Below, in pieces: positions 1-39,254 of a stretch of DNA of 39,254 nt. Both the position numbers and the translations under genes were made by a program. The stretch is from positions 1 to 39,254 of the IMG/VR virus record IMGVR_UViG_3300036791_000325. The stretch is one strand, 5' to 3'. Numbering within the stretch: position 1 is the stretch's first letter; every line of letters begins with the position of its first letter. Under the pieces are notes generated by a model. That model saw only the letters and a list, made by a program, of their open reading frames with translations. It did no database searches and was not told where the DNA came from. The DNA comes from a virus.

Positions 1-61
1 CCCAAAAAATTCCCCGGGGGTACTATTCTAGGAATGTTTTCGGATCGAGCGAGGAGGATGA
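1..61. other. Left end of window, non-coding, with C/G palindrome
   Basis: No gene fits here. The stretch has a TTCCCCGGGGG run near bases 11-21, unusual in such an AT-rich sequence, followed by a purine-rich ribosome site for the first gene. A related CCCCCCGGGGGG run sits near the other end of the window, so this may be part of a cohesive end or terminase recognition site. That is inference: the overhang cannot be read from sequence alone. Confidence 0.4.
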
Positions 62-382
62 ATGAGCAGCAAGGTCATTGTCCACAAAGATCGAACCAAT
101 ATTCTTACAATTAGTCTAGGCATTGACGTTTCTGCTGATATTATCACTAGCGAAATTCGTTCTGAGCCTGACGTTGAAGCTCCACTAATTGCTACCTGGG
201 TTGTTTCATTCAAAACCGATGGCACAGATGGTGAATTGATCTTGATGTTGGACGATCTTACAACTAGTCAGATAAAAGCTAATAGTGGATACATGGATCT
301 TAAACGAATTACTGGTTCTGAACCAGTTGCCGTATTTGATCAAGCTCTTGAAGTTAGTTTTAGAGGTTCGGTGACGATATGA
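62..382 (+). CDS. Small tail or fibre-associated structural protein
   Basis: 106 residues, no signal peptide or membrane segment. The start follows GAGGAGG by five bases. The middle (an EAPLIATW-type segment, then ELILMLDD and a YMDLKR strand) looks like a small beta-sandwich of the kind carried by minor tail and fibre-attachment proteins of Gram-positive phages. It overlaps the next gene by four bases (ATGA), so the two are translationally coupled. The following gene is collagen-like, which fits a fibre or baseplate role. The structural class is inferred from composition and position; no catalytic motif is visible. Confidence 0.55.
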   Translation: MSSKVIVHKDRTNILTISLGIDVSADIITSEIRSEPDVEAPLIATWVVSFKTDGTDGELILMLDDLTTSQIKANSGYMDLKRITGSEPVAVFDQALEVSFRGSVTI

Positions 383-636
383 GTGGTGACATTAATGTAA
401 TAAATCGAACACAACATATCATTGTTGACCCAGCTTCTTCATCTATATCTGTTATCAATGAAGGACCTCAAGGTCCAGGTGGGCCAATTGGGGAAGTTTC
501 TATAGCAGCAATGAATCAAGCAATTTCCACAGCGATTTCCGCCGTCCATCAAATTCCTCCGGGGGGGTTAACAGGTCAAGTTCTAGTTAAACTTTCTGAT
601 TCTGATTATGATGTCGGTTGGGTAACATTACCATAA
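379..636 (+). CDS. Short collagen-like minor tail/fibre protein
   Basis: 85 residues. An N-terminal beta-type segment leads into a short glycine-proline stretch (EGPQGPGGP, about residues 27-36), a helix, and a C-terminal GQVLVKLSDSDYDVGW motif. That C-terminal motif recurs in many phage fibre proteins and has a variant in the longer collagen-like protein at 11748. Its start overlaps the stop of the preceding gene. Likely a fibre or adaptor component on the virion surface. The receptor, if any, is unknown. Confidence 0.6.
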   Translation: MSGDINVINRTQHIIVDPASSSISVINEGPQGPGGPIGEVSIAAMNQAISTAISAVHQIPPGGLTGQVLVKLSDSDYDVGWVTLP

Positions 637-646
637 GGAGAAAACA

Positions 647-733
647 ATGACTGCAACTGAACCAACACCTGTCCCCGAGCCTGTTCCTGATCCTGATGAG
701 CCAACCCCTGTCCCCGAGCCTGACGAGGAATAA
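647..733 (+). CDS. 28-residue acidic proline-rich peptide
   Basis: A short gene with an AAGGAG site six bases before the ATG. The product consists almost entirely of Glu, Asp, Pro, Thr and Val, and contains two copies of an EPTPVPEP-type unit. It has no fold motif and is probably extended and unstructured. It lies between fibre-type genes and the endolysin. It could be a spacer or charge tail, or a recently degraded reading frame. The ribosome site and tight packing (next start six bases after the stop) support translation. Confidence 0.55.
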   Translation: MTATEPTPVPEPVPDPDEPTPVPEPDEE

Positions 734-738
734 CTCAT

Positions 739-921
739 ATGCCTGATATTCCAAGAGAAGTATTCGACCGCGATATAGAATGGCCAAAAGCTCGTAAAGA
801 GCCTAAGCTAGATCCAGATCATCCGGCTACAATTCCTGATACACCAGATGGTCCATTCAGAGATTGGATCAAAGAGAAGCGGGATGATGAAGAAGAAATC
901 GGCTATGAGGGGGAGCGTTAA
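739..921 (+). CDS. Small charged protein of unknown function
   Basis: 60 residues, rich in Asp, Glu, Lys, Arg and Pro, with a repeated DxPxGPF/DHPATIPDTP-like segment and a charged C terminus. No membrane segment or known motif. Its last base is shared with the start of the endolysin (TAATG), so the two are coupled. A structural or lysis-accessory role is possible from position only. Confidence 0.6.
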   Translation: MPDIPREVFDRDIEWPKARKEPKLDPDHPATIPDTPDGPFRDWIKEKRDDEEEIGYEGER

Positions 922-1706
922 TGTCACTTATTCGAGTGCCTATGCCTTCCCCTTGTTACTCAAGTCGTGGAGGATCTGGCGTTAGATTGATAGTTATCCA
1001 TACGGCTGAAGGTGCAAGAACAATTGAATCGCTTGGAAACTTCTTTGCTAATTCAGCAAATGAGGTCTCTAGTCATGCTGGTGCTGATGACAAAGCGAAT
1101 ACTGTTGGGATTTATGTGGAACGTCCTAACAAGGCTTGGACTGCAGCAAACTACAATCCTGTAGCAGTTCAAATGGAGTTGTGTGCGTTCGCTGCTTGGT
1201 CAACAGCAGAGTGGGATCAACATCCGAATATGCTTGATAATTGTGCCAAATGGATTGCTGAAGAATGTGCGGCGTTTGGTGTTCCGCTTAAGCGATTGAG
1301 CGCTGGTGAAGCTCAGGGTAATGGGAAAGGAATTTGTCAGCACATTGATTTGGGGTCAGGCGGTGGAGGACACGTAGATTGCGGAAATGGTTTCCCAATG
1401 GATCGGGTTATTCAAATGGCAGGAGGAGCAGACGTTGGGCCATCTCCTACGCCACCACCAGTTCAATCAGGTGGAGCCGCTCCTCCATTTCCAGGAACAC
1501 TGCTTCGAAATTTCACCCAAGGACATGGCACTGCTCAGTGGCAACAACAAATGGTGGCACGAGGTTGGTCACTAGGCGTTGACGACATGTATGGTGGTGA
1601 AAGTGAGCGAGTATGTACGCAATTTCAACAAGAGAAGCATCTTGGGGTTGATGGTGTAGTTGGCCCAGAAACTTGGGCTGCAACTTGGAACGCTCCGGTC
1701 ACATAA
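921..1706 (+). CDS. Endolysin: N-acetylmuramoyl-L-alanine amidase with peptidoglycan-binding domain
   Basis: 261 residues. The N-terminal part is an amidase_2/PGRP-type zinc amidase: LIVIHTAEG at about residues 22-30 supplies the first histidine (H27), and CQHIDLG plus HVDCG supply later candidate ligands (H141, H151, C154). A proline-rich linker follows at about 172-190. The C terminus (about 205-257, GWSLGVDDMYGG...FQQEKHLGVDGVVGPETW) is a PG_binding_1 repeat. It should cut the bond between N-acetylmuramate and the stem peptide at lysis. There is no signal peptide, so release would need a holin, and two small membrane genes follow directly. This domain pairing is common in actinobacterial phages. 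Confidence 0.9.
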   Translation: MSLIRVPMPSPCYSSRGGSGVRLIVIHTAEGARTIESLGNFFANSANEVSSHAGADDKANTVGIYVERPNKAWTAANYNPVAVQMELCAFAAWSTAEWDQHPNMLDNCAKWIAEECAAFGVPLKRLSAGEAQGNGKGICQHIDLGSGGGGHVDCGNGFPMDRVIQMAGGADVGPSPTPPPVQSGGAAPPFPGTLLRNFTQGHGTAQWQQQMVARGWSLGVDDMYGGESERVCTQFQQEKHLGVDGVVGPETWAATWNAPVT

Positions 1707-1709
1707 TTT

Positions 1710-1898
1710 ATGCCTTGGCGGATAAAACGTATATGGGTAGAACTTATTCTCGGTGTCATCGCCCTTACTATCGCCATTGTCGTTCTTGTTTTGAATCGAG
1801 ATACTTCTACCGATCTTCTTGCTGCTCTTGGAATAGTTGGTGGAATGGCTATCATTATAAATGCTCTTCCAACCAACGGAAACGGCGACGATCACTGA
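1710..1898 (+). CDS. Small membrane protein, holin candidate
   Basis: 62 residues starting three bases after the endolysin stop. Two hydrophobic segments are visible: about residues 9-27 (VELILGVIALTIAIVVLVL) and about 33-52 (STDLLAALGIVGGMAIIINAL), with a charged N terminus and an Asn/Asp-rich tail. Size, two spans and position next to the amidase fit a class II-type holin. No sequence family is recognised with certainty, and the ribosome site is weak, suggesting coupling to the endolysin. Confidence 0.6.
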   Translation: MPWRIKRIWVELILGVIALTIAIVVLVLNRDTSTDLLAALGIVGGMAIIINALPTNGNGDDH

Positions 1899-1996
1899 AT
1901 CCGCAACGAAAAAGCATACTTCTCTTGTGGTTACTAATTGCTGCCAGTGCTGCTTTGTTTGCTTTTCTTCTTGGGATTCTTTTCAGCTTAGTATAA
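1895..1996 (+). CDS. Possible second small membrane protein, CTG start
   Basis: An open frame encodes 33 residues: a basic N terminus (NPQRKS) and one long hydrophobic segment (LLLWLLIAASAALFAFLLG), ending just before the next ribosome site. The frame has no ATG, GTG or TTG at the right place. A CTG at 1895 overlaps the preceding stop as CTGA, in the style of the ATGA overlaps elsewhere here. It could be a holin partner or antiholin. The non-standard start keeps confidence low. Confidence 0.35.
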   Translation: MNPQRKSILLLWLLIAASAALFAFLLGILFSLV

Positions 1997-2019
1997 TTTC
2001 AAAATGGAGAGGAGGTTGT

Positions 2020-2373
2020 ATGAGTGTTAGACGTCGGCAAGGTCGTCGGCCAGCTACAACTGATGAAAATCGTGAAAATCAACTTGTCTCTCTTGCAATT
2101 GATTTGGCTGAAAAGCAGCTTGCGGAAGGAACAGCTTCGGCTCAAGTAATTACTCATTACTTGAAACTTGGGTCAACAAGAGAAAGACTTGAACAAGAAC
2201 GTCTTTTTAGAGAAAACGAGCTTCTTGGCGCTAGAGTAGACACCTTAGCTTCAGCTAAGAAGGTTGAGGAACTATACGCTGCCGCATTGGATGCTATGAG
2301 ATCCTATGCTGGCCGAGAAATGGATTCATATAGCGAGCAATATGACGATCCATACGGCGATTATGGAGATTAA
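2020..2373 (+). CDS. Terminase small-subunit-like protein
   Basis: 117 residues after a strong GAGAGGAGG site. It starts with a basic segment (MSVRRRQGRRPAT) and continues as predicted helices rich in Glu, Leu and Lys, including a TRERLEQERLFRENELL coiled-coil-like stretch, then an acidic Tyr/Asp tail. Basic N terminus, helical oligomerisation region and position just before the HNH and large terminase genes fit a DNA-recognising small terminase. Homologues in Gram-positive phages are often unannotated, so the role is inferred from context. Confidence 0.5.
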   Translation: MSVRRRQGRRPATTDENRENQLVSLAIDLAEKQLAEGTASAQVITHYLKLGSTRERLEQERLFRENELLGARVDTLASAKKVEELYAAALDAMRSYAGREMDSYSEQYDDPYGDYGD

Positions 2374-2788
2374 ACGATATTCCGAGCTTTGTAGATTAGA
2401 TACATTCGAAGAAAGATTTGAATATCTAAAACTGCATGGAGATGTAGGAAGATCTACATTCGGATTTGATCGTTATCTTAATCAAAAATTTTATACGTCA
2501 TATGAATGGAAACAAGCTCGTCAAGGTGTTATAATCAGGGATAATGGCTGTGATTTGGGCATATTTGGATACGAAATACATGGTGGAATTCTTATTCATC
2601 ATATTAACCCGGTAGTTGTAGATGATATTATTCATGGAGAAGAATGGTTATTTGATTCAGAATTTTTGATTACAACTACTCAAACCACACACAATGACAT
2701 ACATTTTGGTACCAATAAAGTCTATCCTAAGGTGGTTTTATCACGTATTCCTGGTGATACAAGGCTTTGGCAGCCAAAAAAGGAGTAA
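2363..2788 (+). CDS. HNH endonuclease next to terminase genes
   Basis: 141 residues. The ATG at 2363 overlaps the end of the preceding gene, and earlier in-frame ATGs lie well inside it. The core is a degenerate HNH motif: RDNGCDLGIFGYEI leads to ILIHHINPV, with a later THNDIHFG. The zinc-binding cysteines of some HNH nucleases are missing. HNH proteins beside the terminase of HK97-like phages are known to work with terminase in cutting DNA during cos packaging, and this position fits that. A homing nuclease is the less likely alternative. Confidence 0.75.
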   Translation: MEIKRYSELCRLDTFEERFEYLKLHGDVGRSTFGFDRYLNQKFYTSYEWKQARQGVIIRDNGCDLGIFGYEIHGGILIHHINPVVVDDIIHGEEWLFDSEFLITTTQTTHNDIHFGTNKVYPKVVLSRIPGDTRLWQPKKE

Positions 2789-2791
2789 AAC

Positions 2792-3190
2792 ATGGAAGAA
2801 AGCATACTAAAGAGTACCAAAAAGATTCTCGGTCTTGATGAAACGTATGTTGTCTTTGATTTGGATGTCATTACTCATATTAATGCGGCTTTCTCCATTC
2901 TTAACCAATTGGGTGTCGGCCAAGTTGAAGGATTTTTTATTGAGGATGATACAGCCGTATGGAGTGATTTTATAGTTCCTGAAAATCAACTTCGTTTGGT
3001 TAGAACATACGTATATCTGAAAGTTCGAAGCATATTCGATCCTCCTGCTACTTCTTATCTCATTGAAGCAGTAAATAATCAGGTTAAGGAATACGAATGG
3101 AGACTCAACGTCTTTAGGGAATGGGAACTTGATCCTAATGATCCGGCTGTTACCCCTATTCCAACTCCAAATAGGAGGATGGCCTCATGA
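2792..3190 (+). CDS. Head-tail connector (gp6-like adaptor)
   Basis: 132 residues starting three bases after the HNH stop. The C-terminal half contains VRTYVYLKVRSIFDPPATSY followed by a helix ending in EYEWRLNVFREW. I recognise this as typical of a connector/adaptor family found beside head genes in many Gram-positive siphoviruses. It would sit below the portal as part of the neck. It overlaps the next gene by four bases. Its place before the large terminase differs from the HK97 order but is seen in related phages. Confidence 0.6.
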   Translation: MEESILKSTKKILGLDETYVVFDLDVITHINAAFSILNQLGVGQVEGFFIEDDTAVWSDFIVPENQLRLVRTYVYLKVRSIFDPPATSYLIEAVNNQVKEYEWRLNVFREWELDPNDPAVTPIPTPNRRMAS

Positions 3191-3912
3191 ATCAAGATGT
3201 TAAAGAATTTATTGAACATCTTAGTGTAAAACCTTGGAGCGATTACACCAAAGCAGATTATTCAATTGAGCAATGGCATAAAGCTTGTTTGGTTCATCAA
3301 CATACTGGAGCTCCTACTTCAAAATCTCAATGTAAATTGCCAGTTAGAACACCGAATGGCGCTCTTAATAAGAATGGAGTACAGGCTGCCGCTGCTGCAT
3401 TAGCTGGAGCGAGAGGTGGTGTACAAGCTTCTCCTGTTGAAAAAGCTTTAGCTGCTAAATCTTTAATCACATATTATCATCAAATGGGTAGCAATCCTCC
3501 ACCATCATTAGTTAGACATTCTTCAGTTCAAGATTTTATTGATCATCATGGCGTCAAGGGAATGCATTGGGGTGTTCGACGATCTAACACGAAATCATCT
3601 ACTGAGAATAAAAGAGTTTCTGAATTAAGAAAGAAAAAACCATCGCAACTTACTAATAAACAATTGAAAGATATTAATGAAAGATTAAATCTTGAAACAA
3701 ACTATTCTAGATTAACTTCTAAACCTAATGCAGCAAAAAAAGGAAAACTACTTGCAGCAGAAATTCTTGGAACACTTGGGCTTGGTGTTACAGCTTATAA
3801 TTATGTTAAGTCTCCTGCTGGTCAAGTAGTTGTTTCACATGGGGCAAAACTTGTAAAACGAATACTCAAAAGCCGTGCAAAAACACCAATTAAACAATTG
3901 ACTTTATTTTAA
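3187..3912 (+). CDS. Head-associated protein with HGVKGMHWGVRR motif
   Basis: 241 residues. The first third has an Ala-rich segment (about 60-90). At about residues 117-132 lies DFIDHHGVKGMHWGVRR, a short motif seen at the ends or linkers of many Gram-positive phage structural and protease proteins. The C-terminal part is basic and helical, with a hydrophobic stretch (LLAAEILGTLGLGVTAYNYV) that may contact a membrane. It lies between the connector and the large terminase. A minor head or DNA-ejection role is plausible but unproven. Compare the related HYGTPRHSGRYPWG motif in the protein at 36227. Confidence 0.5.
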   Translation: MNQDVKEFIEHLSVKPWSDYTKADYSIEQWHKACLVHQHTGAPTSKSQCKLPVRTPNGALNKNGVQAAAAALAGARGGVQASPVEKALAAKSLITYYHQMGSNPPPSLVRHSSVQDFIDHHGVKGMHWGVRRSNTKSSTENKRVSELRKKKPSQLTNKQLKDINERLNLETNYSRLTSKPNAAKKGKLLAAEILGTLGLGVTAYNYVKSPAGQVVVSHGAKLVKRILKSRAKTPIKQLTLF

Positions 3913-3927
3913 ATGTAAGGAGACAGT

Positions 3928-5673
3928 ATGAGTTTATCTAATACTGCAACTCCTAAATATTATGGCGAATTTCGTGCTGCTGTTCTTCGTGGAGAAATTC
4001 CTGTAAACAGAGAAGTTTCCATGGAGATGAATCGAATAGATGAACTCATTACAAATCCTAATATTTATTATGACGACATGGCTGTTCATGGTTTTATAAA
4101 ATATTGTGAGTTTGAACTTACGTTAACTGATGGCAGTGATTTGTTTTTGCTTGATACATTTAAAGTTTGGGCTGAACAAATTTTTGGTTGGTATTTTTTT
4201 GTTGAACGAAGTGTGTATCAACCAAACCCAGACGGACGCGGTGGGCATTACGTAACTAAGTCTATAAAGAAAAGACTTACCACTAAGCAATACCTAATCG
4301 TCGCCAGAGGGTCAGCCAAGTCAATGTATGCCGAATGCATTCAAGCCTACTTCCTCAATGTCGATACCGCCACGACTCATCAAATCACAACTGCCCCAAC
4401 TATGAAGCAGGCCGAAGAGGTCATGACCCCTCTACGTACGGCCATCACCAGAGCAAGAGGACCCTTGTTCAAATTTCTAACTGAGGGATCTTTACAAAAT
4501 ACAACTGGGTCAAGAGCTCAAAGAGTCAAACTTGCTTCAACTAAAAAAGGAATAGAGAATTTCCTTACTGGTTCGCTGTTAGAAGTTCGTCCTATGACGA
4601 TTAATAAGCTACAAGGACTCCGTCCTAAAGTTTCAACTATTGATGAATGGTTGTCTGGAGACATCAGAGAAGATGTTGTTGGAGCAATTGAACAAGGTGC
4701 TTCGAAGATGGACGACTATTTAATCGTTGCTATTAGTTCTGAAGGAACAGTTAGAAATGGTTCCGGCGACACAATCAAAATGGAACTTTCTAGCATACTT
4801 AGAGGTGAGTATCAAGCACCGCACATTTCTATTTGGCATTACAAACTTGATGACATGGAAGAAATTACTGATCCGGCGACATGGCTAAAGGCAAATCCTA
4901 ATTTAGGAAAAACTGTTACGTATGATGTGTATCATTTAGACGTTGAGAGAGCCGAGAAGGCCCCTGCATCTAGAAACGATATCCTAGCGAAGCGGTTTGG
5001 AATTCCTATGGAAGGTTATACATACTTCTTTACCTATGAAGAAACTTTAGTTCATAGACCTAGAGAGTTTTGGAGTATGCCTTGTGCTCTTGGCGCCGAT
5101 CTTTCACAAGGCGATGACTTCTGTGCATTTACTTTATTGTTTCCATTTCAAAATTATTCATTTGGTGTTAAGACAAGAAGCTACATCACAGAATTAACAT
5201 TGATGAAACTTCCTGCAGCTATGCGAAGTAAGTATAGCGAATTTATTAATGAAGGAAGCCTGCAAGTTCTTAACGGAACTGTTCTTGACATGATGGAAGT
5301 TTATGAAGATCTTGATCAATTTCTTCGAGCAAATGAGTATGATGTTCGTTGTTTTGGCTTTGACCCATATAATGCAAAAGAATTTGTAGCTAGATGGGAA
5401 ATAGAGAATGGATCATTCGGTCTTGAAAAAGTTATTCAAGGTGCAAGAACAGAATCTGTTCCTTTGGGCGAATTGAAAATTTTGTCTGAAGAAAGAAAAT
5501 TAATTTTTGATCAAGAACTTATGTCGTTTGCTATGGGTAATGCCGTTACTCTAGAAGACACGAATGGAAATCGTAAACTTTTGAAGAAACGTGCGGAAGA
5601 AAAGATCGACAATGTCTCAGCCATGATGGATGCCTATGTAGCCTATAAGGCGAATAAGGAGGCGTTCGAATGA
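3928..5673 (+). CDS. terL: Terminase large subunit
   Basis: 581 residues, usual length for the family. The ATPase has a Walker A variant VARGSAKS at about residues 125-132 and a Walker B VSTIDEW at about 235-241, the DE pair being catalytic. The C-terminal RNase-H-like nuclease shows GADLSQGDD with D391, a second acidic motif CFGFDPYN near D479, and a final acidic segment (EEKIDNVSAMMDAY). It pumps DNA into the prohead through the portal encoded next and cuts the concatemer. Codons around the Walker A region (about 4200-4450) are clearly richer in C-ending forms than the rest of the gene. Confidence 0.95.
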   Translation: MSLSNTATPKYYGEFRAAVLRGEIPVNREVSMEMNRIDELITNPNIYYDDMAVHGFIKYCEFELTLTDGSDLFLLDTFKVWAEQIFGWYFFVERSVYQPNPDGRGGHYVTKSIKKRLTTKQYLIVARGSAKSMYAECIQAYFLNVDTATTHQITTAPTMKQAEEVMTPLRTAITRARGPLFKFLTEGSLQNTTGSRAQRVKLASTKKGIENFLTGSLLEVRPMTINKLQGLRPKVSTIDEWLSGDIREDVVGAIEQGASKMDDYLIVAISSEGTVRNGSGDTIKMELSSILRGEYQAPHISIWHYKLDDMEEITDPATWLKANPNLGKTVTYDVYHLDVERAEKAPASRNDILAKRFGIPMEGYTYFFTYEETLVHRPREFWSMPCALGADLSQGDDFCAFTLLFPFQNYSFGVKTRSYITELTLMKLPAAMRSKYSEFINEGSLQVLNGTVLDMMEVYEDLDQFLRANEYDVRCFGFDPYNAKEFVARWEIENGSFGLEKVIQGARTESVPLGELKILSEERKLIFDQELMSFAMGNAVTLEDTNGNRKLLKKRAEEKIDNVSAMMDAYVAYKANKEAFE

Positions 5674-5706
5674 TAAAGACTCGAAAATTTTTAAGGGAGG
5701 TGAGCC

Positions 5707-6954
5707 ATGCCGATAATGGATAGACTTAGAAAAAGTTGGAACGCCTTCCGTAATTCTAATCAAGAAACTGATGATTACGGTCTTTATGTTGCTAGTCCAT
5801 ATTATGGTTCCGGATCTCCGTCTAGACCTAGGCTTGCGATTTATAGTGAGCGATCAATTGTTTCTTCTATTTATACTAGAATTAGCATTGATGTAGCGGG
5901 TCTCGTTATAAAACATATCAAAATTGATAAAGATGGACGATACATGGGCGATGTTCCTAGTGCTTTAAATGAATGTCTTAAATGGCAACCAAATATTGAC
6001 CAAACTCCTAGGCCATTTAGGCAAGACATTGCCATGACACTTTTTGATAGAGGTGTTGCAGCGGTAGTTCCAGTTGATACTACTAGAAATCCACAAAACA
6101 CTCAAATTTTTGATATTTATAGTCTAAGAGTTGGCGAAGTTGTTAGTTGGTATCCTAAACATGTGCGTTTAAGTGTTTATAATGAAAACCAAGGTAGGCG
6201 TGAAGAAATTACTTTGGAAAAAAGATTTGTAGCTGTTATTGAAAATCCGTTGTATTCAGTTATGAATGAGCCAAACTCAACTCTTCAACGATTGATTAGA
6301 AAACTTTCGCTTCTTGATGCTGTGGATGAACAATCAGGTTCGGGTAAATTAGACATAATAATTCAGCTTCCTTACGTTATTAAATCTGAAGCTAGAAGAC
6401 AGCAAGCAGAGAAGCGACGAGAAGACATTGAATTTCAACTTAAAGGGAGCCAGTACGGCATTGCCTACACCGATGGCACCGAGAAGATTACTCAGCTTAA
6501 TCGGCCAGCTGAGAATAACCTTCTTAAGCAAGTCGAGTATCTTCAAAACATGCTGTACAACCAACTTGGTCTTACCGAAGAGGTCATGAATGGTACAGCT
6601 AATGAAGAAACCATGCTAAATTATTTTAATCGTACCATTGAGCCAATAGTTGATGCTATCATAGAATCTATGCAAAGAGCGTTTCTTGGTCCTAGTGGTT
6701 CTAGAGGTGATGAGCGGATCCAATACTTTAGAGATCCATTTAAGTTGGTGCCAGTTACTAATGTAGCTGAAATTGCTGATAAGTTTACTAGAAATGAAAT
6801 TCTTTCAGCAAATGAAATTAGAGACTTTCTTGGAATCAAACCTTCGGATGATCCAAAAGCAGATAAACTTATAAACAGCAATATGCCACAAGCAACTCCA
6901 GTTCCAGCTCCAGGACCTAGCTCTCTTGAAAGGATCAGTCAAAATGGAAGCTGA
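5707..6954 (+). CDS. Portal protein
   Basis: 415 residues after AGGGAGGTGA. The sequence has the usual HK97-type portal layout: an N-terminal segment with SIVSSIYTRISIDVAG, a mixed clip/wing region, then RREDIEFQLKGSQYGIAYTDG, the long stem helix region ENNLLKQVEYLQNMLYNQLG, and a crown region with LTEEVMNGTANEET. It forms the dodecameric DNA channel at the capsid vertex. It lies between terL and the protease-capsid gene, the standard position. The last bases overlap the next start at 6944. Confidence 0.9.
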   Translation: MPIMDRLRKSWNAFRNSNQETDDYGLYVASPYYGSGSPSRPRLAIYSERSIVSSIYTRISIDVAGLVIKHIKIDKDGRYMGDVPSALNECLKWQPNIDQTPRPFRQDIAMTLFDRGVAAVVPVDTTRNPQNTQIFDIYSLRVGEVVSWYPKHVRLSVYNENQGRREEITLEKRFVAVIENPLYSVMNEPNSTLQRLIRKLSLLDAVDEQSGSGKLDIIIQLPYVIKSEARRQQAEKRREDIEFQLKGSQYGIAYTDGTEKITQLNRPAENNLLKQVEYLQNMLYNQLGLTEEVMNGTANEETMLNYFNRTIEPIVDAIIESMQRAFLGPSGSRGDERIQYFRDPFKLVPVTNVAEIADKFTRNEILSANEIRDFLGIKPSDDPKADKLINSNMPQATPVPAPGPSSLERISQNGS

Positions 6955-8839
6955 TTTCAGCGGTTATGCTACTAAGGCTGGACTCCAATGTTCTGACGGT
7001 AGGACCATCATGCCTGGTGCTTTCAAACATCAGGATAAAATGCGGGTTCCTCTCGTTTGGCAACATGGTCATTCTGACCCGGAGAATGTTCTTGGTCACG
7101 CCGTCCTCGAAAATCGAGATGATGGGGTCTATACATACGGATTTTTCAATAAATCAACCAAAGCGGTTCATACAAAGAGTCTTCTTGACCATGGCGACAT
7201 TACCATGCTTTCTATTTGGGCCAACGAGCTTGTTGAGAGGTCTGGGAAAGTTCTTCATGGAGCAATTAGGGAAGTAAGTCTTGTTCTATCTGGTGCTAAT
7301 CCTGGTGCGCTAATTGAAAACGTTACAATTCATCACGCAGACGATGAAAACGTTACTCTTGAAGATGAAGCAATTATTTATACAGGTCTCGAAATCGAGC
7401 ATGCTGATGCTACAGCTAGTTCTGGCGATAATACTGGTGATAATACTGGTGACGGCGAGACAATTCAAGATGTTTATGATTCAATGACTGATAAACAAAA
7501 AGAAGTTCTACATTATATGCTTGCTCAAGCGCTTGATTCTGGCGAAGGCGATAATACTGATAATACTGGCAATGCTGATAATACAGACCAAATGCAGCAG
7601 GATAATGTTAACAAGGATTCCAACAAATCTGATCAGGAAGGTAGCTCAATGACCCGCAACGTTTTCGAGAGTGGCGATAAGAGCCCCAACTCGCCAGTTA
7701 TCTCACATTCAGATATTCAGGGCATTGTTGCTGATGCCACCAAGACTGGATCTCTTAAGCAAGCCGTTGAGAATTATGCTCTTGCTCACGGTATCAATCA
7801 GATTGACACGCTTTTCCCAGAAGCCACCGCTCTTACAACTGCTCCTGAATTCTATACTCGTCGCACAGAGTGGGTAAATTCAGTTCTTAATGGAGCGGGA
7901 AAATCTCCATTTAGCCGAGTGAAGACCCACTGGGCGGATCTTACTTATGACGATGCTAGGGCAAAAGGCTACATTACGGGAGATGTTAAGAAAGAACAGT
8001 TTTTCGGAACTGCTCGTCGAGAGACTTCGCCGCAAACCATTTATAAGAAGCAGCAGCTTGATCGTGATGACGTTCTTGACATCACCGATTTCGATGTCGT
8101 TGCTTGGATGAAGAGCGAAATGCGGCTCTTGCTTGATGAAGAGATTGCTAGGGCAATTTTGATTGGCGACGGTCGTGATGTTGCTTCTGATGAAAAGATC
8201 AAAGAGGATCGAGTTCGTCCTATTGCTACCGACGATCCAATCTTTACCATTCAAGTCCTTTGTGATCTTGCAGCTGGTGATATTTCTGATTTTGTCGATG
8301 CTGTTATTCAATATCGGTCACAGTATCGTGGTACTGGCTTGCCAACGATGTATACCACTGAGCATCTTATTTCGCAAGTTATGTTGGTGAAAGACACGTT
8401 GGGTCGTCGTCTTTATACTTCATTGGATCAATTTGCTTCAGAGCTTCGTGTAAGCGCTGTTGTTCCTGTTGAAGTTTTCACAGATGATAGTACTGGTTTG
8501 CTTGCGCTTCTTGTTAATCCTGCAGACTATAATATTGGCGCAGATAAGGGTGGGCAAGTCAATCTATTCGATGATTTTGATATTGACTACAATCAATACA
8601 AATATCTGATAGAGACTCGTGTGTCAGGAGCTTTGGTCAAGCTGAAGTCGGCGATAGCTGTTCGGCAAGGAACGTTTGTTCCTCCTGATACCGGTTCTTA
8701 TGGGCATATTATTTCTCCTGAGCCGCCTAATGCACGACAGAGCGTTCCTCCTGTTCATGGTTCTCTGCCAGATGCAGCAGGAGGTACCCAAGATTCTCCA
8801 ACTAGAAGCACAAAGCCTTCTTCTCCTGAAGGAAGCTAA
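6944..8839 (+). CDS. Prohead protease fused to major capsid protein
   Basis: 631 residues. The ATG at 6944 follows GAAAGGA by a good distance and lies inside the end of the portal gene. Residues 1-125 are a HK97-type (S78/U35) prohead protease: VPLVWQHGHSDP carries H41/H43 and ITMLSIWAN carries S90, matching the His-Ser spacing of the family. An acidic low-complexity linker rich in Gly-Asp-Asn-Thr covers about 155-235. From about residue 236 the sequence (MTRNVFESGDKSP...) is an HK97-fold major capsid protein with an N-terminal helical delta-domain-like part. Self-cleavage would separate them. An internal start at 7649 may also give free capsid protein. Confidence 0.85.
   Translation: MEADFSGYATKAGLQCSDGRTIMPGAFKHQDKMRVPLVWQHGHSDPENVLGHAVLENRDDGVYTYGFFNKSTKAVHTKSLLDHGDITMLSIWANELVERSGKVLHGAIREVSLVLSGANPGALIENVTIHHADDENVTLEDEAIIYTGLEIEHADATASSGDNTGDNTGDGETIQDVYDSMTDKQKEVLHYMLAQALDSGEGDNTDNTGNADNTDQMQQDNVNKDSNKSDQEGSSMTRNVFESGDKSPNSPVISHSDIQGIVADATKTGSLKQAVENYALAHGINQIDTLFPEATALTTAPEFYTRRTEWVNSVLNGAGKSPFSRVKTHWADLTYDDARAKGYITGDVKKEQFFGTARRETSPQTIYKKQQLDRDDVLDITDFDVVAWMKSEMRLLLDEEIARAILIGDGRDVASDEKIKEDRVRPIATDDPIFTIQVLCDLAAGDISDFVDAVIQYRSQYRGTGLPTMYTTEHLISQVMLVKDTLGRRLYTSLDQFASELRVSAVVPVEVFTDDSTGLLALLVNPADYNIGADKGGQVNLFDDFDIDYNQYKYLIETRVSGALVKLKSAIAVRQGTFVPPDTGSYGHIISPEPPNARQSVPPVHGSLPDAAGGTQDSPTRSTKPSSPEGS
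7634..7651 (+). promoter_or_regulatory. Internal ribosome site and start for free capsid protein
   Basis: AGGAAGG lies six to seven bases before an in-frame ATG at 7649 inside the fusion gene, at the boundary between the acidic linker and the capsid domain. Starting here would give a 396-residue capsid protein, close to normal size, without the protease. This would let the phage make far more capsid than protease from one gene. It is inferred from sequence only. Confidence 0.5.
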
Positions 8840-8858
8840 TTGAGCTAAAGGAGTTCTG

Positions 8859-9188
8859 ATGGCACGGTTCTTTGGAGAGGTTGGCTATGGTGATACTATA
8901 GAAACCCCAGCCGATTCTGGTGTTTTTCAAGATGTTATTACTGAATTTGGATATTATGGTGATGTAACAAGAAATACCAGAAAATTGGAACCCGGAGAAA
9001 GTCTAAACGATGATATAACTGTCGGTAACTCGATTAGTATTGTCGCTGATGATTATGCCATTGAACATTTCTTTAAAATCAAATACGTTAGATGGGCCGG
9101 GACTCTTTGGACAGTGAAAAGTGTTGAAGTAAGGAGTCCTCGGCTCATTCTGAGTTTAGGGAGTGTTTATAATGGGCAAACGCCTTGA
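8859..9188 (+). CDS. Head closure / head-tail stopper protein
   Basis: 109 residues after AAAGGAG. The pattern MARFFGEVGYGDTIET...YYGDVTRNTRKLE...DDITVGNSISIVAD and the ending RLILSLGSVYNGQTP matches a small neck-protein family I recognise from Gram-positive phages, placed directly after the major capsid gene. It is expected to close the portal channel and join the tail. No enzyme motif. The next gene starts inside its last codons, so the two are coupled. Confidence 0.65.
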   Translation: MARFFGEVGYGDTIETPADSGVFQDVITEFGYYGDVTRNTRKLEPGESLNDDITVGNSISIVADDYAIEHFFKIKYVRWAGTLWTVKSVEVRSPRLILSLGSVYNGQTP

Positions 9189-9477
9189 TCTACAAGCTCT
9201 TTTAGTAAGTGTTTCAGGCATTGATAACGTATATTTCCAACCACCTCCCACTGTGCAAATGAAATACCCATGTATTGTTTATCATCGTGATTATGAACAA
9301 TTTAATCATGCTGATGATATTCCTTATATGCGCAGAAGACGTTATATGGTAACAGTTATCGATAAAAATCCTGACAGTGAAATACTTGATAAGATTTCGG
9401 AATTGCCATTATGCGCATATGATCGATTTTATACTGCAGACAATCTAAATCACGATGTTTACAAACTTTTCTTCTAA
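9172..9477 (+). CDS. Tail terminator / tail completion protein
   Basis: 101 residues from the ATG at 9172, preceded by TTAGGGAG; an upstream in-frame GTG is less well placed. VYFQPPPTVQMKYPCIVYHRDY and the ending ADNLNHDVYKLFF are typical of a small tail-completion family located between head closure and major tail protein in Gram-positive siphoviruses. It probably caps the tail tube at the neck. It overlaps the preceding gene. Confidence 0.65.
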   Translation: MGKRLDLQALLVSVSGIDNVYFQPPPTVQMKYPCIVYHRDYEQFNHADDIPYMRRRRYMVTVIDKNPDSEILDKISELPLCAYDRFYTADNLNHDVYKLFF

Positions 9478-9488
9478 GGAGAAACAAA

Positions 9489-10355
9489 ATGCCCGCACTA
9501 GTTTGGGATCTTGTTGGTGATCGTTTCTACGAAACTGGCATTGACCATGGCGTTCTTTATATTCCAGACGCTGATGGTGTTTATGCTAGTGGTGTTCCAT
9601 GGAATGGTCTCACAACCGTAACTGAAAGCCCTAGTGGAGCTGAACCAAATGCTCAATACGCCGATAACATCAAATACCTGAACCTCATTTCAGTTGAGGA
9701 ATTCGGTGCTACAATTGACGCATTCACTTATCCTCCTGAGTTTTCAGAATTTGATGGTCTTGGTGTTCCTACACCAGGCGTGTTTGTTGGGCAACAGCCT
9801 CGTAAAACGTTTGGGCTGTCGTATCGTAGCAGAATTGGCAATGATCTTTCAGGCGATAGTTACGGTTATAAACTTCATCTTGTTTATGGATGTATTGCTA
9901 CTCCATCGGAGAAAGCTTTTAACACAGTTAACGATTCTCCTGAAGCCATTGCTTTCAGTTGGACTATCTCTACAACTCCTGTTCCAGTATCCAATTATAA
10001 GCCAACTTCATTGATGGTAGTTGATTCGACCATGGTCGACAAAGCTGGTCTTGCATCCCTTGAGGCCGAACTTTATGGAGGCGATGCATCAGAGGCCAAG
10101 CTTCCTCTTCCAGATGAGGTAATTACCCTCTTGGGGGTCAACCTTGCCACTGGCGCAACATCCGGTGCACCAGGAACTTGGACTCCTCCTGGAGCCGCTC
10201 CTCCATCAAATGTTCCTGCTTTGCAAGCATCTCTTATTGCCGCCGCACCTACTACTCCTTGGGTAACTGGAGAGTATGTTCAAACTGGAGCTAGTGGAGT
10301 TGCTGGCCAAGCTTATTGGGATGGAACAGCTTGGACTTCTGGAAAAGCTCCTTGA
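9489..10355 (+). CDS. Major tail protein
   Basis: 288 residues after AAGGAG. The first 215 residues form the tube-subunit domain, beginning ALVWDLVGDRFYETGIDHGVLY. The C-terminal part from about residue 220 is Ala/Pro/Gly-rich and ends in a small domain (TGEYVQTGASGVAGQAYWDG) that may stick out from the tail. It is a paralogue of the protein at 10933, which lacks this tail and has another C-terminal extension. It would polymerise around the tape measure. Confidence 0.8.
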   Translation: MPALVWDLVGDRFYETGIDHGVLYIPDADGVYASGVPWNGLTTVTESPSGAEPNAQYADNIKYLNLISVEEFGATIDAFTYPPEFSEFDGLGVPTPGVFVGQQPRKTFGLSYRSRIGNDLSGDSYGYKLHLVYGCIATPSEKAFNTVNDSPEAIAFSWTISTTPVPVSNYKPTSLMVVDSTMVDKAGLASLEAELYGGDASEAKLPLPDEVITLLGVNLATGATSGAPGTWTPPGAAPPSNVPALQASLIAAAPTTPWVTGEYVQTGASGVAGQAYWDGTAWTSGKAP

Positions 10356-10378
10356 TTTGATTGATAGGAGATTGGAGA

Positions 10379-10921
10379 ATGCTCAAAATTATTATTCTTG
10401 GAACCGAATACTTCAATGAAGAGACAGAAACTTTCGAATCTGTTGGAGACTTTGAATTGAAGTTAGAGCATTCTCTGATCTCACTGTCAAAATGGGAGTC
10501 GATTCACCAGACCCCGTTTTTAACAAGCCAACCAAAAACTACACGAGAAATTTTTTCTTATATTGAATCAATGATTATTACTAAAAGTTATCCAGAAAAT
10601 TTGTTTAATAGACTTAGTAAACAAAACATAGAGGATATTAACAATTATATTGAGTCTAAAGAATCAGCAACAACCTTTGGCTCAATGCCAGAAAGAAAAG
10701 GTAGAGGCGAAGTAATTACGGCAGAATTAATTTATTATTGGATGGTTGCATTTCAAATTCCATTCGAATGTGAAAAGTGGCATCTTAATAGATTATTTGC
10801 TTTAATACGTATTTGTAACATCAAGAATACAAAACCAACAAAGATGAGTCGAAACGAGATCGCGCAGAGAAATAGAGAGCTTAACGATAAGCGTCGAGCG
10901 GAACTTAACACAAGAGGTTGA
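10379..10921 (+). CDS. Tail assembly chaperone-like (Gp15-type) protein
   Basis: 180 residues. The ATG at 10379 follows GGAGATTGGAGA; an earlier in-frame TTG lies inside the ribosome site. The features LKIIILGTEYFNEETE, LEHSLISLSKWESIHQTPFL, ELIYYWMVAFQIPFECEKWHLNRL and the following RICNIKN are typical of a family between major tail protein and tape measure in Gram-positive phages, thought to act as a tail assembly chaperone. The basic C terminus ends at a TTGA overlap with the region before the next gene. No programmed frameshift into the next gene was seen. Confidence 0.55.
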   Translation: MLKIIILGTEYFNEETETFESVGDFELKLEHSLISLSKWESIHQTPFLTSQPKTTREIFSYIESMIITKSYPENLFNRLSKQNIEDINNYIESKESATTFGSMPERKGRGEVITAELIYYWMVAFQIPFECEKWHLNRLFALIRICNIKNTKPTKMSRNEIAQRNRELNDKRRAELNTRG

Positions 10922-10932
10922 TTGGAGTCCAA

Positions 10933-11760
10933 ATGACTGCACTTGTCTGGGATGAAACTGGGAAACACTTTTATGAGACTGCTGTTAGTAAGGGCGTTTT
11001 TTATGATTCATCCGGTATTGGAACCTCTTGGAACGGCCTTACTTCTATTGAAGAAAATGTATCAAATTCAGTTCAACCAATTTACTTTGACGGAATTAAG
11101 TTTAATGACATTGTAACAAATGGGGATTTTTCAGGAATTTTAAAAGCGTGGACTTTTCCTGATGAATTTCTTCCATATGAAGGAATTATAGAAGAGCAAA
11201 CTGGTTTTTTCATTGCAGATCAACCAACAAGTAGATTTGGTTTATCATATCAAACTAAACTTGGAAACGATATTGAAGGATTAGAATACGGTTACAAAAT
11301 TCATCTTTTGTATAATCTGACTGCTCTTCCATCGCAAAGAACATATCAAACTTTGACACAAGATGTAAGCCCATTGGAATTTGAATGGACTATTACTGGA
11401 ATTCCGGAATCTATTGAGAATTATAGACCTACAGTTCATGTTATATTTGATAGTACAAAATTGGATAGTTGGCTTCTTGAAGATTTAGAAGGAATTATTT
11501 ATGGGGACGAGGATAGCGATGCTTATCTTCCTCCATTAAAGGGTCTTGCTACATTTATCAGGAAATGGGATCGTCTTATCATTACTGATCATGGTGATGG
11601 CACATGGAGTGCAGAATCGGCTCGAGAAGGTCAAATCATTATGCTGGATGATACAACGTTTGAAATTACAGCAGACACGGCAATTTATTTGGATCCCGAT
11701 ACATATACTATAAGTAGCAGCGACAAAAATGAGGAGGATGTAAATACATGGCGACTATAA
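10933..11760 (+). CDS. Second major-tail-protein paralogue
   Basis: 275 residues. It aligns with the protein at 9489 along its first 200 residues: ALVWDETGKHFYETAVSKGVFY against ALVWDLVGDRFYETGIDHGVLY, later RFGLSYQTKLGNDIEGLEYGYKIHL against TFGLSYRSRIGNDLSGDSYGYKLHL. Its C-terminal extension (about 215-275) differs and looks like a small beta domain (TDHGDGTWSAESAREG). It may form a minor ring in the tail tube, decorate the tail, or be an alternative tube subunit. The ATG at 10933 is better placed than the TTG at 10918. Confidence 0.75.
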   Translation: MTALVWDETGKHFYETAVSKGVFYDSSGIGTSWNGLTSIEENVSNSVQPIYFDGIKFNDIVTNGDFSGILKAWTFPDEFLPYEGIIEEQTGFFIADQPTSRFGLSYQTKLGNDIEGLEYGYKIHLLYNLTALPSQRTYQTLTQDVSPLEFEWTITGIPESIENYRPTVHVIFDSTKLDSWLLEDLEGIIYGDEDSDAYLPPLKGLATFIRKWDRLIITDHGDGTWSAESAREGQIIMLDDTTFEITADTAIYLDPDTYTISSSDKNEEDVNTWRL

Positions 11761-12440
11761 CTGGTTTTACTGCCGAACGTATGCTTGTGATTGAAAACGA
11801 AACTGTTATTGATGGTGAAGTCCAAGGCGATAATCTTCATCTTATTCAACGAGGTGGAACAGTCATAGATGCTGGAAACGTTCGTGGTGCTACAGGTCCT
11901 CCAGGTACTAATGGCACTAATGGAGTTGATGGAGTACAAGGTCCTCCAGGTTCTGATGGATTAGGAGTTCCTATTGGTGGATCAGTAGGACAATTGTTAA
12001 CTAAAAATTCTGATATTGATAATGATTCATCATGGCAACCTCCGTATGTTGATGCAACTTTACCAAAAGGTATCGTAATGCGAGCTGGCGCTGGATCCGG
12101 GGTTTGCCAAGCACCTTATGTGACGATGTGGACTCCACCACCATTTCCTGTAGAAGCTGGTCGATATTATCTTGTTTGTTTTACAGGAAATTTTGGCCAG
12201 GTTACTACCGCTGCTACAAGTTCGACTGTAGATATGCGAGACTGGGCTGCTCCAGAATGGCGTCGTACTCTTCATGGTGGGCAAATTCCGCTTAATACCG
12301 CTAATATTTGGAGTATAGCAGAAGTATTTCAAGCACGAGCTGGCCAACTTACTCAGCAAATGTTAATTACTGGAGGTGTAAGCCCAGGAGAGCTTCGTTT
12401 ATCTAGTGCTTACATAACTGTATACGACATGGGTCTTTAA
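11748..12440 (+). CDS. Collagen-like minor tail / receptor-binding fibre protein
   Basis: 230 residues after AGGAGG. An N-terminal beta domain (about 1-42) is followed by Gly-X-Y repeats (GATGPPGTNGTNG and onward, about 46-72), a short motif GGSVGQLLTKNSDIDNDSSW, and a C-terminal beta-rich head of about 130 residues. This is the layout of trimeric fibre tips. The GQxLxKxSD motif is shared with the protein at 379. It overlaps the preceding gene by 13 bases. Receptor binding is a reasonable inference, not shown. Confidence 0.7.
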   Translation: MATITGFTAERMLVIENETVIDGEVQGDNLHLIQRGGTVIDAGNVRGATGPPGTNGTNGVDGVQGPPGSDGLGVPIGGSVGQLLTKNSDIDNDSSWQPPYVDATLPKGIVMRAGAGSGVCQAPYVTMWTPPPFPVEAGRYYLVCFTGNFGQVTTAATSSTVDMRDWAAPEWRRTLHGGQIPLNTANIWSIAEVFQARAGQLTQQMLITGGVSPGELRLSSAYITVYDMGL

Positions 12441-12451
12441 AAAGGAGAATT

Positions 12452-12790
12452 ATGAGTTATCATACGCAAGCTATGCTTCAAAACAATCCGGATTTCCAAG
12501 CTCGTGTTCATTCAGTAAATCTTCAACAAGCTTATATTTACAAGGATTCCCAACTAGAGGATCATAAATCCTTGGCAAATGATATTATGCGTAACGAATC
12601 TACTTCAGGATCTGTATTTATTCGTCTAGATGCTGGTGGCCCAGGAATCGCTGATAAAGTAGAACAACCAAATGGAGATATAGATCAATCATTGGTAACA
12701 GATGAAGATTTGCTTAGTTTGACTCAAGCAAATTGGCCCGTAGTAGCTGCTCTATATTTCAATACGGATGGTACTCCTATTGGAGGGTAA
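12452..12790 (+). CDS. Conserved tail-region protein of unknown function
   Basis: 112 residues after AAAGGAG. The sequence runs MLQNNPDFQARVHS through VFIRLDAGGPGIADKV to LVTDEDLLSLTQANWPVVAALYF. I recognise this combination as recurring in phage structural operons, without a known role. No membrane or enzyme motif. It lies between the fibre gene and a gp10-like tail gene. Confidence 0.6.
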   Translation: MSYHTQAMLQNNPDFQARVHSVNLQQAYIYKDSQLEDHKSLANDIMRNESTSGSVFIRLDAGGPGIADKVEQPNGDIDQSLVTDEDLLSLTQANWPVVAALYFNTDGTPIGG

Positions 12791-12795
12791 ACGCC

Positions 12796-13173
12796 ATGAT
12801 TTCTGCCAGCGTAACAGGATCGTTTAACAAAACTGAAAAGTTTTTAGATTTCTTAAAAACAGATAAAATGTTTAGTGGTTTGCCTGCTGGTGGACGTCAA
12901 GGTGTAGATGCCCTTTCAAGAGCTACTCCAAGAGAAACTGGTTTGGCAGCTAGTTCTTGGGGTTATGAAATTGTTAAAGAATCTGGAATGCATAGAATTT
13001 GGTGGTATAACACTGATATAGAAGGCGGCGTAAATGTTGCTGTGCTTATTCAGTATGGCCATGGAACCGGAACTGGTGGTTATGTTCCTCCTAGAGACTA
13101 TATTAATCCAGCAATGAGATCGGTATTTGATAATTTGGTTGATTATGTTTGGAAGGAGGTGGAAAATGGCTAG
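12796..13173 (+). CDS. HK97 gp10-like tail component
   Basis: 125 residues from the ATG at 12796; an upstream in-frame ATG lies inside the preceding gene. The C-terminal motif VAVLIQYGHGTGTGGYVPPRDYINPAM is characteristic of HK97 gp10-like neck/tail proteins. It normally sits just after the neck genes, but here it lies immediately before the tape measure gene and overlaps it. Confidence 0.65.
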   Translation: MISASVTGSFNKTEKFLDFLKTDKMFSGLPAGGRQGVDALSRATPRETGLAASSWGYEIVKESGMHRIWWYNTDIEGGVNVAVLIQYGHGTGTGGYVPPRDYINPAMRSVFDNLVDYVWKEVENG

Positions 13174-16100
13174 TGTAGATGAACGTGTTGTCAAGATGAC
13201 CTTTGACAACGCTTCGTTTGAAAGAAGAATAAGCTCCACAATTGACAGTATAAATCAACTGGATAAAGCTCTTCAACTTAAAGGTGCTGCAAAAGGAATT
13301 TCAGAAGTTGGAGACGCCGCCGATCATGTAAATTTGGGTGGAATGGCCGATGCTGTTGAAAACATTAGTCATAAATTCTCTGCTCTAGGTGCAATTGGAT
13401 TTACTGTTATTCAAACCCTTACCAATAAAGGTTTGGGATTTATAGAAAACGTAGGTAAGAAAGCTTTAGGATCTATATTTGAAGGTGGTACTACAAGAGC
13501 TAAAAATCTCGAGCAGGCAAGATTTCTATTTGAAGGTCTTGGTGCTGATGTAGAAGCATCAATGGAAAGCGCAAGAAAAGCTGTAGTTGGTACAGCTTAT
13601 GGTCTTGACGAAGCCGCTAAGACTGCTGCTCAGTTTGGTGGTTCTGGAATTAAAGCTGGCGACGAAATGACAGCCGCTCTTCGTGGCGTTGCTGGTGTTG
13701 CTGGAATGACTGGTAGTTCGTTCTCCGAAATATCTGATATTTTCACTGCTGCTGCCGGCCAGGGTAAAGTAACTGGTTATACCCTAGAACGAATCTCAAT
13801 GCGAGGCATAAATGTTGCCGCACAATTGGGAAAACAGTTGGGAAAGACAGAACCGCAAATTCGCCAAATGGCTCGAGATGGCGAGATTGACTTTAAAACC
13901 TTTGCTAAGGCTATGGACGACGCCTTTGGTAAGCATGCGCAGGAAGCTAATAAGACATATGTAGGTTCTTTAGCTAATATGAAAGCTGCCTTGTCTAGGC
14001 TTGGCGCTGCCTTTATGACCCCCCATTTGACGCAGCAAAGAGATTTGTTTAATGCCATTTCACCTAAGGTGGATGATTTTACAAAGGCAATGAAGCCTCT
14101 AATTAAAACATTTATGGATCTAAAAGGGGTTGCTACTGGAAATCTTATTAAACAAATAAATGGATTGAGTTTTGCTAATTTAACCAAAGCTATTCCTAAT
14201 TTCTCTGCTGGTCTTAAAGAATTATATCAATCTTTTAGTAAAATTCTTAGTATTGCTGGAAAATCATTCAAAGAAATCTTTCCTTCTTCATCAACTTCAA
14301 TTATTATTACACTTGCTAATGCTTTTAAGAAATTGGCTGATCATCTTGTAATAACTAAAGATGCTGCTACTAAAATTGGAACTGTTTTCAAAGGTATATT
14401 TTCTATTCTAAGCATTGCTTGGTCAATTGTAAAAGAAGGCATAAAATTTATTGCTTCATTGGTTGGTGCACTTCTTGGTCTTGGTGGTGGACCAATTAGT
14501 GACATGTTTCTAAAAGTAGCTAATTTCTTCACTGCATTGAATAAGGGAATTGCTTCTCCTGGTAATATAAAGAAATTCTTTGATACTTTAACAAATGCGG
14601 TTAAGGTGCCGATTGCTTTTATCCAAGATCTTAAAGATAAAATTATTTCTTTCTTCAAGAGTGATCCTGTTGATAAAGTTTCACCAGCTTTTGGTAGAGT
14701 TGGCGATAGATTTGCTTCACTAAAAGATGGTTTGGGTAAATTAGGGGATATTTGGGCTCCTCTTTCAAAAGCTTTGGGTAAAGTTGGCGAAGTTCTTAAT
14801 ACTGCTTTACAAAAAATTGGCGGATTTTTCAAAGATCTTGGGAAGAATATTGCTTCATTTATGAAATCAGGAGATTTTAAGCCAGTTCTTGATACAATAA
14901 ATACCGCCCTGCTTGGTGGAATCGCTCTTCTTATTGCTAGATTCCTTAAAGGCGGCATAAATATTAATGTTGCGCAAGGACTTATGGATAAAATTGGCGG
15001 CATGTTTGACCAACTTACTGGTGTGCTTAAAGCAATGGAAACAAACATCAATGCAAGCACTTTAATGAAAATTGCCGAAGCTATGGGCATATTAACACTT
15101 TCTGTTATTGCTCTTTCTTTGATTGATTCGGCTAAATTAACTAAAGCTTTAACAGCAATGGCAGTTGGTTTTGGTGAATTACTTGGTGCATTTGCTATTT
15201 TGCAAAAAGTAACTGGAACTTCAGGATCAGTTAAATTTGCAGCTATTGCTGTTGGATTGCAAATTCTTGCTGGAGCAATGTTAATTCTTTCATTGGCGGT
15301 TGCACTTTTGGCTCAGCTTAGTTGGAATGATCTTGAAAAAGGCATGGGCGCAATACTTATCTTGCTTGGTTCAATGGTTGGAGTGTCGCTTCTTCTTGAA
15401 GGGAAAGGTCCTACTCTAGCTGCTGCAGGCGTTGGAATTATAGGAATTGCAACTGGAATAGCTATATTGGCTGGAGCCGTAAAACTTTTCGGAACTATGA
15501 GTTACGAAGCAATTGGTAAAGGCTTGGCTGGTGTTGCTGGTGGTCTTCTTGTAATTGCAGCAGTTATGAAACTTATGCCTCTAACTATGCCGCTTATAGG
15601 TGTTGGACTACTAATGGTTTCGTTTAGCTTGGATGTTTTAGCTGGCGCAATGAAAAAGATGGCAAAGTTGTCCTGGGGAGAAATTGGCAAAGGTTTGGCT
15701 GGAATTGCCGGGGCTTTAGTTATTATTGCGTTGGCAATGAATCTTATGCCGACAACTATGGTTCTTACTGCTGCTGGATTGCTTCTTGTAGCAATTGCCT
15801 TGCAAGGAATATCTAAAGCTTTAGCGGCTGTTGGTGGATTGTCATGGGGAGAAATTGCTAAAGGTCTTGTAGGTATTGCTGGGGCTTTGGTCCTTCTTGC
15901 AGCGGCTATGTACGTTATGCAAGGCACTATTCTTGGTGCAGTAGCTATGACAATTGCTGCAGCAGCCTTAACTATTCTTATTGGAGTTATTAAAGGATTT
16001 GCTGGAGTAAGTTGGGGAGATTTATTGCATGGACTTGCTGCGCTTGCACTAGCACTTGCTGCAATTGCCTTAGCTTCCATTGCTCTTTCTCCTGCAGTTC

Positions 16101-17842
16101 CTTATATTCTTGCTTTAGGAGTGGCGTTAGGTATTCTTGGTGCAGCATTTGCTATATTTGGTGTTGGCGTATTCTTAATTGCTAAAGCAATGGATATGCT
16201 TGCCAAATCTGGTGTAACAGGATCAGCTGCGTTTGTTAAATCCTTAGAAAATATGGGTAAAGCAATACCTGCATTTCTTAAAGGTGTCCTTGAAGGTTTG
16301 TTGGGTTTAGCTGATGTAATTATGAAATTTGCTCCACTGTTGGCTAAATTCTTAGTGACTATTCTTACAACTGTACTTGATGGCTTGATAAAACTTATTC
16401 CAAAAGCGCTTGTAATAGTAGGTCTTCTTATTAGTGGAATTTTAAATTTGCTTAAAACAAAGATTCCAGAATATGTTAATGCTGGACTAGAAATGATTCT
16501 TGGAATTCTTACAGGACTTCGAGATAATATTCCAAAAATTATAATCGTAGTCGGCGAAATCATAACTGGTTTTCTCAATGCGCTTGCAACCGAACTTCCT
16601 AAGATTGTTGATTCAGTAGCCAATCTTATTATTGCACTATTTACCAGTGTAGCGACAGCTGTTGGTAAGGTTGCAGGAACTTTGATGTTTGGCATCGGTA
16701 TTGCATTTATTAATGGATTTATGAGTGGAATTCTTGCTTCAGCTCCCGGTCCTGCAAAATGGTTTGCTAATTTGGCCGGTAATGTTCTTGGATGGATTGG
16801 AAATGTAGCAAGTACGCTAGTTACCAAGGGTAAGAATTTCATATCTGGTTTGTATTCTGGTATTACAACTCAAGCTTCTGGTGTAATTAGTTGGTTCCAG
16901 AGACTTCCTGCTAATATTCTTAGTTGGATTGGTAACGTCGCAGGTACACTTATTGGCTCTGGTAGGAATCTTATAAGTGGTCTATATAACGGAGTTACTG
17001 GAGCTATTGGTTCAGTATCAGGATGGTTTGCTCGTCTAGGTGGAAATATTCTTAGTTGGGTTGGCAATACTTTAGGTATTCTTGGCACCGCTGGTCGTAA
17101 TATTATGACTGGTCTATATAATGGTATCACAGCCGGTTGGGGTACTGTGTCAGGATGGATAAGCGGAATTGGTAGTCGTGCTGCAGGCGCTGTCGGAAAT
17201 CTAGGTGGCGTTCTTACTGGTGCAGGTAGAAGTATCATGGATGGTTTGTTGAGTGGTATAACAGATGCATGGAATAAGGTTGCTGGTACGCTTAGTGGAT
17301 TAGCTGATAAAATTAAGAGTCTTAAGGGACCCCCGAAGAAGGATGCTAAGCTACTCATTGAAAATGGTATGCTTATTATGCAGGGTCTTCAAAAAGGCAT
17401 TGAAGATGAATGGGATAATGTTGCTAATTGGCTGAGTTCTGTTGATCCAGCTGCTGAGCTTGACAAAAACATTGGCGATCGTATGTCTAATGTTTTGAAT
17501 TCAGCAATTAGCGATATGGTTGACCAACTTGGCAACATGCCTGAAATGACGCCAACAATAACCCCCGTTCTTGATTTAACTAATGTCGTTGCTGGTGCTA
17601 AGCAAATTTCTGATTATATTGCGGATCCAACGCTTACTCCAGCATATTCATACAATCAAGCAAGCACCATTGCCGCAGCTACCTCTATTCGACCCGATGA
17701 TACAACCAAAACTGATGCTGCTGGTGGAGCAGTGAAGTTTGAACAGAATATTTATGCTCCAACACAACTTTCTACAAGTGATATCTATAAGAATACTCGT
17801 AATCAGATAACAATGGCTAAGCAGGAGTTGAGTATCCCATGA
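13166..17842 (+). CDS. Tape measure protein
   Basis: 1558 residues, the longest gene. The ATG at 13166 follows GGAAGGAGGTGGAAA. The N terminus (VDERVVKMTFDNASFERRISS) and the following Gly/Ala-rich helical region are typical. A long hydrophobic centre (about residues 620-1180) would cross or insert into the host membrane. Two tandem repeat blocks are present, near nucleotides 15317-16060 (units starting xSWGEIxKGLAGIAGAL) and 16800-17290 (units with GRNxxSGLYNG and a Trp-rich part). The protein sets tail length and probably enters the host during DNA delivery. Confidence 0.95.
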   Translation: MASVDERVVKMTFDNASFERRISSTIDSINQLDKALQLKGAAKGISEVGDAADHVNLGGMADAVENISHKFSALGAIGFTVIQTLTNKGLGFIENVGKKALGSIFEGGTTRAKNLEQARFLFEGLGADVEASMESARKAVVGTAYGLDEAAKTAAQFGGSGIKAGDEMTAALRGVAGVAGMTGSSFSEISDIFTAAAGQGKVTGYTLERISMRGINVAAQLGKQLGKTEPQIRQMARDGEIDFKTFAKAMDDAFGKHAQEANKTYVGSLANMKAALSRLGAAFMTPHLTQQRDLFNAISPKVDDFTKAMKPLIKTFMDLKGVATGNLIKQINGLSFANLTKAIPNFSAGLKELYQSFSKILSIAGKSFKEIFPSSSTSIIITLANAFKKLADHLVITKDAATKIGTVFKGIFSILSIAWSIVKEGIKFIASLVGALLGLGGGPISDMFLKVANFFTALNKGIASPGNIKKFFDTLTNAVKVPIAFIQDLKDKIISFFKSDPVDKVSPAFGRVGDRFASLKDGLGKLGDIWAPLSKALGKVGEVLNTALQKIGGFFKDLGKNIASFMKSGDFKPVLDTINTALLGGIALLIARFLKGGININVAQGLMDKIGGMFDQLTGVLKAMETNINASTLMKIAEAMGILTLSVIALSLIDSAKLTKALTAMAVGFGELLGAFAILQKVTGTSGSVKFAAIAVGLQILAGAMLILSLAVALLAQLSWNDLEKGMGAILILLGSMVGVSLLLEGKGPTLAAAGVGIIGIATGIAILAGAVKLFGTMSYEAIGKGLAGVAGGLLVIAAVMKLMPLTMPLIGVGLLMVSFSLDVLAGAMKKMAKLSWGEIGKGLAGIAGALVIIALAMNLMPTTMVLTAAGLLLVAIALQGISKALAAVGGLSWGEIAKGLVGIAGALVLLAAAMYVMQGTILGAVAMTIAAAALTILIGVIKGFAGVSWGDLLHGLAALALALAAIALASIALSPAVPYILALGVALGILGAAFAIFGVGVFLIAKAMDMLAKSGVTGSAAFVKSLENMGKAIPAFLKGVLEGLLGLADVIMKFAPLLAKFLVTILTTVLDGLIKLIPKALVIVGLLISGILNLLKTKIPEYVNAGLEMILGILTGLRDNIPKIIIVVGEIITGFLNALATELPKIVDSVANLIIALFTSVATAVGKVAGTLMFGIGIAFINGFMSGILASAPGPAKWFANLAGNVLGWIGNVASTLVTKGKNFISGLYSGITTQASGVISWFQRLPANILSWIGNVAGTLIGSGRNLISGLYNGVTGAIGSVSGWFARLGGNILSWVGNTLGILGTAGRNIMTGLYNGITAGWGTVSGWISGIGSRAAGAVGNLGGVLTGAGRSIMDGLLSGITDAWNKVAGTLSGLADKIKSLKGPPKKDAKLLIENGMLIMQGLQKGIEDEWDNVANWLSSVDPAAELDKNIGDRMSNVLNSAISDMVDQLGNMPEMTPTITPVLDLTNVVAGAKQISDYIADPTLTPAYSYNQASTIAAATSIRPDDTTKTDAAGGAVKFEQNIYAPTQLSTSDIYKNTRNQITMAKQELSIP
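15317..16060 (+). repeat. About 60-residue tandem repeats in tape measure protein
   Basis: Five or so degenerate units, each beginning LSW-N/G-D/E-x-x-KG followed by a hydrophobic Ala/Gly/Ile/Leu stretch. They are seen as LSWNDLEKG, MSYEAIGKG, LSWGEIGKG, LSWGEIAKG and VSWGDLLHG. Each unit resembles a membrane-inserting hairpin. Confidence 0.75.
16800..17290 (+). repeat. About 36-residue tandem repeats in tape measure protein
   Basis: Four or five units with the pattern G-K/R-N-x-x-x-GLYxGIT followed by a Trp-containing segment (SWFQRL, GWFARL, GWISGI). Trp-containing tandem units of this kind are known in tape measure proteins, where they may match tail tube repeats. Confidence 0.7.
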
Positions 17843-18684
17843 GAGTCACTAACGTAAGTTTATATTCCAACAACATAGAAACCGTCGCGTTTAGTTTAAG
17901 TCAAGCAGAGCCAGATGCTCAATATTATGTTAGAGATATGACTGGATTAGATAGTGAAGATTTAATCCCTAGATTTTATGGATTTGGTGCACAAACAAAA
18001 ATCAAATTTTATGATTTTGTATTAAAACCAAGACTTATTGTTATTCGATTTGTATTAAATCCACGATTTAATCTTGATGAATCATATTCTGATGTTCGTG
18101 ATGCCTTATACAAATCCATTTCTTCGGCTAGAAGTGGATTAATTTATTTGCATTTTAACTCCGGGGGGACAACCGTAGCAAGGATCTCTGGTTTTATTAC
18201 TAAATTTGAAGTTCCATATTTTACTCCACTTCCAGAAGTTCAACTTTCAATTAAATGTGATGATCCGATGCTTAGAGGTATTAATCCAGTTTTTTACAAA
18301 CAAGCTGAACTTAAAACTGTTAACCCAATTATTATTCCAGACAGTATGTCTACTGCTCCTCACGGATTTTCGTTTCAAGTAACTTTTAAAGCTGCTTGCC
18401 CTTCTTTTACTATTCAAGATCAGCAAAGTAATCCAGATTGGAAATTTCAAGTTATTCCTGCTGGAGGATTTCTTGCTGGTGATGTTCTTAATTTCTCAAG
18501 TGATTACGTTAATAAACAACTTTATCTTACTCGAGGCGGGGTAATTACATATTTGGTTGATAAGATTACTACGGATTCGATTTGGCCAACCATATTTCCA
18601 GGAATGACCACACTTTATTTTGTAGATATTGCTAATTTCGATTGGAATAATCTAGAATATTACGCTACGTATTGGGGGGTGTAA
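17839..18684 (+). CDS. Distal tail protein (Dit-like)
   Basis: 281 residues, overlapping the tape measure stop by four bases. The N-terminal half is a beta-rich ring-forming domain with the typical stretch IVIRFVLNPRF...SSARSGLIYLHF; the C-terminal half is a beta-sandwich-like part. Position right after the tape measure and before the Gp37-like gene fits a Dit protein, the hub that joins tail tube to tip. Confidence 0.7.
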   Translation: MRVTNVSLYSNNIETVAFSLSQAEPDAQYYVRDMTGLDSEDLIPRFYGFGAQTKIKFYDFVLKPRLIVIRFVLNPRFNLDESYSDVRDALYKSISSARSGLIYLHFNSGGTTVARISGFITKFEVPYFTPLPEVQLSIKCDDPMLRGINPVFYKQAELKTVNPIIIPDSMSTAPHGFSFQVTFKAACPSFTIQDQQSNPDWKFQVIPAGGFLAGDVLNFSSDYVNKQLYLTRGGVITYLVDKITTDSIWPTIFPGMTTLYFVDIANFDWNNLEYYATYWGV

Positions 18685-18686
18685 AT

Positions 18687-19829
18687 TTGAACTTATTTAA
18701 ATACGTAACCACTACTGACCCAACAATTTTAGATCAAGGAGAGATGTTTAAAGCTCCTAAAAGCATCATGTGGGCTGAACGTTATAGAGATCCTGGAGAA
18801 TTTGAATTAGTTGATAATCTTAGCTCAGGACTTGTGGATATTTTGCCAATTGGAACATTAATTTCTCATTACGGAACTCTCGAAGTAATGATTGTAGAAA
18901 ATCAAGAAATTGATGATAGTAAAGAAGAAGACCCCGTAATAAAAATTACTGGTAGATCTTTGGAGTCATCTCTTGAGAATCGTATTGTTGGAACTAATCA
19001 AATTCGAGCAAACCCTATTATTGGGCTTGGATATAATTTAGCTGCTGCAAATACTTGGAATCAAATTGTTCTTTTGATAAATGACCACATTAATAATAAT
19101 GTAAACATTAATGATAATTTCGGAAATATTTCCGCTGCTTCAATTGTTAGTGGAATTACTGGTGTCAGTGAGGCTAGACTTCTTAAACCAGAAGCAGTTG
19201 ATAAGGCTGTATTGGATTTACTCGCTATTGATGATTGCGGAATTAAAGTTATTCGTAGAAATACATTTGGCGCTCCTGGTGGAAGCGCTACTCAAACAGT
19301 GTTTTGCGTGCATAATGGTATAAATAGATCAAACACAGTTATATTCTCATGGCAAGGTGGAGATCTTGATATAGTTGACTATTTGTGGACAGATAAGCCA
19401 TTAAAGAACTCAGCTATGATAATTGGACGATATGTGAACACATATGTCGATACTGCTAATGTGACTAAATTTAATCGCAAAACTATGATTGTACCTGCTG
19501 ATGATATTGACGGATATTTAACTGCTGCGCCGTCTGGGGCTACATTGAACAATATTGTTGCTCAAATGCAAACAAGAGGAAGACAGGCATTAGAGAAACA
19601 GAACCGTCTTACCATTTCAAGGGCCGATATTTCAAATTTATCGAAATACCATTATCGGCAAGATTACAATATAGGGGATTTGATCTCTTTAGATGGTAAT
19701 TTTGGTCAAATTGCGGTTATGAGGGTTTTTGAATATGTTGAGATTCAAGATGAAAACGGAGAAAGCGGACATCCGACGTTTTCTATCCCTGGGCCTCCCT
19801 CAACGTCAATTCTTTATGAGACGGCATGA
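18687..19829 (+). CDS. Gp37-like tail-tip (Tal-type) protein
   Basis: 380 residues. A TTG at 18687 follows the GGGGGGTG site; the in-frame TTG at 18672 lies within that site. The N terminus LFKYVTTTDPTILDQGE...SIMWAERYRDPGEFEL and the later NRLTISRADISNLSKYHYRQDYNIGDLISL match the Gp37/Gp68-like family of phage tail-tip proteins. It should form the base of the tip complex under the Dit hub. The C-terminal end is rich in Gly and Pro. Confidence 0.75.
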   Translation: MNLFKYVTTTDPTILDQGEMFKAPKSIMWAERYRDPGEFELVDNLSSGLVDILPIGTLISHYGTLEVMIVENQEIDDSKEEDPVIKITGRSLESSLENRIVGTNQIRANPIIGLGYNLAAANTWNQIVLLINDHINNNVNINDNFGNISAASIVSGITGVSEARLLKPEAVDKAVLDLLAIDDCGIKVIRRNTFGAPGGSATQTVFCVHNGINRSNTVIFSWQGGDLDIVDYLWTDKPLKNSAMIIGRYVNTYVDTANVTKFNRKTMIVPADDIDGYLTAAPSGATLNNIVAQMQTRGRQALEKQNRLTISRADISNLSKYHYRQDYNIGDLISLDGNFGQIAVMRVFEYVEIQDENGESGHPTFSIPGPPSTSILYETA

Positions 19830-20050
19830 TCTATATAATCCTAATTGTTATAATAATCATAATAACGCCAATAACTCAGATATATTTGATAAGACGTAGA
19901 ACAAAGCCCGTAGGGCAAATTGTAATTACGGTCGATGAACGAGGAAAGAAGTTATTTTCTTTGGAATTAGACAAAAATCCTGATGAAATCGCAAATATGA
20001 CTAATATCGTCTTCAAAGTTGTAAATTTACTGGAAGACGACTCTGAATGA
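19826..20050 (+). CDS. Small membrane-anchored protein
   Basis: 74 residues overlapping the tail-tip stop by four bases. A strong N-terminal membrane segment (about residues 2-23, nearly all Ile, Leu, Val) is followed by a basic RRRTKP junction, so the remainder (about 50 residues with VGQIVITVDE and LFSLELDKNPDEI) should be cytoplasmic. Proteins with this build recur at the end of tail operons in Gram-positive phages. The role is unknown. Confidence 0.65.
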   Translation: MIYIILIVIIIIITPITQIYLIRRRTKPVGQIVITVDERGKKLFSLELDKNPDEIANMTNIVFKVVNLLEDDSE

Positions 20051-20053
20051 TCT

Positions 20054-20085
20054 TTCGCAATTTAAACAACTCTTATAATGGAGAC
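20054..20085 (+). promoter_or_regulatory. Phage-type promoter P1
   Basis: TTCGCA at 20054, invariant ACAA six bases later, and TATAAT at 20074, followed by GGAGAC. The gap between the first box and TATAAT is 14 bases. It lies directly before the gene at 20101 and is almost identical to P2 at 20877. Confidence 0.75.
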
Positions 20086-20100
20086 TATTAAAGGAGAATA

Positions 20101-20400
20101 ATGTTAGAAAGATTGGTTAAAAAGAAGCCATCAATTCTGGATGAGCCAATTGCAAAGCTTTTGACTAAATTGAATACGCTTAAACCAGATTCTGAAGAAT
20201 ATTCAAAGACAATAGACCATTTGGAAAGATTGAATCGAATGAAGGCTGAAGAGCGCGGACCTCGAGTCAATCCGGATGCATGGGCGGTTGTTGCTGGGAA
20301 TCTTCTCGGAATTCTGATTATCGTAGCATATGAGCAGAAGCATGTTATGGTGTCGAAGGGATTGGGGTTTGTTATCAAACCGAGAGATCCTCACATTTGA
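20101..20400 (+). CDS. Small conserved phage protein, possible membrane segment
   Basis: 99 residues after AAAGGAG, first gene behind promoter P1. The N-terminal half is charged and helical. The C-terminal half (NPDAWAVVAGNLLGILIIVAYEQKHVMVSKGLGF) contains one hydrophobic segment that could span or attach to a membrane. I recognise this protein type from other phages, but no function is known. A hairpin terminator follows. Confidence 0.65.
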   Translation: MLERLVKKKPSILDEPIAKLLTKLNTLKPDSEEYSKTIDHLERLNRMKAEERGPRVNPDAWAVVAGNLLGILIIVAYEQKHVMVSKGLGFVIKPRDPHI

Positions 20401-20419
20401 CCCCAGATGTAGCGAACAG

Positions 20420-20457
20420 CACGGGAGTTGTGAAATTTACACAGCTCCTGTGTTTTT
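20420..20457 (+). terminator. Intrinsic terminator
   Basis: CACGGGAGTTGTG pairs with CACAGCTCCTGTG through 13 positions including G-U pairs, with a short AAATTTA loop and a T-run after it. Confidence 0.8.
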
Positions 20458-20606
20458 CGCAATTATTATATTTTTTCCACTTGTTTTTAATAAAAAGACC
20501 CCCATATTTGGCTTTCTAAGCCGTTTAACCGAAATAAATGGGTAAAGATACCAGAAATGTCGTTCATCGTCTCAGAACGGCTTACAGAACCGATAGGAGA
20601 AAATCA

Positions 20607-20831
20607 ATGGATAACGACGCTATTTTGTGGGCATTTCAGCATTTTTACCATATGGATAAGGCTAACGCTTGTATGCATTGCTCTCCAGTCAGATTTAGTC
20701 CTATAACTTTTAGATTATTGGATTCTTTAATGTCTGATTGGCCTGTAGATGAGGATATTTCTCAAGAAATGGCTGAAGTTAGAAGTCATGTAAACCAATA
20801 CGCATTAGATCAAGGTCGGATTGCAGAGTAA
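20607..20831 (+). CDS. Small protein of unknown function
   Basis: 74 residues from the ATG at 20607, preceded by AGGAGA at the right distance; an in-frame ATG at 20538 has no ribosome site. The region ILWAFQHFYHMDKANACMHCSP contains a CxxC-like pair (C-M-H-C) with nearby histidines that could bind a metal. No TTCGCA-type promoter precedes it, so it may depend on another promoter or on read-through. Confidence 0.6.
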   Translation: MDNDAILWAFQHFYHMDKANACMHCSPVRFSPITFRLLDSLMSDWPVDEDISQEMAEVRSHVNQYALDQGRIAE

Positions 20832-20876
20832 TTATATTTGAGTAAAAAATCCCAGGGGGAGATTTCCGAAAACTAA

Positions 20877-20908
20877 TTCGCAATTTAAACAACTCTTATA
20901 ATGGGGAC
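20877..20908 (+). promoter_or_regulatory. Phage-type promoter P2
   Basis: TTCGCA at 20877, ACAA, and TATAAT at 20897 with a 14-base gap, followed by GGGGAC. Over 30 bases it differs from P1 at only one position, indicating recent duplication or strong constraint. Confidence 0.75.
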
Positions 20909-20930
20909 TATATTTGATAAGGAGATTGAA

Positions 20931-21140
20931 ATGCTTAATCGCGAAATTAAAGTGGACCTAGTGAAAAAAGGTAAGTCACAAGAAATTGAGACCGACCAAT
21001 TAAAAATGACGTTTAATGAGAAAGCTGAGGTAATCAGTGATATTGTTGGCGAGAATATTAAAAAGATTGGCGTCGCAGTTTGTGTGTACGTACTTTTGGA
21101 CACAGTTCGCAAAGTCGCGGTTGCCTCAGTAACCCACTGA
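20931..21140 (+). CDS. Small protein with hydrophobic C-terminal segment
   Basis: 69 residues from the ATG at 20931 after AAGGAGA; an in-frame ATG at 20901 lies within the promoter TATAATG and is rejected. The N-terminal 45 residues are charged; residues about 46-63 (IGVAVCVYVLLDTVRKVAVA) may attach to the membrane. A one-gene unit with its own promoter and terminator. Function unknown. Confidence 0.65.
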   Translation: MLNREIKVDLVKKGKSQEIETDQLKMTFNEKAEVISDIVGENIKKIGVAVCVYVLLDTVRKVAVASVTH

Positions 21141-21151
21141 TGTAACCCGAA

Positions 21152-21179
21152 GGGAAAGCCTACAAAGGCTTTCCTTTTT
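21152..21179 (+). terminator. Intrinsic terminator
   Basis: GGAAAGCC and GGCTTTCC form an eight-pair stem with a TACAAA loop and a TTTTT tail. Confidence 0.9.
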
Positions 21180-21180
21180 G

Positions 21181-21212
21181 CTCGCAAAAATTACAACGCA
21201 TATAATGGAGAC
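21181..21212 (+). promoter_or_regulatory. Phage-type promoter P3
   Basis: CTCGCA at 21181 (one mismatch from TTCGCA), ACAA, and TATAAT at 21201 with the 14-base gap, followed by GGAGAC. It starts two bases after the preceding terminator. Confidence 0.75.
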
Positions 21213-21227
21213 TATAAAGGAGAATTA

Positions 21228-21428
21228 ATGTTTAAGAACCTAATTTCGAAAGTCTTTAATAACGAGAGTGATGAGAACGTAAATGTTTTGAATGATGAAG
21301 TTACCCTGAAGGCGCTTTGCGCTTATCGGGATAGCCTTGTTGTGTCAGACGATTGCGTTTGGGATGAACTCGAGGCTGTTGAAGAAGAGATTGATAAAGT
21401 TTGGAACAGGATGCCCGTAAGGTCATAA
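21228..21428 (+). CDS. Small acidic protein of unknown function
   Basis: 66 residues after AAAGGAG, the only gene between P3 and the next terminator. It is acidic and helical (VWDELEAVEEEIDKVWNRM), without membrane segment or motif. Small acidic early phage proteins often bind host enzymes, but nothing here shows that directly. Confidence 0.65.
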   Translation: MFKNLISKVFNNESDENVNVLNDEVTLKALCAYRDSLVVSDDCVWDELEAVEEEIDKVWNRMPVRS

Positions 21429-21429
21429 A

Positions 21430-21461
21430 GCTAAGGCCCAATAACAAGGGCTTTAGTTTTT
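21430..21461 (+). terminator. Intrinsic terminator
   Basis: CTAAGGCCC pairs with GGGCTTTAG (one G-U pair), followed by TTTTT. Confidence 0.85.
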
Positions 21462-21462
21462 C

Positions 21463-21494
21463 TTCGCAGAAATTACAACGCATATAATGAGAGA
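21463..21494 (+). promoter_or_regulatory. Phage-type promoter P4
   Basis: TTCGCA at 21463, ACAA, and TATAAT at 21483 with a 14-base gap, then GAGAGA. It begins immediately after a terminator. Confidence 0.75.
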
Positions 21495-21514
21495 ATTACT
21501 ACAAAGGAGTAATA

Positions 21515-21730
21515 ATGGAAAACGATGTTGTTGATCATGTTAGTCTTTGGAACAAGACCACGAGTCAAGTTACCGTTGGAGATCAGCTGAAAGTTGCTGG
21601 TATGACAGGCTTAATTGCCGTCGCCGTACCTGCAATTGTAAGCGGGATCGCCATTGGAGGTTGCACTCTGTGGGAGAAGTTTCAGAGTCATCGGAAGAAC
21701 AACAAGTCCGAAATTGAGTCCGAAGTTTGA
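21515..21730 (+). CDS. Small membrane protein
   Basis: 71 residues after AAAGGAG. One membrane segment at about residues 29-49 (AGMTGLIAVAVPAIVSGIAIGG), followed by a basic and then acidic C terminus (HRKNNKSEIESEV). A one-gene unit between P4 and a terminator. Function unknown. Confidence 0.65.
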   Translation: MENDVVDHVSLWNKTTSQVTVGDQLKVAGMTGLIAVAVPAIVSGIAIGGCTLWEKFQSHRKNNKSEIESEV

Positions 21731-21737
21731 AACTCAT

Positions 21738-21769
21738 AAGGAGATATCTAACAAGATATTTCCTTTTTT
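21738..21769 (+). terminator. Intrinsic terminator with SD-like stem
   Basis: GGAGATATC pairs with GATATTTCC (one G-U pair), loop TAACAA, then TTTTTT. The 5' arm carries AAGGAG, a pattern shared with the terminators at 23668 and 33313. Confidence 0.85.
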
Positions 21770-21773
21770 CGAG

Positions 21774-21805
21774 TTCGCAAAAAAAACAAGGCTTATAGTG
21801 AAGAG
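21774..21805 (+). promoter_or_regulatory. Phage-type promoter P5 (TATAGT class)
   Basis: TTCGCA at 21774, a run of A, ACAA, and TATAGT at 21794 with a 14-base gap, then GAAGAG. It drives a short RNA unit and not a clear protein gene. A near copy is P6, 111 bases downstream. Confidence 0.7.
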
Positions 21806-21877
21806 AGTAAGAAATCCTAAAGTAAAGGATGACGAAGATGGATCGAGACTAAAGATTTTCATCGAGTCTCTTTTTTT
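21800..21877 (+). ncRNA. Candidate small RNA a
   Basis: About 75 bases between promoter P5 and a U-run, without a convincing gene; only a seven-codon frame (ATG ACG AAG ATG GAT CGA GAC stop) follows an AAAGG. Visible stems: ATCCT with AGGAT near 21814, and the terminal stem GAGACT (21845) with AGTCTC (21865), followed by seven T. The bases AAGAGA just after the TATA box can also pair with TCTCTT at the 3' end. Exact 5' end unknown. Confidence 0.6.
21845..21877 (+). terminator. Intrinsic terminator of small RNA a
   Basis: GAGACT and AGTCTC enclose an inner GAT/ATC pair and are followed by TTTTTTT. Confidence 0.8.
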
Positions 21878-21884
21878 CTGCGAG

Positions 21885-21916
21885 TTCGCAAAAAAAACAA
21901 CCCTTATAGTGAGAGG
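21885..21916 (+). promoter_or_regulatory. Phage-type promoter P6 (TATAGT class)
   Basis: TTCGCA at 21885, A-run, ACAA, TATAGT at 21905 with a 14-base gap, then GAGAGG. From CGAGTTCGC to TATAGTGA it is nearly identical to P5. Confidence 0.7.
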
Positions 21917-22027
21917 AAGACGAGACACTAATGTGTAGGTGAAAGACCTACCCGTCTGGTGCAGGAGCTATACTGCAAAATCATAGTTTTAGTTGGGCTA
22001 TGAACCTAAACCTCTCATTTCATTTTT
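21911..22027 (+). ncRNA. Candidate structured small RNA b
   Basis: About 115 bases after P6 with no open frame of useful length. Pairings visible: GAGAGG (21911) with CCTCTC (22011), closing the whole element; AGACG (21918) with CGTCT (21953); inside it GTAGGT (21935) with ACCTAC (21946); TGCAG (21960) with CTGCA (21973); TCATAG (21981) with CTATGA (21998). The 3' end ATTTCATTTTT is U-rich. This is a multi-branched fold. Whether GAGAGG is transcribed depends on the start site. It also lies upstream of the gene at 22054 and could be a leader. Confidence 0.6.
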
Positions 22028-22053
22028 GAGGTGATAATTATAGAAAGAAGATA

Positions 22054-22431
22054 ATGGAAAAATTTAAAGATCACATTAAGCGAAATCAAAAGCGTTATAT
22101 TTTTGGTGGGATTGCATTCGCAGGAATTACAACGCTTATAGTGAGAGGACGTCACGCCACTATGCAGAGCGTAGTGGATGGACCTTCGCAGGTTACCGTG
22201 CGTCCTTTCTCACTTTTTTCGAAACAAGACAATCAAATTGTAACAACTATTCATAATTCTACTCGAGGGCATCCAGGCTTTCGTGTTCTAAATCTTGAGC
22301 ATATGATTGATTTTAATACTCAAGGAGAAACAGCAAAAGCTTTTGGTATTTCACCAGCCATGCTTTCAAGTCATCTTAATGGCAAAATTGATAATGTAAA
22401 CGGTTTGCATTTCGAAAGAATAGCGGCGTAA
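22054..22431 (+). CDS. Membrane-anchored protein with NUMOD1-like C-terminal domain
   Basis: 125 residues. A basic N terminus (KDHIKRNQKR) precedes one membrane segment (YIFGGIAFAGITTLIV, about 15-30). The C-terminal third (RGHPGFRVLNLE and then AKAFGISPAMLSSHLNGKIDNVNGLHFERI) resembles the NUMOD1/HTH-like module of phage proteins, with a helix-turn-helix-type core. Codons for about residues 22-55 coincide with a complete TATAGT-class promoter, a hairpin-rich stretch and a U-run (see P7 and small RNA c). The ribosome site AGAAAGAAGATA is weak. The protein is probably real because both flanks look conserved. Confidence 0.65.
   Translation: MEKFKDHIKRNQKRYIFGGIAFAGITTLIVRGRHATMQSVVDGPSQVTVRPFSLFSKQDNQIVTTIHNSTRGHPGFRVLNLEHMIDFNTQGETAKAFGISPAMLSSHLNGKIDNVNGLHFERIAA
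22117..22148 (+). promoter_or_regulatory. Phage-type promoter P7, inside a coding sequence (TATAGT class)
   Basis: TTCGCA at 22117, ACAA, and TATAGT at 22137 with the exact 14-base gap, then GAGAGG. It is read in frame as FAGITTLIVRGR of the protein at 22054. Confidence 0.65.
22143..22219 (+). ncRNA. Candidate small RNA c, embedded in a gene
   Basis: Behind P7 lie CCACTA (22157) paired with TAGTGG (22172), ACCT (22182) with AGGT (22190) around a TCGC tetraloop, and a closing stem GTGAGA-GGACG (22141-22151) with CGTCC-TT-TCTCAC (22201-22213), followed immediately by TTTTTT. The stem pairs 11 bases with a two-base bulge and ends in a textbook U-run. The unit lies wholly inside the gene at 22054. 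A chance fold is possible, but promoter, stem and U-run together are striking. Confidence 0.55.
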
Positions 22432-22440
22432 GGAGAAATT

Positions 22441-22587
22441 GTGGAAACAAAGTATTATATTTATCAAACCCCTAAGAAGAAGCATTATGGTTTTTGGAAA
22501 TTCTTGCTGGATATCTTTATGACGTGTATCACATCTGGATTCTGGCTGATCTGGATATTTGTAAGGGAGATGCGGAAAGCACGATGA
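22441..22587 (+). CDS. 48-residue membrane protein
   Basis: GTG start after AAGGAGAAATT. The product has a Tyr/Lys-rich N terminus (YYIYQTPKKKHYGFWKFL) and a hydrophobic segment (LLDIFMTCITSGFWLIWIFV) ending in REMRKAR. I recognise this type as common in Gram-positive phages, of unknown role. It overlaps the next start as ATGA. Confidence 0.7.
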   Translation: METKYYIYQTPKKKHYGFWKFLLDIFMTCITSGFWLIWIFVREMRKAR

Positions 22588-23339
22588 GTAAACTGTCTCA
22601 ATTCAGTGGAAGCGTTTTTAAGAACATAAAGGCTAATTCTCCTCTTATTTTCTCTGTTGCTGCTGGAGTTGGGACGTTAACTACTGCATTTTTGGTAGGT
22701 AAGGCTTCGTTCGATGCAGCTAATATGATACGGGACGATGAAGAGAAAAATGCTCCCGCCGTTAATCCTAGAGAACGATTGAAGGATCGAACTAGACTTG
22801 TCTGGAAACTCTATATTCCGCCGGCAATTTCCACAGTTTCTACGATTGTGTGCATCGTTGGCGCTAAGCGAATGGAGGCCCAAAAGACCATCGCCGCTCA
22901 CGCTGCACTCGCTTTCACAGAACGAGCATATTCTGATTATCGAGACAAAGTGGTTGAGGAATTCGGTACACGTAAGGATCAGTCCATTCGAGATAAGGTG
23001 GTCGCCGAGCAGGTAGCAATAAACCCCCCGCCTTCACAAGAAGTGCTAGTAACAGGTCCGGGTAACGTTTTATGCTGTGAATTATTTACTATGCGATATT
23101 TCGCTTGTGATATGGAGAAATTGAAGAGATCTGTAAACGAATTAAATTCTAAACTGTTAAAACATGATTATGCTACGCTTGATGATTTCTATTATATGAT
23201 AGGGCTTGCTCAGACTACGGCATCTGGAAAGCTTGGTTGGACATCAGATAAACTAATGGAGTTAATATTCTCTACGACATTGTCTGAAGATGGCCGTCCA
23301 TGTATTACATTTGAGTACAATTACACCAAAACACTATAA
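22584..23339 (+). CDS. DUF6353-like membrane protein, copy 1
   Basis: 251 residues from the ATG at 22584, coupled to the preceding gene by a four-base overlap. Two membrane segments: about 20-40 (SPLIFSVAAGVGTLTTAFLVG) and about 78-95 (LYIPPAISTVSTIVCIVGA). After them comes a helical stretch with HAALAFTERAYSDYRDKVVEEFG and a C-terminal domain with a DFYYMIGL segment. The build matches the phage family I know as DUF6353. A second member is at 24799. Function unknown; both lie before the replication gene, so a membrane-attached replication or host-takeover role is possible. Confidence 0.75.
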   Translation: MSKLSQFSGSVFKNIKANSPLIFSVAAGVGTLTTAFLVGKASFDAANMIRDDEEKNAPAVNPRERLKDRTRLVWKLYIPPAISTVSTIVCIVGAKRMEAQKTIAAHAALAFTERAYSDYRDKVVEEFGTRKDQSIRDKVVAEQVAINPPPSQEVLVTGPGNVLCCELFTMRYFACDMEKLKRSVNELNSKLLKHDYATLDDFYYMIGLAQTTASGKLGWTSDKLMELIFSTTLSEDGRPCITFEYNYTKTL

Positions 23340-23355
23340 AAAGGATATTCTTACA

Positions 23356-23442
23356 ATGGATAATAAATATAAGGCTCTTATCGTCATTATTCTCCTCGTT
23401 TTGGCCAGCATAATCACTGCTCTTATCAAAAATCATAACTAG
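23356..23442 (+). CDS. 28-residue membrane peptide
   Basis: ATG after AAAAAGGA. The product is MDNKYK followed by one hydrophobic segment (ALIVIILLVLASIITALI) and a KNHN tail. A single-span small membrane protein; role unknown. It ends at the first bases of promoter P8. Confidence 0.6.
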   Translation: MDNKYKALIVIILLVLASIITALIKNHN

Positions 23443-23474
23443 TTCGCAAGATTTACAATCATTATAATGAGAGA
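23443..23474 (+). promoter_or_regulatory. Phage-type promoter P8
   Basis: TTCGCA at 23443, ACAA, TATAAT at 23463 with a 14-base gap, then GAGAGA. It precedes the small gene at 23496. Confidence 0.75.
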
Positions 23475-23495
23475 ACACTAAAAGGAGTGATTGTA

Positions 23496-23660
23496 ATGGT
23501 TGAAGAGATTGCAAAAGTAGCAGTAAAATTGCCCATGAAGCACAAGGTTGCGAAACTTATTCTCGGCACAGTTGCCGGGTTTATGGTTCAAAACTTGGTT
23601 GAAAAGGGATATGTTTCTGCATACGAATGCATTACAAGCAAGAAAATCATCACCAAGTGA
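23496..23660 (+). CDS. 54-residue small protein, possible membrane contact
   Basis: ATG after AAAGGAG, behind P8 and before a terminator. The sequence MVEEIAKVAVKLPMKHKVAKLILG... includes a moderately hydrophobic middle (AKLILGTVAGFMVQNLV) and a basic end. In arrangement and size it resembles the protein at 20931. Function unknown. Confidence 0.65.
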   Translation: MVEEIAKVAVKLPMKHKVAKLILGTVAGFMVQNLVEKGYVSAYECITSKKIITK

Positions 23661-23667
23661 ATCAGTG

Positions 23668-23698
23668 AAGGAGGTACCTACCAAGGTATTTCCTTTTT
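23668..23698 (+). terminator. Intrinsic terminator with SD-like stem
   Basis: GGAGGTACC pairs with GGTATTTCC (G-U pairs), loop TACCAA, then TTTTT. The sequence is closely similar to the terminator at 21738. Confidence 0.85.
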
Positions 23699-23717
23699 CT
23701 TTTACTAGAGAGGTAAA

Positions 23718-24152
23718 ATGTTTAAGCGAGACGTTACCTATGAGGACTTTGATGGCGAAAAAGTAACCGAAACGTTTTATTTCAATCTTACAAAAACCGA
23801 GATAATCGAGCTTGAAGTAGAATACAAAGGTGGACTAAAAGAAGCGCTTGATAGAATAATTAAAGCGCAAGACAATAAGCAATTGGTCGCTGAATTTAAG
23901 CGAATTGTTCTTTTCTCATATGGCGTCAAATCTGATGACGGTAGGAGATTCATTAAGAACGATACTCTAAGAGAAGAATTCTCTCAAACAGCCGCTTATG
24001 ACGCTTTGTTTATGGAATTGGCCATGAATGAAGAATCAGCGGCAGCATTCGTAAATGGAATAGTTCCTAAGGATTTCGTAAAGGAGTTGGAGAAACTAGC
24101 TGCTGATAATGGTTCTCCTCCTGCAATTATGCCAAAGGCGCCAACAGGATAA
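23718..24152 (+). CDS. Conserved phage protein, distant tail-chaperone resemblance
   Basis: 144 residues. The N-terminal half has TYEDFDGEKVTETFYFNLTKTE, the middle GGLKEALDRIIKAQDNKQLV and SYGVKSDDGRRFIKNDTLREEFSQTAAYDALFMELA, the end is Ala/Pro-rich. I recognise this pattern from many Gram-positive phages; some annotations place it near tail assembly chaperones, but here it lies far from the tail genes. It starts the operon that leads to the DNA polymerase. Role uncertain. Confidence 0.65.
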   Translation: MFKRDVTYEDFDGEKVTETFYFNLTKTEIIELEVEYKGGLKEALDRIIKAQDNKQLVAEFKRIVLFSYGVKSDDGRRFIKNDTLREEFSQTAAYDALFMELAMNEESAAAFVNGIVPKDFVKELEKLAADNGSPPAIMPKAPTG

Positions 24153-24797
24153 ATGGACTATCAAGGTAACCCGAATAAAGATAAAGAAAAAATACCAGAA
24201 AAGAAAATTGAAAAGGTTGTTACCGGAGAAGTCATAAATAAGCCAAAATCAATTGGCCGAAAATTTAAAGATATTTTCTTTGGTGGAGAATTAAAAGCTG
24301 CTACAAGATTTGTGGCAGCGGATGTTATTCTCCCAGCCTTCCGAGATTTACTCGTCGGTGCAATTACTGAGGGCACAAGACGAGTTGTATATGGTGAATC
24401 GATGTATCGCCGTAGACCATATGAGTATCGCCCTCGAGTATCTTATAATAACCCCGTATCCAGACCATATACTGCTTATTCATATCCACGAGATCCACGA
24501 GATCCAAGAGATCGTCCAAATCTACCAGATCAACCTTCAAGATCTTGGAGACAAGATAGACCTGAGAGTAATGAAATTATTTTATCCCAAAGAACGGATG
24601 CAGAACTGGTTGTAGAAAGACTTATTGATATAATTGAGAAATACGAAGTTGCTTCGTTAGCTGATTTGTACGATCTTATTGGACAGCCATCGTCTCCCAT
24701 AGATAATAAATGGGGTTGGACATATTTGCGAAACGTTGAAGTTCGTCAGGTTCGAGAAGGATATTTGATAGATCTTCCACCTTTGGAGGCTGTATAA
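24153..24797 (+). CDS. Conserved phage protein with Arg/Tyr/Pro-rich linker
   Basis: 214 residues starting right after the preceding stop. A charged N terminus leads to a helical segment (FVAADVILPAFRDLLVGAITEGTRRVVYGE), then a low-complexity Arg/Tyr/Pro region including a repeated RDPRDPRDR, and a C-terminal domain with ELVVERLIDIIEKYEVASLADLYDLIG and DNKWGWTYLRNVEVRQVREGYLIDLP. This layout is widespread in phages of Gram-positive bacteria. Function unknown; the linker may bind nucleic acid. Confidence 0.7.
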   Translation: MDYQGNPNKDKEKIPEKKIEKVVTGEVINKPKSIGRKFKDIFFGGELKAATRFVAADVILPAFRDLLVGAITEGTRRVVYGESMYRRRPYEYRPRVSYNNPVSRPYTAYSYPRDPRDPRDRPNLPDQPSRSWRQDRPESNEIILSQRTDAELVVERLIDIIEKYEVASLADLYDLIGQPSSPIDNKWGWTYLRNVEVRQVREGYLIDLPPLEAV

Positions 24798-24798
24798 C

Positions 24799-25695
24799 AT
24801 GAAACTAGTACCAGCATCGGCTGTTGGTAAAATTAGTAGACAGTTGTTAATTGCAAAAAAGAATTCACCTCATATTTTCTTTGCTGCGGGAGTAGCTGGA
24901 ACAATTGCGAGTACTGTTCTGGCTTGCCGTGCAACATTGAAACTTTCTGCTACTCTTGATGAAATTCAAAAAGATATTGACATAATTAAGCCTAAAAGAG
25001 AAACTCATCCACTATTAACTCCCGAAGTTGTTACTGGTGAAGATGTTGTCGTTGAACATACAAAGACGATTTATGTTTATAGCAGAGCTAGTCTTCGTAT
25101 TGCTAAACTTTATGGTCCGTCGGTTCTTATTGGTGTTGCTTCAATTGGTTTGCTTGCTGGAGCTCATGTTCAATTGACTCGACGGAATAGCGCCTTGATT
25201 GCAGCATATGCTGCTGTTCAAAAGGCATATGATGATTATCGAGAAAGAGTTCGTGAAGAACTAGGTGCTGAAAAAGAACTCGATATTTATCATGCAGCCA
25301 AAACGGAGATTGTCAAAGACGCTGATGGAAATGATATTTCCGTTAAGGTTGTAGATCCGAATAAATATTCCCCCTATGCAAAATTCTTCGATGAGTATTC
25401 AGATAATTGGAAACGAGATGCTGAATTAAATCGGATGTTTATTCAATGCCAACAAAATTATTTGAATAATCGTCTTCTAGCATATGGGCATGTCTTTCTA
25501 AACGAGGCATATGATGCGCTTGGTGTACCAAGATCTTCTGCCGGTGCTGTCGTCGGATGGTTGAAAGATGGCGACGGAGATGGTTATATCGACTTTGGTA
25601 TATTTGAAGCCTTTAATTCTAGATTTGTAAATGGAACTGAGCAAAGCATACTGCTCGACTTTAATGTGGATGGAGTCATTTACGACAAGATTTAA
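24799..25695 (+). CDS. DUF6353-like membrane protein, copy 2
   Basis: 298 residues. Two membrane segments at about 27-45 (SPHIFFAAGVAGTIASTVLAC) and about 108-126 (LYGPSVLIGVASIGLLAGAHV), separated by a charged loop, then a helix AAYAAVQKAYDDYRERVREELG and a C-terminal domain with a GDGDGYIDFGIF segment. It shares the order and helix pattern of the protein at 22584 (SPLIF..., then YSDYRDKVVEEFG). Two related copies in one genome suggest a hetero-oligomer. Function unknown. Confidence 0.7.
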   Translation: MKLVPASAVGKISRQLLIAKKNSPHIFFAAGVAGTIASTVLACRATLKLSATLDEIQKDIDIIKPKRETHPLLTPEVVTGEDVVVEHTKTIYVYSRASLRIAKLYGPSVLIGVASIGLLAGAHVQLTRRNSALIAAYAAVQKAYDDYRERVREELGAEKELDIYHAAKTEIVKDADGNDISVKVVDPNKYSPYAKFFDEYSDNWKRDAELNRMFIQCQQNYLNNRLLAYGHVFLNEAYDALGVPRSSAGAVVGWLKDGDGDGYIDFGIFEAFNSRFVNGTEQSILLDFNVDGVIYDKI

Positions 25696-25704
25696 AGGAG
25701 GCTC

Positions 25705-26472
25705 ATGCGAATCCAAATTAAAGAACATTGGAGAATTTATGTTGGTATAGCCATAGCACATGGTAGTGGTATTTGTGCTGGATATTTACTGGCTAAATTT
25801 AAATCAGACAAAAAAATCGAAGATTTGAATCTTGAAAAAGAAGAACTAGAATCTGAACAACTTCAACTTGATTTTAAAAGAGTTGAAATGGATAGGGAAT
25901 TCAACGCCCAGATTCAGCAAGCAATCATAGTTATCAGAGAGCTTAAAGAATCTGGGAAAGTTTTTTTAGGTAGCATAAGAAGAGATGATCCAGAAATGGA
26001 TAAATCTATTCAAAGTCATCCAAGTAATGAAGTACGAAGAATAATTGTAGCACCACCAAATACAGATAATGAGAATATTGTGATTAACGTTTTCCCAGAC
26101 GAAAATGATGACTGGGATTATGATGAAGAAGTTAAGCATCGAACTCCAGATCATCCATACATAATTCATAGAGACGAATACTTCTCGAATGAAATGGACT
26201 ATCGGCAATCAACTCTCACATTTTATGAAGGTGACGAAATATTATGTGATGAGCAAGATACTCCTGTTTATAATCCAGAAAAAGTCGTAGGCAACATTAT
26301 ATTTGGCCATGGTTCACAAGACATAAGCATTTGCTATGTTAGAAATGAAAGTCTTGAGGCTGAGTATGAAATTTTAGTTGATCATGGATATTATCAACAG
26401 GAAGTTTTAGGGGCTGAAGTTGGAAAAGACATACGACATTCTACTCGCGTCCCTAAATTTAAACGAGAATAA
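25705..26472 (+). CDS. Membrane-anchored coiled-coil protein, conserved in phages
   Basis: 255 residues after AAAGGAGG. A weak N-terminal membrane segment (YVGIAIAHGSGICAGYLLA) precedes a coiled coil (about 38-75, DLNLEKEELESEQLQLDFKR). The C-terminal half carries HPYIIHRDEYFSNEMDYRQ and the later FGHGSQDISICYVRNE...EYEILVDHGYYQQEVLG, a domain I have seen in many Gram-positive phages without known role. Confidence 0.65.
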   Translation: MRIQIKEHWRIYVGIAIAHGSGICAGYLLAKFKSDKKIEDLNLEKEELESEQLQLDFKRVEMDREFNAQIQQAIIVIRELKESGKVFLGSIRRDDPEMDKSIQSHPSNEVRRIIVAPPNTDNENIVINVFPDENDDWDYDEEVKHRTPDHPYIIHRDEYFSNEMDYRQSTLTFYEGDEILCDEQDTPVYNPEKVVGNIIFGHGSQDISICYVRNESLEAEYEILVDHGYYQQEVLGAEVGKDIRHSTRVPKFKRE

Positions 26473-26474
26473 AT

Positions 26475-27011
26475 ATGGACGAGCCTCTTGAAAACGCATA
26501 TTTTAAGTGGCTCTGCGCAAAAGTTATACAACCTAAACAACCAAGTACTCCATCGTTAACCTATTGGAAGTTATTGCATATTCTTCATAGTACGGAATTT
26601 GTATGGCTCTTGCAAGGAGATGATAATAGAGCTGCAGATGGTGTAGAACTACGTGGTGAATTTATATTTGAATGTAAAGTATCAGTTGCTCCTGATTGGA
26701 GAAATCTAGGCTGTTCGCTTCTAGAAATGCTTATAGGTTTTTCAAGAAGAGCGCAGTTTACAACTGGCATCCCAGCTCAAGATTGGTTTTGGGAGTTTCT
26801 GGATAATTTGCATCTTATAGATCTTAATGATGGTGCAGATTTCAATGAAGAAGACGTTGAAGATATTCTCGATGGATTTATTTGGAGAACATACAACATG
26901 GATGGTGAGGGGGGTATACTTCCACTTAATAATCCACCTAAAGATCAAAGACATGTTGAAATTTGGTATCAATTCTCCGATTATGTAGTAGACCGAAACA
27001 AAATACCTTGA
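26475..27011 (+). CDS. Conserved phage protein of unknown function
   Basis: 178 residues, starting two bases after the preceding stop. Regions such as TYWKLLHILHSTEFVWLLQGDDNRAADG, LGCSLLEMLIGFSRR, IPAQDWFWEFLDNLHL and HVEIWYQFSDYVV are typical of a family that regularly stands beside phage replication genes. No catalytic motif is recognised. The end lies close before the replication gene. Confidence 0.65.
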   Translation: MDEPLENAYFKWLCAKVIQPKQPSTPSLTYWKLLHILHSTEFVWLLQGDDNRAADGVELRGEFIFECKVSVAPDWRNLGCSLLEMLIGFSRRAQFTTGIPAQDWFWEFLDNLHLIDLNDGADFNEEDVEDILDGFIWRTYNMDGEGGILPLNNPPKDQRHVEIWYQFSDYVVDRNKIP

Positions 27012-27028
27012 CCAGACAAGGGGGTGAT

Positions 27029-30000
27029 GTGGATTTTTACCGAATTAACGTAAAGGAAACTAAAGGTATTCCACAAGCATACCCAGATTGGATTGTAGAT
27101 AGCGTTGATGATTTAATGGTTAGAGGAGGTTCTTTTTATGCTGTCTGGGATGAAAATCATGGGGTATGGTCTACAGATGAATTTGATGTTCGGAGACTTG
27201 TAGATAATGATATTCATGAATTCATAGAGAAATCAAGAACTAAAGGCGCTGTCTTAGAACCTCTTTATACCAGAAATTTCAGTACTGGTAGTTGGGAAAG
27301 ATTCAACAAGTTTGTAAGAAACCTTCCAGACAATGGAAATTATCACCAGTTAGACGAAAACATAACTTTTTCTAACACCGAAACAAAAAAGAAGGATTAT
27401 GTAAGTAAGCGTCTGCCATATTCTTTAAATCCTGGAAAGACGGATGCTTGGGATGAACTCTTAGGTATTCTGTATTCTCCGGATGAAAGAGATAAAATTG
27501 AGTGGGCAATTGGCGCAATCGTTTCAGGAGATTCAAAGTGGATCCAAAAATTTCTGGTATTTTATGGCCCCCCTGGAACTGGTAAATCAACTGTAATTAG
27601 CATTATAGAGAAACTTTTCGAAGGTTATATTTCAACATTTGAAGCTAAGGCACTAACTAGCAATAGCGGTACCTTTGCTATGGAGTCATTTGAAAGTAAT
27701 CCTTTAGTAGCGATTCAACATGACGGAGATTTGTCAAGAGTTGAGGATAACACAAAACTCAATTCTATTGTTGGGCATGACTCAATGAATATTAACGTCA
27801 AGTATCGATCGGCTTTCACAATAAGACCTAATGCTTTCGTAATAGTTGGAACAAATAAACCCGTAAAAATCTCCGATGCAAAAGCTGGAAATACAAGACG
27901 ACTTATTGATGTTCATCCTACTGGAGTAAAAATTGAGCCCAGTCGTTATCATATTCTTGTAGAGAATGTAAAGTATGAACTTGGCCCGATAGCTTTCAAA
28001 TGTTTGCAAAGATATCGTGAGATGGGTAAATTCTATTATGAGAATTATATTCCCACAAAGATGATGATGTTGACCGATACATTCTACAATTTTGTAGAGG
28101 CATATTTTGATGTATTCAAATCTCAGGATGGAATTCAGCTTAAACATGCTTGGGATTTGTACAAACAATATTGCGAAGAAGCAAACATTGTTAAACGTCT
28201 TCAATATCATGAGGTTCGTGATGAGCTAGGGAGTTATTTCAGAGAATTTAAGGATCGGCATATTATGGGGGAAAAAGAATACAGAAGTGTTTATGTTGGA
28301 TTCAAAGGTTTGCCAGAACAAGGTCCCACTCCATTTGTTCCAGATACTTCATATGTGATTGAATTATCAGATTATGTTCCGGTTTATCATGATTCTGCAT
28401 TCAATAGATTATATTTCGATCAACCAGCTCAATTAGCAAAAGATAGCGGTTATCCCAGGTATAAATGGGAAAAAGTAAAGACAGTTTTAGATGAAATTGA
28501 CCCAACAGAACTTCATTTCGTAAAAATTCCAGAACAACACATCGTTATTGACTTCGATCTTGTAGATGAAGATGGTAATAAAGATCTTGAGAGGAACATA
28601 GAGGAGGCCTCAAAATTTCCCCCCACCTATACAGAACTTAGTAAGAGTGGGCATGGGTTGCATCTTCATTATATTTACGAGGGTGATGTTCACGATTTAA
28701 ATCCAATTTACGATGTTGGTGTTGAAATTAAAACTCTTTTAGGTGATGGTTCGCTACGTAGAAAACTAACCAAGTGTAACAATCTTGAAGTAGCAAATCT
28801 CAGTGGTGGACTTCCGAAAAAGGAGAAAAAGGTGATTGAAACCAAAAGTATTCAAAGCGAACGAGGGCTTCGTGAACTAATTGAGAGAAATCTTCGCAAG
28901 GAGATTCATCCAGGAACGAAACCGTCGATTGATTTCATTCACCATATTTTGGAGCAAGCTTATAACGATGGTCTAAGCTATAATGTCGAAGACATGAGAC
29001 CGGTTATATTGGCTTTTGCAGCTAGAAGTACAAATCAAGCATTGGCATGTATCAAACTTGTCCAAACAATGAAATTTGTTGGGAAATTTAACATGCCAGA
29101 AACAGATAGTGATGATAAGCCGCTAATCTTCTTTGATGTCGAAGTATATCCTAATTTGTTTATCGTATGCTGGAAGTATCAAGGATCGCCGACTGTTGTT
29201 AGAATGATTAATCCAAAGGCAGAAGACATTGCGCCGTTGTTTAATCAAAAGCTTGTTGGGTTTAACAATCGTCGATACGACAATCATATTTTGTATGGCA
29301 GATATATGGGGTATAGTCTCGAGGAATTGTTTGACCTAAGTCAGAAAATTATATTTGGTAATAACCCTAATCAAAGCGGAATGTTTGGTGAAGCGTATAA
29401 CATTTCTTATGCTGACATTTACGATTTTAGTTCTAAGAAGCAAGGTTTGAAGAAGTTTCAAATAGAGCTTGGAATTCACCACCTCGAATTGGATTTGGCA
29501 TGGGATGAGCCAGTTCCAGAAGGTGTGTGGGAAAAAGTAGAAGAATATTGTGTTAATGATGTTGTAGCAACAGAAGCAGTATTTGAATCCAGAAAACAAG
29601 ATTTTGTAGCTCGTCAAATCTTGGCTGAATTATCCGGGCTATCAATTAATCACACTACACAGCAACATACTGCGAAAATTATATTTGGAGATGACAAGAA
29701 TCCTCAAAGAAAATTTGTGTACACAGATTTGAGCTTGGAATTTCCTGGTTATCAATTTGATGGAAAGGAAAGTACTTACTGTGATGAAATCACAGGTGAA
29801 GGTGGTTACGTTTATTCCGAGCCTGGTTTTTATACCAACGTTGCGCTTCTGGATGTTGCGAGTATGCATCCTACCAGTATCGAGCGCCTCAATCTCTTCG
29901 GACCTTATACCGAGAAATTCAGTGCCCTTACGGAAGCTCGCATGGCGATCAAGCATAAAGATTACGACAAAGCCAGAGGTTTGCTTGACGGTAGACTCGC

Positions 30001-30790
30001 TAAGTTTCTTGAGCACGCTGAAGACGACGATAAGGGTGCTGAACAACTTGCATACGCTCTCAAAATCGTCATCAATATCGTATACGGCCTTACAAGCGCT
30101 CGCTTTGACAATCAATTCAGAGATATACGGAACAGAGACAACATAGTCGCCAAACGTGGCGCATTATTTATGATCGATTTACGGCACGCCGTTCAAGATA
30201 GAGGATTTCAAGTTGCCCATATTAAGACTGACTCAATCAAAATCCCAAATGCAACTCCCGATATTATTGATTTTGTCATCAAATTCGGAAGGGAGTATGG
30301 TTATACTTTCGAACATGAAACCACCTATGACAGATTTGTTCTTATCAACGATGCGGTATATGTCGCGAGTGTTCATGGTGGCTGGAGCGCTGTCGGAGCT
30401 CAATTCCAGGAGCCTTACGTATTCAAAGAACTCTTTTCGCACGAGCCTTTGGAATTCGATGACCTCTGCGAAGTCAAAAGCGTCACTCAAGGATCCATGT
30501 ATCTCGGTAATGACGAAGACCAACACGATCTAAGCGGCCTTCGACACGTTGGACGTACTGGTAGTTTTATGCCAGTTAGATATGATGGGTATTCACTATG
30601 GCGGGTTAAAGATGGTAAAAAATACCACGTGTCTGGAACAAAGGGGTATCAGTGGATAGAACGAGACGTGGCTAAACATAGAGATTCAATCGATGAACTA
30701 TTTACTGATATGGAATATTTCGATAAATTGAAAATTGATGCAATACGATCCATTGAAAGATTTGTTTCATTCGAAGAACTTGTGTCATGA
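27029..30790 (+). CDS. Fused SF3 helicase, AEP primase and family B DNA polymerase
   Basis: 1253 residues from a GTG at 27029 after GGGGGTGAT; an in-frame ATG at 26963 lies inside the preceding gene. Helicase: Walker A YGPPGTGKST (about 178-187), Walker B VAIQHDGD (about 228) and sensor IVGTNKP (about 272). Primase: IVIDFDLVDEDG (about 506) and SGHGLHLHY (about 540), the two key archaeo-eukaryotic primase motifs. Exonuclease: FFDVEVYPN (about 700), FNNRRYDN (about 745), YCVNDVVATE (about 840). Polymerase palm: DVASMHPTSIE (about 942), KIVINIVYG (about 1012) and KTDS (about 1067), where the usual first Asp of DTDS is Lys. One chain thus carries unwinding, priming, synthesis and proofreading. 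Confidence 0.85.
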   Translation: MDFYRINVKETKGIPQAYPDWIVDSVDDLMVRGGSFYAVWDENHGVWSTDEFDVRRLVDNDIHEFIEKSRTKGAVLEPLYTRNFSTGSWERFNKFVRNLPDNGNYHQLDENITFSNTETKKKDYVSKRLPYSLNPGKTDAWDELLGILYSPDERDKIEWAIGAIVSGDSKWIQKFLVFYGPPGTGKSTVISIIEKLFEGYISTFEAKALTSNSGTFAMESFESNPLVAIQHDGDLSRVEDNTKLNSIVGHDSMNINVKYRSAFTIRPNAFVIVGTNKPVKISDAKAGNTRRLIDVHPTGVKIEPSRYHILVENVKYELGPIAFKCLQRYREMGKFYYENYIPTKMMMLTDTFYNFVEAYFDVFKSQDGIQLKHAWDLYKQYCEEANIVKRLQYHEVRDELGSYFREFKDRHIMGEKEYRSVYVGFKGLPEQGPTPFVPDTSYVIELSDYVPVYHDSAFNRLYFDQPAQLAKDSGYPRYKWEKVKTVLDEIDPTELHFVKIPEQHIVIDFDLVDEDGNKDLERNIEEASKFPPTYTELSKSGHGLHLHYIYEGDVHDLNPIYDVGVEIKTLLGDGSLRRKLTKCNNLEVANLSGGLPKKEKKVIETKSIQSERGLRELIERNLRKEIHPGTKPSIDFIHHILEQAYNDGLSYNVEDMRPVILAFAARSTNQALACIKLVQTMKFVGKFNMPETDSDDKPLIFFDVEVYPNLFIVCWKYQGSPTVVRMINPKAEDIAPLFNQKLVGFNNRRYDNHILYGRYMGYSLEELFDLSQKIIFGNNPNQSGMFGEAYNISYADIYDFSSKKQGLKKFQIELGIHHLELDLAWDEPVPEGVWEKVEEYCVNDVVATEAVFESRKQDFVARQILAELSGLSINHTTQQHTAKIIFGDDKNPQRKFVYTDLSLEFPGYQFDGKESTYCDEITGEGGYVYSEPGFYTNVALLDVASMHPTSIERLNLFGPYTEKFSALTEARMAIKHKDYDKARGLLDGRLAKFLEHAEDDDKGAEQLAYALKIVINIVYGLTSARFDNQFRDIRNRDNIVAKRGALFMIDLRHAVQDRGFQVAHIKTDSIKIPNATPDIIDFVIKFGREYGYTFEHETTYDRFVLINDAVYVASVHGGWSAVGAQFQEPYVFKELFSHEPLEFDDLCEVKSVTQGSMYLGNDEDQHDLSGLRHVGRTGSFMPVRYDGYSLWRVKDGKKYHVSGTKGYQWIERDVAKHRDSIDELFTDMEYFDKLKIDAIRSIERFVSFEELVS

Positions 30791-31065
30791 TTGAAACTGA
30801 TCTTGTACGAGTAGATGTAAATGCTGGCGTTAACTATGCAGGAATTGGATTTGTAATTGTATCTGCTGTTTCACAAGGTGGGGAAGTGTTTACCGGTTTG
30901 TTACCACCAGATAAAGCACGAGAGCTTGGGCAAGCATGTTTCAAAGAGGCAGAAACAGCAGAAACGAACAACATTCTTTATACCTTGTTAAGAGAAATAC
31001 TAGATTTGGATGAGGATGTTGTTTCCGATTTCATAGCTGTATTTGAACAAGCGAGAAAGGAATGA
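30787..31065 (+). CDS. Small conserved phage protein
   Basis: 92 residues, coupled to the polymerase by a four-base overlap. An N-terminal beta part (VDVNAGVNYAGIGFVIVSAVSQGGEVFTGLLPP) is followed by a helical part. No motif; position next to polymerase and the possible single-strand-binding protein suggests a replication accessory role. Confidence 0.55.
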   Translation: MIETDLVRVDVNAGVNYAGIGFVIVSAVSQGGEVFTGLLPPDKARELGQACFKEAETAETNNILYTLLREILDLDEDVVSDFIAVFEQARKE

Positions 31066-31066
31066 C

Positions 31067-31528
31067 ATGGCCGACGAATCTAAAACCTTTATGATTGAAG
31101 ATGCTCGTATTATCTTACGTAACTTCTCAGGAAGAGAAGGGCCATACAATAAGGCAGGGATTAGAAGTTTTGGTGTTCTTCTACCAAACGAAACTATTGT
31201 TGAGCAATTGACAAGAGACGGATGGAATGTTCGTTACTTAGATCCTCGAGAAGATGGTGAAGAACCAGTACCGTTTTTGTCAATCGGTGTGAGATTTGAT
31301 ATTAGACCCCCCCGGATAGTTCTTTTGACAGAAGATACTAGAACGCAATTGGATGAAAATTCTTGCGAGGTTATTGACTGGGCGGACATTAAAGTGGCTG
31401 ATTTAATCGCCCGAGGTTATGAATGGAACGTAAATGGTAAGACCGGTGTCAAAGCTTATTTGCAATCTTTATTTGTAACTATTGAAGAGAATGCATTGGA
31501 CAGAAAATATGCTATTCATGACGATTAA
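31067..31528 (+). CDS. Possible single-stranded DNA-binding protein
   Basis: 153 residues from the ATG at 31067. The pattern TFMIEDARIILRNFSGREGPYNKAG, FLSIGVRF, PPRIVLLT, the ending YEWNVNGKTGVKAYLQSLFVTIEE is beta-rich and matches a conserved family placed directly after phage DNA polymerases. An OB-type fold and single-strand binding are plausible from context and composition, but no diagnostic motif is visible. It overlaps no gene; its ribosome site is GAAAGGAATG. Confidence 0.5.
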   Translation: MADESKTFMIEDARIILRNFSGREGPYNKAGIRSFGVLLPNETIVEQLTRDGWNVRYLDPREDGEEPVPFLSIGVRFDIRPPRIVLLTEDTRTQLDENSCEVIDWADIKVADLIARGYEWNVNGKTGVKAYLQSLFVTIEENALDRKYAIHDD

Positions 31529-31551
31529 CCCAGCTACTAGACGGGACGCAA

Positions 31552-31866
31552 ATGAATTTTACAACCTTCGTTCGCAAGCCATTTGTCGTTGACGCCGTTG
31601 AAGTTACGGCGGAAAATATTTCTGAAGTAGCCAAATATGTAGGTGATTTGCGAGAGAAAGAGGATGGTACTCCTTATATTCTTGTAGATCGTCGTCTCGT
31701 TCCGAATGTTGCCCGTGTGTTTCCTGGTTTTTTCATGACGAAGATGGGGGAGAACGTACGGTGTTACTCGAGGAAGATCTTCAAAGATCAGTTCATCATT
31801 CAGACAGCAGAGATCAAGCCATGGGTAGAGTTCATGGCCAACGATAAGCCTCCGCCCCCTTCATAG
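31552..31866 (+). CDS. Small conserved phage protein
   Basis: 104 residues. The start KPFVVDAVEVTAENISEVAKYV and the later PGFFMTKMGENVRCYSRKIFKDQF match a small beta-rich phage family seen beside replication genes; role unknown. The end is proline-rich. Its stop is ten bases before promoter P9. Confidence 0.55.
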   Translation: MNFTTFVRKPFVVDAVEVTAENISEVAKYVGDLREKEDGTPYILVDRRLVPNVARVFPGFFMTKMGENVRCYSRKIFKDQFIIQTAEIKPWVEFMANDKPPPPS

Positions 31867-31875
31867 CTTTTCATG

Positions 31876-31907
31876 TTCGCAGAAAAAACAAACCATATAG
31901 TGAGAGA
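31876..31907 (+). promoter_or_regulatory. Phage-type promoter P9 (TATAGT class)
   Basis: TTCGCA at 31876, A-run, ACAA, and TATAGT at 31896 with a 14-base gap, then GAGAGA. It drives about 550 bases without a gene. Confidence 0.75.
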
Positions 31908-32004
31908 GACAGGAGGATAGATCCACGAGGTTCGTAAGAACTGAGGAAGCCGAGATAAGACATTACGATGTCGATACGTCGGGGAGCCTGTTAATCTCTT
32001 TTTT
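31902..32004 (+). ncRNA. Candidate structured small RNA d
   Basis: Stems seen: ACAGG (31909) with CCTGT (31987) closing the element, with GAGA (about 31902) and TCTC (31995) extending it; GGA-TCC near 31915; GTTC-GTAA-GAAC at 31930-31941; CCGA (31950) with TCGG (31979) enclosing GACAT-TACG-ATGTC (31959-31972). The element ends in TCTCTTTTTT. It has the same promoter, 5'-3' pairing and U-run as RNAs a, b and c but unrelated interior sequence. Confidence 0.65.
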
Positions 32005-32007
32005 GTC

Positions 32008-32440
32008 GACTGAGCGACGCTAAAAAGGCTTTAAGCTCAGTGCGTGAGGCGCTAAGGGCTTCTGGGAAGTTGATCCTTACTGTCTGTGATGGATGGAGGC
32101 CCGCCCCTTCCCTCTCCATGTCAGACCGCCTCGATAGACTGTGAAGGAAAACACAGAGCGCATTGACTTGATCAGTCAGTGTTCAGGTAAAAAAGAAACC
32201 ACATTCGTAGAGCGTTATAGCTCCGGAGGCAATAGGGTATTTCTCTTGCGAAATAACCGCCAAGAGTTACAAGCAAGATTGTGACCACGAATGGACGACT
32301 TGGTGGGGTGCGCATACCAGCAGACAGGAACTGTGAACCACGCACATCTTCTTGCTAATGCCACTACACGGATACATTAAGAAAGGGGTATCTGTGGCGG
32401 TAGTGCTGTCCGGTCGGGTCGGACCATTGGCAAACCACCA
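32008..32440 (+). ncRNA. Candidate large folded non-coding RNA
   Basis: About 430 bases between the U-run of RNA d and the next gene, with no usable open frame on either strand. Stems visible: ACTGAGC (32009) with GCTCAGT (32035); CTTC-TGG-GAAG; ATGGAG with CTCCAT; CTGTG with CACAG; CATTGACT with AGTCAGTG; CATTCGT (32202) with ACGAATG (32287), closing a four-way junction; GGTATTTC with GAAAT-ACC; GTGCG with CGCAC; ACGGATAC with GTATCTGT. Loop AGCAAGA (32272) matches TCTTGCT (32350), a possible pseudoknot. It may be one RNA with element d. Confidence 0.6.
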
Positions 32441-32451
32441 AAGGAGAACTG

Positions 32452-32766
32452 ATGGTTGAGCCTACTACTGAGAAATTAGCTAAAGCTTTGGAAGAAGTTA
32501 ATGCTCCTTCAGAGATGATTTACAAAGCCAGGGCTGGGTATTATGATGACTTCAAAAGCCCCCTAGCTATGCCAGAAATGCAGCTACTGGCTGATGCTAG
32601 AATGTACAACCTGGAATCAATTGCTCAAGGTGTAATGGAAGGTAAGTGGGACAGCACTAAAGAAGAATCTGATGAATGGGCAAAAAGCCCCGAGGGTCAA
32701 GAAGTGTTTGATCAACTTGTGAGACCTAATCGTCAACAACGACGGCATCCAAAAGGAGGAAAATGA
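32452..32766 (+). CDS. Small conserved phage protein
   Basis: 104 residues after AAAGGAG. The middle (APSEMIYKARAGYYDDFKSPLAMPEMQLLADA) is typical of a small phage family often encoded near replication genes; the end is basic (RPNRQQRRHPKGGK) and might contact nucleic acid. Overlaps the next start as ATGA. Confidence 0.6.
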   Translation: MVEPTTEKLAKALEEVNAPSEMIYKARAGYYDDFKSPLAMPEMQLLADARMYNLESIAQGVMEGKWDSTKEESDEWAKSPEGQEVFDQLVRPNRQQRRHPKGGK

Positions 32767-32840
32767 AGTTTACTTTTGCCGATCTTATGCTACTTGTAAT
32801 TGCAGTTTGCTCAATTTTGATTACTGTTAAAATTTACTAG
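32763..32840 (+). CDS. 25-residue membrane peptide
   Basis: ATG overlapping the preceding stop, right after AAAGGAGGAA. The product MKFTFADLMLLVIAVCSILI is almost all one membrane segment, ending TVKIY. Too short for family assignment. Overlap at both ends (ATGA, then TAGTG) argues that it is translated. Confidence 0.6.
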   Translation: MKFTFADLMLLVIAVCSILITVKIY

Positions 32841-32992
32841 TGAGAATACGCATATCTGTTGACTATCGTAAAGATTTAGTTCATTTATGGTATTATCGAA
32901 ACGTTTGCGGAGAACGTTGTTTAAGTTTTCGCTTACCCTTTATCAAACAGGATGGTCTTGCAAGAATAAAACACAAAAAACGAAAGGAATAG
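32840..32992 (+). CDS. 50-residue basic protein
   Basis: GTG start overlapping the preceding stop by one base. The product is basic (start RIRISVDYRKDLVHLWYYR, end IKHKKRKE) with two cysteines (CGERC). No family recognised. The overlap and a ribosome site for the next gene in its last codons support it. Confidence 0.5.
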   Translation: MRIRISVDYRKDLVHLWYYRNVCGERCLSFRLPFIKQDGLARIKHKKRKE

Positions 32993-32995
32993 CGG

Positions 32996-33304
32996 GTGGC
33001 TGCTAATAAGTATATCGTTTTTAATCGTGAAGAATTCGAAGAATTTCTAAGAAGTACATTCGATTTTTTGAATCCAAACATGTTCAAACCTCTTGACGAA
33101 CATGAAATTAAAGACGCCGTAATTATTAGGCGGCAGGATTATTTCGCAAGCCCATGTCTCCTTACTTATGCCGCAATGATATCTTTGGTAGCAGAAAACC
33201 ATCCTAATAAAAAGACTAAATCAGAGCTGCAAATTATTGCTGATTATTTCCACGAGCAAGGGGTATTGGCCGGGGACGAAGCTTGGAAACTCCCCACTCC
33301 TTAA
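32996..33304 (+). CDS. Small conserved phage protein
   Basis: 102 residues, GTG start after AAAGGAATAGCGG. The sequence VIIRRQDYFASPCLLTYAAMISLVAENHP followed by IADYFHEQGVLAGDEAWKLP is recognisable in other phages, without known role. Helical, no membrane segment. A terminator follows. Confidence 0.6.
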   Translation: MAANKYIVFNREEFEEFLRSTFDFLNPNMFKPLDEHEIKDAVIIRRQDYFASPCLLTYAAMISLVAENHPNKKTKSELQIIADYFHEQGVLAGDEAWKLPTP

Positions 33305-33312
33305 TTAATCGC

Positions 33313-33342
33313 AAGGAGAGTCATACTGTGATTCTCCTTTTT
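33313..33342 (+). terminator. Intrinsic terminator with SD-like stem
   Basis: AAGGAGA pairs with TCTCCTT, with an inner TCA/TGA pair, then further T. The 5' arm again carries AAGGAG. Confidence 0.85.
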
Positions 33343-33368
33343 ACCTTTGTATATAAAAGGAGGTGATG

Positions 33369-34556
33369 ATGGATATCGACTTGATGGAGCATCAATCTTC
33401 TGCTGCAGATTTATTAGGTAATGGAAAAATATTGTACGGAGCTGTAGGTGCAGGGAAATCCGCTACGGCTTTGGCTTATTACATGAAAGAAGAAAAGGAC
33501 CGAGATATTTATGTCATCACCACAGCAAAGAAGCGTGACTCTCTCGACTGGATGGCTGAGGGAGCCCGATTTGGAATTGGGACTGAATATTCTGGGACAG
33601 TGGCTGGTAAACTTACTGTCGACTCCTGGAACAATGTTGCTAAGTATAAAGATGAAACTGGAGCGTTCTTCATATTCGATGAACAGCGTCTCGTGGGAAG
33701 TGGTAGTTGGGTCAAATCCTTCTTGCACATTGTGCGACGAAACCACTGGATACTATTAACCGCAACGCCTGGAGATAGTTGGATAGATTATGCCCCCGTC
33801 TTCATAGCAAATGGATGGTACAAGAACATAACTGAATTCAAGCGGGAACATGTCATCTATGCTCCGTACGTAAAATTCCCAATAATCCAGAGATATGTTG
33901 GGCAAGCAAAATTAGAACGTCTTCGTAACGAAATTCTTGTAGAAATGATTTACCAAAGTCATACCCAGAGAATCCTGAATTACATAGACGTTTGTTATGA
34001 TCATGATTTGTGGGATATGGCTGTACGCAAACGTTGGCATCCTTATGAAGATAGGCCGATTAGTGATGTCGGTGAGCTATTCCGAGTAATGAGAAAGATT
34101 GCCTACACACATTCAAGTCGTCTAGATACGGTTAAGATGTTTTTAAAATGCCATCCAAAACTTATCGTGTTCTATACGTTCAATTATGAATTGGATATCT
34201 TAAGAAGACTCTCGAGTGAGATAACAATAGCCGAGTGGAATGGACATAAAAAGGAGCCAGTTCCTAGCACTGATAGATGGGTTTACTTAGTTCAATATAC
34301 GTCTGGTTCGGAGGGATGGAATTGCACAGAAACTGATGCAATGATGCTATATTCATTGACGTACTCTTATAAGAACTTTATCCAATCCCAGGGGCGAATT
34401 GATAGAATTGACACCCCATTCACAAAATTGTACTACTACATCTTAACAAGTGATGCGCCTATTGATACGGCTGTAAAAAAGGCTCTGGCCGAAAAAAGGT
34501 CATTTAATGAGCGAGAACAGGCTAAAAAGTGGCATTTTCCGGCAAATAATTTTTGA
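33369..34556 (+). CDS. SF2 DNA helicase (SNF2/DEAD-like)
   Basis: 395 residues from the ATG at 33369, best spaced from AAAGGAGG. Motif I ILYGAVGAGKSATA (about 20-33), motif II FIFDEQR (about 96-102), motif III LLTATPGDSW (about 126-135), motif V QYTSGSEGWN (about 306-315) and motif VI QSQGRIDRID (about 338-347). This is the two-lobe layout of short phage SF2 helicases. It should unwind or translocate along DNA in replication or recombination together with the nucleases that follow. Confidence 0.85.
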   Translation: MDIDLMEHQSSAADLLGNGKILYGAVGAGKSATALAYYMKEEKDRDIYVITTAKKRDSLDWMAEGARFGIGTEYSGTVAGKLTVDSWNNVAKYKDETGAFFIFDEQRLVGSGSWVKSFLHIVRRNHWILLTATPGDSWIDYAPVFIANGWYKNITEFKREHVIYAPYVKFPIIQRYVGQAKLERLRNEILVEMIYQSHTQRILNYIDVCYDHDLWDMAVRKRWHPYEDRPISDVGELFRVMRKIAYTHSSRLDTVKMFLKCHPKLIVFYTFNYELDILRRLSSEITIAEWNGHKKEPVPSTDRWVYLVQYTSGSEGWNCTETDAMMLYSLTYSYKNFIQSQGRIDRIDTPFTKLYYYILTSDAPIDTAVKKALAEKRSFNEREQAKKWHFPANNF

Positions 34557-34787
34557 GTGCCGTATGGTTCGCCGGGTCTTTGCCGGGCTCTGACCTGGGA
34601 AAATAGCTATTTTAGGCACTTATGCATATATTTCTTTTACCTTAAGTTATAATAAGAACATTGTATATAAAGAAAGTAAATAATATAACAACCTCGACTA
34701 TTTTAAAAGTTTTTCAGATATATGTTTTTCGCCGAAACGCCGGAGAAATTGATTCCGGCCATAAAAAGCTAAAAAAAGAGGCAGGTC
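34557..34787. other. Intergenic region with palindromes
   Basis: 231 bases without a gene. It has two GCCGGG copies near 34571 and 34583, a perfect 14-base palindrome AAAATAGCTATTTT at 34600-34613 flanked by CCT and AGG, an AT-rich stretch with a TATAAT at 34648 but no clear upstream box, and GCCGGA paired with TCCGGC near 34739-34759. An operator or a second class of promoter is possible; nothing matches the TTCGCA-type promoter. Confidence 0.45.
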
Positions 34788-35303
34788 ATGGAAACAGCTA
34801 CACATATGCTCCACGAAATTAGAAAAACCATCGATGATTTCCCAAATTATGAAGTAACCAATTATGGTAGATTCTTCAATATCAGAACTGGAAGAGAAAT
34901 GAAGTTATCTCCAACACTAAATGGAGATTTAACTGTTGGGCTTATGAAAGATGGTCATCAATTTAGATTCTCAGCAAAAGGAATCGTTGCTAGAACTTTT
35001 GTTGAAGGAGAAAACGAAATCTTCAATACACCGATATTGCTAGATGGAGACAAATTTAATCTGCATGTAGATAACATTGTGTGGCGGCCAAGATGGTTTG
35101 CATGGCATTACACAAGACAGTTCTTTGATGTTCCGAGTTGGTACTTTTATGGACCTATTGTTGATAGAGCTACTTTAAGAGAATACCGAAATTATGTTGA
35201 AGTTGCAGTAGCACACGGTCTTCTTTGTAGGAACATTATGGCGTCGATTTATAATGGTCAACTCACATTCCCTACCCATCAAAAATTTGCCTATATTAGC
35301 TAA
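34788..35303 (+). CDS. NUMOD4-like protein
   Basis: 171 residues after AGGCAGGTC. The N-terminal part, DDFPNYEVTNYGRFFNIRTGREMKL through FSAKGIVARTFVEGEN, is a NUMOD4-type module normally found beside an HNH nuclease. No HNH motif follows; the C-terminal half (NIVWRPRWFAWHYTRQF onward) is of unknown fold. It may be a DNA-binding protein derived from a homing endonuclease, or one that acts without cutting. Confidence 0.6.
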   Translation: METATHMLHEIRKTIDDFPNYEVTNYGRFFNIRTGREMKLSPTLNGDLTVGLMKDGHQFRFSAKGIVARTFVEGENEIFNTPILLDGDKFNLHVDNIVWRPRWFAWHYTRQFFDVPSWYFYGPIVDRATLREYRNYVEVAVAHGLLCRNIMASIYNGQLTFPTHQKFAYIS

Positions 35304-35319
35304 AATATACAAAGTGTCC

Positions 35320-35345
35320 TAAAAAACAACGCATATAACGAAGAG
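35320..35345 (+). promoter_or_regulatory. Degenerate phage-type promoter P10
   Basis: A-run, ACAA, GCA and TATAAC at 35334, followed by GAAGAG, with the same ACAA-to-TATA spacing as the others. The TTCGCA box is missing: the equivalent place reads GTGTCC. It precedes the nucleases and the polymerase-like gene. Confidence 0.45.
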
Positions 35346-35373
35346 AGCGGTAGAATGTCTATTTTTTTACTGG

Positions 35374-35394
35374 TAAGGAGGAAACCATGTAATG
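35374..35394 (+). promoter_or_regulatory. Strong ribosome site leading to an ATG-TAA minimal frame
   Basis: TAAGGAGG is followed at ideal distance by ATG at 35387, which is immediately closed by TAA at 35390. The real gene start ATG at 35392 overlaps this stop (ATGTAATG). Ribosomes would start, stop and possibly restart. Confidence 0.55.
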
Positions 35395-35703
35395 AGAGAA
35401 GCTCAATATCAAGCACAACTTATAAGAAAACTTGAATCTTTATTCCCCGGTTGTTTTGTTTTGAAGAATGATTCTAGCTATAAGCCTGGTATTCCAGATC
35501 TTATAATTTTGTTTTCTAATATGTGGGCTATGCTTGAGGTTAAGCTTTCTGGAATAGCATATCTTCGCCCAAATCAAAATCATTATGTTCAGCTGTTAAA
35601 TACCATGTCTTTTGCGGCATTTATAAATCCGGAGAATGAGGAGGATGTGTTGTATGATCTTCAATGCGCATTCGGATTTATACGGCCACCACGCGTTTCT
35701 TAG
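35392..35703 (+). CDS. VRR-NUC/resolvase-like PD-(D/E)xK nuclease
   Basis: 103 residues. MREAQYQAQLIRKLESLFPGCFVLKNDSS supplies the N-terminal helix; PGIPDLIILFSNMWAMLEVK supplies the catalytic D and ExK pair of the VRR-NUC-type nuclease fold. Likely a structure-specific nuclease such as a junction resolvase acting on replication or packaging intermediates. The end overlaps the next gene by 50 bases in another frame. Confidence 0.75.
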   Translation: MREAQYQAQLIRKLESLFPGCFVLKNDSSYKPGIPDLIILFSNMWAMLEVKLSGIAYLRPNQNHYVQLLNTMSFAAFINPENEEDVLYDLQCAFGFIRPPRVS

Positions 35704-36214
35704 TCCTAGTAGTTATCATTGGATTAATTATACAGATCAAAAGTTAGAGGCAAGATTTATAGCCGCCACGGCAGCTAGAAGAGGAAGTGATTTACACGAG
35801 CTTGCTCATGAAGCAATAAGATTAGGAGTTAAATTATCAAGAGTAAATAGATCATTGGCGACTTATGTCAATGATGCCATAGGTTATAAAATGGAATGCG
35901 ATCAAATTTTATATTATTCAAATAATTGTTATGGCACTGCTGATACAATTTGTTTTCGAAGAAATAAACTTAGAATTCATGATTTAAAAACTGGTATAGT
36001 ACAAACATCAGAGCATCAACTTGAAATTTATGCGGCATTATTTTGTTTAGAATACAGCATTGATCCCTTTGAGATAGAGATTGAGCTTCGTATTTATCAG
36101 AGAGATGAAATCAGAGTGTTTGAATCATATCCAGAAACTATAATGGAAATTATGAATACGATTATAAATTTTGATAAACATATTGAATCTATTAAAGCGT
36201 CCGATCGATTTTAA
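35654..36214 (+). CDS. Cas4/RecB-like PD-(D/E)xK exonuclease
   Basis: 186 residues from the ATG at 35654, nine bases after AGGAGG; an upstream in-frame ATG lies in the ribosome site. RRGSDLHELAHEAI carries the family histidine, CYGTADTICF an Asp, IHDLKTG the D-x-K pair, and EHQLEIYAALF the Q-x-x-x-Y helix. These are the RecB-family nuclease motifs. The four-cysteine iron-sulphur cluster of true Cas4 is not evident. It probably trims DNA ends in replication or recombination. Confidence 0.75.
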   Translation: MIFNAHSDLYGHHAFLSPSSYHWINYTDQKLEARFIAATAARRGSDLHELAHEAIRLGVKLSRVNRSLATYVNDAIGYKMECDQILYYSNNCYGTADTICFRRNKLRIHDLKTGIVQTSEHQLEIYAALFCLEYSIDPFEIEIELRIYQRDEIRVFESYPETIMEIMNTIINFDKHIESIKASDRF

Positions 36215-36226
36215 AGGAGGTGTTTC

Positions 36227-38887
36227 GTGATTCTCAGCGAAGAAGAATATCTAGCTCATTATGGAACGCCTCGTCATTCTGGTCGTTATCCGTGGGGTTC
36301 TAGTGGGTGGGGGGATGCTCATCTTGATGAAACCAACACTCGAAATAAAACCTTTAGCCAGTATGTAAGAGATCTAAAAGAAAAAGGTCTTAGCGAACCT
36401 ATGATTGCACAAGGTATGGGTATGTCAACGACCCAACTTCGTGCAAGAATTTCGATTGAGAAAAATCATCAAAGGCAGTCCGATATTGCTATGGCGCAAG
36501 GATTGAAAGATAAAGGTTATTCTACTAATGCCATAGCTAAAAGAATGGGGCAACCAGAATCAACTATTAGAAATTATTTGAAGGATGGAGAAGCTGCAAA
36601 AGCAGACATTCTTACTTCAACCTCCAATATGCTTAAATCACAAGTTGATGAAAAAGGTTTTATTGATGTTGGAAAAGGTGTAGAAAATTATCTTGGTGTT
36701 AGCTCAACAAGATTAGATACTGCAGTAGAGATGCTTAAAGCTCAAGGTTATGAAGTTCATGCAGTTAATGTAAGACAAATTGCTACCGGTAAAGATACAA
36801 GAATGAAGGTTCTTGGACCACCAGGATCAACACAAAGAGAAGTTTGGCAGAATCCAGATAAGATTCAACAAATAACTAATTACTCTGATGACGGTGGTAA
36901 GTCCTACACAAAAACCACCCCTCCAATAGCGATTGATCCAAAGCGAGTTGATGTTGTTTACAAAGAACAAGGTGGTAGTAAAGCAGACGGTGTAATTTAT
37001 GTTCGTCCAGGAGTTAAAGATGTAGCGCTTGGCGGAGTAAATTATGCTCAAGTTCGTATTAAAGTTGGTGATGGGCATTACTTAAAGGGTATGGCTCTTT
37101 ACAAAGATGGATTGCCCAATGGGGTAGATCTACAATTTAATACATCTAAAAGTGATACTGGTAATAAACTTGATGCTATGAAAGAACTTAAACCAGATCC
37201 GGATCTTCCTTTTGGTTCTATAGTTCGTCAAATTGTAGATAAGCCTGGGGCTTCTAATGCTAAAGTAACCTCCGTTATGAATGTTGTTAATGATGAAGGT
37301 GATTGGGAAAAATGGTCTAGAACTTTATCTTCTCAGATGTTGTCTAAACAAAGCCCAATGCTTGCTAAGTCACAGCTTGATATGACTTATGAACAGAGAC
37401 AAAATGATTATGAGAATATAAAAAATCTTACTAATTCCACTGTTCGTAAAAGATTATTAAATGATTTCGCTGATGCTACTGATTCGGCATCTGTTAATTT
37501 AAAAGCAGCGGCTATGCCAGGGCAGGCTGTTAAAGTTCTTCTTCCTGTATCTACCCTACCTGTTACTCAAATTTATGCCCCCACCTATAAAAATGGTGAC
37601 CGTGTTGTATTGATTAGACATCCTCACGGTGGCACATTTGAGATACCGGAATTAACTGTTAACAACAATCATGCTGAATCAAGAAGACTTCTTGGTGATG
37701 CAAGAGTTGCTATAGGAATTAATCATGAAGTAGCAAAGCATTTGTCTGGTGCAGACTTTGATGGAGATACAGTATTAGTTATTCCAAATAGATCTGGAAA
37801 GATTCAAACTACTCCAGCTCTTGAAGCTCTTAAGAATTTTAATCCACATACAGAATATCCATCTTATCCTGGTATGAAACCATTGCGTAATACACAAACT
37901 GAAATGGGTATTATTTCTAATCTTATTACTGATATGACAATTAAAGGCGCCAGTCATGAGAAGATTGCTAAAGCAATTAAGCATTCAATGGTTGTTATTG
38001 ATTCTGAGAAACACAATCTTGATTATAAACGATCTTATAATGATAATGGAATAAAACAACTTAAAGAAGAATATCAGAGACAACCAGATGGTGGTGGAGG
38101 TGCAGCTACTCTTATCTCTAGAGCAGGAGCTGAGGTACGGGTACCTGAATTTAAACCCCGGTCTCAGAAAACAGGGGGCCCAATTAGTAAGACTACTGGA
38201 GAGAAAGTATACGAGCCAACAGGTAGAGTACATTGGAAGAGTGGTAAGCCAATCACTACAATCACTAAGAGGTTGGCTATTACCTCGGATGCTCGTGTCC
38301 TTTCATCCGGCACCACTATGGAATTGTACTATGCTCAGCATTCTAATAAGCTTAAGACTATGGCTAATGATGCCAGGCTTACTGCAATTAAAACCCCCCC
38401 TTCGAAATACATACCATCTGCTAAGAGGGCGTACCATTCTGAAGTGGCCTCCCTTGATTCTAAATTGGCCCTTGCCAAATCAAACGCCCCCCTTGAACGC
38501 CAGGCTCAATTAATCGCCAATAGTGTAGTAAAGGCTAAGAAGAACTACGATCCTACAATGGATAGTAAGACAGAGACTAAGATAAAGTATCAGGCTTTAG
38601 AAGAAGCTCGACGTCGTACCGGTGCTAACAAGAAGAAGATAGTGATCACTGATAAAGAATGGGAAGCCATCCAGGCTGGAGCTATCAGTGACTCTAAGCT
38701 TAGTGAGATACTAACACATGCCAACATGGATGTAGTTCGTGATCATGCTACACCTAAGGATAAACTACTGATGACTAATGCTAAGACTAACAGAGCTAAG
38801 TCTATGCTTGCGTCTGGTTACACTAGAGCTGAAGTAGCAGCTGCGCTTGGTGTCTCTCTTAGTACATTGGATAGATCAACAGTATGA
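36227..38887 (+). CDS. Putative DFDGD-type RNA polymerase with helix-turn-helix segments
   Basis: 886 residues, GTG start six bases after AAAGGAGG. Residues 8-29 carry LAHYGTPRHSGRYPWGSSGW, a motif of phage structural proteins. Two helix-turn-helix-like units follow (about 54-75 and 97-118). Region 275-310 has HYLKGMALYKDGLPNGVDLQF with K287, similar to a beta-subunit barrel. Region 457-520 has GDRVVLIRHPHGG and then HLSGADFDGDTVLVIP, where D510, D512 and D514 match the metal-binding NADFDGD of RNA polymerase beta-prime. A third helix-turn-helix (GYTRAEVAAALGVSLSTLD) ends the protein. It resembles the YonO and crAss-phage type polymerases. Activity is inferred, not shown. Confidence 0.65.
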   Translation: MILSEEEYLAHYGTPRHSGRYPWGSSGWGDAHLDETNTRNKTFSQYVRDLKEKGLSEPMIAQGMGMSTTQLRARISIEKNHQRQSDIAMAQGLKDKGYSTNAIAKRMGQPESTIRNYLKDGEAAKADILTSTSNMLKSQVDEKGFIDVGKGVENYLGVSSTRLDTAVEMLKAQGYEVHAVNVRQIATGKDTRMKVLGPPGSTQREVWQNPDKIQQITNYSDDGGKSYTKTTPPIAIDPKRVDVVYKEQGGSKADGVIYVRPGVKDVALGGVNYAQVRIKVGDGHYLKGMALYKDGLPNGVDLQFNTSKSDTGNKLDAMKELKPDPDLPFGSIVRQIVDKPGASNAKVTSVMNVVNDEGDWEKWSRTLSSQMLSKQSPMLAKSQLDMTYEQRQNDYENIKNLTNSTVRKRLLNDFADATDSASVNLKAAAMPGQAVKVLLPVSTLPVTQIYAPTYKNGDRVVLIRHPHGGTFEIPELTVNNNHAESRRLLGDARVAIGINHEVAKHLSGADFDGDTVLVIPNRSGKIQTTPALEALKNFNPHTEYPSYPGMKPLRNTQTEMGIISNLITDMTIKGASHEKIAKAIKHSMVVIDSEKHNLDYKRSYNDNGIKQLKEEYQRQPDGGGGAATLISRAGAEVRVPEFKPRSQKTGGPISKTTGEKVYEPTGRVHWKSGKPITTITKRLAITSDARVLSSGTTMELYYAQHSNKLKTMANDARLTAIKTPPSKYIPSAKRAYHSEVASLDSKLALAKSNAPLERQAQLIANSVVKAKKNYDPTMDSKTETKIKYQALEEARRRTGANKKKIVITDKEWEAIQAGAISDSKLSEILTHANMDVVRDHATPKDKLLMTNAKTNRAKSMLASGYTRAEVAAALGVSLSTLDRSTV

Positions 38888-38898
38888 AAGGAGATTGA

Positions 38899-39147
38899 AT
38901 GATTACTAAGTCAGCACTAACTACAATAGACAATCCTCATTCTCCTTTCGATGACTTCTCTGCATGGTATGCCTATGATGTATCAAGTGGATACCATACT
39001 TGTTCATACCTTGCACGAATCGTTAAGCTTTCAGATCAATTAAGTGAAGCTGACGAAGACGTTGCGGTGGAGCTAGCTATCGATGAGATAATAAAGGAAA
39101 ATGTTTCAGGAATTTATAGAAAAATTGTAAAAGAAGTTGAAAATTGA
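38899..39147 (+). CDS. Small conserved phage protein after the polymerase-like gene
   Basis: 82 residues after AAAGGAG. DNPHSPFDDFSAWYAYDVSSGYHTCSYLARI and later ELAIDEIIKEN are typical of a small family that often accompanies the polymerase-like protein in related phages. Acidic, helical, no membrane segment. A partner role for the upstream protein is a fair guess from pairing only. Confidence 0.65.
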   Translation: MITKSALTTIDNPHSPFDDFSAWYAYDVSSGYHTCSYLARIVKLSDQLSEADEDVAVELAIDEIIKENVSGIYRKIVKEVEN

Positions 39148-39254
39148 ACAAAAATTGAATAAAAATTTAATTTAAGAAAAAGTTTTTTGAAAAAATTCCG
39201 GAGACAACCACCCCCCGGGGGGAGGGTTCGCAAATTCTACCCCCCCTCCTGCAT
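39148..39254. other. Right end of window with C/G palindrome
   Basis: About 107 bases without a gene. After an AT-rich stretch comes CCCCCCGGGGGG (about 39211-39222), a TTCGCA at 39227 without a TATA box, and a second C-run. Together with the left end it may form the cos region and terminase site. Confidence 0.45.

Follow-up and report, generated by a model that had tools for sequence, protein, structure and literature searches.

A predicted single-chain two-barrel RNA polymerase and a putative promoter repeated between the non-structural genes of related tailed phages

The window analysed here is the whole 39,254-nt stretch of virus DNA corresponding to positions 1-39,254 of IMG/VR record IMGVR_UViG_3300036791_000325. 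Towards its end lies a gene whose product is predicted to be a single-chain two-barrel RNA polymerase, flanked by two nuclease genes and a small gene of family phrog_4303 (Table 1). The cassette of VRR-NUC, exonuclease, polymerase and phrog_4303 genes occurs in the same order in phage Qui, and the phrog_4303 protein is found in 220 related loci. Its model shows a beta-alpha-alpha-alpha-beta arrangement (pLDDT 95.6) for which no fold match was obtained in the PDB, and the protein is possibly a partner of the polymerase. Elsewhere in the window, the head protease and major capsid protein are apparently fused in one 637-aa ORF (6926-8839), a 1275-aa ORF (26963-30790; phrog_4210) holds primase/helicase-like and DNA polymerase parts, and the major tail protein family (phrog_2645) is represented twice, at 9489-10355 and 10918-11760.

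Table 1. Positions of the polymerase gene, its predicted parts, its neighbours, the putative promoter copies and the conserved small RNA in the window.
Feature	Position	Strand	Basis or remark
Putative promoter copy TTCGCA-N6-ACA-N5-TATAATG	20054..20086	+	38.8 bits
Putative promoter copy	20877..20909	+	39.8 bits
Putative promoter copy, behind terminator-like hairpin	21181..21213	+	41.0 bits
Putative promoter copy	21463..21495	+	44.4 bits
Putative promoter copy	21774..21806	+	43.3 bits
Putative promoter copy, would drive conserved small RNA	21885..21917	+	46.8 bits
Conserved structured small RNA, ~107 nt	21911..22017	+	directly after TATAGT; 113 bits with model R1
Putative promoter copy, then hairpin RNA 22143-22209	22117..22149	+	44.8 bits
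Putative promoter copy	23443..23475	+	36.1 bits
Putative promoter copy, then structured RNA 31902-32004 and Pistol ribozyme	31876..31908	+	39.7 bits
Degenerate putative promoter copy (TATAAC, no TTCGCA), upstream of VRR-NUC/exonuclease/polymerase operon	35314..35346	+	30.2 bits
VRR-NUC endonuclease and Cas4-like exonuclease genes	35392..36214	+	directly upstream of polymerase, conserved cassette
Predicted single-chain two-barrel RNA polymerase gene	36227..38887	+	GTG start, 886 aa; conservation, model, fold search
N-terminal motif HYGTPRHSGRYPWGSS, residues 11-26	36257..36304	+	invariant residues in disordered tail
HTH unit 1, about residues 40-73	36344..36445	+	model (H43-52, H57-63, H68-) and alignment
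HTH unit 2, sigma-70 region 4-like, about residues 84-120	36476..36586	+	R115 in recognition helix
Predicted barrel 1 region, residues 241-355, invariant K287	36947..37291	+	strand pattern in model; conservation
Predicted barrel 2 region, residues 434-520, RHPHGG strand and DFDGD	37526..37786	+	conservation, model, fold search, alignment
HTH unit 3, residues 851-885	38777..38881	+	Pfam HTH, model
82-aa protein phrog_4303	38899..39147	+	directly downstream of polymerase

A preliminary description of the gene had drawn attention to the strings HLSGADFDGDTVLVIP, GDRVVLIRHPHGG and HYLKGMALYKDGLPNGVDLQF, all of which are found where it had placed them. The first of these, which contains D510, D512 and D514 and had been matched to the catalytic loop of beta-prime, carries DFDGD at residues 510-514 (metal-loop codons 37754-37768). 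This reading is corroborated by the E. coli beta-prime segment, which aligns at residues 494-518 with 42% identity in a profile alignment that recovers the DFDGD segment alone (24 columns; E 0.002-0.02 as a single comparison). Likewise, HYLKGMALYKDGLPNGVDLQF had been proposed as a beta-like segment with a catalytic lysine, and its K287 (codon 37085-37087) is invariant in all 54 non-redundant relatives of the conservation set (47-84% identity). The invariant positions further include G288, the residues R464, P466 and H467 of the strand GDRVVLIRHPHGG, which had been likened to VLLNRAPT, and D510, F511, D512, G513 and D514. The protein matches PHROG 4291, labelled “RNA-dependent RNA polymerase,” over its full length (residues 4-884; 1191 bits, E 0); the polymerase family is thus already catalogued and not new. 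PHROG 4291 takes in orf75 of Lactococcus phage 1706 as well as proteins of Rhodococcus phage ReqiPepy6, Arthrobacter phages Mudcat and Gordon, Streptomyces phages Rima and Scap1 and Gordonia phage Duffington. Relatives are present in 250 phage records, 249 of which cover at least 80% of the query, and the phages concerned infect Arthrobacter, Gordonia, Streptomyces, Lactococcus, Rhodococcus, Curtobacterium, Microbacterium and Faecalibacterium; many gut Bacillota genomes also hold relatives. Their labels vary between HTH protein, RNA-dependent RNA polymerase and hypothetical protein. The literature searched yielded no description of the function or promoters of PHROG 4291, and a study of Arthrobacter phage clusters AM and AU makes no mention of an RNA polymerase or promoter (PMC5513430).

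Sequence searches against the PDB returned HTH, helical-repeat or coiled-coil matches only and were uninformative on the core, so that a fold search was needed. With an AlphaFold model of the protein (mean pLDDT 83.5), Foldseek found six PDB matches below E 1e-3, namely maize RDR2, QDE-1, P74-26 gp62 (two chains), P23-45 gp64 and Arabidopsis RDR2, all of which are single-chain two-barrel polymerases. The viral fold matches also include P23-45. In the PDB ranking, the cellular large subunits and phi14:2 gp66 come later, from E 0.005, with the gp66 structure at rank 19 (E 0.028). The TM-scores are low (0.25-0.30 of the query), as expected because the core alone is common to both structures. Model and fold search together place two facing barrels in one chain, as judged from the overall match. 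The claim of a two-barrel polymerase, which had been opened to refutation by a model without two such barrels, thereby survives, the best PDB matches all having that fold. We regard the two-barrel polymerase fold as almost certain, and it is highly likely that the protein is an active DNA-dependent RNA polymerase.

Both PHROG and RefSeq name the protein an RNA-dependent RNA polymerase, and its closest folds are indeed the eukaryotic RNA-silencing enzymes QDE-1 and plant RDR2 (E about 1e-7). The Pfam RdRP family also matches 42 of the 54 members weakly (best E 1.9e-4), with the window protein itself reaching 15.7 bits, below the curated cut-off of 23.8. Against an RNA template, the phage has double-stranded DNA and no RNA stage, the folds of the P23-45 and P74-26 enzymes, which are phage transcription enzymes, are nearly as close as those of QDE-1 and RDR2, and the conserved DNA promoter described below suits a DNA template. 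Moreover, the window protein carries three predicted DNA-binding HTH units, and to our knowledge QDE-1 and plant RDR2 are without such units. The name is therefore very unlikely to reflect the function of the protein. Still less credible is an inactive remnant retained as a virion or DNA-binding protein: homologues are annotated as HTH or structural proteins, yet none of the 54 relatives departs from the predicted active-site residues, which speaks against such a loss of function.

Among phage enzymes, YonO of SPbeta is likewise a single-chain polymerase with DxDGD, and its catalytic region aligns in register with that of the window protein over 118 columns, through DxDGD and on into SN..IT (E 0.048). 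The profile similarity obtained with hhalign is not significant (E 0.09 at full length, 0.048 for the catalytic region), so that by these sequence comparisons the protein is not a YonO orthologue. The comparison with YonO made in the preliminary description consequently stands for the single-chain DxDGD type but not for a kinship detectable in sequence (E 0.05-0.09). YonO also differs in its DNDGD loop and four conserved C-terminal Cys, and it transcribes late genes (PMC5467207), whereas the motif of the window avoids the structural module. P23-45 gp64 and P74-26 gp62 share the single-chain two-barrel architecture and match the window protein significantly in fold; however, they comprise about 590 aa as opposed to 886 aa, no sequence match to them was found, and the promoters of P23-45 gp64 are reported to be GC-rich, unlike the window motif.

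Helix-turn-helix units had been noticed at both ends of the protein, and two are indeed found on the N-terminal side and one on the C-terminal side. Pfam HTH matches exceed the curated cut-offs at residues 93-118 and 861-883. The Pfam family “Sigma-70, region 4” matches 54 of 54 members (best 3.7e-11), and its best stretch in the window protein is HTH unit 2. The earlier idea that these units read a promoter gains support from this likeness together with a fitting repeated promoter. In the polymerase of Faecalibacterium phage oengus (L321, L381-L383), an insertion lies within HTH unit 1. The units are preceded by a tail predicted to be disordered (residues 2-40, pLDDT <50), which nevertheless contains the conserved motif HYGTPRHSGRYPWGSS. 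Here, S18, G19, R20, Y21, P22 and G24 are invariant in the 54 relatives, and the motif is kept by 240 of 247 relatives. A search for GRYPWG in other phage proteins revealed that this tail motif is essentially confined to the polymerase family.

The repeated element was first seen in a repeat search as copies sited between genes. It reads TTCGCA-N6-ACA-N5-TATARTGAGA and is present in the window in nine strong copies and one degenerate copy, all on one strand; a matrix scan yielded these 10 sites on the plus strand at 30-47 bits, compared to a maximum of 17.7 bits in random sequence. The copies lie between non-structural genes and none occurs in the structural module. It is this motif and its genomic placement that are new here.

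Each of 21 related virus records contains the motif, in 1-17 copies, while the reversed pattern gave none with mismatches allowed. With up to two mismatches, 34 copies are found in the 113-kb genome of Qui, 17 in ReqiPepy6, 12 in Rima, 10 in Gordon, nine each in Duffington and Psst2, seven each in Mudcat and Eevee, five in contig89 and four in Scap1. Polymerase-bearing phages of Streptomyces, Rhodococcus, Gordonia, Arthrobacter and Curtobacterium thus share the element, and the Lactococcus phages P162, 1706 and CHPC971 carry altered forms. Across 135 sites from 17 genomes, all of which lie on the coding strand, the consensus consists of TTCGCA, six mostly A/T bases, ACA, five bases, TATARTG and RRA. 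A ribosome site and start codon follow within 70 nt at 76% of the sites (median 24 nt), and TTTT precedes the motif within 22 nt at 44% of the sites as opposed to 5.5% expected, which suggests terminator-promoter junctions. No copy was found between the terminase and minor tail protein genes in 20 genomes. De novo motif finding missed some genomes owing to crude gene calling, and matrix scanning recovered the motif there; in Faecalibacterium phage oengus, which has the polymerase, the motif is undetectable.

An exact-motif scan of IMG/VR returned at least 120 stretches, compared to none for the reversed motif. Among the matches listed, 35 motif-bearing contigs exceed 34 kb. A near-full polymerase is present in 25 of them and an edge fragment in one. 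The remaining nine still bear several motif copies, and the eight inspected apparently end before reaching the locus of the polymerase. The motif follows the whole phage lineage, in which terminase, DNA polymerase and RNA polymerase are found together, so that tracking of the polymerase gene alone by the motif is inseparable from common descent.

Several motif copies precede small structured RNAs without a clear ORF. One of these, a conserved RNA of about 107 nt, was captured by a model built without any promoter sequence. Across the collected phages this model gives 18 significant matches and a weak one, with ReqiPepy6 and Qui among the carriers. At 14 of these 19 places the RNA starts 0-2 nt past TATART (12 as searched, two by eye, one base off), and in the remaining five it has the motif 11-20 nt ahead of it. 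Within the 18 sequences, covariation supports 20 of the 26 pairs, and the signal collapses in slid controls; 98% of the pair cells are paired, a percentage inflated by fitting the alignment to the structure. No Rfam family was found for this RNA in the stretches scanned, and it is a candidate for a new RNA family. A hairpin RNA at 22143-22209 (fold z -5.9) and a structured RNA at 31902-32004 (z -3.1) both close with the GAGA after TATAGT. Furthermore, at 15 of 210 sites (28 genomes) the six bases from the G after TATART complement a stretch just before a downstream T run, and the count of such complementarity peaks at offset 0, with 8-15 from -3 to +4 and 0-3 elsewhere. A Pistol self-cleaving ribozyme (44.7 bits, above the gathering score) is located at 32004-32071, downstream of the motif copy at 31876 and within 585 nt that hold no clear gene; locus L357 has another at 14495-14552.

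As the covarying small RNA begins directly after the motif, the motif is very probably a promoter whose start lies nearer to TATA than sigma-70 would place it. TATAAT is also the -10 hexamer of sigma-70, which starts RNA 6-8 nt after it. This identity raises the question of whether the motif is a host promoter, read by the host's RNA polymerase carrying its principal sigma factor and perhaps helped by a phage activator binding TTCGCA, while the phage polymerase works elsewhere. The presence of the polymerase without the motif in oengus would fit such a scheme, and co-inheritance of motif and polymerase with the whole genome means that their co-occurrence alone does not tie them together. However, no conserved hexamer corresponding to the -35 element TTGACA occurs at 16-18 nt from the -10 element in the 135 sites; instead, 14 nt that include a fixed ACA separate TTCGCA from TATAAT, and GAGA is conserved after TATART. 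The same element also recurs in phages of Streptomyces, Rhodococcus and, in altered form, Lactococcus. Finally, to judge from the folds of the small RNAs, transcription would start 0-3 nt past TATA(R)T, and a start this close to TATA favours the phage polymerase. We therefore consider reading by the host enzyme rather unlikely and the window polymerase the probable reader of the motif. A contact of R115 in HTH unit 2 with the CG of TTCGCA was considered and rejected: P162, in which the box reads TTTATG, lacks both R115 and TTCGCA, but 1706 and CHPC971 retain R115 with TCACA, so that the link amounts to a single event.

Packaging of the polymerase in the virion is suggested by the deposition of its homologue in Lactococcus phage 1706, orf75, as a “structural protein” (EU081845), a database label that is repeated for ReqiPepy6. 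Together with the promoter on non-structural genes and the conserved tail motif, this label makes it a reasonable proposal that the enzyme travels in the virion, in which case HYGTPRHSGRYPWGSS would be a possible packaging tag. The two-barrel polymerases phi14:2 gp66 of a crAss-like phage and P23-45 gp96 are carried in virions and possibly delivered in the same way, although their chains are much longer (2166 and 5002 aa) and the gp66 fold match is weak. Conversely, the enzyme could be made after infection and be absent from the virion, like P23-45 gp64, a non-virion enzyme (PMC10770324), with another role for the N-terminal motif; the degenerate copy before its own operon would suit a start by host polymerase. 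The 1706 label, the conservation of a motif within a disordered segment and the strong motif copy at the polymerase's own operon in some relatives all speak against this. Packaging has about an even chance of being correct, and synthesis after infection is a serious if somewhat less favoured possibility. A further motif, H-H-G-x-x-G-(M/Q)-K-W-G (DUF7211-like), is carried by several genes in the vicinity of the polymerase in gut prophages (L302, L303, L310, L242, L274 and others), and the window contains one copy of the form HHG-(I/V)-x-G-(M/Q)-K-W-G (3544-3590) in the gene before the terminase. It is possibly a shared targeting tag, and what connects it with the tail of the polymerase goes no further than resemblance.

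Taken together, the best explanation is a packaged one-chain DNA-dependent polymerase that reads the motif for non-structural operons, which as a whole we hold to be fairly likely. Its direct basis consists of the predicted fold, the invariant residues, the motif, its placement and the RNA ends taken from covarying structure, from which we infer catalysis, motif reading and packaging. In this view, the tailed phage would make its own DNA-dependent RNA polymerase with both barrels in one chain: two double-psi barrels would form the core, with Mg2+ held by D510, D512 and D514 and K287 standing opposite. Its own HTH units, one of them sigma-70 region 4-like, would replace a sigma factor and read TTCGCA-N6-ACA-N5-TATARTGAGA, with RNA beginning at, or no more than about 3 nt from, the RTG following TATA. 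In this way, the phage enzyme would transcribe the operons of non-structural genes together with several small structured RNAs, and the structural genes would be left to another polymerase, probably that of the host. The polymerase would probably enter the virion via its conserved N-terminal tail and be delivered along with the DNA. Tentatively, a small siphophage may thus package, by an N-terminal tag, a sigma-free one-chain two-barrel polymerase with a sigma-4-like domain; reading a single promoter conserved among phages of two bacterial phyla, this enzyme would begin transcription of non-structural genes and small RNAs independently of the host polymerase.

The study of YonO left open which promoter is recognised by one-chain polymerases and whether they need extra factors (PMC5467207). 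The PHROG 4291 family offers a compact polymerase/promoter pair in this respect: with built-in HTH units, a strong candidate promoter and an inferred start, sigma-independent recognition becomes directly testable, and about 250 sequenced, often culturable phages as well as a deposited hint of packaging are available for such tests. In hundreds of records the gene goes by “HTH protein” or “RNA-dependent RNA polymerase,” and these observations argue for renaming it, within a phage group whose members, with polymerase and motif, infect very different bacteria.
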